Shown here one piece after another: positions 1 through 43,028 of a stretch of 43,028 nt of DNA. Source of the DNA: a virus; IMG/VR virus record IMGVR_UViG_3300034012_002969, positions 1 to 43,028 of that record, one strand, 5' to 3'. How positions within the stretch are numbered: position 1 is the first letter of the stretch; the number at the start of each line of letters is the position of its first letter. The translations under genes and the position numbers were made by a program. The notes below the pieces were generated by a model. It saw only the letters and a program-made list of their open reading frames with translations, did no database searches and had not been told where the DNA came from.

Positions 1-22
1 TTCCCCCAGAAAGTTCGAGTCC

Positions 23-436
23 ATGGACAACCAGCACAAGCACATCAAGGGCTATCGCGACCTCACCGAAGCGGAAGTGGCCCTGATGAATCGCATCAAA
101 CATGGTGAGGCCGGCGTGGCGGACCTATGGTATGCGGTGAAGGGGCTGCTGGGTGCCACCATGATGCGGGACGCCGAGGCGGACGCCAAGGCGGCGAAGG
201 AAGCGAAAGCGAAGGGCACCCCCTATGATTCCCACGCCAAGGGGAATCAGGACATGCTCTCCTACGTGGAGACGCAGCGGCAACTCAACATGGCGCGCAC
301 CCACTTCGAACAGGGGTTCTCCCACCTCATCCGTGCCGTCGCCAAGCCGGAGTCGCCTTGGGTGCGCAGCGCATCGGCACAGGCTGCCAAGCCGGGGACG
401 CCCTCGGGCACGCCCATTTCGGACCTGATGGGATGA
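23..436 (+). CDS. acb2-like: Acb2/Tad1-like cyclic-nucleotide sponge (predicted anti-CBASS/anti-Thoeris), 137 aa
   Basis: The N-terminus (HIKGYRDLTEAEVALMNRIK, residues 7-26) and the C-terminal stretch ARTHFEQGFSHLIRAVAKPE (residues 92-111) match the two conserved ends of the Acb2/Tad1 hairpin family. These small phage proteins sequester cyclic di-/trinucleotide (CBASS) or ADP-ribose-derived (Thoeris) signals so that effectors are not activated. Tyr11 and Lys26 fall at the positions I recall as ligand-binding in Pseudomonas phage Acb2. Family members are usually about 90-100 residues. This one has an Ala/Lys-rich insertion at about 45-80 and a 25-residue Ser/Ala/Pro-rich tail. It is the first gene of a rightward trio and overlaps the next gene by 4 bases (ATGA). 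Only 22 bases lie upstream, so its promoter is outside the window. Family assignment is from recognised motifs; activity and ligand are inferred. Confidence 0.8.
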   Translation: MDNQHKHIKGYRDLTEAEVALMNRIKHGEAGVADLWYAVKGLLGATMMRDAEADAKAAKEAKAKGTPYDSHAKGNQDMLSYVETQRQLNMARTHFEQGFSHLIRAVAKPESPWVRSASAQAAKPGTPSGTPISDLMG

Positions 437-735
437 AGGACGACCACACGGACCTGATGTCCGATCCGGTGGTAGATTCAGTGGTGGAGGTGGCTTTGTC
501 GCGGCGGAACCGCGAGGGTCGCATCCGTGACGCGGCGGGTGACGTGGGGGTGCCGATGATGCTGGGCGATTTTCAGGTCACGAAGGCTAAGACTGGCTGG
601 ATGCTGATGGAAGGCTCGGTGCTGCAATATGAGGGGCACCGCGCGTCCGCGTATGTCCACGCCTTCTCCACCTGGGACGACCTCATGGCCTGGGTGCAGG
701 CGCAGAACCGCCCGGCTGATTCGGAACCGGGGTAG
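433..735 (+). CDS. Small hypothetical protein, 100 aa, in the acb2-like operon
   Basis: I do not recognise a family with certainty. The ATG at 433 overlaps the stop of the acb2-like gene (ATGA), which argues for translational coupling; an in-frame ATG at 358 would add 25 residues and overlap the upstream gene by 79 bases, so it is less likely. The protein is soluble and slightly acidic. Its C-terminal half (GDFQVTKAKTGWMLMEGSV, then FSTWDDLMAWVQ) reads like the small beta-hairpin plus helix proteins common in phages, in which a short strand pair precedes an amphipathic helix. There are no cysteines, signal peptide or membrane segment. Being coupled to a predicted immune antagonist makes a second counter-defence role possible, but the sequence does not show one. 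Confidence 0.75.
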   Translation: MKDDHTDLMSDPVVDSVVEVALSRRNREGRIRDAAGDVGVPMMLGDFQVTKAKTGWMLMEGSVLQYEGHRASAYVHAFSTWDDLMAWVQAQNRPADSEPG

Positions 736-740
736 GAATC

Positions 741-1055
741 ATGAACGATCCCCACAACGTCACCGAGACGGGTTTCTGGGCTGAGTGCCTGGGCGCCACT
801 GGGGAAGTCCTGGCCTACGGTAAGATATGGCCCTACGCGAATCACCGGCTGGCGAACTGCGGCACGGGTCTTGTGGTCCGTGCGCGCATGACGTTGCCTG
901 ACGGGCGATTCTGCTACGTTGAAGCGACGAGCCCGTGGACTGTCACGGCGGAAGGGTCTTCCACTCTGAAATGGAACATGCCCGCCACCGTTGAGTGGCA
1001 GGCACCGCCCTCACCGCCGCCACCACCATCTCCTTTCCCGCCGAGGCCCGTCTAG
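741..1055 (+). CDS. Small hypothetical protein with proline-rich tail, 104 aa
   Basis: Unrecognised. Residues 1-88 look like a compact mostly-beta domain with several aromatic residues. The last 16 residues are almost all proline (PPSPPPPPSPFPPRP), a flexible extension. The start is preceded by GGGGTAGGAATC, with GAATC directly abutting ATG. It is the third gene of the rightward trio and its stop overlaps the stop of the converging large-terminase gene by 4 bases. The shared 3' ends leave no room for a terminator, so readthrough from either side would produce antisense RNA over the other gene. The only functional hint is co-transcription with the acb2-like gene. Confidence 0.7.
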   Translation: MNDPHNVTETGFWAECLGATGEVLAYGKIWPYANHRLANCGTGLVVRARMTLPDGRFCYVEATSPWTVTAEGSSTLKWNMPATVEWQAPPSPPPPPSPFPPRPV

Positions 1056-2533
1056 GTCCAAGCCGCCACGCGAGGCGCCGGCCTGCGCACGCGGTTAGGG
1101 TCGGTGCGCCGCAGCATGTCCATCTGAATCTGCTGTTGGTAGCCGCCCTGGACGCAGAGCGCGACATATTGGAGGCAGTCGGCAAGGTCCGACCACGGGT
1201 GCTTCTTCTCCGGCAGCGGTCGCGTCTCCCCATCCTTGCGCTTACCGAACAGGTATCGGCTGTGCAGCGCCGCGACCAGATTCGGGCAGCCTTCCGGGTC
1301 GATCAGCAGCATGGGCTCGCCTTTGATCGTCTGGGCCAGCAGAGCCTCCACCGCCGAGAGGCGCGGCTCCAGCAGGTTGGTCGGCGCCGGATAGGCGTTG
1401 AACCCATGTGATTCCAAGAATCCGAAGGCGTTCATCTCGATCAGGTCGCTCTTGGCCCCGCCTGACGGGTCGCCCACCATGATGACACGCTTGCCGAGCA
1501 GCCGCTCGTCGGCGGACAGCACTGGGCGCAGGTTCTGCGGCAGGTGAATCTCCAGGCTCATGTTCTGCGCCACCACCTCGCGCAGCACGAGAAGCTGGCC
1601 GCGATGGTTCATCTGGCAGATCAGCGAGCAGGGATTACGTCCGAAATCCTGGCCTACGGTGAGGGGCAGGCCGACGCTGGGTTCGATGCGCGCCTTGGCG
1701 ACGTGCCAGTCCTTGTTGAACGTCTCGCGGAACACCGGGGTGCCGTCCGGATCATCACCGAACTTCGCGTGGACATACCGCTTCACCCAGTTCGGGGCGC
1801 CGCCCACCAGCCGTTCATAGTAGAGGCGTCCGCGCGCCAGCCGGTCGGGATGATCCAGCGGCAGCTTCAGCGTCTCCGCCGTCTGGGCGAGGTAGTTCAG
1901 ATTCTCCGCGTTGGATTCGAGTCCGCCGGGCTGGTAGAACACCTCCCAGGCTTTCGGGCGGTTGACCTCCATCAACTCGTGCCAACGCGAGCCGGCGTTC
2001 GGCATGTTGGAGTCACCGATGATTCCCGACCATGTGGCTCCGCCCTGCGCCGCTGAAGGGTAGCGCCAGAGCCGGCCCGTGATGGAATCGATCAGGTCGG
2101 GGTCCAACTCGATGAACTCGTTCACCCAGGCGCCGGTAAGCTGGAGCGAGAGCAGCCGCTGCTGGTTTTCGGGTGTGTCGAGTGGAATCAGGAGCCAATC
2201 GCTGTAGATGTCGCCGGCACGGATTTCCACCACCTTGTCCGTGACCTTGTAGTGGGCGATGTCGCCCAACCAGTGCTGGATTTCCTTCAGCACCGTCGAG
2301 GTCATCTGTTGGAGGGTGTTTCGGACGATGACGAATCGGGTCCGACGCAGCCCGTCAGGACCGGGAGCCTGTTCGCAGCACCGCCGCAGCACCTCGAAAA
2401 GCGCCCCGGTCGTCTTTCCGGAGCCAACAGGCCCCAGAATGAATCGGACGAAGCTGTCCGAGTGCATGAAATTGGCCACCGTGGGGGAGGCGGTGTAGCT
2501 GATGTTCTTCCCAACCGAACTGGCGCCGCTCAC
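1052..2533 (-). CDS. terL: Terminase large subunit (DNA-packaging ATPase/nuclease), 493 aa
   Basis: TerL pumps DNA into the procapsid and cuts the concatemer. Visible parts: Walker A GPVGSGKT (34-41), a Walker-B-like strand ending in AWVNEF with Glu139, and a C-terminal RNase-H-like nuclease with acidic residues in GQDFGRNP (Asp296), VGDPSGG (Asp355) and HPWSDLADCLQY (Asp449/Asp452). Length is normal for the family. It starts at a GTG that overlaps the terS stop (GTGA), with GGAGG about 8 bases upstream. It lies opposite in strand to the portal and capsid genes, unlike the usual terS-terL-portal order read in one direction. Cutting mode (headful, cos or direct terminal repeats) cannot be judged from the sequence. 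Confidence 0.95.
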   Translation of the reverse strand: MSGASSVGKNISYTASPTVANFMHSDSFVRFILGPVGSGKTTGALFEVLRRCCEQAPGPDGLRRTRFVIVRNTLQQMTSTVLKEIQHWLGDIAHYKVTDKVVEIRAGDIYSDWLLIPLDTPENQQRLLSLQLTGAWVNEFIELDPDLIDSITGRLWRYPSAAQGGATWSGIIGDSNMPNAGSRWHELMEVNRPKAWEVFYQPGGLESNAENLNYLAQTAETLKLPLDHPDRLARGRLYYERLVGGAPNWVKRYVHAKFGDDPDGTPVFRETFNKDWHVAKARIEPSVGLPLTVGQDFGRNPCSLICQMNHRGQLLVLREVVAQNMSLEIHLPQNLRPVLSADERLLGKRVIMVGDPSGGAKSDLIEMNAFGFLESHGFNAYPAPTNLLEPRLSAVEALLAQTIKGEPMLLIDPEGCPNLVAALHSRYLFGKRKDGETRPLPEKKHPWSDLADCLQYVALCVQGGYQQQIQMDMLRRTDPNRVRRPAPRVAAWT

Positions 2534-3063
2534 TGCACTTCCTCCGCCTGCGAATCGATGGTTTTCGGCTGCGAAAGCTGCGCCCGAACCACTTTTTCAC
2601 CGATGTTGATGGTGATGGACACCCCGCCGGAGCCTTCCAACGCCCCAGTGCCGCCGATTCCGCCATTCCCACCGAATCCGGCGAGGTCTTTGATGAATTT
2701 TGCGGCTTCGATTCGCCTTTCGGCGCTCGTATGGGTGATCGCGATGACGTGCATCTCCGCGATGACCAGTTCCAGGCTTGCGAGGGCCTTGTAGCGGATG
2801 CGTTTGGCGGTCGAATCCGCCGCGTTCCACTCCCGAGCCGCCTGAATCAGCAGGTGAACGAAGTCGTGGGACTTCTGGAGGGCGATCCAGGCGGGGTCAT
2901 CCGGGCCTGTGAAGCCGTAGTTCGGGAGGATGTCTGCCGGAAGGCGGATGTCCTGTGCGATTTCCCGCGCCAGAGAGGCGTAGGAGGCATCGAAAAGGGC
3001 CGCTGAAGGCGGTTCTGGGAGGAATACGTCCTCGCGCGTGGGAGTCTTGGACTTTCGTGCCAT
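2530..3063 (-). CDS. terS: Putative terminase small subunit, 177 aa
   Basis: Assigned mainly by position: it is directly upstream of and coupled to terL by a 4-base overlap, as is standard for terS. The protein is largely helical through about residue 125, followed by a Gly-rich linker (GFGGNGGIGGTG) and a short beta-rich tail (SITINIGEKVV) that could contact the large subunit. Small terminases recognise the packaging site and form rings that regulate TerL, but their sequences diverge quickly and I see no diagnostic helix-turn-helix. The start ATG has AGAGGT five bases upstream. The gene diverges from the portal gene across a 74-base gap (3064-3137) in which I see no convincing -35/-10 pair on either strand. 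Confidence 0.7.
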   Translation of the reverse strand: MARKSKTPTREDVFLPEPPSAALFDASYASLAREIAQDIRLPADILPNYGFTGPDDPAWIALQKSHDFVHLLIQAAREWNAADSTAKRIRYKALASLELVIAEMHVIAITHTSAERRIEAAKFIKDLAGFGGNGGIGGTGALEGSGGVSITINIGEKVVRAQLSQPKTIDSQAEEVQ

Positions 3064-3137
3064 GGATACCTCTTGCGGGGTGGGGGAGTTCCCGACTAGA
3101 AATCAATTTGACTTCTTGTCCGCGCAAAGGCAACCGA

Positions 3138-5369
3138 ATGTCCGCTTCGATGAACAGTCCGGTTCCGCCCCCCACCGCGCCCATGATGGGGGGCTTGATG
3201 GACCCTGGTGCGGTAGGCACCGTGTCTTCCACGGGCGGGCTCCTGCGTGTGATTTCGCCGGCTGCGCTCAACGCCCAGGAACAGATCGACATGGCCGAGC
3301 GCGCTCGCGCGAAGCTGGAGGCGCGGCTGGAGCCAGCCATGGACGATCTGGCGGCGTTCATCCGCCGGCAGTTCGACACGATGAAGAACCATCGCAACGG
3401 CGCTTCAGGATGGACCAACCGGCTGCTGTCCGCGCTGCGGATGTTCAACGGCGAATACGAGCCGGAGAAGCTGACAGCGATTCGAGAATATGGCGGCAGC
3501 GAGGTCTACGCCCGGATCGTGGCGGTGAAGTGCCGGGCATCCTCCGCGATGCTGCGGGACATCTACCTGAACGCGGTGAATCGTCCGTGGGACATCGAGC
3601 CGACGCCGGTTCCGACGCTGCCCGACGAGGCGGCTGGCGCGGTCGAAGCCTTGATGACTGCCGAGGTGGGGGTGGCTGCGGACGGCGCTGCGCAGGGGCT
3701 GACTGACCCCGAGACGGGCATGCCTGTGATGCCCCCGACCGAGCAGGACATGGCGGCGCGCAAGCTGGAACTCGACGCGCTGGTGGAGCAAGGCCGAATC
3801 AAGAAGGCGCGTGCGGAGGCCGACGAGGCCCGTAAGCATCTCGACGACATGCTGGTGGAGGGCGGATTCTATAAGGCCCTGGCCGAGTTCCTGACGGACC
3901 TGCCGCTGTTCCCCTTCGCCTGCATCCGTGGCCCCATCGTCTACATGACGAACACGATCACCTGGGAGAAGCAGACGAGCGGCCCGGCCAAGCTGGTGAA
4001 GAAGCCGGTGGCCCGGATGTTCTGGAAGCGGGTGAGCCCGTTCGACATCTGGTGGTCGCCCGGCGCGGCCACGCCCGAATCCGCCGACTTCATCTTTCGG
4101 GACCGGAAGTCCCGCGCAGAACTGAACGCCATGCTGGATGTTCCCGGCTACCGGAAGGACCAGATTCGTCTCGTGCTGGAACACTACTCGCGGGGACATA
4201 CGGAATCGCCCGACACGGCGGATGCGACTCGGGCCGATCTGGAGAGTCGGGAAGACCCTCAGATGAACGATTCCGGCATGTATGACGTGCTGGAGTATCA
4301 TGGGTCGATTCCCGGTCGGCTGCTTCGTCTCTGGGGCATGTCCACCAAGGATGTGCCCGACGAGGTGTTGGACTACGCGGTTCAGCTTTGGATGATCGGG
4401 CAATACGTCATCAAGGTGCAGCTTTCGCCCAGCCCGCGCGAGCGCCCGCCGTTCTTCATCACCAGCTACGACAAGGTGCCCGGCACCATGGTGGGCAACG
4501 CCGTGCCCGACATGCTGGCGGACATTCAGGATGTCGGCAACGCCGCGCTGCGGGCGACCGTGAACAACATGGCAATGTCCTCCGGCCCGCAGGTGGCCAT
4601 CAACGAATCGCTGCTCGATGCGTCGGAGAACACCGACCGCGTGTGGCCCTGGCGGGTATGGCGATTCTCGCCCCGCCCTGGAGTCCAGGCGTCGGACCCG
4701 GTGAAGTTCTTCCAGCCGGCTTCGAACGCGCAGCAGTTTCTCGCGGTCTACGAGAAGGTGACGCAGATCGGAGATGAAATCAGCGCGATTCCTCGCTACA
4801 CCACCGGCAGCGAGCGCATGGGTGGCGCAGGCCGCACGGCGAGCGGGCTGTCGATGCTCATGGGCAACGCCACGAAGATGCTCCAGACCGTCGCGAGCAA
4901 CGTGGACACGGATATCTTCGAGCCGCTGCTCCAGTATCTCTACGACATCGTGATGATGACCGACACGACCGGCAAGCTGCGCGGCGACGAGCGAATCATG
5001 GTGAAGGGTGTATCCGTGGCCATGCAGCGCGAGTTGGAGCGCCAGCGCCAGATCGAACTTCTCCAGGCCACAGCGAACCCCACCGACCTTGAAATCGTCG
5101 GCATGGCCGGGCGCGGGACGCTTCTCCGTGCCGTCACCAGCGGGGTTGGGCTGGATGGAGAATCCATCGTCCCGACCAACGACGAACTGCGCAAGCGAGA
5201 GCAGGCCAAAGTTGCCGCGATGATGCGGGTCGGCGCAGGTAGCGCCATGTCAGGAATCTCGCCCGAGGAAGGCGCCCAGACACAGGGAGCCCAGCGCGGC
5301 GGCGAGAACACAGGACCACGCGCGATTCAGGGTCCGCGCGTGAATCTCCAGCAACAGGCCCCGGAGTGA
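3138..5369 (+). CDS. Portal (head-tail connector) protein, 743 aa
   Basis: The portal forms the dodecameric ring at one vertex through which DNA is packaged and ejected. Recognition rests on length typical of podovirus portals (about 700-750 aa), position at the head of the structural genes, and a conserved stretch near residues 560-590 (GRTASGLSMLMGNATKML) seen in portal families of large podovirus-like phages. Residues about 220-265 are a charged helical hairpin. The C-terminal 35 residues are Gln/Gly-rich and probably disordered. I chose ATG 3138 (MSASMNSP) because it has AAAGG in front; the frame is open back to 2955 but that would overlap terS on the other strand. The next gene starts six bases after the stop. 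Confidence 0.9.
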   Translation: MSASMNSPVPPPTAPMMGGLMDPGAVGTVSSTGGLLRVISPAALNAQEQIDMAERARAKLEARLEPAMDDLAAFIRRQFDTMKNHRNGASGWTNRLLSALRMFNGEYEPEKLTAIREYGGSEVYARIVAVKCRASSAMLRDIYLNAVNRPWDIEPTPVPTLPDEAAGAVEALMTAEVGVAADGAAQGLTDPETGMPVMPPTEQDMAARKLELDALVEQGRIKKARAEADEARKHLDDMLVEGGFYKALAEFLTDLPLFPFACIRGPIVYMTNTITWEKQTSGPAKLVKKPVARMFWKRVSPFDIWWSPGAATPESADFIFRDRKSRAELNAMLDVPGYRKDQIRLVLEHYSRGHTESPDTADATRADLESREDPQMNDSGMYDVLEYHGSIPGRLLRLWGMSTKDVPDEVLDYAVQLWMIGQYVIKVQLSPSPRERPPFFITSYDKVPGTMVGNAVPDMLADIQDVGNAALRATVNNMAMSSGPQVAINESLLDASENTDRVWPWRVWRFSPRPGVQASDPVKFFQPASNAQQFLAVYEKVTQIGDEISAIPRYTTGSERMGGAGRTASGLSMLMGNATKMLQTVASNVDTDIFEPLLQYLYDIVMMTDTTGKLRGDERIMVKGVSVAMQRELERQRQIELLQATANPTDLEIVGMAGRGTLLRAVTSGVGLDGESIVPTNDELRKREQAKVAAMMRVGAGSAMSGISPEEGAQTQGAQRGGENTGPRAIQGPRVNLQQQAPE

Positions 5370-5374
5370 CTGAT

Positions 5375-5527
5375 ATGGCGAAGAACCCCTTCAAGAACCC
5401 CGTCTCCACCGGCAAGCTGCCCGGCATCGCCAAGGGTGGCCCCAGCGGCGTCAAGGCGCCGATGGCCGGCATGAAGCCCTCCGCTGCCGTCGCGGCGGTG
5501 CCGAAGAAGATGCCCAAGAAGAAGTAG
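5375..5527 (+). CDS. Small basic Lys/Pro/Ala-rich protein, 50 aa
   Basis: A short reading frame filling the space between portal and the next gene, starting MAKNPFKNPVSTGK and ending PKKMPKKK. It has ten lysines, no acidic residues and no cysteines, so it would be strongly positively charged and probably unstructured. It begins six bases after the portal stop and ends four bases before the next ATG, and the region has no other use on this strand. A small cationic protein next to portal and scaffold could bind DNA in the head or cement the shell, but this is inference from charge and place. No family recognised. Confidence 0.6.
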   Translation: MAKNPFKNPVSTGKLPGIAKGGPSGVKAPMAGMKPSAAVAAVPKKMPKKK

Positions 5528-5531
5528 CCCG

Positions 5532-5813
5532 ATGAATCCCCCTGACACCAAGCCGGCGGCGCTGGAAACTGCATTTCTTGCGATCCGCCGGATGGATGCC
5601 CGCCTCGCAGACCTGTTTCTCGCGGCGCTGGGCGCCGAAGTGCAGGAGTGCGTAGACGCCATGATGGTGGCGGACACGCCGTTCGTGCTCCAGCAGGCGC
5701 AGGGTGCGGCAGGCATGGCACGCACCTTCCATGAACGCCTCACCCATGCTGAAACGAGGCTTGCGCGCGCCGCTGCATTGGCCGCGAAGCATCAGAAAGG
5801 AACCCCCCTATGA
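5532..5813 (+). CDS. Hypothetical helical protein between portal and scaffold, 93 aa
   Basis: Unrecognised by sequence. It is predicted to be almost wholly alpha-helical, Ala-rich with two long amphipathic stretches (about 10-45 and 50-88), and carries no membrane segment or signal. The stop overlaps the start of the scaffold-like gene by 4 bases (ATGA), suggesting coupled translation. Genes in this position in other podoviruses are often minor head proteins or part of the scaffold system, but nothing in the sequence decides this. GAATC directly follows the start ATG. Confidence 0.7.
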   Translation: MNPPDTKPAALETAFLAIRRMDARLADLFLAALGAEVQECVDAMMVADTPFVLQQAQGAAGMARTFHERLTHAETRLARAAALAAKHQKGTPL

Positions 5814-6976
5814 GTGATTCCCAGACCGCCGAGGCCACCATCCCGCGTATGGGGATGGGGACCGACACCCCGCTCGCTGTCGTTGCGGCGGCTGATCGGG
5901 CCGACCAGATGATTCGGGAGTTGGCGGCGCGCGCCGCTGCTCCCGCAACCCCGCCCGCCGAGGTCCCACAGGGGGAGGCTCCGGCGAGCACCGAGGTGGC
6001 GAACGCCGCCCCGGCCAAGGCAGGGGGCGAAGGGATGCAGCCCGCGCCGGAGCCAATGGCTCTGGCATCGCCCCCTGCCGAGGCGTCCTCTGACGCCATG
6101 ACGCTGCTGCGTGCCGAAGTTGACCGGCTGACGCAGGAACTGCGGACGTGGCGCGGGCGCTACGAGGCGGAACTGCCGCGTGAGCGGGAACTCCGCGTCG
6201 CCATGGAGCGTCAGCTTGCGGAGGCGTCCGAGCGCCTGAAGGCTCTGGACACAGTGGCGACTCCGGCAGTCCCTGCCTACACGCCGCTGACCGATTCCGA
6301 AATCGAGCAGTATGGCGAGGACATGTTCGCCATGGTCGAACGCTTCCTCATGCCGAAGGTCGAGGCGCGGCTCAACGCGCTGCTGACGGCGACGGAGGCG
6401 CGATTCGCCCGTGTGGAGGGGAATCTGGGCACGACCAACGCCAAGGTCCAGAAGACCGAGCAGGACATGTTCTACGACCGCCTCACCGAACGCATGCCGG
6501 CGTGGCGTGATGTGGATGCGGACCCCGCGTTCACTGCATGGCTGGAGGAACAGGACGAACTTTTTGGCGAGCCGCGCAAAAATGCGCTTTACAAGCGCGC
6601 CACGAATCGTGATGATGCCGGCGTCGTCAAGGTCTTTGAGGCGTTCCTGAACCAGCGGGGCGCCTCGGGGTCGCGGAATACGGCAGCGGCGCCGAGCACG
6701 CCGGCACCGGGCACGGGGGCACAGCCCACCGCCCCGGCAGTCCAGGCAGCCCCGGCACCCTCGCTGGCCGACTTCGCCGCCCCTGGTAGGCCCAGCACCG
6801 CGCCAAACCCCGCTTCTGGCGGGGCGCCCGGTGGAAAGCGCAACTGGTCGCTCGCCGAGATTCGCCAGTTCTACGTTGATCTGCGGAAAGGCGTCTATGC
6901 TGGACGGGATGGCGAGTCATCCCAGATCGAGCGGGACATCGCCGCTGCGCAGCGGGAGGGGCGCGTCACATCCTGA
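5810..6976 (+). CDS. Putative capsid scaffolding protein, 388 aa
   Basis: Lies directly upstream of the major capsid gene, the normal place for a scaffold. Composition fits: a Pro/Ala-rich low-complexity N-terminus (to about 85), a charged coiled-coil region (about 95-145, rich in Glu/Arg with heptad-like Leu spacing), a helical middle section to about 280, a Pro/Ala-rich linker (285-340) and a short basic C-terminal helix (KRNWSLAEIRQFYVDLRKG, about 343-361), which resembles the capsid-binding helix at the end of P22-type scaffolds. Such proteins direct shell assembly around the portal and leave or are degraded before DNA enters. No protease gene is visible next to it, so exit rather than cleavage is more likely. 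Function is inferred from place and architecture. Confidence 0.75.
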   Translation: MSDSQTAEATIPRMGMGTDTPLAVVAAADRADQMIRELAARAAAPATPPAEVPQGEAPASTEVANAAPAKAGGEGMQPAPEPMALASPPAEASSDAMTLLRAEVDRLTQELRTWRGRYEAELPRERELRVAMERQLAEASERLKALDTVATPAVPAYTPLTDSEIEQYGEDMFAMVERFLMPKVEARLNALLTATEARFARVEGNLGTTNAKVQKTEQDMFYDRLTERMPAWRDVDADPAFTAWLEEQDELFGEPRKNALYKRATNRDDAGVVKVFEAFLNQRGASGSRNTAAAPSTPAPGTGAQPTAPAVQAAPAPSLADFAAPGRPSTAPNPASGGAPGGKRNWSLAEIRQFYVDLRKGVYAGRDGESSQIERDIAAAQREGRVTS

Positions 6977-7011
6977 CCCCACGTTCACCCTGATTTTCTG
7001 GAGCAGCTTCC

Positions 7012-8034
7012 ATGGCCTATCCCCTTGGCACCGCCTACTCGGGTTCCGACCCGAGCACCGCCTACGCGGGGACGTTCATCCCCGAAATCTGGTCCTCGAA
7101 GCTGATCCAGAAGTTCTACGACGCCACCGTGCTGGCCGCGATCTCGAACACCGACTACGAGGGCGAGATCAAGAACCACGGCGACAAGGTTATCATGCGT
7201 CAGCGGCCCACCATCACGATTCGCGACTACTCCGCGAATCAAGACCTGCTGGTGGATCGCCCCTCGGCCCCGACCATCGAGATGGACATCGACAAGGGCA
7301 AGTATTTCAACTTGCACCTCGACGATGTGATGAAGGTCCAGATGGACGTGGACATGATGAACCAGTGGTCCGCCGACGCCTCGGAGCAGATGAAGATCGT
7401 CATCGACCGCGATGTGCTGAAGCATCTCGTGAACCAGTGCGTGGCGGCGAACCGCGGTGCTTCGGCGGGCCGGATCACCGGCGCGATCAACCTGGGCACC
7501 TCCGGCACTGGCTCCGCCGCCGGCACGCCGGTGTCGCTGTCGAAGACCAACATCATGGACTACATCATCCTGATGGGGCAGGTGCTGGACGAGCAGAACA
7601 TCCCCGAGCAGGGCCGGTGGATCGTGTTCCCGGCCTGGGCGTGCTCGCTCCTGAAGCGGTCGGAACTGCGCGACGCCTCGCTGACCGGCGACGGCACCAG
7701 CGTGATGCGCAACGGGCGCCTGGGCATGATCGACCGCTTCACCATCTTCTCCAGCAACCTGCTGCCGACCTCGAACACGGACGGCATCGGCAACGACGAC
7801 GGCGACGGCACCGAGCCCGACAACGACGCGGACGCGGCGACCTACATCTACGCCGGCCACAAGTCGGCGCTGACCTTCGCCTCCCAGTTGACCAAGCTGG
7901 AGACGATCCGGTCGGAGCGCACCTTCGGCAACCTGATGCGCGGCCTTCAGGTCTTCGGTCGCAAGGTGGTGGACGGCACCGCCCTCTGCCAGCTTGTCGC
8001 CAAGCCGGCCTCGGGCATCTTCGCCCCGTCGTGA
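7012..8034 (+). CDS. Major capsid protein, 340 aa
   Basis: Builds the icosahedral shell. Starts MAYPLGTAYSGSDPSTAYAG and contains FIPEIWSSKLIQKFYDATVL and GDKVIMRQRPTITIRDY, the N-arm and E-loop-like features of the phage major capsid family found in podovirus genomes with separate scaffold genes. HLDDVMKVQMDVDMMNQW (about residues 104-121) is typical of the spine/P-domain region. Its codon choice is the most C/G-ending in the window, fitting a highly expressed gene. A strong factor-independent terminator follows within 30 bases. The nearest in-frame upstream ATG is far off, so the start is secure. Confidence 0.93.
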   Translation: MAYPLGTAYSGSDPSTAYAGTFIPEIWSSKLIQKFYDATVLAAISNTDYEGEIKNHGDKVIMRQRPTITIRDYSANQDLLVDRPSAPTIEMDIDKGKYFNLHLDDVMKVQMDVDMMNQWSADASEQMKIVIDRDVLKHLVNQCVAANRGASAGRITGAINLGTSGTGSAAGTPVSLSKTNIMDYIILMGQVLDEQNIPEQGRWIVFPAWACSLLKRSELRDASLTGDGTSVMRNGRLGMIDRFTIFSSNLLPTSNTDGIGNDDGDGTEPDNDADAATYIYAGHKSALTFASQLTKLETIRSERTFGNLMRGLQVFGRKVVDGTALCQLVAKPASGIFAPS

Positions 8035-8061
8035 TTCTCACCTGCGGGTGAGGGGACTGAG

Positions 8062-8090
8062 CGGCCCGCCCCTGAGTGGGCGGGCCGTTT
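8062..8090 (+). terminator. Factor-independent terminator after the major capsid gene
   Basis: A perfect 10-base-pair stem, CGGCCCGCCC (8062-8071) with GGGCGGGCCG (8078-8087), closes a 6-base loop and is followed by TTTCTGT. It lies 28 bases after the capsid stop. The most likely use is to end or attenuate the capsid message so that capsid mRNA exceeds that of the downstream adaptor and tail genes. No clear promoter follows it, so downstream genes probably depend on partial readthrough. Confidence 0.85.
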
Positions 8091-8122
8091 CTGTATGTGG
8101 ATTCGAGGTGGTGAGAAGAATC

Positions 8123-8473
8123 ATGGCGCGGACGGTCGCACAGGTGCTCACGGCGGCGCGCGGACTTCTTCAGGACGAGCGGACGCCCTATCGTTACGCG
8201 GATTCCGCGTTGGCGACGTATCTGTCCGAGGCGGTTGGGGAGGCGCGGCGCCTGCGACCCGACCTGTTCCTGCGGACGTTCCGGGCGCCAGTGCCGTTCT
8301 ACACGGCGGCTGATAGCGCGGTGCAGGTGCCCCTCCCCGACATGTATTTCTCCCAGGTGGTGAACTATGTGGTCGGGCGTGCGGAACTGCGCGACGACCA
8401 AGCCACCAACGATTCGCGGGCGATGGAACTTCTCAGGGCTTTCGGAATCGCCCTGACAGGAGGTAAGCGGTGA
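8123..8473 (+). CDS. Putative head-tail adaptor (connector) protein, 116 aa
   Basis: The start (MARTVAQVLTAARGLLQDE) followed by PYRYADSALATYLSEAVGEA and RRLRPDLF is the pattern of the phage adaptor family I associate with DUF6682-like proteins: a small helical bundle that docks under the portal. RAPVPFYTAADSAVQVPLPD would be its short beta insertion. It lies between the capsid and a second adaptor-like gene, as expected. ATG 8123 is directly preceded by GAATC with GAGGTGGTGAGAAG upstream; the open frame extends back into the capsid gene but those residues have no adaptor character. It ends with a GTGA overlap into the next gene. Confidence 0.7.
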   Translation: MARTVAQVLTAARGLLQDERTPYRYADSALATYLSEAVGEARRLRPDLFLRTFRAPVPFYTAADSAVQVPLPDMYFSQVVNYVVGRAELRDDQATNDSRAMELLRAFGIALTGGKR

Positions 8474-9090
8474 GTGACCCCATTCTGATGTTCGAGGCGG
8501 TGAAGCGTGCGGCGAACGCACGGCTGACGGGAATCGCTCCGGACCTTCTCGACCAAGAGGCACGTTGGGTGCTCGACGAGTTTCTGCGCGAGACTCGTAT
8601 CTGGCGCCGCACGCTGACCGTCGCGCTGGTTGCCGGCCAGGAGGACTATGCCCTGGACATCGAGGACTATGAATCGGTGGCAGGCGTCCAGGCGGTGGCC
8701 TACGGTGCAGCCGGGCTTATGGCCGGCGTGGAGCGGATGACGCGCACGCGGACGGGTGCGCCGACCACTGCGGGCATGCTGACCGACCGCACGATTCGCG
8801 TATACCCCATCCCCAGTGCTGGCCTGACGGAGCCGCTGACGGTCGATGTCTGGCTGACGATGTTGGTCCACGTTGACCAGCCGCCGCCCGACGTGATTCT
8901 TCCCTTCCAAGACGCGCTGCTTCAGGGGCTGCTGGTTCGCTGCTACTCCATCCCCAACGTGGCCTGGACGAACCTTCAGCTTGCGGGGGCGCACCAGATT
9001 TCGTATGAAGGAGCCAAGGCGCGGGTGCGCCGGCAAGTGGATGCCGCACGGATGCGTGGGACGCAGTTCATGCGGATTCCCCGGTTCTGA
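8470..9090 (+). CDS. Putative second head-tail connector/tail-stem protein, 206 aa
   Basis: GTG start overlapping the previous stop by 4 bases, with a near-ideal Shine-Dalgarno AGGAGGT at 8458-8464. The opening helix (PILMFEAVKRAANARLTGIA) and WVLDEFLRETRIWRR, followed by a beta-sandwich-like middle (YALDIEDYESVAGVQAVAYG; TIRVYPIP) and a C-terminal helix, match the general build of gp11/gp4-type tubular connectors that join adaptor to nozzle in short-tailed phages. Assignment is by build and position rather than a specific motif. Confidence 0.65.
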   Translation: MSDPILMFEAVKRAANARLTGIAPDLLDQEARWVLDEFLRETRIWRRTLTVALVAGQEDYALDIEDYESVAGVQAVAYGAAGLMAGVERMTRTRTGAPTTAGMLTDRTIRVYPIPSAGLTEPLTVDVWLTMLVHVDQPPPDVILPFQDALLQGLLVRCYSIPNVAWTNLQLAGAHQISYEGAKARVRRQVDAARMRGTQFMRIPRF

Positions 9091-9102
9091 TAGGAATCGC
9101 CT

Positions 9103-10296
9103 GTGACCTACACTTTCGCCAACAACGCCGCGTCCACCCTCGCCAGCACGTGTTCCATCGTGGCCACGAGTCTGGCTGTGCAGACTGGGCACGGCTCGCG
9201 CTTCCCCAGCCCGACCGGGGATCAGCGCGTCGCGATCACGGTGCAGAACGGCTCCGCCTTCGAAATCATGGAAGTGACAGCCCGTGCCGGTGACATCCTG
9301 ACCGTCGAACGCGCGAAGGATGGGACCATCGCCCAGACGTGGCTCGCGGGTTCCTCGGTGGACATCCGCCTGCCCAGGATCGTGCTGGATAGCTTCGCCC
9401 AGAAGGGGAGCGTCCTGGCCCTGGCCGGGGGCACGATGGTGGGTCCGGTCCTGCTGGATGACACCACGTCGGTGTCCACTCCGCCGCTGGCGTTCGACGG
9501 CGATTCCAATACGGGCCTCGGCCACCCCGCGCCTGACACCGTGTCGCTTGTGACTTCAGGCAACGAGCGGTTCCGCGCGACGAACGCCGGGGTCGAGGCG
9601 CTGGTGCCGATCATCGCGCCTGCCGGAGACAAGACGGCGCCGGGGGTGACGTTCTCGGGGGACGGCGACACCGGCGTGTTCCGCCCCTCGGCCAACGAAG
9701 TCGGAATCACTGTTGGCGGCACCTACATCGTCAAGTTCGATTCCGCCGGCCAGACCACGATGGGCACCCAGACCGTCGAGGGCGTGTTCCAGTCGAAGTT
9801 CTCCAGCAAAAATGTCTTTGAGACGAGCAGCAAGGGAATCTTGGTTACTGGGGAAACCCACACCACGAGCCATTCCACGGTCGGCGGAAACTTTGGGGTG
9901 GGCGGTGGCGTGTCTGTCGCGGCGTCCATCGAGGCGGGGGGCTATGTGAAGGCCACGACCTATCTTGAGGCGGGCAAGGCGGGTGTGTCGGGGAATCAAG
10001 CTGTCGTCTATTCCCAGTTCCCGCTCACTGCGAACGCCAACGGGACGATGACGCTTCCGAACGGTGTTGTGGAGAAATGGGGTGGTGGGGCGACGGCGGA
10101 TGGTGAGGTGGATGTCACCTTTCCGACCCCATTCCCGACCGCAGTGTGGAACATCCACCTGACGGTGGGGGCGGGAACCACCAAACACAACGGATTCGGC
10201 ACTCTAGTTGTGGGCACCATTTCCCCGACCGGATTCAAGGTTTGGGGTAAGGCGGGCGAGAGCCTTGCGTTCTACTACCGGGCAATCGGTAACTGA
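9103..10296 (+). CDS. Tail fibre protein with gp53-like C-terminal domain, 397 aa
   Basis: An adsorption appendage. Residues 1-105 form a beta-rich N-terminal domain of the kind that attaches fibres to the virion (AITVQNGSAFEIMEVTARAG, DILTVERAKDGT). The middle holds two copies of the fibre motif F-x-G-D-x-(N/D)-T-G, at about residues 129 and 184 (AFDGDSNTGLGHPAPD and TFSGDGDTGVFRPSAN), each followed by a strand pair. The last 90 residues (LPNGVVEKWGGG ... VTFPTPFPTAVWNIHLTVG ... AFYYRAIGN) match the gp53-like tail-fibre C-terminal domain, expected to trimerise and carry receptor contacts. The GTG start is 5 bases after AGGAATC. There is no template/variable repeat or reverse transcriptase, so no diversity-generating system is attached to it here. 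Confidence 0.85.
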   Translation: MTYTFANNAASTLASTCSIVATSLAVQTGHGSRFPSPTGDQRVAITVQNGSAFEIMEVTARAGDILTVERAKDGTIAQTWLAGSSVDIRLPRIVLDSFAQKGSVLALAGGTMVGPVLLDDTTSVSTPPLAFDGDSNTGLGHPAPDTVSLVTSGNERFRATNAGVEALVPIIAPAGDKTAPGVTFSGDGDTGVFRPSANEVGITVGGTYIVKFDSAGQTTMGTQTVEGVFQSKFSSKNVFETSSKGILVTGETHTTSHSTVGGNFGVGGGVSVAASIEAGGYVKATTYLEAGKAGVSGNQAVVYSQFPLTANANGTMTLPNGVVEKWGGGATADGEVDVTFPTPFPTAVWNIHLTVGAGTTKHNGFGTLVVGTISPTGFKVWGKAGESLAFYYRAIGN

Positions 10297-10320
10297 TTCG
10301 AGTTCTAGGGGAGAATCACT

Positions 10321-10743
10321 ATGGGCCGTTCTCAGCGACTGCTCCGGTATCGTGAAGGCGTCGATTCCGAGGGCTACACCGCCTACGAGCGCGACGAGGC
10401 GTCGCTTCGGACGCATGCCCAGCAGCAGGCGTCGGCCACGCTGCGCGGGCGCAACGCCGGCCCGGCCTGCACCACGGTCCCCACGCCCACCGGCACGCCG
10501 ACTGTGGGGCAGACGCTCACCTGCGGCAACGGTGTCTGGGCGGGGACCACTGGCGGCGGCTCGATTACCTACGCCCGACAGTGGTTCCGTGGGAACATGG
10601 AGATTGCCGGCGCGACGGGCACAACCCGTGTGCTGGCGGCGGCTGACGCCGGGCACATCCTCCAGTGCCGCCTCACGGCCACCGACGCGAATGGCCGCAC
10701 GGTCCAGTTCTCGAACCGCACTGCCGTCATCGCGGCAGCCTAA
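10321..10743 (+). CDS. Small Ig-like domain virion protein, 140 aa
   Basis: Residues about 48-138 form one bacterial Ig-like repeat with the usual signposts: PTGTPTVGQTLTCGNGVW, ARQWFRGNMEIAGATG, and ADAGHILQCRLTATDANGRT. Such domains decorate capsids and tails and bind weakly to cell-surface sugars. The N-terminal 45 residues are charged and helical (YREGVDSEGYTAYERDEASL) and may be the anchor. Three cysteines are present (residues 50, 68, 120). It sits between the fibre and another small structural gene, so a decoration or fibre-associated role is likely; which particle part it coats is unknown. Confidence 0.7.
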   Translation: MGRSQRLLRYREGVDSEGYTAYERDEASLRTHAQQQASATLRGRNAGPACTTVPTPTGTPTVGQTLTCGNGVWAGTTGGGSITYARQWFRGNMEIAGATGTTRVLAAADAGHILQCRLTATDANGRTVQFSNRTAVIAAA

Positions 10744-10757
10744 CGGAGATTCTTTCC

Positions 10758-11318
10758 ATGAAGCTGACCTTCCTGTCCCCGCTGTTCGCTCCGCTGTTCG
10801 GCGTGCGGATGAAGGAGCGCCTGCTGCGCTCGATCATCGACGGCGCCAAGGCCCCCACGATGGTGTTCGATGTCGAGTGCATCGGCCCTGATGGCAAGGT
10901 GAAGTGGCGGGAATCCGCCAAGAACCTTGTTACCAACCAGGGGCGGGTGGACATCCTCGACAAATACCTCAAGGGCGCCACCTACACCGCTTCGTGGTTC
11001 CTGATGCTGAAGGGCACGGGCTCCGTCGCCAACGCCGACACTCTGGCCTCCAACGCCGGCTGGGACGAGGTGACGCCCTATTCGGGCAACCGCCCGGCGA
11101 TCACCTGGGGCACCACCACTGGCACCACGACGGCCACCAACACCGCCACGGCGGTGTCCATCACGATCAACGCCACGGCGACGGTCGCGGGTGCCGGCTG
11201 CTGCACCGTGAACACCGGCACGTCGGGGATTCTCTACAACGTCTCGGACTTCGCCGCGTCGCGTTCGGTGGCTTCCGGCGACACGCTCAACGTCACGCCG
11301 ACGATCACGATGTCTTGA
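10758..11318 (+). CDS. Putative minor structural protein, Thr/Ala-rich, 186 aa
   Basis: Starts MKLTFLSPLFAPLFG; the ATG has ACGGAG about 10 bases upstream. An in-frame start at 10665 would overlap the previous gene by 79 bases and is less likely. Residues 25-85 (VFDVECIGPDGKVKWRESAK, NLVTNQGRVDILDKYLKGA, SWFLMLKGTG) belong to a recurrent phage family of unknown role usually found among tail/appendage genes. Residues 110-186 are Thr/Ala/Gly-rich beta sequence (TTTGTTTATNTATAVSITIN) suggesting a fibrous or beta-solenoid shaft. Likely a virion component; the exact position is not evident. Confidence 0.65.
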   Translation: MKLTFLSPLFAPLFGVRMKERLLRSIIDGAKAPTMVFDVECIGPDGKVKWRESAKNLVTNQGRVDILDKYLKGATYTASWFLMLKGTGSVANADTLASNAGWDEVTPYSGNRPAITWGTTTGTTTATNTATAVSITINATATVAGAGCCTVNTGTSGILYNVSDFAASRSVASGDTLNVTPTITMS

Positions 11319-11349
11319 TTCGAGGCGCTGATTCGAATCGGAGAGAGTC

Positions 11350-11772
11350 ATGACGACCATTACCTCCACTGGGAATTTCTACCGCCGGCCCACCAAGTCG
11401 GCGGAGATTGGATTTGTGGTGGGCTACCACTTCCACAATTTCGATCATACCGTGATTCCGCTCGCGGGGCTTTGGCGCGTGCAGCAATATGAATGGGTGG
11501 AGGGGGAAGACGCACCCGACCCGGCGAAGTTCCTGGGTGAAGTGCTGGTCGCGTCTAAGTTGTTCACCCCGCCGGGGGTGGAGGTGTCTCCGTGGATCGT
11601 GATTCAGAAGGCTCGCTGGCATAGGCTTGAGTTGGTGTCGAAGACCGCCTATCTCGTCGGAGGCGCCACTGTCGAGTGCGCGGAAGGTGAGTTCTGGTGT
11701 TGTTTCTCCCTGCGTGACTACACTGGCGAAGTTACGGAGTTCGACACTGGCTGGCGAGGAATCAACGTGTGA
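11350..11772 (+). CDS. Cupin-like small protein, 140 aa
   Basis: Carries HFHNFDH at residues 27-33 (His27, His29, Asn30, Asp32, His33), the kind of His-rich strand motif that holds a metal in cupin beta-barrels. A later strand has WHRLELVSKTAYLV, and CCFSLRDYTGEV occurs near the C-terminus. Length suits a single-domain cupin. Similar small proteins occur next to tail fibre genes in other phages, where their role is unclear; metal binding for fibre assembly or a sugar-modifying activity are both possible. GAGTC directly abuts the ATG, with GGAGAG upstream. The stop overlaps the next GTG start by 4 bases. Confidence 0.6.
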   Translation: MTTITSTGNFYRRPTKSAEIGFVVGYHFHNFDHTVIPLAGLWRVQQYEWVEGEDAPDPAKFLGEVLVASKLFTPPGVEVSPWIVIQKARWHRLELVSKTAYLVGGATVECAEGEFWCCFSLRDYTGEVTEFDTGWRGINV

Positions 11773-12263
11773 CTGTTCACGGCGGTATCTACTACACAGA
11801 CCCATACTTGCTCAGGAACATCACGGTCCCGAGGGACCGGCTTGTCCAGCGTGGCGAGGTCGTGGCGGTGTGGGATGCGCAGCCCGGCGAGACATTCGAG
11901 AACTGGGGGCTGGCGCCGCCGGAAAGGCCGCATTGGCATATTTCGAATCCGCACGTTTTGCGGTTCGCCATTGAAGGTGTGACCTATGAACAGGTTCGGT
12001 GGATCGAGGTGCCCTGGACTGTGCCTGGGGAGGATGGGCAGGAGCGCCTGATTGCTCAGCGGCTGTGGCGGTTCGATGTTGACGCGCTTGTGGCAGAGGA
12101 AGTGCTGCGACTCGGGCGCCCGGTCAACGCGGCGCAGGACGTGGTTGTTGTGGACCAAGAGCGCCGTCTTCGGTGGGTGCGAAGACGTGTGGAAGGCGGC
12201 ATGATGCTCAACAAGGCCGCAGGCGACATCCCCCTCAACGACCCGACTCGAATTGTGGGGTGA
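11769..12263 (+). CDS. Hypothetical protein coupled to the cupin-like gene, 164 aa
   Basis: GTG start overlapping the upstream stop (GTGA). The first 60 residues look beta-rich (GGIYYTDPYLLRNITVPRD, GEVVAVWDAQPGE); the C-terminal half is charged and helical (DVDALVAEEVLRLG, QERRLRWVRRRVEGGMMLNK). No membrane segment, signal or known motif. Translational coupling with the cupin-like gene and location between two appendage genes suggest the pair work together, for example as fibre chaperone or adaptor. This is inference only. Confidence 0.65.
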   Translation: MTVHGGIYYTDPYLLRNITVPRDRLVQRGEVVAVWDAQPGETFENWGLAPPERPHWHISNPHVLRFAIEGVTYEQVRWIEVPWTVPGEDGQERLIAQRLWRFDVDALVAEEVLRLGRPVNAAQDVVVVDQERRLRWVRRRVEGGMMLNKAAGDIPLNDPTRIVG

Positions 12264-12266
12264 GTC

Positions 12267-14111
12267 ATGGCTTCGCGGGTGCTTGCCACATCAGGCGGCG
12301 ACCATACGACGCTGGCAGACTGGGCGTCATGGGCGACGAATCCGGCGAACTTCGGTGGTGCTGCTAACTGGGATGACCCCACCAATGGTGGGGACCAAAT
12401 TCTCCGTGTCGCGAACAGCACGTTCACGTTCACATCTTCTCAGGTGTTGGACCTCGATGCATTAGTTACGGCGACGTATTATAAAGCCACGGTTCGCCCG
12501 AACACGGAGGGCAGCGTAACGTATGTCGGGGCTAAGGTTGCGGCGGATGGCACACTGAATCTGAGCAGCGTCGATAAGAATCCACGGTTCAGCAATTCCG
12601 GCTATAGCCATGCCTACATGGTGGACCTCTCGTCCTGCACTGCCGTGGAGTGGCGATTCGAGGGACTCGCGTTTATTCTGGCGAATCACCGGACGGGGTG
12701 TCTGCGATTTGCCAGCGGCGCTACTCGGCATGTCTACATCGACCGCTGCATCTTTGCAGACCGAACGGGCGGCGGCGAGCCAGTATTCAACGGTGGACCT
12801 ACTGGGGCGGCTGCGGGCCGAATCCATCTGCGTTCTTGTGTTGTGGATTGCCTTGATAACGTCAATGGGATGGTGTTTTGGCAGGCATGCAGCGGCGCCT
12901 TCATTCTCGGTAATACGATTCGTATTGGGTCAGGAGGCACAACGTTTCTTACTGGGGCTGGTAGCCAGATCGCGGTCAAGGCATACGGAAACGCGATCTA
13001 CCATACGTCGGACGGTTCGAGCGCCTTCACAGGGACAGGCATCAGCGCAGCGGATTTCCCGACCAACTACAACGTCTCGAACCTCACCGGCACGAACTGG
13101 ACCAGCGACTTCGATAGTGCCGGCGATGTGAACAACAGCACCATCGCGAACATGTTCGTGAGTTCCACGAATCAATACCCAAAGAGCGCGGGGGCGCTAC
13201 ATGGTGTTGTCTCGTGGGCCGGGCTGCCTTCCGATGTGCAGGCAGTGTGGCCGACGCTTGATTTCATCGGTAACACCGTTACGCAATCCGGTTCGTTCTC
13301 GGCTGGCGCCTTCTATGTCGCCGGCACAACCACATACAACGAAACGATTTCGGACGGCGCCACCAACGACCACTCGTTCACCATCGCAGGCACCTTCGTG
13401 CCTACCCTATCCGACGCAACAACCGGAGCAGAATCGTTCCTGGCTGGGTTGTCCATCTCCATGTCGCTGAGCGATTCTGTTACCAGTGCGGAATCGGTGA
13501 GTGCCGCAGTGACCTTTGGTCCGGTTCTCTCGGAGGTTGGGGCGGCTGGGGAGTCGCACGCAACAACCGCTGTGATGCAGCCCACGACATCCGATTCCGG
13601 CACGGCTGGGGAATCCTACGCGACAACGGTGGCGTTTGCGGCGACCATCGTGGATTCCGGCGCGGGTGCCGAGTCGTTCGGCGCTGCGGCAACGCTGATC
13701 GCCACACTGACTGACGCAGGGTCCGGTGGAGAATCATTCATCGGCGGCTTGCTGCTGTCTGAAGGTTTTACGGATTCCGCAACTGCTGCCGAGTCGCTGA
13801 CCTACAGCCTTATCTTTGGGGCGGTCCTGTCGGATTCGTCGCTGGTAGGAGAGTCGTTTGGCGCGGCGGCGACGTTTGCAGCCAATTTCCTCGACGCGCT
13901 GTCGGCTGGGGATTCCTTCGTTGGGGGGATGGTATTCTCCGAGACGATCACTGCCGGCGGCACGACGGGCGAATCGTTCGCGGACCTCTTGGCGCTCTAC
14001 GGCATCTTCAGTGTCCTAACCGTCGTATCCACGGTGGGAAGGATCGAACTGGTGTCCTCGGGGCCTGCCAGTGTATTCTCGGACGTGACAGAGCAGCCGT
14101 CGCGCGCCTAG
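12267..14111 (+). CDS. Putative beta-helix appendage protein with eleven 20-residue C-terminal repeats, 614 aa
   Basis: Residues 1-350 look like a right-handed beta-helix typical of spike or fibre proteins: short strands, many Asn/Ser/Thr/Gly, and rung-like phrases such as HVYIDRCIFADRTGGG, RIHLRSCVVDCLDNVNG and GAFILGNTIRIGSGG. Residues 361-580 are eleven tandem repeats of exactly 20 residues, described separately. The C-terminal 35 residues are a hydrophobic strand region (LYGIFSVLTVVSTVGRIELV). The gene is visibly less G+C-rich than the capsid genes and uses more A/T-ending codons, suggesting separate origin. GAGTC directly abuts the ATG. Probably a receptor-binding or decorating appendage; enzymatic residues are not evident. 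Confidence 0.7.
   Translation: MASRVLATSGGDHTTLADWASWATNPANFGGAANWDDPTNGGDQILRVANSTFTFTSSQVLDLDALVTATYYKATVRPNTEGSVTYVGAKVAADGTLNLSSVDKNPRFSNSGYSHAYMVDLSSCTAVEWRFEGLAFILANHRTGCLRFASGATRHVYIDRCIFADRTGGGEPVFNGGPTGAAAGRIHLRSCVVDCLDNVNGMVFWQACSGAFILGNTIRIGSGGTTFLTGAGSQIAVKAYGNAIYHTSDGSSAFTGTGISAADFPTNYNVSNLTGTNWTSDFDSAGDVNNSTIANMFVSSTNQYPKSAGALHGVVSWAGLPSDVQAVWPTLDFIGNTVTQSGSFSAGAFYVAGTTTYNETISDGATNDHSFTIAGTFVPTLSDATTGAESFLAGLSISMSLSDSVTSAESVSAAVTFGPVLSEVGAAGESHATTAVMQPTTSDSGTAGESYATTVAFAATIVDSGAGAESFGAAATLIATLTDAGSGGESFIGGLLLSEGFTDSATAAESLTYSLIFGAVLSDSSLVGESFGAAATFAANFLDALSAGDSFVGGMVFSETITAGGTTGESFADLLALYGIFSVLTVVSTVGRIELVSSGPASVFSDVTEQPSRA
13347..14006 (+). repeat. Eleven tandem 60-bp (20-residue) coding repeats
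   Basis: The translated units align without a single insertion: ISDGATNDHSFTIAGTFVPT, LSDATTGAESFLAGLSISMS, LSDSVTSAESVSAAVTFGPV, LSEVGAAGESHATTAVMQPT and so on to ITAGGTTGES-F. The consensus is [LIF]-[ST]-D-x(3,4)-[AG]-E-S-[FY] followed by ten mostly small/hydrophobic residues. Nucleotide identity between units is low while the protein period is exact, so the array is old and kept by selection on structure rather than freshly expanded. Alternating polar/hydrophobic residues suggest each unit adds one strand pair or solenoid coil. Confidence 0.9.
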
Positions 14112-14120
14112 GAGTAGCCC

Positions 14121-14426
14121 ATGTCCGGTTCGAGTGAGGAATCCCTGGTTGTAGGAGGCTCCGCCCGCCTCGTCGCGCGGCTGACCGACTACAGCGGCGC
14201 CCCTGTGTCGCCTGAAGGTATTCGGCTTCTGGTGCTGCGCCCCAATACCGGAGTCAGCTTCCTCCAGAGCGTGGCTATCGTGGACGGCACGGCTGTGGGG
14301 GTCATCGAACTCGATACCCCAGGCATGTGGCGTTTCCGGTTTGAGACAACGGCGCCGCCTGTGGTAGCATACGAAGGCCATTTCTCGGTCGCACGCCGGA
14401 TGGTTCCCCCGCTGGCCGATTCTTGA
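14121..14426 (+). CDS. Stand-alone copy of the tailspike N-terminal Ig-like module, 101 aa
   Basis: Nearly the whole protein aligns with residues 1-100 of the adjacent tailspike and with the gene at 17721-18053. Shared landmarks are RL-x-A-x-LTD-x-x-G-x-PVS, V/I-R-LLVL-x-P, G-x-W-x-(Y/F)-RFE-x-T and (K/R)-R-x-VPPL at the end. The pattern suggests a small beta-sandwich. Since the tailspike keeps this module at its virion-proximal end, the free copy may be an adaptor that pairs with it or fills related attachment sites. The start has GGAG about 8 bases upstream. Relationship to the tailspike is seen directly; function is inferred. Confidence 0.8.
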   Translation: MSGSSEESLVVGGSARLVARLTDYSGAPVSPEGIRLLVLRPNTGVSFLQSVAIVDGTAVGVIELDTPGMWRFRFETTAPPVVAYEGHFSVARRMVPPLADS

Positions 14427-14444
14427 CCGTTAAGGAATCCTGCA

Positions 14445-17400
14445 ATGTCTGGTGCTACCGGCGCGCAGTATATCGAAGGCTCCACGGCTACCTTTCGCGC
14501 TCGCCTTCTGGACATCGACGGCAACCCTGTGGACCCATCCAACGTCCGGATGCTCGTGCTTGCCCCTGACGCCACGGAAAGCTATCTGGCGACTACCAGC
14601 CTGGATGGGGGCAGCATCATCGGCACGGTGCATCTGACCCGACACGGGACGTGGCGCTACCGCTTCGAAAGCACGATTGAGCCCTACGCCGTGTTCGAGG
14701 AATACTTCTCGGTCCAGAAGCGCGGGGTGCCGCCGCTGCCCGGCCCCGGTGGGAGCGCGCCGACTCTTGCGACCAACTGGCGAATCGGGGAACTGCCGGC
14801 GACCTCGCCGCTGCAACTCACCGACCAGATCGCCGTCAGCCGGGGAGCGCCCGCGACGACGTATCGGGGCACGGTGGGCGACATCGTGTCGCTGGTGCAG
14901 ACGCAGAACGTCTCTGACGTGTATATCACGCCGGAGCAGTTCGGCGCCATCGGGGACGGCGAGAGCCATCCCGCCTTCGAAGTGCTCGGCGTGGACACCC
15001 TGGAAGAACTTCAGGAGTGGAACAACGGCATGTATGCGTTCGCTGATTCCATCGGGAATGAGATGGATTGGCTCGGGCTTCAGGCCGCGCTTCGTGCCGG
15101 CGGAGAGGTGCGTGGAACTCCCGGTGCGGTCTACGTGGCGAACAAGACCATCGCCGTGTGGAACGGGCATGTGCAGTGGGACGGTCGCGGGTGCGTATGG
15201 TCCTTCCAGGGCCAGGAAGAAGTGCTCGATGACGGGAGCAATCTGGTCACGAATCCCAGCTTCAACAGCGGCGCGACTGGATGGCAGAACACGATTCTGG
15301 CGCCGCGTGTGGATGTTGTGTTTGCTGGGGGCAAGGCAACCTTCACCGATCCGCCCGTGACGTTCACGCCTGGGGAATCGCACTTCGGGCAGTTCGGCCA
15401 GCAGATGACGATTCCGCCCGGCAAGTGGACAGTGCGGGCGCGGGTGAAGCTGTCGGAAGGCGCCAGCCAGGGGTATTGGGGTGCGCGCTTGCTTGGCATG
15501 GGGTTCTTCAAGGACGGCCCCGGTCTGGGTGGGTGGGCGTGGCCCGATCCACTCTACGCCATTTCCTCGGCGGGCGCGACGGTGGCCTCTCCCTTCGATG
15601 GGTGGATGGAGTTTGACATCGAGGCGCCGGAAGAAGTGACGGCGTGGCTGACGTTCTCCGGATTCAACTGCGACTGGGAGGTGCAGGAAGTCCGCTTGAG
15701 CCCGTTCCTGATGAATTTCTCGGTGTGGTGCTCTGGGGACTTCGTTTCCGGCAGGCAGTATGACGAGACAGAACTGCGGAACTTCAAGATCGTCGGCCCG
15801 GCGCAGCGCGATTGGTGGGGCGACGAACGGTATGGGTTCCAGAACCCCGAGTTCGCAGGACCGTTCATCTCCGGATTCCTCCACAAGAGTTTCGCGGGGG
15901 AGAGCGCACGTGCGAATCTGGTGAACGTGCATATCCGCGAGTTTTTCCGGGGGGTGCATTTCTCGGATCAGGCGTTCCTGATTCGTCATACGGCTGTCAC
16001 CATTGGTGCGTGCGGGGAGTGCGTCTACTTCCAGCCGGCAGTGCGCAACGCGGGTGAGAACCTACGATTCACCGACTGCATCCTTTTCAACTCCGGTGTC
16101 GCCGTTCATGCAGCCGGCGGTGCCGAGTGGAACTTCGTCGGCACGTCCATCGACTTCTGCCGCGTCCTCGTGCGCGGGCGGAAGGGTGCGGTCCTGAACT
16201 TCACCAACCACCATTTCGAGTTCAACGCTTCCGAGACGCGAATCTGGTTTTCGACGGTGGATTCGCCGCTGGGCTGGAATCGCACCATCACTGGGGGAAC
16301 TTCCGGCGCCACGGCAAAGGTGCTGATTTCGGATCGCCAGGGGAACCCTTGGGCGGAGCGCACCCCCTCCGTTGTCGTTGAGGTGCTATCCGGCACGTTC
16401 CTGCATGGCGAGACTGTCACGGATGGTGTTGGCGGCTCTGCTGTGGTGGATGGCGGGGTTGCCTGGGGCGAGCCTCTGGTCGATCTGGACGGCGGCTCCT
16501 ACATGATCATGCCGAGTGGTGAATGGCTCCAGTCCGGTGCCGGGCACCGTGGGGGCCTGCATGCGGTTCGAGTGAACACCACCCAGGATACGGTGGCTTT
16601 TGGTGATGTGTGGGCCTACAACTTGCTCACCGCGTCCGGAGACTGGGGGGTTGGTGCCGGGCGAATCGTGTTCAACAACCACCTGGGGCCGGGCAATCCG
16701 CTGTTCCCGACGATGCTGCTGCGGAACCAGCAAATGGATGCGTTCGCTGGGAATGGTGGGATTGCCGGCACGGGCACATGGGAGGACCAGGGCTTCTCGG
16801 GGCCGGAGGATGAAATTGGAATCGACTTCAGCGCACATTCGCCCGGCGGGGCCGAGGCGCCTTCTTCGCGCGGGTTGATTCCGTGGGAGCAAGAGGTCCG
16901 TGTGGATCGCGCCGTGTTCCGCACCGCAGGCAACGCATCGCTGGCGCTGGACATCAATGAAGTATATACGGGCGGCACCGAACTGCGCGTCTTCATCCCG
17001 GTGCGCGCGGGGAAAATCGTGCTGCCGGAGTTCTGGTTCTCCAAGCCCGAAGTGAAGGCGAATCGGACGCATGGCCCGTTTACGTCGGGGCTGCCGCTTG
17101 CGGGCGACACAATCTATGTGAACATCTCCGAGGGTAAGACCCTCGCGATCATCGAAGACAAGCACGTGCAGTGGCTTGGTGGCAACGGCCCGCGCCCTGG
17201 CTGGAGTGTGACGCTGGCGAGCGTTACCGGGAACCCCGGCGGTGTGGCCAACGCCGTGTGGAACGCGACGCACGCGGTCGTGGAGCGGCTGGACGCCTTT
17301 CGATTCACCATCGACCTTGGAGTCGGCAACGCCGCGACCTCCACTGTGGCGAACGCGGGTGGGGCAGCGGTCGAGGCGACCTACACCCAGACCAATGTGC

Positions 17401-17720
17401 TGATCTATGTCCGCAATTTCTGGGTCCGCCGCACGTGGACTGATTCCTATGGACGACCTGTTCTCTCCCAGGCGCTATATCAGGGCGAAAAGAACATCAC
17501 CATCAACCATGCAGCCCACCCATGGGAGATATGGAACTACGCGACGTGGTATTCGGAGGCGGTTGTCCCCGACACCCCGAACGAACGGGTTGCTCGCGGT
17601 CGTGCCCCCGAGTGGGCAACGCACTACATGCTGGTGCTGAACTGGCAGAACATTCGCGAGTGCGACCCGGTGGCGTGTCCGAACCTCTACCTCACCGACT
17701 TCTATGCCAATGTAGTGTAG
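14445..17720 (+). CDS. Tailspike protein (beta-helix, probable polysaccharide-binding/degrading), 1091 aa
   Basis: Residues 1-100: the Ig-like module shared with its two neighbours. Residues 110-155: linker (GELPATSPLQLTDQIAVSRG) common in phage fibres. Residues about 159-172 (VYITPEQFGAIGDG) are the classic entry to a pectate-lyase-like beta-helix spike. Residues about 265-410 look like a carbohydrate-binding beta-sandwich (NLVTNPSFNSGATGW opening). Helix-like rungs follow, then a G-G-T-S-G-A-T-A motif domain near 615-675 and a beta-rich C-terminus. Such trimers bind and often cleave capsule or O-antigen. I cannot point to specific catalytic residues. AAGGA lies about 8 bases before the ATG. 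The next gene starts directly after the stop. Confidence 0.88.
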   Translation: MSGATGAQYIEGSTATFRARLLDIDGNPVDPSNVRMLVLAPDATESYLATTSLDGGSIIGTVHLTRHGTWRYRFESTIEPYAVFEEYFSVQKRGVPPLPGPGGSAPTLATNWRIGELPATSPLQLTDQIAVSRGAPATTYRGTVGDIVSLVQTQNVSDVYITPEQFGAIGDGESHPAFEVLGVDTLEELQEWNNGMYAFADSIGNEMDWLGLQAALRAGGEVRGTPGAVYVANKTIAVWNGHVQWDGRGCVWSFQGQEEVLDDGSNLVTNPSFNSGATGWQNTILAPRVDVVFAGGKATFTDPPVTFTPGESHFGQFGQQMTIPPGKWTVRARVKLSEGASQGYWGARLLGMGFFKDGPGLGGWAWPDPLYAISSAGATVASPFDGWMEFDIEAPEEVTAWLTFSGFNCDWEVQEVRLSPFLMNFSVWCSGDFVSGRQYDETELRNFKIVGPAQRDWWGDERYGFQNPEFAGPFISGFLHKSFAGESARANLVNVHIREFFRGVHFSDQAFLIRHTAVTIGACGECVYFQPAVRNAGENLRFTDCILFNSGVAVHAAGGAEWNFVGTSIDFCRVLVRGRKGAVLNFTNHHFEFNASETRIWFSTVDSPLGWNRTITGGTSGATAKVLISDRQGNPWAERTPSVVVEVLSGTFLHGETVTDGVGGSAVVDGGVAWGEPLVDLDGGSYMIMPSGEWLQSGAGHRGGLHAVRVNTTQDTVAFGDVWAYNLLTASGDWGVGAGRIVFNNHLGPGNPLFPTMLLRNQQMDAFAGNGGIAGTGTWEDQGFSGPEDEIGIDFSAHSPGGAEAPSSRGLIPWEQEVRVDRAVFRTAGNASLALDINEVYTGGTELRVFIPVRAGKIVLPEFWFSKPEVKANRTHGPFTSGLPLAGDTIYVNISEGKTLAIIEDKHVQWLGGNGPRPGWSVTLASVTGNPGGVANAVWNATHAVVERLDAFRFTIDLGVGNAATSTVANAGGAAVEATYTQTNVLIYVRNFWVRRTWTDSYGRPVLSQALYQGEKNITINHAAHPWEIWNYATWYSEAVVPDTPNERVARGRAPEWATHYMLVLNWQNIRECDPVACPNLYLTDFYANVV

Positions 17721-18053
17721 ATGATGGCTGCGATTCCCAAAGGCCAGAGCGCAGAGCGTCCGCCGGTAGACTCCTACCATGAGGGGGGCTCGCTACGCCT
17801 CGGCGCGACGTTGACGGACCACGCTGGGAATCCAGTCTCGGCAGTGTCCGTGCGCTTGCTCGTTGTGCGTCCGGATGGCAGCGTGCGGCAAGTGCCTGTG
17901 CGAAATGATGGGGCGCGGTGTGTGGGGATTGTCGCGCTGACGCTTCCCGGCACATGGCATTACCGTTTCGAGAACACCCCGATTCCGAAGACCGCTTACG
18001 AATCCACCTTCTACGTCAGCAAGCGGCTCGTGCCGCCCCTGGAGCAGCCATGA
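17721..18053 (+). CDS. Second stand-alone copy of the tailspike N-terminal module, 110 aa
   Basis: Third member of the local family: LTDHAGNPVSAVSVRLLVVRPD, then VALTLPGTWHYRFENT and FYVSKRLVPPLEQP align with the ends of the other two copies. It differs by a 20-residue charged leader (MMAAIPKGQSAERPPVDSYH). ATG 17721 follows the tailspike stop with no gap, and the stop overlaps the endolysin start by 4 bases (ATGA), so all three are probably translated in series. As with the first free copy, an adaptor or capping role at the spike base is the best guess. Confidence 0.8.
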   Translation: MMAAIPKGQSAERPPVDSYHEGGSLRLGATLTDHAGNPVSAVSVRLLVVRPDGSVRQVPVRNDGARCVGIVALTLPGTWHYRFENTPIPKTAYESTFYVSKRLVPPLEQP

Positions 18054-18640
18054 ACGCCCCCTACACCAAGCTGGTCGAAGCCGACTACCAAGAAGCCGCG
18101 CAGAAGCTGGGGTGCTCCATCGCGGCGGTGAAGGCTGTAGCGCACGTCGAGAGTGCCGGTTCCGGGTTTCTGCCGGATGGGCGCCCGACGATTCTCTATG
18201 AAGCGCATGTGTTCTACCGGCTGACAAAGGGCCGGTTCCCTGCTGCCCTGGATCGCTTCGGCGTCCCGCTCGCGGTGCCGAGGTGGAACCGCAGCCTGTA
18301 TGGGGCCTCCGGCGCTCACCAGTATACCCGCCTGGAGGATGCCAAGGCTCTGGCTCCCGACGAGGCCCAGATGTCGTGCTCCTGGGGCATATTTCAGGTG
18401 ATGGGCTTCAACTGGGGCATGCTCCGCTACAACAGCCTGGGCGACTTCCTACACTGCATGCTGTCGGCGTCGGGGCAGCTTGATGGATTCGTCCGTTTCA
18501 TCCGAATCAATGGCCTTGCGAAACCTTTGATCGACCTCAATTGGGCAGAATTTGCCCGGCGCTATAATGGTCCTGACTATGCAAAGAACGCATATGATGC
18601 AAAAATGGCGGCTGCCTACACCACGTTCGCACGAAAATAG
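18050..18640 (+). CDS. Endolysin, N-acetylmuramidase family (DUF3380-type), 196 aa
   Basis: Cuts peptidoglycan glycan strands at the end of infection. AVKAVAHVESAGSGFLPDGR with Glu34, then PTILYEAHVFYRLTKG, is the conserved core of the N-acetylmuramidase domain (PF11860); SWGIFQVMGFNW and the C-terminal FARRYNGPDYAKNAYDAKMA are also typical. The domain fills the protein and there is no separate cell-wall-binding domain. Glu34 is the likely catalytic acid. No N-terminal signal or anchor segment, so it needs a holin for release. ATG 18050 is chosen because it overlaps the previous stop (ATGA). Confidence 0.93.
   Translation: MNAPYTKLVEADYQEAAQKLGCSIAAVKAVAHVESAGSGFLPDGRPTILYEAHVFYRLTKGRFPAALDRFGVPLAVPRWNRSLYGASGAHQYTRLEDAKALAPDEAQMSCSWGIFQVMGFNWGMLRYNSLGDFLHCMLSASGQLDGFVRFIRINGLAKPLIDLNWAEFARRYNGPDYAKNAYDAKMAAAYTTFARK
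18541..18568 (+). promoter_or_regulatory. Possible sigma70-type promoter inside endolysin, ahead of the holin gene
   Basis: A perfect TATAAT (18563-18568) stands 16 bases after TTGGGC (18541-18546), a partial -35. It lies in an A/T-richer patch at the 3' end of the endolysin gene, about 85 bases before the holin-like start. A perfect -10 is rare in this G+C-rich sequence. It could give separate expression of the lysis genes, but the -35 is weak and the match may be chance. Confidence 0.3.
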
Positions 18641-18653
18641 ACGGAGGCAGCAC

Positions 18654-19028
18654 ATGGCGTTCAATGATATGGGTGTGGCGGACCTCGCCGCCCAAGGTGC
18701 TGCCGCAGGAGGGCTTGGCATGATCGGACGGCTGCTCGCGCTCGCGCGTGCATCGCGCCGGCCTTCGGGCTGGTCGCTGTTGTGGGAAATCCCCATCGCC
18801 TGTGGTATGGGTGTTGTCGGGAAGGGGGTTGCGGAGGCGCTTGGGGTTGACGGGTTTCAGCACTACGCTGTCGTCATCGCGATTGCCTATGCCGGCCCCC
18901 GCATGATCGACATCCTGCTCGCGCGCTATGGCTTCGCCCTTCAGGAACAAGCCACGAAAGTGGAAGCCAAGAAGACAACGCCTGATTCGCCGCCCGAACC
19001 AGAATCGAAGAAGGACACTGCACCATGA
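18654..19028 (+). CDS. Putative holin, 124 aa
   Basis: Directly follows the endolysin. Two clear hydrophobic segments (about 43-62, EIPIACGMGVVGKGVAEAL, and about 68-87, HYAVVIAIAYAGPRMIDILL) and a weaker Ala/Gly-rich one at 9-28 are followed by a 35-residue charged tail (KVEAKKTTPDSPPEPESKKD), the layout of phage holins of the LydA/superfamily III kind. It would assemble in the inner membrane and open it on schedule for the endolysin. The start MAFNDMG has GGAGG 8-9 bases upstream; longer in-frame starts lie inside the endolysin gene. Overlaps the next gene by 4 bases. Confidence 0.72.
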   Translation: MAFNDMGVADLAAQGAAAGGLGMIGRLLALARASRRPSGWSLLWEIPIACGMGVVGKGVAEALGVDGFQHYAVVIAIAYAGPRMIDILLARYGFALQEQATKVEAKKTTPDSPPEPESKKDTAP

Positions 19029-19213
19029 TGGATTTCCTCCGCAAGCGCGCCAACGAACGGTCCACTGCCGTGACGCTGGTGGCCATCACGCTCCTGTTTT
19101 TCGGCCCGACCCTGGCGCCCGAGCACCGCGACACGATCACCAACCTCGTGCTGGCCCTTCTGGGCCTCGGCGCGGCGGTGCCGGATGGCGCGGTGGTGAA
19201 CTCCAAGGAGTAA
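19025..19213 (+). CDS. Small two-segment membrane protein (second holin or antiholin candidate), 62 aa
   Basis: Translationally coupled to the holin-like gene (ATGA). A basic start (MMDFLRKRANER) is followed by two hydrophobic stretches, about 16-33 (VTLVAITLLFFGPTLA) and about 39-55 (TNLVLALLGLGAAVPDG). Size and build fit a small holin, pinholin or antiholin. I see no separate Rz/Rz1-type spanin gene in the window: no lipobox-bearing small frame is nested here. Confidence 0.65.
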   Translation: MMDFLRKRANERSTAVTLVAITLLFFGPTLAPEHRDTITNLVLALLGLGAAVPDGAVVNSKE

Positions 19214-19217
19214 CCCA

Positions 19218-21083
19218 ATGACCGGCATGCGGATTGCCAATTTCGGCGGAATGATTCCGTTGGTGTCGTCGCGGCTTCTGCCCGACAACATGGCGTCCGC
19301 TGCCGTGAATACCCATCTGCGTTCGGGAGAACTGCGGGGCGTGCGCCAGCCGCAGCTTCTCCATGACTTCGTGAGCGGAGGCCCCTTCCGCAAGGCGTAT
19401 CGGATTCCGGACCCCACGGACCCCGACGAGCCGGTATGGGTCGGCCTGCTGTCGCGGCACGGCAAGGTGCATGCCAACCCCCTGGTCAATGACGCCTTCA
19501 ACCGATTCCTCAAGCTGGACGAGAATCAGCCCGGCACTGCTGCGCCGCTGGAAGTGAACAGCCTGGAGCGCGTGAAGGATGCGGACCCGTGGCTGCTGCT
19601 GGGTGTGCCGCCCCCAGCTATCGCCCCCACGCTGACGCCCGTTGGGGGCGCCACGCTGACCGAGACACGCGCATACGTCTACACATATGTGAATCTGTTT
19701 GGGGAAGAAGGCCCGCCGTCCCCGCCAGTGTCCGCCAGCGCGTTCCATGATGCGTCGTGGAATCTGTCAGCCCTGGTTGATCCCGCCTTCGCCGCCGACC
19801 ACGGCATCACCAAGATGCGAATCTACCGCACCATCAGCGGCACGCAGGGGGCGGTGTTCTACCGCGTCGCGGAGCAGCTTGTGAATGTGGCAACCTACAG
19901 CGACACGCGGCTCAGTTCGGTGGTGGTGTCGGAAGGTGTGATTCTCGAATCCCAGACCTGGGCACCGCCGGATGACGTGGAGGGTATCGTGGAGATGCCC
20001 AACGGATTCTTCGTGGCCTGGGCCGGGAAGGACATCTTCTTCAGCGAGCCCTACCGCCCTTGGGCTTGGCCCCCGCAGTATGTCGTCTCGACCGCTTCGC
20101 GGATCATCGGCTGTGGGGTGGTGGACCAGACTCTGGTTGTGCTGACCGAATCCGCCCCGGTGCTGTATGTGGGTGCGCGCCCCGACTCCATGCAGGCGGT
20201 GAAGTCGGCGCTGGTGGACCCCTGCATCGAGGCGCGATCCATCGTCCAAGCGCCCGAGGGCGTCTACTACGCCTCGCGCAATGGCCTGCAACTTGTCACC
20301 CCTGCCGGCACCAACAGCGTCACCCGGCAGGCCATCGGCCGCGATGAATGGAACTCGTCCTTCGTGCCGCGAATCAAAGCGGCGGTGTCTTTCGATTCGC
20401 AATACCTCGCCCTGGACGCCGCCGGTGGGGGGTTCTGCTTCGATCCGCGCGACATGAAGGCCGGCATCTCGATGCTGGGCAACATGGAGCCGATGGACAA
20501 CATCTGGACCGACCCGTGGACTTCCGAGGCCCACATGATCGTCGGCAACAAGGTGTATGCCTGGGGGAACCCGACTTCCGGATTCGTCACGGCGGAATGG
20601 GCCAGCAAGGATTTCCACTTCAGCAAGCCGCTCAACTTCGGCGCGCTGTTGGTGTTGGTCGATCCGAACTACATCACGGATTCCTCCACGGACGACATCT
20701 TCACCGAGCCGGTGCCCTATGTCGGGGCGCCGTGGCCCGATTACGCCAGCATCGTCGGCTACAACCTCGTCAACGGCGCCGCCATCAACGGAGCGCCGAC
20801 GTGGGGCGATCCCCCACCGGACAATCCGACCGCCCCGGTGTGGCCCTTCTGGCCCGGCGTGGAGTCCGCCCCTGCCACCTTTGAACTGCCGGAGGGTGCG
20901 GAGATTCTGCTGTCGCTCTACGCGGACAATGGGTTGGTCTGGCAGGGCTACGTCGAGAACGGAATCGTCTACCGCCCCACCTCCGGGTTCAAGGCGGAAG
21001 TCTGGCGGATTCACCTGAAGACGCGAGTCCCGATCCTGAGCGTCCAGATTGCCGAGACAGCCAAGGAACTCGAACGTGTTTAA
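19218..21083 (+). CDS. Putative tail nozzle/tubular protein (T7 gp12-like role), 621 aa
   Basis: Starts MTGMRIANFGGMIPLVSSRL followed by LPDNMASAAVNTHLRSGEL, a pattern I associate with large tail-tube proteins of short-tailed phages. Residues about 140-235 contain a fibronectin-like stretch (TETRAYVYTYVNLFGEEGPP; KMRIYRTISGTQGAVFYRVA). Then come blade-like beta repeats (ESQTWAPPDDVEGIVEMPNG, IFFSEPYRPWAWP, VVLTESAPVLYVG, GVYYASRNGLQLVTP) that suggest a propeller as in T7 gp12. The C-terminus carries one more beta domain. The start has AAGGAG 7-8 bases upstream. Assignment is by architecture and position before the internal virion proteins. Confidence 0.65.
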   Translation: MTGMRIANFGGMIPLVSSRLLPDNMASAAVNTHLRSGELRGVRQPQLLHDFVSGGPFRKAYRIPDPTDPDEPVWVGLLSRHGKVHANPLVNDAFNRFLKLDENQPGTAAPLEVNSLERVKDADPWLLLGVPPPAIAPTLTPVGGATLTETRAYVYTYVNLFGEEGPPSPPVSASAFHDASWNLSALVDPAFAADHGITKMRIYRTISGTQGAVFYRVAEQLVNVATYSDTRLSSVVVSEGVILESQTWAPPDDVEGIVEMPNGFFVAWAGKDIFFSEPYRPWAWPPQYVVSTASRIIGCGVVDQTLVVLTESAPVLYVGARPDSMQAVKSALVDPCIEARSIVQAPEGVYYASRNGLQLVTPAGTNSVTRQAIGRDEWNSSFVPRIKAAVSFDSQYLALDAAGGGFCFDPRDMKAGISMLGNMEPMDNIWTDPWTSEAHMIVGNKVYAWGNPTSGFVTAEWASKDFHFSKPLNFGALLVLVDPNYITDSSTDDIFTEPVPYVGAPWPDYASIVGYNLVNGAAINGAPTWGDPPPDNPTAPVWPFWPGVESAPATFELPEGAEILLSLYADNGLVWQGYVENGIVYRPTSGFKAEVWRIHLKTRVPILSVQIAETAKELERV

Positions 21084-21387
21084 CTACCCGTCGATTCCCG
21101 ATCCCACCAGCGAGGTCGAATCCCTGCGGGCGTCCGTTGCGGCGCTGAAGCAAGTGGTCGAGGTGTTGATCGGCGTTCGCGGTGACACCAAGCTGCGCGC
21201 GTTCACCTATGGCGAGGCTGTGGCCCAACTGCTGCCCTACCGCCCGCCGATGTTTTTCAAGGCTGACTTGCCGGCTGCCTCGGCGCACCCCCGCACTGTC
21301 CTCTATCTGTTCGATCCGACCGCCAACAAGCACCTGATCTTCAGCGATGGTGCCGTATGGCGTTACGCGGACGGAACGGCAGTATGA
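21076..21387 (+). CDS. Small putative tail protein, coiled-coil plus beta domain, 103 aa
   Basis: GTG at 21076 is preceded by AAGGA and overlaps the nozzle gene by 8 bases; the alternative in-frame ATG at 21049 would overlap by 35. Residues 10-40 (TSEVESLRASVAALKQVVEV) form a likely trimeric coiled coil. The remainder (MFFKADLPAASAHPRTVLYL, FDPTANKHLIFSDGAVWRYA) is a short beta domain that recurs in phage fibre and baseplate proteins. Probably a small trimeric tail accessory. The stop overlaps the acetyltransferase start by 4 bases. Confidence 0.65.
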   Translation: MFNYPSIPDPTSEVESLRASVAALKQVVEVLIGVRGDTKLRAFTYGEAVAQLLPYRPPMFFKADLPAASAHPRTVLYLFDPTANKHLIFSDGAVWRYADGTAV

Positions 21388-21878
21388 ATCGGATCGTATT
21401 CAACGATCCACGGGTGGGGCAGTATATCGCTGAACGCGCGAAGTGCGTATTCAATGAAGCCGTGGACAACACTATCGGCGTCGTGGACGATTCCGTAGAC
21501 CCGGAGAGTCCTGCCTATGTCCGAGGCGGTGTTCTGTTTACGAACTACACCCAGACGGCCATCTGGTTGCATATGGCAGGGTGCGGGGGCCGCTGGGCAT
21601 CCCCGACGTTTCTGTGGGTAGTCTTCGATTATGGGTTCAACCAGTTGGGATGCACTCGGCTGTATGGTGTAGTCGAGCAAGCAAACACGCATGCGCTTGG
21701 GCTCGACATGGGGTTGGGATTCGAAATCGAGGCGATCCTCCCTGACATGTTTGCATCAGGGGCCGCAGTCGTAGTATCAATGACTCGCGAGCAGTGCCGG
21801 TGGCTGAATATTAAGCCTCGGACCTTGATGGAGGGTCGGTATGGGCGGTGGAAAGGGTGGGGCTGCGGAGGCCCCTGA
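21384..21878 (+). CDS. GNAT-family N-acetyltransferase-like protein, 164 aa
   Basis: Build and motifs fit the GNAT fold: an N-terminal helix (DPRVGQYIAERAKC), strand pair (GGVLFTNYTQTAIWLHMAG), then FLWVVFDYGFNQLGCTRLYG, VVEQANTHALGLDMGLGFEI and EAILPDMFASGAAVVVSMTR, corresponding to the acetyl-CoA loop region and the late-strand V-x-x-x-N-x-x-(A/S)-x-x-L motif. Phage acetyltransferases of this type often sit next to tail or internal virion genes. The substrate is unknown. Base composition is clearly more A/T-rich than its neighbours, a hint of separate acquisition. ATG 21384 overlaps the previous stop; its last 38 bases overlap the next gene. Confidence 0.72.
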   Translation: MNRIVFNDPRVGQYIAERAKCVFNEAVDNTIGVVDDSVDPESPAYVRGGVLFTNYTQTAIWLHMAGCGGRWASPTFLWVVFDYGFNQLGCTRLYGVVEQANTHALGLDMGLGFEIEAILPDMFASGAAVVVSMTREQCRWLNIKPRTLMEGRYGRWKGWGCGGP

Positions 21879-22707
21879 CTACGCGCCGGTAGCGGCGGCG
21901 AATCGCGAGGCGGCGGAACTGTCGGCCCAGATTGCTCGCGAACAGCTTGCGTGGGCGAAGGAGGTCTACGCCAAGGACAGTGCCGTCACGCAGCGATTCC
22001 TTGATGTGATGATGCCGGCCATGGAGCGCGAGGCGCTGGCCGGTGCGGAGACGCGGGAACGCTACCAATCGGTCTTCCAGCCCGTCGAGGATTCCCTGGT
22101 TGCGGAGGCACGCGACTACGCCACGCCGCAGCGCCAGGAGGTCGAGGCGGGCCGCGCCATGTCCGACGTGCGAATGGCCTACGACGGCCAGCGCAAGGGC
22201 GCCCTGGCCCAACTGGAGGGCTATGGCGTCGATCCCTCCACCGCCCGATTCGGTGCGCTCGACCGAGTCGTCCGTGTTGCGGAGGCAGCCCAGGCGGCAG
22301 GTGCCGCCAACGCCGCGCGTGTTCAGACCGAGAATATTGGCCGTGCCCTGCGGGGTGAAGCAATCAACATCGGTAAGGGGCTTCCCGGCAACGTCGCCCA
22401 GGCATACCAGACCGCCCAGAACTCGGGCGGCGGTGCCGTGCAGTCGAACCTCGCCACGACCGCTTCGGGCGCCAACACGATGGGCACTGGGGTGCAGTGG
22501 AGCGGCCAGCGCCAGGGATTCCTCCAGAACTGGGGGCGCAACATGGATGGGCAGGCCAGCGCCTATGCGGCAGATCAGCAGGCCGCAGCCGCGTCGCAGG
22601 CAGGCATGGGTTCCATCGTTGGCAGTGTCCTCGGCCTCGGCGCCAGCCTCGCCATGCCGGGCAGCGGGAAGACCAGTGCGCTCGCGCGCATCTTTGGCGG
22701 TCCATAA
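21841..22707 (+). CDS. Putative internal virion/DNA-ejection protein, 288 aa
   Basis: Opens MGGGKGGAAEAPDYAPVAAA and continues as a long Ala/Gln-rich helical protein (ANREAAELSAQIAREQLAWA, AKEVYAKDSAV), the hallmark of small internal virion proteins of short-tailed phages that leave the head ahead of the DNA. The C-terminus has a hydrophobic Gly/Ala helix (GMGSIVGSVLGLGASLAMPG, about 255-275) that could insert into a membrane. GGAGGG lies 6-7 bases before the ATG. The start lies inside the acetyltransferase gene, a 38-base overlap. Confidence 0.7.
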   Translation: MGGGKGGAAEAPDYAPVAAANREAAELSAQIAREQLAWAKEVYAKDSAVTQRFLDVMMPAMEREALAGAETRERYQSVFQPVEDSLVAEARDYATPQRQEVEAGRAMSDVRMAYDGQRKGALAQLEGYGVDPSTARFGALDRVVRVAEAAQAAGAANAARVQTENIGRALRGEAINIGKGLPGNVAQAYQTAQNSGGGAVQSNLATTASGANTMGTGVQWSGQRQGFLQNWGRNMDGQASAYAADQQAAAASQAGMGSIVGSVLGLGASLAMPGSGKTSALARIFGGP

Positions 22708-22719
22708 GGAATCACGGGT

Positions 22720-24975
22720 ATGGCATCCTTTGGCGAGGGCTTCGCGAAGGCGTTCACCGACACCTACGGGGCGATGACGCGCGGGCGCTATTTTGGCGCG
22801 CTCGCCACCAAGATGGAGCGCGAGCAGGCCGGCGAGGACGCACACACGGAAGCGACGACCGCCGCAGCAGCGAAGTATGGAATCACGCTGCCCAGCCCGC
22901 AGGCACCCCAGCCTGCCGCGCCGGCACCAGTCCAGGCCGCACCCGTCGAGGGTGGCAGTGATGTCGCGGCCCAGCCGCGCCCCGCTGGCCCTCCGCAGGG
23001 TGGTGGCGCGCTCACGCAGCCAGCGGCTGATGTGCCGCCTCAGCAGTTCCGCCCCAGTAATGTGCAGGCGCCCGTTGCAGCGCCCAGCCAGCCGCGCCCG
23101 CAGCTTGGGGCTTCCGAGCCCGCGCCCGCCCCTGCGCCCGCCCCTGCGCCCGCCCCTGCGCCCGCCCCTGCGCCCGCCAGCGCCGTCGCCCGTGCCATGG
23201 CGCAGCCTGCCCCCGCTCCTGCCCCTGTGACGCCGCAGGGTAGCGCCGTCGCGTCCGCGCTCCAGCCGGAGGAACAGCCTCCGGCCAGTGGTGTATCGTC
23301 CCCGTTCGACGAGCGCACGACGCAGCGCATTTTCGAGACGGTCCAGAAGAACGACGAACCCCTCACCACGATGGTGATGGCTGGCGCGCTGGAGACGGGC
23401 GGCACCATCCAGCGTGAGGAATTGCCCGCGCTGCGCGCGCAGGTGCCGGGGCTGGTGCAGGCGGTGCAGGAATCGCGTGGCGCTGACAAGACGGGTCCAT
23501 TCACCAAGGAGGACTGGAACGGGTTCCTCAAGTCGGTGACTCTCAGCGCGTTGAAGAATCTGCCGTCCGACAAGGCGATGCAGGTGTTCGCCACGATTGA
23601 TAAGGTGCGAATCACCGGGCTTCAGCAGGGCGTCGCGTTCGCCGTGGCGTCGGCCCAGCAGGGGGATATGGAGGGGGCGGCTCGCCTGCTCAACGGCGCC
23701 GTGTCCTTCCTGCCGGATGGCACCAAGCGACACTTCCGCGCCACCAAGGGCGGGCTGGAGATGGAGGTCCAGGGAGAGGATGGTAAGACTGTCTCGAAGA
23801 CCCCCATCGCGCAGGCGGACGTGGAGAAGTTCGGCCTGATGCTGCTCGACCCGATGGCGACGGTGAAACACTATCTCGACAGGGACGTGCAAGCGGAGCG
23901 TGTGCGCCACAACAAAGCCTCGGAGGCGACAGCGGCTGGGAATCTGGCGCTGCGGGGTGAAGAACTGAAGTTCAACCAGAAGCTGCGTGCAGACCAGCAG
24001 ACCGCGCGCCAGGAGGACCGGGAGCGGCAGGCGGCGCTTGATCGCAACGACGCGCAAGGCGTGAAGCTGATGCGCGACTACATCGCTGCCAGCCGCGCGC
24101 TCGCGGACGCGCAGGAGAATGGCGCCAGCCCCGGCACGATGCGGAATCTGCAAGCGCGTCTACTCGCTACGCAGGATGCCTACGAAAACCACCTGCCGTC
24201 CATGTCGGGTAGCGGTGCAGCCAAGGCGGCGTCTGCGGCCGAGGGGGCGCGGACCACGGATGAACGACTCGATCTGGCACGTGGGCGCCAGCGGGACCGC
24301 CAGGACGCGGCGCTGCGGGGCCAGCGGCTGACACCGGATCAGTGGAAGGCGTGGGATGCGGCGCAGGCAGAGTTCTCCGCGCCCGACCCCAACACGAAGA
24401 AGATCGCGCCCGAGGTGGAGTGGGCGTCCGCTCAGTCGCTGGCGGTGTTCCAGAAGAATCCGAATATCCCGCCGCGCGTCATCATGGAGACGCTGGCTCG
24501 CTACCGGAAGGCGTTCCCCAACAAGCCGCTGGAGGACAATCCGGATGGTCTGATGGACACCCGCACCGGGGTTCGCCTGACGATTCCCGGCGTAGTGCCG
24601 GAGACGGCGCGCCCCAAGCCGGGGGCGCCGATGGAGGGCAACGTGGTTCAACCGCCGCCGGCAGCGCCTGCTGCCCGCACGCCGGGCGCGCTCCAGTCGA
24701 TGGTGGGTGCGTCCCGCCCTCGTGAGGCAGCGACTCCATCCACGCCGGCCCCGCTGGACCGTGTGTCCGCTGCTGCGGCGCGTGCCGAAGCGCGTATGCC
24801 GCCGCCTGACGTGTCGGCCCTGGCTGCGCAGCGCGCAACGACACGTATGGAATCCGCCAAGCAGGCTTTGTTGCTGAGTGGCGGGCGGATCAACGCCGCG
24901 CGCATCAAGGAAGTGGCGGACAGTTTCGGTGTGGACGCCGATGCGCTCGCCCGCGCAGTCCAGCCGCGTCGGTAG
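22720..24975 (+). CDS. Putative internal virion protein, Pro/Ala-rich N-terminal half, 751 aa
   Basis: Starts MASFGEGFAKAFTDTYGAMT with an amphipathic helical head (to about 50). A long Pro/Ala/Gln-rich low-complexity stretch follows (about 60-195), including an exact Ala-Pro repeat, then a helical body (200-620). Position between a small ejection-type protein and the giant protein matches the gp14-gp15-gp16 series of T7-like virions, where the three form a trans-envelope channel. No catalytic motif seen. AAGGA is about 7 bases upstream of the ATG. Homology to T7 gp15 is not claimed, only a comparable place and build. Confidence 0.65.
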   Translation: MASFGEGFAKAFTDTYGAMTRGRYFGALATKMEREQAGEDAHTEATTAAAAKYGITLPSPQAPQPAAPAPVQAAPVEGGSDVAAQPRPAGPPQGGGALTQPAADVPPQQFRPSNVQAPVAAPSQPRPQLGASEPAPAPAPAPAPAPAPAPAPASAVARAMAQPAPAPAPVTPQGSAVASALQPEEQPPASGVSSPFDERTTQRIFETVQKNDEPLTTMVMAGALETGGTIQREELPALRAQVPGLVQAVQESRGADKTGPFTKEDWNGFLKSVTLSALKNLPSDKAMQVFATIDKVRITGLQQGVAFAVASAQQGDMEGAARLLNGAVSFLPDGTKRHFRATKGGLEMEVQGEDGKTVSKTPIAQADVEKFGLMLLDPMATVKHYLDRDVQAERVRHNKASEATAAGNLALRGEELKFNQKLRADQQTARQEDRERQAALDRNDAQGVKLMRDYIAASRALADAQENGASPGTMRNLQARLLATQDAYENHLPSMSGSGAAKAASAAEGARTTDERLDLARGRQRDRQDAALRGQRLTPDQWKAWDAAQAEFSAPDPNTKKIAPEVEWASAQSLAVFQKNPNIPPRVIMETLARYRKAFPNKPLEDNPDGLMDTRTGVRLTIPGVVPETARPKPGAPMEGNVVQPPPAAPAARTPGALQSMVGASRPREAATPSTPAPLDRVSAAAARAEARMPPPDVSALAAQRATTRMESAKQALLLSGGRINAARIKEVADSFGVDADALARAVQPRR
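23120..23178 (+). repeat. 12-bp tandem repeat coding Ala-Pro-Ala-Pro
   Basis: Five head-to-tail copies of CCTGCGCCCGCC (first copy one base different) encode an uninterrupted (Ala-Pro) run. The copies are identical in DNA as well as protein, so this array is recent and liable to slip in length between isolates. (Ala-Pro) runs make stiff extended linkers. Confidence 0.85.
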
Positions 24976-24984
24976 GAGCCTACC

Positions 24985-27900
24985 ATGGTCGAGACAGTCA
25001 TTCCGGATACCGACCTCACGGACTCGGTAGCCGACGAGAATCGGCCTGCGCCGCAACGTGAGATTCCGGAGGGGGCCATTCGGCGTATCGTGGGGAGCAG
25101 CCCCACGGTCATCCCCGACATTCCGGACCCGCAGCCGCGCTCCTACATGGGCGACGCCGCCCGAGGGTTCGCCTCCAGCGCGGTCGGCACAGCGGGGGCG
25201 GCTGCCGGCTTCCTCGAATACATCATGGGCTCCGGCGGTGCGCTGACCAAGGCGCGGGAAGGACTCGGCGCCACGAGTGAATCGCTGGCGCAGGGCATGT
25301 CGCCGCAGATGCAAACCGCGCTTGGGCGCGAGTTCACCACGATGCCGCAGTGGCTCGGCGGCGACTCCGACAAGTCCGCGTGGGAATCGTTCGGCAGCTT
25401 CCTCGGTTCCGCGTCGGCGCAGGCCGTCGCCATGTCCGGATCGCTGGTGTCCGCCGTGCCTGCCATCATCGCGGGTGCGATGTCCGGACCTTACGCCGTG
25501 CCTGCTGCCGTCGTGGTGGCTGCCGCAACGGGCGGTGCCCTGGGCGGCGGCTCGGTGTGGAACGATGTCGCCACCGAGTTTCAGAAGCTGGATGAATCGG
25601 ATCGGATGAAGAATCCGGTCTACGCGGGCCTGCGCCAACAGGGACTCGACCCGGCAACCGCCATCGACCGCACGGTGCGTGAGGTGGCCTCCGGCTATGT
25701 GAACGCCGCGACTGCTGTATCCGGTGCAGTGAACGCTGCGACCGGCCCGTTCCTGGGGAGGCTGGGTGCTGGCACGCTGAAGGGAGGCGTGCTGCGCGGT
25801 GCGGGCACCGGATTCGTCACCGAGGGCAGCGAGGAACTGATCGACGAAGGCTCCACGCAGCACTTCTCCGCCAGCGCCATCGAGCGCCTGACGGGCAAGC
25901 CCTACGACTTCAAGGAGGTGGCCGAGGGCGCGGTGCGTGGCCTGATCGGCGGCGGTGTGACCGGCGCGGGGATGGGTGCTCTTGGTGGCATGCTGTCGCG
26001 CGAGCCCCCTGCCCCCGGTGCCGTCGATCCCGCGATTCTGGCAGCGACTCAGAATCAAACGCCCAGCACCGGCACCGCGTCCCAGCCCAGCGCCCCGGTG
26101 GACCCCGCCGTTGCCGCCGCGATGGCTGCGAAGAACGCCACGACGCCGCCTGCGGGGGGCATGCCCGGCACGCCGGGTAGCACGCCCGGTAGTGAAGAAC
26201 CCGTGCCTCCAGGCTACGGCCCGGCGCCCCGGCCCATCATTGCCATGGGGCCGACTTCCTTCGAACCGGACCTCCTGTCTGGCCAGATGGGGCCGCGCAG
26301 TGCCGGCACCGACGCCATGGGCCAGAACATCCTCCCGCTGGAGGGCATCGGCGTCCCCCAGCCGGGGGCACCTGCCGCCGCGCCGTCGTTCATGGACTTC
26401 GTGATGGGGACCGTCGCGGACCCGCGCCAGGAGGCCATGCCGTTCGGCGCCGCGATCCCTGGAACCCCCCGCCCGCAGACCGTGGCGCCCGGCCAGGAGA
26501 GCGCGGCGCTGCCCGGCGAACTGCCAGGGCAAGGGGGTGGCCCCAACACTGCACAGCCGGCTCCTGCGGCGCCCGTAGCGCCCGTGACTGAGACGCCTGC
26601 GGTGAAGCCGAAGCGTGCCAAGAAGGTGAAGGCGGCTGCGCCCGCCCCTGCGGGGTCCACGGCTGTGGTGCCCACATCCACACCCCCTGAGTCCGTATCG
26701 GGCGCTATCACCACTGCGGAGCCCGTGCTGGAGGGTGAGGTCATCCCGCCCGAGGAAAACCATTCGAAGCTGAAGGCTGGCGGCAAGAAGCGGTTGGCCG
26801 ACGCCGTGAAGCAGGCGCGCGATTCACTGCGGGCCAGCACCAAGCTGGCCAGCGAGAAAATCTTTGGCCCGGAGACGGAGCAGGCATCCGACGCCACGGT
26901 ATCAGCCCTGGTCGATGAAATCCTGGCCGACGCGCAGCGGGAAATTGGCGACCCGAGCACGAAGTCCGTGCGTGAACTGATGACGCTGATTCTGGAACGC
27001 AGCACGAGTCGGCTGCGGACCACGCTGGAAGAACGAGCCGCCGCGACCACGAACGCAGAAACGGAGTTCGAAGGCGCGCAGGACACCACTGCCCGGCGCG
27101 TAAGCAACAAGAACATCATGGATGCCGCAGCCGGCGACCGCGACGCCACGGAGAAGGTGCGGGAGCACATCAAGCGAATCGACAAGAAGCGCCTACCGGA
27201 GTTCTACAAGCGTGTGTCCAAGGCGCTTGCCAGCACCGACACGGTGAATCTGGACTGGTTCAATGAACTGAAGGCGGCAGTGGAGGGCGCATCGCGTGGC
27301 GGCAGCGCCGAGCAACGTGCCAAGCGTGCCGAGGTGGTGGAGGCTACGCGCGAGAATCTGGCTCAGCAGGCCGAAGCGGACAAGGCCCGCTTTGCGGAAC
27401 AGCGTGCCGCCGTCATGGCTGGCGTAGGCGCCTCCACACCTTCCTATACCGGCACGAAGACCAAGGAGCAGATCGTCGAGCGATTCCGTGAGGCGCAGCG
27501 CGCCCTCGCTCGTGCCCTTGGCGTCGAGCCCACCCAGGTGCCGGCGAAGGCAACCAAGGAAGCACGGGAGCAGTTTGATCAGCGGCAGGCTAAGCGCCTG
27601 CGCACGTTGATGCTGCAAAAGATCGGCGCCTCGAAGGACGACGATTCCGACGCAGCACAGTTGGTCGAGTTCTTCTCGGATGCGGCAGAGTTGGATGCCA
27701 ACGCCCCGCGCGAAATGCTTCAGAACTATCAGTCCTCCGAGGCGCTGGCGCGTGCCGGCGACGTAAAGTCGGCGCGTTCGCTTCTGGCAGAGACGGCAGC
27801 CATCGAGAACAGTTCCACCGGAACCGCCCTGGCACCGGGCGAAGAAGGTATCACCGAGGAACGCGATCCCGAGGCGCTGAACCAGACTCGAATCGACGAT

Positions 27901-30900
27901 GTGAATCTGAGTGGCGCCGATCTGGGCCGGCTCGCTGCCACAGCGCGTGAGCGCGCGGCGCTGGCGGATACCCGCCAAGAGCGCGACACGGGCCGGCTGC
28001 TGGGTGGGGAAGATCGCGGCCAGACCCGCGAGGTGGAGGACACCGCCGAGGCGAGCGAAGATGACATTGCTGCCTATATCCAGGCACGCAAAGCCGCTGC
28101 CGCGATGCGTCCCAAGGGCACGACCAACAAGCTGGAGGCCGAGGCCCCCACCGTCACCCGTCGCGGCATGCTGCGCGGGATCGGCGCCGCCGTGCTGTCC
28201 TGGGCCATGGGCGACAAGGTGTTCGCCCAGACCGTTCCCGCCGCCGAGCGCGCCCGTGCCGGCGATTTCGCGGGTGCCCTGGACGCCATCGCCAAGCACT
28301 CCAGCGATCCCGCCCTGCGTGCCGTTGCCGGGCGGCTGTCCAAGCTGATGGACGGGATTCCCCTCTACATCATCGAATACGGCAAGGACTACGCCGGCAC
28401 GGACAAGCGGAATTTCCCCGCTGCGCTGAATCACGCGCTGGGCGTGACGCGAATCGAGAAGAACGGCGGGGTGACGGTTTGGCTTCGCTTCGATCCGAAG
28501 GGGCAGAAGGCGCACGGCGTCAACGACTACACCATTGTCCATGAGGCGTTGCATGCCGCGCTGATGTCGCGCTGGGGCGAGTTCCACGGCAACCTGTCTC
28601 TCAACGGCACCGTGGTGGGGAGCCTGAAGGGCAAGCCCGGCGTCGAGCACATCCAGACGCTTGCGAATCTCTACAAAGCCTACCAGTCCTATGTGTTCCG
28701 CGATGCCAAGGTCCGCGCCGAGGTTAAGGCCCACATCTCGCTCGATTCTCCCTACAAGGACTTCGACGAGTTCATTGCCTACGCGGTTAGCAACAAGGTG
28801 TTTCAGGACTGGATGAAGCGCCAGTCGCTGAATCAGCCGAGCATGTGGCAGCGATTCGTCAACGCCATCGCTGGCCTGTTCGGTTTCAAGGGCGATCAGC
28901 GCACGATGCTGGAAACTGCGCTGGACGCGACCAACGCACTGCTGGATGTGGCTGCCTCGGTGCCGGTTCAGAACACCAGCCCGCGTGCCACCCCGACAGA
29001 CTTTGCTCCTGGGCGATTCGATAAGAAGGAAGAATCCGACGGTGTGGTGGAGAAGCTGGAAGCAACTACCAGCGCCTTCTCCCGGCTGGTCCGCGACGCG
29101 ATTCCAGTCAGTGCCAGCGAATCCTTCCTCGCGAACATCGGGGGCGGGCTGAAGAAGGTCGGACTCGGCTTCTCGACGAATCGGCAGATCGAGTTCTGGC
29201 TGGATAAGCATTTCCCGCGCACCGAGTTCATGGACTGGGTGGCGCCGGATGCGAAGGGCGACCTGATGCACGTCGCAGTGGTGGCGAACAACCAGCGCCG
29301 CCAGATCGCAGAAAACCGGATGGAGAAGTTCATCCCCGCCGTGCGCCAGTTGGTGAGCCTGGGAGCGCAGGCAGAGCGCGAGGTGAGCGAACTGCTGGTT
29401 GACGCCTCCATGGCGCAGGTGCATCCGGACGCCCCCTTGGACGCCAAGGGGCGGAACAAGCACGCCATGGGCGCAGGGCAGAAGAAGGCGCAGATGCGCG
29501 AGCGCCACGCTGCGCTGAAGGCCCGCTACGACCGGCTGTCCAAGGAGCAGCGCGCCGCCTACCATGAGGTGCTGAAGGCGGCAGCCGAAGGGCACCGCGA
29601 TGCCGTCCATTCGATCATCGCCAACGTGGTGAATCGCTGGTGGCTGGAGCAGGTAAACAACTTCCAGCGCGATCCCGACAAGAATCCGCTGCCGGGCGGC
29701 GTGAAGACTCCTGCCGAAGCCGCCAAGATGGTGGCAGCGATGCGGGAGAACGCACTGGCCGACAAGATGACCGACGAGCAGAAGGAGATGATGGGCGACG
29801 ACTGGTTCGGCCAGATCGTCAAGGCGCACCATCGGGCCAAGCTGGACGGGCCGTATGTGCCCTTTCAGCGCCAGGGCGATTTCGTGGTGTCGTGGAAGGA
29901 GCCGGCGGAGGAATACGTCACGTTCGGCACCGAAGCCGAGGCTGAGCGATTCGCTCAGAGCACGCCTTATGACGTGATGGGCACGGAGCAGAAGCACTAC
30001 GACAAGGATGGGAACGAGATTCTGGAGCCCGACCTTGGAATCATGCTCGACCTCCAGGGCGAGGCCAAGGACGCCTTGGGCGAGCGTGCCGATCCGAAAG
30101 ACCTCCAGCGCGCCATGCGCAAGGCTGAGCGCGAGGCGCTGAAGAAGACCCGCGAGCGCGACACCGCCAAGACGGAGTGGGTGGTGCGCCAGCAGGTGAA
30201 CGGCATGGCCATGTTCGAGACGGAGGCCGAGGCCAACCGTGCCGCACGTGAACTGCGGGAATCGGGCCGCAAGGTCAGCGACGTGGACCTGCGCAAGACT
30301 GCCGCCCAGCGCCGGTCGGACCTTCAGGATGCGGATTTCGCCAAGATCATCGATTCGATCCAGAGCGATAAGAATCTGTCCGACGAACAGAAGAACAACG
30401 CCATCGATTCGCTACAGGAAGCGATGTTGATGACGCTGCCCAATCGGGCGCTCAACTCGACGCTGATTCGTCGCCGCAATGTGCTGGGGCCGAGCCGCGA
30501 AGTGCGGCGTGTCATGTCCAACTACGGGCTGGCGGTGGCGAACTTCACTGCCGGCATCGACACCGGACTGACGATCACCTCGGCGCTGTCCGAGATGAAC
30601 CGCATCACGAACGAAGGGCGCCGGGACGACAGCGCGGACGATGGCACCACGCTGGCTCGCCGCCGAGGGCTGCGCGAGATGGAGATGCGGCTGCTGGAGC
30701 CGCCACTGGACAACCCTGGCACGGCTGGGCGGTGGGTGCGGCGCGTGCAGACGGCGGCGTTCATCCACTTCCTTGCCAGCCCGTCCTATACCGCGATCCA
30801 GATGACGCAGCCCTGGATGCTGACGATGCCGATCCTGGCAGCCCGCTACGGCGCGATGGCTGGGCCTTCGGCGCTTGCCAAGGCGACCCGCGATATCGGC

Positions 30901-32340
30901 CTGGGCGCGATCCTGAAGGCTGGGGTGAAGGACACTGGCACCGCCCTGCGGACGTTCATCACCGGCGCTGCCGGGGAGCAGCAGCCGATTCTTGAGCAAG
31001 TGCGGAATCGCCTCGCCAAGCTGCCGGATGGGGCGGGCCTCACGAAGATGCTCGACTCCCTGGCAGCGGAAGGTCTGGTAGATGGTGACGCCGGGCTGGA
31101 ACTGATGCGTGCCGAAGTCACCGCGGACTCCGCAGGGTGGCGCAAGCTGGGCCAGCTTGAAGCCCTGACCCGCGCCATGCCGGCAGCGGTCGAAGTGGTG
31201 AACCGCACGTCCAGTGCCGTCGCAGCCTATCGCCTGGAGATGAAGAAGTCGGGGGACCACGACAAGGCGGTCCTGGCGGCACGTGAGGTGGTGGACCAGT
31301 CGCAGGCGGACTACTCGTCCTCGAACACCGCGCGCTACATGGACAGCCGGCGCTACCCCTGGATCGCGCCGATGATGACCTTCCGCAAGTATGCGCAGGC
31401 GGTCTATGCCCTGCTGGCGCGGCAGGTGTATCAGTCCTTCAAGGGCGCCACCAAGGAGGAACGCCGGCAGGCCATGAAGACTCTGGCCTACGTCATGGGT
31501 GCCCACGTGGCGGTCGCTGGCACCCTCGGGCTGCCGACCGAAGCCATCACGGTGGTGCTGGGCACGGTGGCCCTGGCGATGGGTGCAGACGAGCCCTGGG
31601 ACTGGGAGAAGGAGGTGCGGCAGGGGTTGGCCGAGGCGTTCGGTAAGGAGGCTGGGGAAGTGCTGGCGCGCGGACTCCCACGTCTTGCTGGAGTCGACCT
31701 CCACTCTCGCATGGGCCTCAACGCCCTGCTGTTCGTGAACGACCTGCGCGACTACGAAAAGCGGTCCACGATGGAGTATGCCGGCAGCCTCGTGTTCGGT
31801 GCGCCGGGGTCTATGCTCACCGCTTGGCTGGGTGCGCCGGCACAGCTTGCCAACGGCGACCTGGGGCGTGCTGGCGAGGCGCTGGTGCCCAAGGGCGCCC
31901 GCGATGTGATGAAGGCCATGCGCTTCAGCGAGGAAGGCGTCACGACGAAGAAAGGCGAACGAATCGACGAAGGGCGGGAGTTCTCCGTGGGCGACGCTAT
32001 CATTCAGGGCCTGGGGTTCACCCCGGCCTGGACGGCGGAGGTTTACGAGCGCCGGCAGGCGGTGCAGGGGGCGAATCGCCGCCTCACCACTGAGCGGTCG
32101 GAAATGATCCGGAACTGGCGTCAGGCCAAGCCGGAGCAGCGCGCAGAGCAGTGGCAGCGGGTCATGGAGTGGAACCAGAAACTGCCGGCGGAACTGCGGT
32201 CGGAACGAATCACGCGCGCCAACCTGATCGCCTCGGAACAGGAGGCCAAGCGCCGTGCCAAGGCCAGCGGCGGTGCCGACTATCTACCCAAGGGCCGCGA
32301 GGCGCTGCGCAAGGAAGGCGACTTCGCAAACGTGAGGTGA
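24985..32340 (+). CDS. Giant polyvalent-type virion protein with zincin (HEALH) domain, 2451 aa
   Basis: Likely co-injected with the DNA. Order: residues 1-340 helical with a hydrophobic Gly/Ala zone at about 145-190 (VPAIIAGAMSGPYAVPAAVV); 340-590 Pro/Ala-rich linker; 590-1050 charged coiled coil; 1058-1082 a Tat-like segment with RRGMLRGIGAAVLSWAMG then VFA-Q; 1085-1330 a predicted metallopeptidase with HEALH at 1186-1190; 1350-2450 helical, including RRYPWIAPMMTFRKYAQAVY (about 2118-2137), akin to the PLxRFG-type region of large phage polyvalent proteins. Size and place match giant internal proteins such as T7 gp16, but no lysozyme domain is seen; the peptidase may replace it. The start has GGAG 8 bases upstream. 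Confidence 0.85.
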   Translation: MVETVIPDTDLTDSVADENRPAPQREIPEGAIRRIVGSSPTVIPDIPDPQPRSYMGDAARGFASSAVGTAGAAAGFLEYIMGSGGALTKAREGLGATSESLAQGMSPQMQTALGREFTTMPQWLGGDSDKSAWESFGSFLGSASAQAVAMSGSLVSAVPAIIAGAMSGPYAVPAAVVVAAATGGALGGGSVWNDVATEFQKLDESDRMKNPVYAGLRQQGLDPATAIDRTVREVASGYVNAATAVSGAVNAATGPFLGRLGAGTLKGGVLRGAGTGFVTEGSEELIDEGSTQHFSASAIERLTGKPYDFKEVAEGAVRGLIGGGVTGAGMGALGGMLSREPPAPGAVDPAILAATQNQTPSTGTASQPSAPVDPAVAAAMAAKNATTPPAGGMPGTPGSTPGSEEPVPPGYGPAPRPIIAMGPTSFEPDLLSGQMGPRSAGTDAMGQNILPLEGIGVPQPGAPAAAPSFMDFVMGTVADPRQEAMPFGAAIPGTPRPQTVAPGQESAALPGELPGQGGGPNTAQPAPAAPVAPVTETPAVKPKRAKKVKAAAPAPAGSTAVVPTSTPPESVSGAITTAEPVLEGEVIPPEENHSKLKAGGKKRLADAVKQARDSLRASTKLASEKIFGPETEQASDATVSALVDEILADAQREIGDPSTKSVRELMTLILERSTSRLRTTLEERAAATTNAETEFEGAQDTTARRVSNKNIMDAAAGDRDATEKVREHIKRIDKKRLPEFYKRVSKALASTDTVNLDWFNELKAAVEGASRGGSAEQRAKRAEVVEATRENLAQQAEADKARFAEQRAAVMAGVGASTPSYTGTKTKEQIVERFREAQRALARALGVEPTQVPAKATKEAREQFDQRQAKRLRTLMLQKIGASKDDDSDAAQLVEFFSDAAELDANAPREMLQNYQSSEALARAGDVKSARSLLAETAAIENSSTGTALAPGEEGITEERDPEALNQTRIDDVNLSGADLGRLAATARERAALADTRQERDTGRLLGGEDRGQTREVEDTAEASEDDIAAYIQARKAAAAMRPKGTTNKLEAEAPTVTRRGMLRGIGAAVLSWAMGDKVFAQTVPAAERARAGDFAGALDAIAKHSSDPALRAVAGRLSKLMDGIPLYIIEYGKDYAGTDKRNFPAALNHALGVTRIEKNGGVTVWLRFDPKGQKAHGVNDYTIVHEALHAALMSRWGEFHGNLSLNGTVVGSLKGKPGVEHIQTLANLYKAYQSYVFRDAKVRAEVKAHISLDSPYKDFDEFIAYAVSNKVFQDWMKRQSLNQPSMWQRFVNAIAGLFGFKGDQRTMLETALDATNALLDVAASVPVQNTSPRATPTDFAPGRFDKKEESDGVVEKLEATTSAFSRLVRDAIPVSASESFLANIGGGLKKVGLGFSTNRQIEFWLDKHFPRTEFMDWVAPDAKGDLMHVAVVANNQRRQIAENRMEKFIPAVRQLVSLGAQAEREVSELLVDASMAQVHPDAPLDAKGRNKHAMGAGQKKAQMRERHAALKARYDRLSKEQRAAYHEVLKAAAEGHRDAVHSIIANVVNRWWLEQVNNFQRDPDKNPLPGGVKTPAEAAKMVAAMRENALADKMTDEQKEMMGDDWFGQIVKAHHRAKLDGPYVPFQRQGDFVVSWKEPAEEYVTFGTEAEAERFAQSTPYDVMGTEQKHYDKDGNEILEPDLGIMLDLQGEAKDALGERADPKDLQRAMRKAEREALKKTRERDTAKTEWVVRQQVNGMAMFETEAEANRAARELRESGRKVSDVDLRKTAAQRRSDLQDADFAKIIDSIQSDKNLSDEQKNNAIDSLQEAMLMTLPNRALNSTLIRRRNVLGPSREVRRVMSNYGLAVANFTAGIDTGLTITSALSEMNRITNEGRRDDSADDGTTLARRRGLREMEMRLLEPPLDNPGTAGRWVRRVQTAAFIHFLASPSYTAIQMTQPWMLTMPILAARYGAMAGPSALAKATRDIGLGAILKAGVKDTGTALRTFITGAAGEQQPILEQVRNRLAKLPDGAGLTKMLDSLAAEGLVDGDAGLELMRAEVTADSAGWRKLGQLEALTRAMPAAVEVVNRTSSAVAAYRLEMKKSGDHDKAVLAAREVVDQSQADYSSSNTARYMDSRRYPWIAPMMTFRKYAQAVYALLARQVYQSFKGATKEERRQAMKTLAYVMGAHVAVAGTLGLPTEAITVVLGTVALAMGADEPWDWEKEVRQGLAEAFGKEAGEVLARGLPRLAGVDLHSRMGLNALLFVNDLRDYEKRSTMEYAGSLVFGAPGSMLTAWLGAPAQLANGDLGRAGEALVPKGARDVMKAMRFSEEGVTTKKGERIDEGREFSVGDAIIQGLGFTPAWTAEVYERRQAVQGANRRLTTERSEMIRNWRQAKPEQRAEQWQRVMEWNQKLPAELRSERITRANLIASEQEAKRRAKASGGADYLPKGREALRKEGDFANVR

Positions 32341-32343
32341 TTC

Positions 32344-32664
32344 ATGGGTGACGTGGTGAATCTGGCGGAGCGGCGCCGCGCGCCTGCCGAACCTGATGAA
32401 AGGGAGCCGCACTTGGCTGGGCCTGCGCGCTGCCTCCACTGCAACCATACCTGGGAAGCGGTTGCCCCGCCGGGGACGCTGGCGTTCGAGTGTCCGGTGT
32501 GCTCGCTGATGAAGGGGGTCCGCATGGGCCTGTGCGTGCCGCCGCCCACGGAGCCGGTGTGGGTTTGCTGCTGCGGCGGCGACTTGTTCATGCTACGAAA
32601 GGCGGGTGCCCCGATGTGCGTCCGCTGCGGCCTTGTAGCGGATGGGTGGGTGGAGGAAGGATAG
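32344..32664 (+). CDS. Zinc-ribbon-like small protein, 106 aa
   Basis: Four Cys pairs: CLHC (30-33), CPVC (50-53), a CCC cluster followed by GG (about 74-78) and CVRC (about 92-95). The spacing suggests two zinc ribbons. Proteins of this pattern (Cys pairs with W-x-A-V between) recur late in phage structural operons without a known role. GATTC directly abuts the ATG within GAGGTGATTC, an extended Shine-Dalgarno-like sequence. The next gene starts directly after its stop. Confidence 0.75.
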   Translation: MGDVVNLAERRRAPAEPDEREPHLAGPARCLHCNHTWEAVAPPGTLAFECPVCSLMKGVRMGLCVPPPTEPVWVCCCGGDLFMLRKAGAPMCVRCGLVADGWVEEG

Positions 32665-32937
32665 ATGGCAGGCAAGCGTTCCCCGACTTCGCACCGCACC
32701 CCGGCGCAGATTCGGCAGCACTACAAGGACTACCAGGGCACGCCCGAGCAGATCAAGAAGCGCGCCATGCGCAACGCCGCACGTGCCGCCATGGAGAAGA
32801 AGCACGGTGCCGCCGCCCTGAAGGGCAAGGATGTGGACCACAAGAAGATGCTGGACCACGGCGGCACCAATGACCCGAAAAACCTGCGGATTCAGTCCGT
32901 CAAGGAGAATCGGGGCTGGGAGCGAAAGCGGCGGTAG
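32665..32937 (+). CDS. Small HNH-like endonuclease, 90 aa
   Basis: The C-terminal half has DVDHKKMLDHGGTNDPKNLR followed by QSVKENRGW, the beta-beta-alpha metal motif of HNH nucleases: His59 as general base after Asp58, Asn73 in the middle and Asn82 near the end. The first half is basic and helical (QIKKRAMRNAARAAMEKK), suitable for DNA binding. It lacks the zinc-binding cysteines of larger HNH proteins. Last gene of the rightward late operon, converging on the early block. HNH proteins can assist terminase cutting or resolve branched DNA, but here it is far from terL. Confidence 0.75.
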   Translation: MAGKRSPTSHRTPAQIRQHYKDYQGTPEQIKKRAMRNAARAAMEKKHGAAALKGKDVDHKKMLDHGGTNDPKNLRIQSVKENRGWERKRR

Positions 32938-33107
32938 CCCGCAGGTAGCGGGCGGTCCACCTTCTTCAACTTTGCCGCGAGTGGAATCCCCACCTGCACT
33001 GAAGCCTGGAGTCGCGACATCAGGCGCCCGTTGAGGCGGACGGGGTGCGCCATGAAGTTTTCCAGCAGCGAACGGCTTGGAGCCGTCCTATAGTAGCGGA
33101 GCATCAT
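32892..33107 (-). CDS. Possible small basic protein at the end of the early operon, 71 aa
   Basis: Starts MMLRYYRTAPSRSLLENFMA behind a strong AGGAGG five to six bases upstream, overlapping the previous leftward gene by 20 bases. The protein is basic (many Arg/Lys, pI clearly high) with no Cys. Its last 46 bases run antisense to the 3' end of the HNH gene. The good ribosome site supports it; lack of any recognisable family and the antisense overlap argue for caution. Confidence 0.45.
   Translation of the reverse strand: MMLRYYRTAPSRSLLENFMAHPVRLNGRLMSRLQASVQVGIPLAAKLKKVDRPLPAGYRRFRSQPRFSLTD
32937..32953. terminator. Weak G+C hairpin between converging operons
   Basis: GCCCGC-AGGTA-GCGGGC is a perfect 6-base-pair stem with a 5-base loop directly after the HNH stop. 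There is no T-run on either side, only CCTTCTTC on the rightward side. It is the only stem at the point where the late and early transcripts meet, so a bidirectional or factor-aided terminator is possible. It also lies inside a small leftward reading frame. Confidence 0.35.
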
Positions 33108-33387
33108 CGGTGCCTCCTTCCGGCAATGCATCAACATTCACCACCGTGAATCCAGCCTCTCGAAGCCGCGCCAGGACACCCCGCCCGTAGGTATGCGACA
33201 CGCAGTCGCCCTCCGGGCGGAGGCACTTGGGGCCGCAGCAGGCAGCGCGCTCCCGCACCAGCACCGCCCCCACCCCCTCCGCCCGCAGGGCATCGACTAC
33301 AGCGGACAACTCGTCCGTTTCCGCTTGTGGCTGGAGGTAGGAACAGGGACTACAGCGGCAGCACAGGCCGCCCATGGGACACGTCAT
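33088..33387 (-). CDS. Cys-rich small protein, 99 aa
   Basis: Nine cysteines in three groups: C3/C9/C10/C12/C15 (MTCPMGGLCCRCSPC), an ACCGPKC group near residue 50, and one in GDC. The middle is a helix-strand unit (SAVVDALRAEGVGAVLVRE) and the end another (GVLARLREAGFTVVNVDAL), like a small ferredoxin-type or Rossmann-like alpha/beta fold with metal sites. ATG 33387 overlaps the stop of the preceding gene (ATGA). The longer frame back to 33429 lacks a ribosome site. Function unknown; zinc or iron-sulfur binding is likely. Confidence 0.65.
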   Translation of the reverse strand: MTCPMGGLCCRCSPCSYLQPQAETDELSAVVDALRAEGVGAVLVRERAACCGPKCLRPEGDCVSHTYGRGVLARLREAGFTVVNVDALPEGGTDDAPLL

Positions 33388-33581
33388 GTCGCATACACCT
33401 TCCGTTCGATTCGCGTCAGCACTTCCCATTGTTTGTCGCTGATTCGTATGGCGTTGCCGTGGATCGCGATGCCGCTCTGGATTCCGGCGATGAAGTTGTT
33501 CTCCCAGGCGGTGAGCCGACTCGGATGCGCCACGGAATCCGCGACGATTTCAGTCAGGCGCTTATAGTCTTTCTCGGTCAT
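33384..33581 (-). CDS. Small conserved-type phage protein, 65 aa
   Basis: MTEKDYKRLTEIVADSVAHP, LTAWENNFIAGIQSGIAIHG and ISDKQWEVLTRIERKVYAT follow a pattern repeated in many phages: an L-T-x-W-E-x-x-F-I helix, then a short loop and a final helix with K-Q-x-x-V-L-x-R-I. The role is unknown. ATG 33581 has GGAG about 9 bases upstream and overlaps the upstream gene by 20 bases; the stop overlaps the next start by 4. Confidence 0.7.
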   Translation of the reverse strand: MTEKDYKRLTEIVADSVAHPSRLTAWENNFIAGIQSGIAIHGNAIRISDKQWEVLTRIERKVYAT

Positions 33582-33756
33582 TCTGGTTGCTCCTTGCTTG
33601 TAGTGAGAACGCGCGCTCGTCTTCGACTGGCACAGGATGGTCGGACCATCTCCCACATGTGTTGCACCTCCAATTGATTCGGCCATCCGGATCGCGGTCG
33701 ATGGTGCCGCCTCGATGCAGCACCTCGCACCAGAACACTCGCCACCAGCGTCTCAT
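33562..33756 (-). CDS. Small zinc-binding protein, 64 aa
   Basis: A Cys/His-Cys-x2-Cys arrangement (FWCEVLHR ... INWRCNTCGRWSDHP: Cys10, His14, Cys31, Cys34) makes a probable one-zinc ribbon with aromatic residues around it, a pattern seen in many short phage early proteins. The start MRRWWRVFW is behind AGGAAGGA. The remainder is charged and probably flexible. Function not known. Confidence 0.65.
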   Translation of the reverse strand: MRRWWRVFWCEVLHRGGTIDRDPDGRINWRCNTCGRWSDHPVPVEDERAFSLQARSNQNDRERL

Positions 33757-33766
33757 GGCGTCCTTC

Positions 33767-33928
33767 CTACGGTGATGGAAAGTCGTGGGGATTCCTGCAC
33801 GTTTCACACTCGCGAAACGCAGGCCCATCCAGTGCCGGGTTGAACCAGCTTATCCAGCCGCCACCCCCACACACTTGGCACGGACCTTCAAACGCTTCAG
33901 TCGGGTCGCTGCCACCGCCCTCCCTCAC
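33767..33928 (-). CDS. Small four-cysteine zinc-finger-like protein, 53 aa
   Basis: GTG start at 33928 overlaps the primase-helicase stop (GTGA) and has AGGAGGG five bases upstream, a strong reason to choose it. Residues 16-45 hold CQVCGGGGWISWFNPALDGP then CETC, a CxxC-x(>20)-CxxC zinc knuckle like those of DnaJ-type or zinc-ribbon modules. Translational coupling to the primase suggests it could work with replication proteins. Inference only. Confidence 0.65.
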   Translation of the reverse strand: MREGGGSDPTEAFEGPCQVCGGGGWISWFNPALDGPAFRECETCRNPHDFPSP

Positions 33929-36900
33929 GGCGTCCCTCCTGGCTGTGCCTGGGCCTGCGGTGCCGCCACCGGCCCAATGTTGAACCTCGCCCCCAGCGGG
34001 GTGCGTGCCACCCCCACGTCGATCTGAAGCATGTTCTGGCTCGGCCCCGACCATAACGTGCCGGCTGCCCAGCGCGCCCGAATCTCGGTGAGCGCGGCAT
34101 ATCGAGTCAGCGCCTTCCGCACCATGTCGATGGGCAGCTTCTTCTCCTTCACCACCCAGTCGCGGAAGTCGGTCTTCGTCATCCGAATCATGGCGTCGTC
34201 TTGGATGATGTGGAGGAACGGGGCCTTCATCATCCGTGCCGCATCCGGGTGCATACGCATCTCGATGGGCTTGGGGCGCCCGGCACCGCTGGGCACGGTA
34301 TCCGTCTCCAGGCAGGCGTTCTTTAGGCGGGCGTGGTTGATGTAGTCCGACACCACGGAGACAGCGAAGTCCTCAGAATCGAAGTCGTGGACATCCTGCG
34401 CCCGCTGCGCCTTCTGCATCTGGATCGCCCGCGTGAGGTAGCCGGCCAGGGCCTTCACGTCGAACTGCATCAGTCGTCCACTGTCCAGCCTGTTGGCCAG
34501 CAGCGCGCCGAGGATGATTGCCGCCGCACCGAGAATCCAGAACCGCTCGTCGGGCTTGGAGCCCGTCGCCTTCTCCAGCGATTCGGAAATCTGTAGGAGT
34601 CGGCCCTTCAGCGCCTGCCCCTCATTGGCCAGCAGTTCCGCGTAGAGCGCGCCGGCCACGCCGTAGTTGTGGTGGGTCTGGTCGAGCACGGCACTGGCCT
34701 GCGAAGCCGAGGACGCCAGCTTGACCGGCTGCACTTCAATCTCCAACAGGCGGTTCACCCCCGCTGCCGAGTTCCCGGCACCACCCTCCAACATCACCTG
34801 CCGCACGCCGGGGTTTGACGCCACCACCAGCATGGTGGCCCAACTGCCGGCCTCCCGCATGTCGGCGCTCTGGCTGAGCCGCCCCTTCTCAGTCCCGAGG
34901 GTCAGGGCGAAGCCCAGCTTGGCAAACTGCTCCGCCTGCTCGCGATGGTGCAGTTCATCCCAGAACACCGGCAGGTGCCGGAGTTGCCCCAGCTTCTTCC
35001 CAACATGATTCACCGTGTCGTCGAGTCGGGACATGCCCCCCACAGGGTCGCCCCACACGGACAGCGCCACCTTCATGGCCGAGGACTTCTGCGCGCCCGA
35101 CTCCGGGGAGAAGGCCGAGAACATGACGCCCGACTGGCCCGAGAAGTAGATCAGGGGCGCGGCGAAGCTGGCTGCGATGACGCACTGGAGGTCCAGGCGC
35201 CCCATCCCCATCACGAGGTCGGCAGCCTGCTTCCACCCCGCCAGTTCCCCCTCCGGCTTGAAGCGGGACGCCAGCACGCGGTCGGTGGGCGGCGCCAGTT
35301 CCGTGCTGCTCCCCGGCCCGTAGACCTTGCCGCCGTAGGCGAACCCGAGGTCGCCGTTGCGAGTCTTGGTCCACCCGTAGCCGTCCCGTGCCGCCACGTC
35401 GGCCACGCGCTTCTGGAGGTGCTGGATGTAACTCACGAAGAAGTTCCTCGCCAAAGGAATCTGATGTGGTAGAAGTGCCACGCCGACGCTGCCCAGCAGG
35501 GACAGCGCCGTATCGCGCCAGGAGGTCGCCACGCCAACCGGCAGAATCAGGCGCCGCGATGGATTCTTGGCGTGGACAATTTCGCAGTTGAGCACCGGGC
35601 CGTTCGGCGTCATCTCCATGTAGGCGTCGAGGATGCCGTAGGGGAAAACGGACAGGACCACGGTGTTGCCTTCCGCGTCCTGCGTCTGGACCATGATTTC
35701 ACCGTTCTTCCGGAGATACCCCTCCGGCATGTCGGAATCATCACGGGCACCATGGAACGGCGTCTTGCCCACCGGCAGCCTGGGGCATGTGGCGCAGATG
35801 GGGCTGCTCGCGGAGAACGTCTTGCACGACGGCCAACCGATTCGCCCACCGCTGGCGAGTCGCGCCTGCATCTTCTGGTCGAACTTGGATTCTGTGTCCG
35901 CGAACGTGTAGTCCGCATGCTGGTTGCCGAACTCATGCGCCCATCGCCGTGCCTCTGCTGCTGGTGCAAAGGTGGACGCCAGGATCGCCAGCCCCCAAAG
36001 CACGCCGGAATCGCCTGCACCACCGCGCGCATGGATGTCCTTCAGCGTCGGGCAGTTGGCCAGCACCTTGCTGAAGTCCACCGGCTGCCCTACATGCTCC
36101 GTATCGATTCCGCTGGAGAACTCGGACTGCGCCGGCAGTGGTGCGAACGGGACCACATTGTTGAACGCTGCCGGAAGCTGCGTGCCTTGCGCGGCCACCT
36201 GCACAGCCGAGGCGCCCGAAATCGTCGGGGTCGTGGGGCGCACCCCCGCTGCCGCCGCAGCGAGCGAGACTCCCAGCAACTGTTCGAATCGCGTCACTGG
36301 GATGTTGGTCGGGTCCATCGTGCCGATGATCGAGGTCGGCAGTGGATTCGCTACATCCTTCATGTTCAGCGTTGCCGGCAGGCGGAGCACTCGGACGGCA
36401 TCCGAGGCCACGTTCTGGTCGTGCTTCACGCCGTTCTTGGTGAGATACTGCGACCATGCCGGGCCGAGGGCATACCACTCCGCGACGCCCAGTTCGCGGT
36501 CGAGCACCCAGTAGACGTGAACGCCGGAGCCGCTGGACACCTTCACGGTCGGTGCCGGGATCGTGCCGGCCTGTGCGAGCGAATCAATATGCACCAGAGC
36601 GGCTGCCTGATCCGCATAGGCGCCGGGCTTCACATCGAGGTCCGCCCAGAGAATCTTGCATGCTGCCATGGAGCCACGCTGCCGCGTGTTCATCAGGGTG
36701 GACTTGCCCTCGCGCGACTTCAGCACCTCCTTGCCGCAGAGGGACACGCAGAAATAGAGGTCGGCGGCGCTGTTCACGGGGTCGCTGTTGATTCGCCCCA
36801 TGTAGTTCGCGGCATACTTCGCTGCATCCGCCACCGTGTAGAACGCGCGGCCAGGAATCGGCACACTGTCCTTGGACTTGTTGTTCTGCGCAAGCCGGGC

Positions 36901-37062
36901 CAGATACTCCGGATTCTTACTGGCATAGTGAATCCCAATCGCACGGCCCTGGCCAGCCGGTGACGGGAGAACGCGGTTGAGAAAATCGGTGATGGTGCTC
37001 GCCGCTGCCGCTGTCGGCGGGGCGCCTACGGCGGTCGGCGCCCCCAGCGAAAATCCTGACAT
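33925..37062 (-). CDS. AEP-type primase fused to DUF927-like helicase, 1045 aa
   Basis: The main replication protein visible. N-terminal archaeo-eukaryotic primase (about 40-250): D-x-D in WADLDVKPGAY (Asp141, Asp143), s-G-s-G-x-H in SSGSGVHVYW (His182), and a later Asp in ASDAVRVLRLPATLN (Asp221). A Cys group (ICATC, about 436-440) sits between domains. The C-terminal DUF927/SF3-like ATPase has Walker A-like SPESGAQKSSA (Lys659) and Walker B VFWDEL (Asp702, Glu703), then SNPGVRQVMLEGG. It would prime and unwind DNA, and the AEP domain may also polymerise. It follows the ssDNA-binding-like gene after an 81-base gap holding a strong hairpin. GGGGTAGG precedes the ATG. Confidence 0.85.
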   Translation of the reverse strand: MSGFSLGAPTAVGAPPTAAAASTITDFLNRVLPSPAGQGRAIGIHYASKNPEYLARLAQNNKSKDSVPIPGRAFYTVADAAKYAANYMGRINSDPVNSAADLYFCVSLCGKEVLKSREGKSTLMNTRQRGSMAACKILWADLDVKPGAYADQAAALVHIDSLAQAGTIPAPTVKVSSGSGVHVYWVLDRELGVAEWYALGPAWSQYLTKNGVKHDQNVASDAVRVLRLPATLNMKDVANPLPTSIIGTMDPTNIPVTRFEQLLGVSLAAAAAGVRPTTPTISGASAVQVAAQGTQLPAAFNNVVPFAPLPAQSEFSSGIDTEHVGQPVDFSKVLANCPTLKDIHARGGAGDSGVLWGLAILASTFAPAAEARRWAHEFGNQHADYTFADTESKFDQKMQARLASGGRIGWPSCKTFSASSPICATCPRLPVGKTPFHGARDDSDMPEGYLRKNGEIMVQTQDAEGNTVVLSVFPYGILDAYMEMTPNGPVLNCEIVHAKNPSRRLILPVGVATSWRDTALSLLGSVGVALLPHQIPLARNFFVSYIQHLQKRVADVAARDGYGWTKTRNGDLGFAYGGKVYGPGSSTELAPPTDRVLASRFKPEGELAGWKQAADLVMGMGRLDLQCVIAASFAAPLIYFSGQSGVMFSAFSPESGAQKSSAMKVALSVWGDPVGGMSRLDDTVNHVGKKLGQLRHLPVFWDELHHREQAEQFAKLGFALTLGTEKGRLSQSADMREAGSWATMLVVASNPGVRQVMLEGGAGNSAAGVNRLLEIEVQPVKLASSASQASAVLDQTHHNYGVAGALYAELLANEGQALKGRLLQISESLEKATGSKPDERFWILGAAAIILGALLANRLDSGRLMQFDVKALAGYLTRAIQMQKAQRAQDVHDFDSEDFAVSVVSDYINHARLKNACLETDTVPSGAGRPKPIEMRMHPDAARMMKAPFLHIIQDDAMIRMTKTDFRDWVVKEKKLPIDMVRKALTRYAALTEIRARWAAGTLWSGPSQNMLQIDVGVARTPLGARFNIGPVAAPQAQAQPGGTP

Positions 37063-37079
37063 GCCTACCCCATATGCAA

Positions 37080-37113
37080 GGAGGGGAGGGAGTGTAGCAC
37101 CCCCCTCCCCTCC
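37080..37113 (-). promoter_or_regulatory. Perfect 11-bp G+C hairpin between the ssDNA-binding-like and primase genes
   Basis: On the leftward transcript GGAGGGGAGGG pairs with CCCTCCCCTCC around a 12-base loop (34 bases in all), ending 17 bases before the primase ATG. There is no T-run after it, so it is not a classical terminator. The purine arm has runs of G (2, 4 and 6) and could form a G-quadruplex instead. It may attenuate transcription or protect mRNA ends to make more of the upstream protein than of the primase. Confidence 0.6.
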
Positions 37114-37143
37114 AGCGCCATAAGCCGAACCGAGTGGAGCGGG

Positions 37144-38379
<1,236 letters not shown>

Positions 38380-38437
38380 GTTGATTCTTCTCTGTGTGGT
38401 GAATCAGTTCAGTCGGTGTGGGAGACGGTGAGGGTTC

Positions 38438-38887
38438 TCAGTCCTCGTCTTTCGCGCCGGCACGGCGAACGCCCACGACCGCCACCTGCCGGAAATTGAT
38501 GCCGGGCGGGAGCATTTCCTCCCGCTTGAGGAACGCCTCGATGCCGGGCGCGTTCGCACGCATGTCCACGCACTCCCAGTGCCCGCCGCCGATGACGAAC
38601 CGCTTGAACACCTCGCTGTCCGCGATGGTCGCGGACTTCTTCACCGACTTGTAGAACGTGCCCACGTCGCGCACGACGAAGGAATCCGCGCCCGTCTGGT
38701 TGAGGTATTCCAGCAGCACGCCGTTCAGCGCCAGCAGCGCGTCGTTGAAGGGCTTCAACTCCGCCTCGTGCTTCGCCTTGATGTCCTTGATCCGATCACG
38801 CAGCGCGATGAACTGCGCGAGCCGCTTCTGGATCGGCGGCTTGGATTCCGCGCCCGGTGCGGGAGTCGTCGTTACCTTGTCGTCCAT
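38438..38887 (-). CDS. Small coiled-coil early protein, 149 aa
   Basis: The first gene behind the visible early promoter. Residues 20-65 are a charged coiled coil (LAQFIALRDRIKDIKAKHEA, ELKPFNDALLALNGVLLEYL). Then comes a compact alpha/beta part (DSFVVRDVGTFYKSVKKSA; FKRFVIGGGHWECVDMRANA; GINFRQVAVVGVRR). This arrangement recurs in phage replication/recombination modules without a firm function; a coiled-coil DNA-mimic or nuclease-inhibitor role is possible but not shown. I chose ATG 38887 because GGAGG lies 5 bases upstream; the ATGs at 38899 and 38908 lie at or before the predicted transcript start. Confidence 0.7.
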   Translation of the reverse strand: MDDKVTTTPAPGAESKPPIQKRLAQFIALRDRIKDIKAKHEAELKPFNDALLALNGVLLEYLNQTGADSFVVRDVGTFYKSVKKSATIADSEVFKRFVIGGGHWECVDMRANAPGIEAFLKREEMLPPGINFRQVAVVGVRRAGAKDED

Positions 38888-38908
38888 GTTGGCCTCCATT
38901 GTCTGCAT

Positions 38909-38937
38909 ATCTTACCATAACGAATCGGGGGTGTCAA
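38909..38937 (-). promoter_or_regulatory. Sigma70-type early promoter, leftward
   Basis: Read leftward: TTGACA (38932-38937, exact consensus), a 17-base spacer, and TAAGAT (38909-38914, 4 of 6). The transcript would begin near 38902, leaving a short leader before GGAGG and ATG 38887. It would drive the coiled-coil protein, ssDNA-binding-like, primase-helicase and small downstream genes using host RNA polymerase. A GATTC sits inside the spacer (38922-38926). Confidence 0.75.
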
Positions 38938-38945
38938 GGGGGATT

Positions 38946-38970
38946 CTAGTTGCGAATCATTCGCAACTAG
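38946..38970. promoter_or_regulatory. Perfect 25-bp inverted repeat upstream of the early promoter
   Basis: CTAGTTGCGAA (38946-38956) and TTCGCAACTAG (38960-38970) are exact inverted copies around TCA. The element overlaps the stop codon of the helicase gene and ends 8 bases upstream of the -35. It has no T-run, so an operator for a dimeric regulator is at least as likely as a terminator. The centre holds GAATC, and a second GATTC is at 38942-38946. Confidence 0.7.
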
Positions 38971-40538
38971 GGGTTGGCTTGTTCCCGAAACATGTCGAGA
39001 AGTGTGTTCTGCACCCCTTGCTTGGCTTCGAGGCGCTGATACAACTTCGATTCTGCCTTTGTGCCAGAGAACAACAGGATTTGCTGTTTGTTCTTCTGGC
39101 CGACGCGGCGGATTCGCTGGTTGGCCTGTTCGTAGACCTCCAGCGAGGCGAACGGCCCGAACCAGATGATCGTGTCCGCTGCCGTCAGCGTCAGCCCATG
39201 GGCCATGCACTGCGGGTGGGCAACCACGACACGCGGGTCCGTGCTGTTCTGGAACGCGCCGAAAATGCGATTCCGCTCCGACTGCGAAGTCTGGCCGGAG
39301 ACGATTTCGCACTCGGTCCCGTGCTTCCGCAGATGTGCCGCCACTCCATCCAGCGCATGGATGAACGGCACGAAGACGATGACCTTGTTGTCTGTGGACT
39401 CCACGGCATCGAGCAGTGCTTGGCGACGATGATCGTTGTCGAACTCCACCACACCGCGCTGATCCGTGTAGACCCAGCCCATCGACACCTGAAGCAGCTT
39501 GTTCATCAGGATGCCGGCGTTCTGCACCGTCACCTCGCCTGCCGCGAACTGGCCGTAGAGATGATTCACCAACTGATCGTATGCCTTTTTCTGCAACGGC
39601 CCTTGGTCGATTGGCACCGTGCGGATAATCAGGTCGGGCAACTCCACCACGTCGTCGAGGGTGTATCGCACGGAAGGCTGCATCATCTCCCGCACGGTGG
39701 CGAGCGCCGAGGGCTTGGGCACCCACTTGAACGTCGTCACTTTATACATGACGGATTCACGAAACGCAGCGAATCCAGTCGGTGCGCGCCAAGGCGTGAC
39801 AAGCTGCGCCTGCGCCCAGGCATCGGTGGGGGCGTTCGGGGTGGGAGAGCCGGTGAGGCCCCAGACTCGCTTCTTGTGCGCCAGCAGCTTGCGCATACGC
39901 TTGAACCGCTTCGACGTGCCGTTGCGGTAAACCGCCAACTCGTCGAGGCACACCACGTCGATGTCGGTGCGCTTCATCACTTCATCCTGCACGATGTCCA
40001 TGCCGTCGTGGTTGATGACATAGATGTCGGCAGGGTCGGCCAGCAGCCGCAGGCGCTTGTCCCGGCTGCCGTAGAGCACGTTTACCTTCAGGTGCGGCGC
40101 CACGGAGAAGACCTCGCGGAACCACGTCATCGTGAGCGTGGACAGCGGAGCCACCACGATCATGCGGTTGGCCTCACCAGCTTTGCGCAGGTAGTCGAAC
40201 GCGAAGATCACGGAGCGCGTCTTGCCCGTCCCCATGCCGTTGAGGACATAGAATCGCTCGTGGGTCGTCAGCCCGGCGACGGTCTGCCGCTGCGCCTCGA
40301 AAGGGGTGGACCCTGACCAGTCGTAGTAGTGCAGGACCGGCGCCGGGGCGTCGATTCCAAAATTGCGAACGAGTCGCGTGTGCGTGTAGTCGTGCGGCAC
40401 CGCCAGCATCTGCTCCCCGCCCACAACGAACGGCAGCCCGTGCGGGGTCAGGTTCGCCAGCGCGGCGTTGAACGGCACGACGAGGCGTCGGTGCTTGGTG
40501 CTGACGATGGCGGGTGGGCGGGGAGAGGTTGCGTTCAT
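38967..40538 (-). CDS. SNF2-like superfamily 2 helicase, 523 aa
   Basis: A DNA-dependent ATPase. Motif I GMGTGKT (101-107, Lys106), motif Ia APLSTLTMTWF, motif II DELA (199-202), motif III LTGSPTPN (228-235), and motif VI QANQRIRRVGQKNK near the C-terminus with the Q-x-x-R-x-x-R-x-G-Q signature of SNF2 proteins. The two RecA-like domains fill the protein with a 90-residue N-terminal extension. Such phage helicases commonly neighbour VRR-NUC nucleases and probably act in replication restart or recombination. The stop lies within the inverted repeat before the early promoter. Confidence 0.9.
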   Translation of the reverse strand: MNATSPRPPAIVSTKHRRLVVPFNAALANLTPHGLPFVVGGEQMLAVPHDYTHTRLVRNFGIDAPAPVLHYYDWSGSTPFEAQRQTVAGLTTHERFYVLNGMGTGKTRSVIFAFDYLRKAGEANRMIVVAPLSTLTMTWFREVFSVAPHLKVNVLYGSRDKRLRLLADPADIYVINHDGMDIVQDEVMKRTDIDVVCLDELAVYRNGTSKRFKRMRKLLAHKKRVWGLTGSPTPNAPTDAWAQAQLVTPWRAPTGFAAFRESVMYKVTTFKWVPKPSALATVREMMQPSVRYTLDDVVELPDLIIRTVPIDQGPLQKKAYDQLVNHLYGQFAAGEVTVQNAGILMNKLLQVSMGWVYTDQRGVVEFDNDHRRQALLDAVESTDNKVIVFVPFIHALDGVAAHLRKHGTECEIVSGQTSQSERNRIFGAFQNSTDPRVVVAHPQCMAHGLTLTAADTIIWFGPFASLEVYEQANQRIRRVGQKNKQQILLFSGTKAESKLYQRLEAKQGVQNTLLDMFREQANP

Positions 40539-40554
40539 GTGCTTCAGCCGCTTA

Positions 40555-41193
40555 TCAGGTCGGTGCCGGCAACGGGGCGTAGATGGGCTCCGTGCCAGCG
40601 TCGGCGCGATCCCACACGCACCACATGATTTCCATCGTCGGCGCCCCTTTCTGGAGGAAGTCAGGACGCCAGAGCAACGGATGAATCGCCGTGGGGGTGT
40701 AGTGTTGGAACAGCCGGTGGCGCTTGGCAGCGTGCCAGAAGGTCGCCTTCAGGACAAGCGCCAGGAATGGTGGTGGTCCGCCGGGCAACCCCAAGATGTG
40801 GTTGATCATCCGCGCCGCCAGCATGAACGGCGGGTTGGTGACGATGGCATCCACTGCCGGCAGCTTGGTGAACCCGAACACGTCCGCTGCGCGGATGGTG
40901 AGGCCGGGTGTGACCGCCGGGCGAGGGTGGATGTCGGTGCATGCCACCTGCCGCGCGCCTTCCTCCAGCAGTGTGGTGGCCATGGCCCCGTCGCCCGCAC
41001 AGGGCTCCCAGATCAGCTTGCCCTTCAGGTCGGGGTATTCCCGCATGAGCGCGCGGGTGACGTTGGCGGGGGTGGGGTAGTAGTCGTCTTCCTCGCGGCC
41101 CCGGTCGGGATGCGGGTTGCCGCCGGCCATCTTGCCGCCGATTCCGCTGCCTTGGTGGGGGCTGCGCTTGGATTCGCGCTGACGATTGGACAT
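40555..41193 (-). CDS. Adenine-N6 DNA methyltransferase-like protein, 212 aa
   Basis: Class I SAM fold with WEPCAGDGAM (62-71), the SAM-binding loop, an acidic turn at CTDIHPRP (85-92), and TNPPF (119-123), the catalytic motif of N6-adenine methyltransferases. The N-terminal 35 residues are basic and disordered; DYYPTPANVTRAL (37-49) is typical of phage enzymes of this type. There is no obvious target-recognition domain, so the recognised site cannot be read. No restriction enzyme is adjacent, so self-protection against host restriction is likely. I chose ATG 41193; a longer frame would overlap the upstream gene. Confidence 0.85.
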   Translation of the reverse strand: MSNRQRESKRSPHQGSGIGGKMAGGNPHPDRGREEDDYYPTPANVTRALMREYPDLKGKLIWEPCAGDGAMATTLLEEGARQVACTDIHPRPAVTPGLTIRAADVFGFTKLPAVDAIVTNPPFMLAARMINHILGLPGGPPPFLALVLKATFWHAAKRHRLFQHYTPTAIHPLLWRPDFLQKGAPTMEIMWCVWDRADAGTEPIYAPLPAPT

Positions 41194-41203
41194 GTGGAAG
41201 TTC

Positions 41204-41758
41204 CTACGGGCGGGTTGCGGCGGTGTGGAAGGGGGTAGGATGTGTTGGACGCGCATTGGGGTCAGCCATTTTTGCTCGGGCCGCGTCGGCGGCGTCGGTT
41301 GCACGATTCTTTGCGGCGGTGAATCCAGCACGCTTGGGCGCTGCCCAATCAGGAAGGGTCACGGTCAGCATTGGAATCGGCCCATCCAGCACAACGCGGT
41401 GCGCGCACCGTTCGGCGGCGTGGGTCACTTCGTAGCCCTTGAGCCACCGGGGACTCATGGAGAGCACAAGGGAGCCGCGACGATTCGCGAGGCGGAAGCA
41501 TAGCGATTTGTCGGGGGCCTTGGCGCCGTTGACGATCACCAGTTCGCCTGTGCGTTCGTCGTAGCCGACCTCACAGATATTCCGCGCCTTGGATTCCAGA
41601 ATGAACCCCATCGCCACGGCAATCGTCTTGGCGAAGCCCACCGACAGCACCCAGCCCCGCCCCGCTTTCCGCCAGGAGACGGACATATGCTGGTCGCGGT
41701 CACGAACCCCCGGCACCTGAAGTTCGATGCCGGGGCGAAGATTGCGCAGCAGACTCAC
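41204..41758 (-). CDS. Hypothetical protein between VRR-NUC and methyltransferase, 184 aa
   Basis: GTG start overlapping the VRR-NUC stop (GTGA). The first 140 residues are beta-rich (GRGWVLSVGFAKTIAVAMGF, GYDERTGELVIVNGAK, RRGSLVLSMSPRWL), ending in a strand GPIPMLTVTLPDW. The last 40 are a basic, Ala/Pro-rich tail (NRATDAADAARAKM). No motif I can name. The tight packing with nuclease, methyltransferase and helicase genes suggests a nucleic-acid role, perhaps as a partner protein; that is inference. Confidence 0.65.
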   Translation of the reverse strand: MSLLRNLRPGIELQVPGVRDRDQHMSVSWRKAGRGWVLSVGFAKTIAVAMGFILESKARNICEVGYDERTGELVIVNGAKAPDKSLCFRLANRRGSLVLSMSPRWLKGYEVTHAAERCAHRVVLDGPIPMLTVTLPDWAAPKRAGFTAAKNRATDAADAARAKMADPNARPTHPTPFHTAATRP

Positions 41759-42084
41759 GGGCCTTCTCCCCGAATCCAGGCGCGCAGGGCGGCAATGGAT
41801 TCGTATTTGATGTCGAGTCCGTCCGCCTCCTGATCGTCGATGACGAACACGCGGATTCCTTTCGCGCGGGCGTCACGGATCGCCTTCCACTGCGCCGGGC
41901 GGGGATCGCCGCCTTTCTTCTTGGCCTCGATCAGAGCGAATTGCCAATCGCCTGGGCGAGCGACGTGGAAGTCCAGCGTCCGCGTGCCGTAGCCCATCTG
42001 CACCGGCATGAACCACCACGCCCCCTCCATATCCAGCAGATTCTTGATGTGTTGTTTGGTCTTGCCTTCGGGGGTGACGGACAT
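41755..42084 (-). CDS. VRR-NUC domain nuclease, 109 aa
   Basis: Short single-domain nuclease of the PD-(D/E)xK class. MSVTPEGKTKQHIKNLLD (start helix), WWFMPVQMGYGTRTLDFHVA with Asp38, FALIEAKKKGG with Glu53 and Lys55, and RPAQWKAI with Gln65 are the ordered motifs of VRR-NUC proteins, then KGIRVFVID. The family includes structure-specific enzymes that cut Holliday junctions or flaps, so resolving branched replication intermediates before packaging is the likely job. The usual G-x-P-D reads R-T-L-D here. Confidence 0.88.
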   Translation of the reverse strand: MSVTPEGKTKQHIKNLLDMEGAWWFMPVQMGYGTRTLDFHVARPGDWQFALIEAKKKGGDPRPAQWKAIRDARAKGIRVFVIDDQEADGLDIKYESIAALRAWIRGEGP

Positions 42085-42087
42085 GTG

Positions 42088-42669
42088 CTATTCTCCCGTC
42101 CACACGCAGGCGCGGAGCCGTGCCGCGATGTCGAACGCCTCGGCAGCCCGTCCCTGGTTGCGTTCGGCCTTCTCCTTGGCGCCGGGCTGGGGGCTGCGGC
42201 GGTGGTGCTCCGCGTATTCCTCGAAGACCGTGCCGAGTGCGGCGATGTGGTTGGCCTGCGCCAGCAGCACTTCGTTGCGGGCCTCATGGGGCAGGTTGGG
42301 CGCGGGCTGGGGAGCAGGCTCCAGCGGGAGTTGGGGCTGCGCTTCCATCTCCCTGGCGACTTCCTCCGCCTTGCGCAGATACCACGCACCCTTGGCGACA
42401 TCCGTGCTGGTTGCGCCTTTCTTGCCGGCACGCCACGCATACTTCATCGCGTTGCCACGGCAGAACGCGATGAACGCCTCGTCGCCCAGAGCGGCGCGGA
42501 TGCCGTCGATGGCTTCGATTCCGCCACTGGTATAATGGCTGGGGTGGTTCACGGGGTCGTGGGGCTTATTCACGGCGCTTTCTCCATGGCGGTTGCAGGG
42601 GTCGCAGAAGAATTGTTGAGTCGGTCCAGCCACGCCTCCGCAGCGGATACACTTGTTGGGGTTGGGCAT
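42088..42669 (-). CDS. DUF3310 protein with N-terminal zinc knuckle, 193 aa
   Basis: Residues about 34-105 carry the DUF3310 signature: VNHPSHYTSGGIEAIDGIRA, then FCRGNAMKYAWRAGKKG and KGAWYLRKAEEVARE. The fold is of the phage SaV-like/nucleotide-metabolism group, of uncertain activity. Residues 7-25 form CIRCGG ... FFCDPC, a four-Cys knuckle. The C-terminal 85 residues are helical with a Pro-rich linker. Two starts compete: ATG 42669 with GGAGG in front (used here, includes the knuckle) and GTG 42573, which overlaps the upstream stop as GTGA. The longer form overlaps the upstream gene by 100 bases in another frame. Confidence 0.75.
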   Translation of the reverse strand: MPNPNKCIRCGGVAGPTQQFFCDPCNRHGESAVNKPHDPVNHPSHYTSGGIEAIDGIRAALGDEAFIAFCRGNAMKYAWRAGKKGATSTDVAKGAWYLRKAEEVAREMEAQPQLPLEPAPQPAPNLPHEARNEVLLAQANHIAALGTVFEEYAEHHRRSPQPGAKEKAERNQGRAAEAFDIAARLRACVWTGE

Positions 42670-42896
42670 GGGGCCTCCAGAATGGCGCGAGCAGCGATAG
42701 CCCGGTCCCACTGATCCTCGGACTGGGCGAGCGACAGGATAGCGTCCGGATCGTTCCCGACCAAGGCCATGCAGCCGGTGCAGGTGCCGCCGCAGTCGTC
42801 GTAGCGCATGCGCTGCGTGCGGATCGAACCGACGTTCAACCAGCCGTCGCAGATGTCGCACCGCTTGAACAGCGGTGGGTGTGTGCGTGTGTTCAT
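42570..42896 (-). CDS. Cys-rich early protein, 108 aa
   Basis: MNTRTHPPLFKRCDICDGWL with C13/C16, then CGGTCTGC near residue 35-42, gives a four-Cys zinc site. A helical part follows (DAILSLAQSEDQWDRAIAAR) and a tail rich in Ala/Ser/Pro. ATG 42896 overlaps the stop of the membrane-protein fragment upstream (ATGA). No family recognised. Its last 100 bases overlap the start of the DUF3310 gene in another frame. Confidence 0.6.
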   Translation of the reverse strand: MNTRTHPPLFKRCDICDGWLNVGSIRTQRMRYDDCGGTCTGCMALVGNDPDAILSLAQSEDQWDRAIAARAILEAPCPTPTSVSAAEAWLDRLNNSSATPATAMEKAP

Positions 42897-43028
42897 CCTT
42901 GCGTTGCCTTCCACATCAGAACCGTCGAAATGGCGAATCCGAGTCCATAGATCGACATCGTGCCGGGCCGTGTATGGCGCCCGTTCCACTTGCCAGCGAG
43001 CCAGTCGGTGCATGCAGCCACGACAAGA
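42893..43028 (-). CDS. C-terminal fragment of a small membrane protein (runs off the window)
   Basis: Reading leftward from the window edge, 44 residues are open before TGA at 42895-42893: they include CTDWLAGKWNGRHTRPGT and then a hydrophobic helix, MSIYGLGFAISTVLMW. The ATGA overlap with the next gene supports it as a real gene. A competing frame over the same bases (MHRLARWQVERAPYTARHD) is also open and cannot be excluded. The start is outside the window. Confidence 0.45.
   Translation of the reverse strand, partial: LVVAACTDWLAGKWNGRHTRPGTMSIYGLGFAISTVLMWKATQG

Follow-up and report, generated by a model that had tools for sequence, protein, structure and literature searches.

A small putative docking domain in three copies, two of them free and one at the root of the tailspike, in a short-tailed phage

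As judged from its sequence, a short-tailed phage carries one small putative docking domain in triplicate, twice as a free protein and once as the root of its host-binding tailspike. The virus is IMG/VR record IMGVR_UViG_3300034012_002969, and the stretch of 43,028 nucleotides that was analysed is referred to as the window. Adaptors between fibre and tail are often encoded by separate genes, and tailspike anchors are usually part of the spike; a virus in which free and fused homologues coexist presents a plausible step between adaptor and anchor. The reading that we prefer, and to which we give about an even chance, is that a free docking adaptor was duplicated, that the tailspike acquired one copy as its built-in anchor, and that the first free copy, A, serves the repeat-rich protein encoded upstream.

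The module copies and the tailspike

The features of the locus, all on the plus strand, are:
9103..10296, +, conserved backbone tail fibre with a separate anchor (Gp53-like_C; tblastn)
10665..11318, +, phrog_8123-type protein that travels with the module (E 7.8e-22)
12267..14111, +, repeat-rich protein of 614 aa with C-terminal repeats of about 20 residues (autocorrelation)
14121..14426, +, A, a free copy of the module (101 aa), paralogous to spike residues 1-98; start preceded by AGGAG at 14110-14114
14445..17720, +, tailspike, 1091 aa, stop codon TAG; the body matches known tailspikes, with weak PHROG tail matches
14445..14738, +, module N, spike residues 1-98 with VPPL at the end (alignment and family profile)
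14739..14924, +, linker, spike residues 99-160; the alignment with the LKA1 body starts at residue 161
17718..17723, +, spike stop TAG abutting the ATG of C in the same frame, ribosome-binding site not seen
17721..18053, +, free module C, 110 aa, paralogue of A and module N; phrog_17896, E 2.3e-5
18050..18640, +, N-acetylmuramidase endolysin (PF11860, E 2.5e-56)
19218..21083, +, virion protein of the backbone, assigned to phrog_511 (internal virion protein), E 1.1e-104

The initial annotation had claimed that the two small proteins flanking the spike align with its first 100 or so residues and that all three end in (K/R)-R-x-V-P-P-L. Both claims hold. Local alignment gave 40 identical residues in 98 columns for A and the spike (score 210, z 37), 41 in 93 for the spike and C (score 179, z 35) and 44 in 88 for A and C (score 196, z 36); the highest scores among 1000 shuffles per pair were 63, 47 and 50, respectively, with shuffle means of 26-27. 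Overall, A, C and spike residues 1-98 are 40-50% identical, the motif (K/R)R-x-V-P-P-L closes each of them, and C has about 10 additional residues close to its start. Profile comparison, which had been named as the check that the alignment might fail, showed it to be real: a family HMM built without the window rows finds all three copies (E 2.1e-6, 3.8e-6 and 3.3e-4), and the best reversed decoy has an E-value of 2.7. A six-frame search of the window revealed no fourth copy, and the record contains exactly three modules. At the DNA level, no likeness was found among the three genes (local DNA scores 24-27); their codons agree at 54-59% of first and second positions and at 33-39% of third positions. 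Since the third positions are saturated while the protein is kept, the duplications must be old and the protein conserved. Apart from 2 differences over 15,397 bases, the same locus is present on a second metagenome contig, which represents the same virus and thus gives no independent support.

According to its structural model, the module is an Ig-like beta-sandwich domain. The AF2 model of A (pLDDT 88) has seven strands, and a structure search of the PDB with this model yielded generic Ig-like and filamin-like matches only, the best of which was VIA (Z 9.5) and none of which reached E 0.001. In the BFVD, the matches of the same model were small phage proteins that stand free, plus a few entries of the BppU type, and a sequence search of solved structures with the three window modules gave nothing below E 0.7. 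Small Ig-like proteins are common in phages.

The spike has no match in Pfam; however, its residues 101-317 (approximately) resemble the tailspikes LKA1 gp49, D3 orf27 and those of ZCEC5, with E-values of 2e-11, 5e-10 and 3e-9 in a three-sequence comparison and of 1e-5 to 3e-3 for these records in a search of the phage collection. Residues 455-588 resemble Serratia phage tailspikes, and by these sequence matches the body would be classed as a podovirus tailspike of the pectate-lyase type. The N-termini of the LKA1, D3 and ZCEC5 tailspikes do not match the module. As related bodies thus carry unlike N-terminal anchors, the module occupies the anchor slot.

C is packed without gaps between the spike and the endolysin, the first 4 nt of which overlap the end of C; A has its own ribosome-binding site. 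The repeat gene, A, the spike and C share one reading frame, which gave rise to the idea that TAG is recoded and read as Q. This was rejected, since TAG ends other genes (6 of the 26 gene models, including the spike and the repeat gene) and conserved genes fit the standard stops. Spikes with a module at both ends, made by occasional read-through of the TAG at 17718, are extremely unlikely: C does follow in frame with 110 open codons, but TAG acts as a stop elsewhere, reinitiation at the immediate ATG is simpler, and agreement of the frames has a one-in-three chance.

Gene neighbourhood and relatives of the module

The 614-aa repeat protein, whose gene ends 9 nt before A, has an autocorrelation z of 8.7, which rises to 10.3 at period 20 in the last 200 residues, and it is likely to be the partner of A. 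A gene with significant repeats directly precedes 17 of the 22 outside module copies tested (15 of 20, plus L124 and L125), compared with 7 of the 129 remaining genes in these loci that encode 150 aa or more. The repeat units ahead of the module genes are 14-22 residues long, and in the 17 listed loci from outside the window the two genes are spaced by -8 to +3 nt.

All 23 module copies found outside the window are free proteins of 89-112 residues in unrelated phages; one of them lies at 8989-9258 of L126, the cultured Microcystis phage Mae-JY24. Duplicates of other loci (L006, L012, L013, L017, L018, L019, L024, L027, L123 and L127) were not counted, L001, L003-L005, L032, L033 and L122 are this virus, and the tblastn relative L128, which fails the profile at E 0.001, was excluded from all counts. 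The three window copies form a single clade in the tree (support 100/100). The family profile scores the free copies of the window higher than the fused one (23.5 and 22.7 versus 16.5 bits), and the free copies have shorter branches (0.42 and 0.55 versus 0.96), that is, they evolve more slowly. A mid-domain segment of the TTYVYGTD type, found in free-module loci of IMG/VR, is absent from the three window copies; as L125 and L126, which belong to the family, lack it too, it is no marker of the family as a whole. The first 80 or so positions of the 230-position profile phrog_17896 match C and, weakly, module N (E 0.021), and A does not match it at E 1; this profile is longer than the free copies and has no function assigned in PHROG. 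Among annotated phages, two Microcystis records match the module of L014, and no matches were found for A, C, the modules of L002, L016 and L031 or the repeat gene. Two scans of GTDB genomes revealed no relatives, and NCBIfam gave nothing useful. The presence of two free copies and one spike-borne copy in this virus suggests that a 'plug' protein, common and free in phages, became fused to a spike in the past.

The backbone of the virus is that of a Bcep22-like podovirus, with an SU10-type portal (PF23899, E 4.9e-16; 49% to Rhizobium phage RHph_TM27A), the phrog_511 virion protein and a DarB-like giant protein (phrog_10089, E 4.5e-13). The backbone fibre has tblastn matches in 34 of 79 backbone relatives, mostly to its N-terminal 100 or so residues in the 12 listed. 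The module was found in none of the 79, and its profile found nothing in the whole records of five named Bcep22-like phages; the argument from its slot thus rests on gene order. Of 22 sequences with the module, counting the window, 6 also have a member of the phrog_8123 family, compared with none of the 79 relatives.

How the arrangement may have arisen

The preferred reading starts from a single free fibre-docking adaptor, which would have worked like GP4 gp77 and would have been paired with a repeat-rich virion protein. This adaptor may have been duplicated within the lineage, and one copy may then have been fused to a horizontally acquired tailspike body of the pectate-lyase type, giving a spike with its adaptor built in. 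A would still dock the 614-aa repeat protein at the tail or neck. C, for which no ribosome-binding site was seen and which starts directly after the spike stop, would be translated by reinitiation, its amount following that of the spike, and is probably located beside it in the same docking ring, or else serves a further partner. The VPPL tail is kept by all three copies even though two of them end there, which argues that it belongs to a surface for docking or trimer formation common to the three and is more than a linker. If a shared docking set of three paralogues exists, it would show how a free adaptor turns into the built-in anchor of a receptor-binding protein. The locus also offers a direct handle on the uptake of new spikes by phages.

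The docking role proposed in the initial annotation is supported by inference, as the module sits in the anchor slot of the spike and A in the slot of the Gp77 adaptor. A rival explanation, which extends the annotation's idea of caps or mixed trimers that set spike number, is that the free copies and the spike module compete for or share docking sites and that their ratio sets the number of spikes per virion. The close grouping of three paralogous genes whose products end in one motif, together with the coupling of C to the spike stop, is consistent with this; however, an identity of 40-50% is low for mixed trimers, and the contigs L026/L027 carry two free copies with no fused copy within the DNA examined, which argues that two copies do not need a spike. 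We regard shared sites as rather unlikely, and the more specific version, in which all copies share one ring of docking sites and reinitiation-made C fixes the number of spikes relative to that of sites capped or used in another way, as quite unlikely.

In several free-module loci, the neighbouring genes encode phrog_578 head closure, head morphogenesis and major head proteins rather than fibres. The module family may thus consist of neck or head parts, and the module could be a decoration domain with little docking role whose fusion to the spike was incidental. The abundance of small Ig-like phage proteins and the resemblance of the Gp77 fold to the Milano collar protein gp13 (Z 11.2) would fit, but the module lies at the extreme N-terminus of the tailspike, where related spikes have their anchors, and we consider this explanation rather doubtful.

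That A and C are anchors left behind by lost spike bodies is very unlikely. The order module-spike-module and the retention in all three copies of the VPPL end, which in the spike runs on into the linker, are what such remnants would show. Against this, no outside relative is attached to a spike, the free copies are the better-fitting and more slowly evolving ones, the protein has been kept despite saturated third positions, A has its own ribosome-binding site, and C fits between spike and endolysin without a gap. The related idea of exchangeable spikes did not find support either: the relatives and module-bearing loci searched yielded no further spike with a module attached.

Comparison with known systems

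Among the closest known systems is Gp77 (GP4 gp77, PF23148, PDB 8jou; BcepIL02 gp57, JC1 gp55), a fibre-tail adaptor of about 92-100 residues, similar in size to the module, whose model is seven-stranded and Ig-like, as is the model of module A. In Bcep22-like phages, a repeat-rich gene is followed by the small protein (Gp77) and then by the fibre, and the genes at 12267, 14121 and 14445 follow the same order; A, but not C, holds this middle position. A repeat-rich gene precedes Gp77 in 23 of 39 loci. A gene with repeats of 14-22 residues and, immediately after it, one for a small Ig-like protein thus form a recurrent pair, seen in many phages that are unrelated and in the Gp77 loci. However, Gp77 matched once per locus in 40 loci, whereas this virus has three modules, one of them fused to the spike. 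Gp77 was rejected as a sequence relative of the module: A, the spike and C have no Pfam match at E 1, and a profile-profile comparison by hhalign, with 22 rows for the module and 32 for Gp77, gave a probability of 0.2% (E 0.24). The Gp77 alignment left out L108 and L113 (long open frame), L099 (cut) and the named-phage and minus-strand rows. 8jou is listed among the structure matches of the Gp77 model and absent from those listed for A, an absence that excludes nothing. With unrelated sequences, a shared Ig-like fold is weak evidence, which counts against the preferred reading. In JC1, the Gp77 homologue gp55 and the fibre gp56 were detected in virions by mass spectrometry; the repeat-rich gp54 is missing from the virion list in the available text (PMC9144972), which speaks against a docked repeat protein.

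The receptor-binding proteins of podoviruses (T7 gp17-like anchors; Klebsiella phages) have, like the spike described here, an N-terminal structural unit before an exchangeable beta-helical body; free paralogues beside the spike are not described in the accessible parts of that work (PMC6872550), nor did the available portions of the literature searched describe any spike whose own N-terminus has free paralogues. In phage A-1(L), a trimer of the small N-terminal domain gp82N docks a flexible bead chain near the neck, which is a likeness by description only, and the anchor there is part of the fibre protein (PMC10966104, as far as its text was available). Another likeness is K1-5 gp37, a separate non-spike protein that joins receptor-binding proteins to the tail, as cited in the accessible text of PMC6872550. 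K1-5 gp37, however, has a T4gp10-like domain and is bound via short spike peptides, whereas the free copies described here are homologous to the N-terminus of the spike itself.

Three module copies in and around a tailspike

The genes of this region are the following:
10665-11318, phrog_8123 protein
12267-14111, repeat-rich gene (614 residues)
14121-14426, free module A (101 residues)
14445-17720, tailspike (1091 residues; its copy of the module spans residues 1-98)
17721-18053, free module C (110 residues)
18050-18640, endolysin

A check of the open reading frames confirmed the positions of A, spike and C proposed in the initial annotation, and the three modules are clearly paralogous (40/98, 41/93 and 44/88 identical residues, z 35-37 against 1000 shuffles each). 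All three contain the closing (K/R)R-x-VPPL, which is found in 0/19 other family rows of the alignment, and they form one branch of the tree with a support of 100/100 and end branches of 0.42 for C, 0.55 for A and 0.96 for the spike copy. A fourth copy was not found within the window, which is a single IMG/VR virus record with a length of 43,028 bases. The copies are unlike one another at the DNA level, agreeing at 54-59% of codon positions 1 and 2 and at 33-39% of position 3. A second contig of the same virus shows just two differences over 15,397 bases (16826 and 16852, 26 bases apart), both in the spike's distal half; one is silent (D794), and one changes A803 to V.

AGGAG and AAGGA are located upstream of A and the spike, respectively. 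For C, no ribosome-binding site was seen upstream; its ATG abuts the TAG stop of the spike, and its stop is overlapped by the endolysin start. Expression of C would be coupled to that of the spike, and C may dock beside the spike or serve another partner. The repeat gene, A, the spike and C (12267-18053) share one reading frame, with only stops between them; TAG recoding across this run is unlikely since other genes end in TAG too.

Free relatives and their upstream genes

The window profile by itself reached one distant locus, L002; searching from L002 widened the family to 26 loci, then to L124 and L125 and then to the Microcystis phage Mae-JY24. After duplicate removal, 23 outside copies remained (20 from the first loci, plus L124, L125 and Mae-JY24), all of them free, with lengths of about 89-112 residues. 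A profile built without the window rows detected C (E 2.1e-6), A (3.8e-6) and the spike copy (3.3e-4; best reversed decoy 2.7), and the lower values for A and C indicate that the free copies are closer to the family than the copy of the spike.

The gene ending beside each module start was scored for periodicity against shuffles and considered repeat-rich at z > 4. This applied to 16 of the 22 copies scored first (20 outside, A and C), namely 15/20 outside copies and A, whose upstream gene reaches z 8.7 (10.3 at period 20 for the last 200 residues); the gene before C, which is the spike, was not above z 4. The genes before L124 (z 13.1) and L125 (z 20.9) bring the count to 17/22 outside copies, which leaves out Mae-JY24 (annotated upstream gene of 51 residues, z 2.7) and includes close kin (L002/L007/L008; L014/L015/L020; L029-L031), so that the 17 cases are not all independent events. 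As a control, 20/142 genes of at least 150 residues in the module loci were above z 4; setting aside 13 that are upstream genes or antisense shadows of these leaves 7/129. Among the 17 outside loci listed, the spacing between upstream gene and module ranges from an 8-nt overlap to a 3-nt gap; a 9-nt gap separates the repeat gene from A, which may act as a partner of the repeat protein. Locus L026 possesses two free modules (4748-5038 and 5874-6164) about 0.8 kb apart, neither of which is preceded by a gene above the repeat threshold. A small candidate in L128 (4601-4966), which the profile does not place in the family at E 0.001, is preceded by a short repeat-like ORF (z 6.4).

The spike anchor and the origin of the region

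Residues 161-317 of the spike and their neighbours match LKA1 gp49, D3 orf27 and ZCEC5, and residues 455-588 match Serratia phage tailspikes; the spike body has no Pfam match. The N-terminal parts of LKA1 gp49, D3 orf27 and ZCEC5 are unlike the module. Since related bodies carry different N-termini, the module sits in the anchor slot of the spike. The best-supported reading is that a free docking adaptor was captured as the built-in anchor of the spike and two free paralogues were kept, with the module presumably mediating docking. However, the free copies often neighbour head or connector genes, which speaks against the capture of an adaptor.

Judged by its portal (PF23899), phrog_511 virion protein and DarB-like giant protein, the window virus belongs to the Bcep22-like podoviruses; among named phages, the closest portal comes from Rhizobium phage RHph_TM27A (49%). 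The protein encoded at 24985-32340 has LPD39 and DarB-like matches and, with 2451 aa, is much shorter than the DarB-like protein of JC1 (4515 aa; PMC9144972). Backbone relatives were collected by scanning with the phrog_511-protein alignment; the best 80 of 318 were kept, and removal of the second contig of the same virus left 79. The module was found in none of these 79 with either the window or the wide profile, and some of their contigs extend only slightly upstream, so that absence is not proven for each. At 1e-4, tblastn finds no match in the 79 relatives for seven gene products between 10665 and 18053 (those of phrog_8123, the repeat gene, A, spike and C, and two small proteins). The phrog_8123 protein is present in 6/22 module sequences including the window and in 0/79 backbone relatives. 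A 140-aa protein with Hoc-like Ig matches (10321-10743) has tblastn matches in 8/79. L040 and L041 are the closest relatives among those kept (54%); in L041, the endolysin directly follows a fibre gene and the spike is absent. Based on the unmatched genes and this spike-less order, the spike region was apparently acquired as a block by the lineage of this virus.

Comparison with the Gp77 adaptors

In BcepIL02, POI1126 and TM27A, a repeat-rich gene is followed by a gene of 92-94 residues and a tail fibre or fibre-sized gene. The slot gene matches PF23148 (fibre-tail adaptor gp77 of podophage GP4) in 4/4 proteins scanned, and the one slot protein compared with the solved GP4 chain 8jou matched it. 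The Gp77 profile has matches in 40/86 backbone sequences (the window, the 79 relatives and six stretches from five named phages); none was found in the window or its eleven nearest relatives (L040-L049 and L051). A repeat-rich gene, mostly of period 20-26, precedes Gp77 in 23/39 loci tested (e.g., L063, L084, L107), compared to 38/448 genes overall in the control. In JC1 virions, mass spectrometry detected gp55, which is homologous to Gp77, together with fibre gp56, and the virion protein list of that study does not include gp54, encoded before gp55 (PMC9144972). Judged by position, gp54 is a homologue of the repeat-rich BcepIL02 gp56.

Module and Gp77 show no sequence relation by hhalign (probability 0.2%); both predicted structures are seven-stranded and Ig-like (pLDDT 88 and 97, respectively). 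The Gp77 model (m7cc9cc5e228b, Gp77 of L082) matches 8jou (Z 12.9), and the module model matches Ig-like and filamin-like domains of a generic kind, with Z 9.5 at best. Further hits of the Gp77 model are to the Milano and 7-7-1 phage collar protein (Z 10.5-11.2; Milano 11.2); this predicted fold match hints that fibre adaptors and collars might share an origin. That the parallel with Gp77 of GP4/Bcep22-like phages is one of place and fold class alone counts against the capture account. With a shared slot, an Ig-like fold and unrelated sequences, membership of the Gp77 family is not claimed; the likeness would be one of work and place.

Follow-up and report, generated by a model that had tools for sequence, protein, structure and literature searches.

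Sequence homology places residues ~1093-1325 of a giant phage protein, encoded in the window analyzed here (the whole of IMG/VR record IMGVR_UViG_3300034012_002969, a 43,028-base virus record on a single contig), in the zincin-like metallopeptidase (MPTase) domain known from polyvalent proteins, as a new lineage of a known family. The stretch preceding this domain, which resembles a Tat signal, most likely owes the resemblance to chance, being a hydrophobic part of the linker and not a functional signal. Taken jointly, the identity of the domain and of the protein that carries it and the rejection of Tat appear to us probable.

Genomic context and domain architecture of the giant protein

The giant ORF lies toward the end of the block of late structural genes, and its PHROG matches include the DarB-like antirestriction family phrog_10089 (Table 1). 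LPD39, which we take from its name to be a polyvalent-protein domain, and the PLxRFG domain together place the giant among the polyvalent proteins. The genes on its 5' side encode a head-tail adaptor/portal-like protein (phrog_332), a virion structural protein (phrog_437), an internal virion protein (phrog_511), an acyltransferase (phrog_4470) and a further virion structural protein (phrog_8003). Serratia phage Parlo presents a similar gene order (internal virion protein, acyltransferase, structural proteins, giant), and the neighboring internal virion protein is ~30% identical to its counterpart in Burkholderia phages JC1, DC1 and BcepIL02. The giant is hence found in the setting that characterizes ejected virion proteins, among late genes and beside internal virion proteins, and by analogy with its homologs in phiKMV, N4 and PhiM1 it is probably an internal (ejection) protein that is packaged in the head and injected. 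Directly 5' of the giant, at 22720-24975, a 751-aa protein matched no PHROG or Pfam family, and no relatives of it were found in IMG/VR.

Table 1. Coordinates of the giant protein, its domains and the segments discussed in the text.
Feature	Residues	Position in window	Strand	Basis or remarks
Giant, putative internal virion / polyvalent protein	1-2451	24985..32340	+	ORF, 2451 aa; AGGAG 5' of ATG
Low-confidence linker holding the Tat-like stretch	1041-1093	28105..28263	+	pLDDT ~30-45 over most of it
Tat-like stretch, TRRGMLRGIGAAVLSWAMGDKVFA-Q	1058-1082	28156..28230	+	Sequence
Zincin-like metallopeptidase (MPTase) domain	~1093-1325	28261..28959	+	Homology, AF2 model, Foldseek against viral library
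HEALH, two predicted metal ligands and general base	1186-1190	28540..28554	+	HExxH in every domain-bearing relative
E1262, predicted third metal ligand, in D-E-F-I-A-Y motif	1262	28768..28770	+	Invariant column in two alignments; helix in model
LPD39 (large polyvalent protein associated domain 39)	1454-1550	29344..29634	+	PF18858, E=7.5e-9, 36 bits (cut-off 27)
PLxRFG domain	1739-2435	30199..32289	+	NF032893, E=2.1e-105

Identification of the zincin domain

HEALH is the sole HExxH motif of the giant, with 0.02 instances expected from its composition. A tblastn search against 50,697 phage records yielded matches in 105 of them, mostly in phiKMV-type internal virion proteins, and homologs of the domain were identified in phiKMV gp37, N4-type virion RNA polymerases (vRNAPs), PhiM1 gp48, DarB-like giants and metagenomic phages. 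We aligned the giant with eight of these proteins (phiKMV gp37, those of Vibrio phage 1.205.O, a Limnohabitans autographivirus, Parlo, CP2 and Rhizobium phage TM3_14A, and two N4-like vRNAPs), and the only invariant residues were the H, E and H of the motif, one Glu, which in the giant lies 76 residues past the first His of HEALH, and one Gly. In another alignment, which took in eleven relatives from metagenomes, H, E, H and E were again invariant. Outside the giant, the domain was detected in 23 proteins, every one of which retains HExxH, and the Glu of the E1262 column is retained wherever it could be aligned. A chance occurrence of HExxH was ruled out by this conservation in homologs. Searching PDB chains with a profile of the domain returned a 1337-residue internal virion protein of phiKMV size (9sfn, E=3.5e-68), residues 2155-2379 of N4 vRNAP (E=3.8e-20) and PhiM1 gp48 (E=5.9e-7).

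The predicted structure points to the same family. An AF2 model built from 12 sequences (mean pLDDT 66.9, with much of the zincin domain at 70-92) presents, in model numbering, two helices (66-76 and 80-92) and three strands (97-102, 124-128 and 134-140), followed by the HExxH helix and by a further helix predicted to bear E1262, an order of elements that agrees with the published MPTase definition (PMC5512222). Foldseek matched the model to internal core proteins, vRNAPs and polyvalent proteins in a viral library; against the PDB it returned no match at E<=0.001, with N4 vRNAP appearing only at E=0.76.

Homology, the invariant HExxH and Glu, the predicted fold and the relatives among solved structures all bear out the zincin domain that the initial annotation had proposed. 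The interval given there, 28141-28790, located the motifs correctly, with E1262 falling just inside its end, but the folded domain is larger (Table 1). The accompanying suggestion of a captured secreted metallopeptidase is unsupported, since the family of the domain is one of phage ejection proteins, the remaining members of which, themselves giant phage proteins, carry no signal in front of the domain.

Comparison with known members of the family

Among the domains of polyvalent proteins, the zincin is reportedly the most frequent (PMC5512222). Like the MPTase domain described by Iyer et al. 2017 (PMC5512222), the domain identified here has an HExxH helix, a Glu on a later helix and three strands, and occupies the middle of a giant phage protein that is encoded among late genes and carries LPD domains; 12 clades of the domain have been published. 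The giant adds the Tat-like stretch before the domain. The C1 region of N4 vRNAP (residues 2124-2375; PMC12633501; PDB 9pnr, 11gp) is the same domain by profile, keeps HExxH, a motif that the N4 authors also describe in C1 (PMC12633501), and is likewise part of an ejected giant, whereas the protein studied here lacks a recognized RNA polymerase domain and carries LPD39 and PLxRFG instead. In phiKMV gp37 and the internal virion protein of PDB entry 9sfn, blastp and profile matches identify the same domain, with HEAVH as its motif, in a virion ejection protein whose gene likewise closes the series of internal virion protein genes, but this protein has 1337 aa, no Tat-like stretch and an annotation as an endolysin-domain protein. 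The tetrameric ejection protein gp48 of PhiM1 (PDB 8vb2, PMC11440229) aligns its HEAAH and a downstream Glu to the zincin profile.

Records of phiKMV-type gp37 (L002) carry the labels "endolysin domain" or "lytic exotransglycosylase", and Asp268-Asp528 of PhiM1 gp48, called endolysin/exotransglycosidase-like by its authors (PMC11440229), overlaps the zincin domain with its HExxH. In phiKMV gp37 Pfam detected neither a lysozyme nor a transglycosylase domain, and the endolysin/transglycosylase annotation of both proteins may be misplaced. The domain ties together proteins labeled endolysin, lytic exotransglycosylase, vRNAP and DarB, a link of use in choosing which protein to test, phiKMV gp37 or N4 vRNAP for instance, and the present analysis adds one further zincin lineage and two alignments that fix the invariant H, E, H and E.

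The zincin is an exchangeable module that several PLxRFG giants lack. Several giants that share the C-terminal part (L016, L018, L028, L030, L032, L033 and L035) have no HExxH, some of these loci containing only a partial gene. In the nearest relatives the zincin is preceded by an InPase domain, recognized as PF18823 in the giant of Rhizobium phage TM3_14A (L007:4422-11345) and by its motif in L019, L020, L021 and L024; in the giant studied here, which has no InPase, the linker with the Tat-like stretch occupies its place. Two giants present a second HExxH outside the zincin domain, HEAFH at residue 2557 in Parlo (L005) and HEMGH at residue 1265 in CP2 (L006), each possibly marking a further zincin.

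Proposed role of the zincin domain

For this domain we infer zinc binding, peptidase activity, a substrate, a timing and a location as follows. The giant would be packaged in the head of a podovirus-like phage and injected along with the DNA, with H1186, E1187, H1190 and E1262 together predicted to bind zinc. The N4 giant is ejected last, its N-terminal domain holding the membrane while the remainder works in the cytoplasm (PMC12633501); by analogy, the C-terminal part of the giant would reach the host cytoplasm after ejection, and the zincin is expected there. It may then cut the giant at a flexible linker, which would release the portion with LPD39 and PLxRFG from the N-terminal portion held at the envelope. 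Linker cutting is the most economical role, and one already suggested for the domain family (PMC5512222), and processing of a polyprotein after injection, as the initial annotation envisaged, is possible and has likewise been proposed for MPTases (PMC5512222). As the exact role of the zincin, self-cleavage is a plausible assignment that we hold tentatively. N4 vRNAP enters the virion without processing (PMC5512222), and the recombinant protein studied in PMC12633501 was of full length, so constitutive self-cleavage is not a rule of the family, and cutting, if any, would be delayed until infection or aimed at other proteins.

Alternatively, the zincin may cut a host protein, acting as an effector against the host rather than on the giant itself. 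Such a role is one of the options proposed for the MPTase family (PMC5512222) and would be in keeping with a swappable module that PLxRFG giants can lack, but the very wide spread of the domain over unrelated hosts suggests a general role, and we consider a host effector somewhat unlikely. Our literature search found no phage substrate for a polyvalent-protein zincin. A non-catalytic domain serving as a structural element of virion assembly is a distinctly less probable solution: the N4 region containing the domain is required for encapsidation while the protein is unprocessed (PMC5512222), but the full conservation of H, E, H and E among aligned domains with an overall identity below 30% is hard to explain without metal chemistry.

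Analysis of the Tat-like stretch

The sequence preceding the domain opens with T1058-R1059-R1060 (28156-28164), the start of T-R-R-G-M-L-R, continues with a hydrophobic run and a Lys after it, and closes with VFA, which ends at A1081 (28225-28227) and is followed by Q1082 at 28228. The initial annotation, which had numbered the twin Arg, VFA-Q and HEALH correctly and pointed out the more than 1050 residues in front, called it a textbook Tat signal. TRRGML does fit the TatP pattern RR.[FGAVML][LITMVF], a pattern found somewhere in 83% of shuffled copies of the giant, but "textbook" overstates a resemblance that is borderline. The curated models TIGR01409 and PF10518 gave no match to the stretch at E up to 10 (of four control Tat signal peptides from P. 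aeruginosa, the former matched three and the latter two). On a scoring matrix derived from 26 Tat signal peptides of P. aeruginosa, taken from PMC6085387, the stretch scored 14.4, among the lowest of these references (10.3-28.6, leave-one-out), and this score was reached by 23 of 3000 shuffles of the giant (~1%), with a looser Tat rule satisfied by 4.35% of shuffles. The uncharged run is 12 residues long, compared to 12-22 in the references. Counting against a chance reading, the stretch is nevertheless the best-scoring Tat-like site among the giants inspected and directly precedes the zincin domain, which would be rare by pure accident.

In the AF2 model the stretch itself has a pLDDT near 30, and the possibility that it is part of the zincin fold was discarded, as the model places it in the low-confidence linker. 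Residues 1058-1082 could also act as a membrane-contacting helix or a hinge, tethering the zincin at the inner membrane or easing passage through the channel. The segment is basic and hydrophobic, with a helix predicted at low confidence, but it ranks only 14th in hydrophobicity among the 18-mers of the giant, has a low hydrophobic moment (0.18-0.30) and is not conserved, leaving this a doubtful explanation.

A working internal Tat signal would have TatABC move the folded zincin to the periplasm, there to cut peptidoglycan peptides or envelope proteins, either after injection and a cleavage near residue 1040 or with upstream hydrophobic segments in the inner membrane. The elements of such a signal (TRRGML, a moderately hydrophobic run, the c-region Lys and VFA-Q) are correctly ordered, the score lies inside the range of known signals, and the site is predicted to lie at the start of the zincin domain in an unfolded linker. 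Internal Tat signals have been documented in dual Sec/Tat membrane proteins, where Sec inserts the earlier helices (PMC5449189); only such special cases offer a precedent for exporting a segment that lies behind more than 1050 residues. Tat signals ordinarily have free N-termini (PMC5449189), whereas the stretch, in spite of its RR, hydrophobic run and A-x-A-like site, starts at residue 1058 rather than at the N-terminus of a separately initiated protein, and combines a short h-run with silent curated models and a lack of conservation. A nested gene starting from the internal ATG at 28105 was ruled out, no Shine-Dalgarno sequence preceding that codon. All relatives carry the same domain without the stretch: the twin Arg is absent from them, none presenting a twin Arg with a hydrophobic run within 190 residues before HExxH, whereas HExxH is present in every one with the domain. 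The homologs, the curated models and the cytoplasmic location of N4 C-terminal parts in the published model all argue against the Tat export after injection put forward in the initial annotation, and we regard a functional signal as very improbable. If true, it would represent a phage exploiting host export from the inside; the evidence is not in favor of this.

Even over the C-terminal part, identity to the nearest relatives amounts to no more than ~35%, so this phage lineage could conceivably have gained a Tat signal recently and on its own. We nonetheless judge a lineage-specific internal signal unlikely, and there is only a slim chance that this phage lineage added one before the zincin and has the folded, metal-loaded peptidase re-exported, perhaps after self-cleavage. 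No literature linking Tat signals with phage virion proteins was found.

Single-protein scans of IMG/VR for close relatives, with the Tat and zincin, middle and C-terminal regions of the giant and two neighboring genes, returned only fragments (L014 and L036). These are shorter contigs from one sample (3300044911), with the Tat-like site outside both, and are identical to the record over the matched proteins. A second alignment-based scan brought up no relatives beyond those known from the first. Residues 1041-1090 (28105-28254) have a GC3 of 0.94, compared to ~0.76-0.84 elsewhere in the gene, a value that would fit a foreign insert in a segment too short to give it weight. The runner-up among the Tat look-alikes of the giants inspected, with a score of 11.1, is SRRFLAGHLAAATVISGSMGLPFAAS, at residue 1913 in the C-terminal part of the L029 giant, which indicates that such look-alikes arise elsewhere too.
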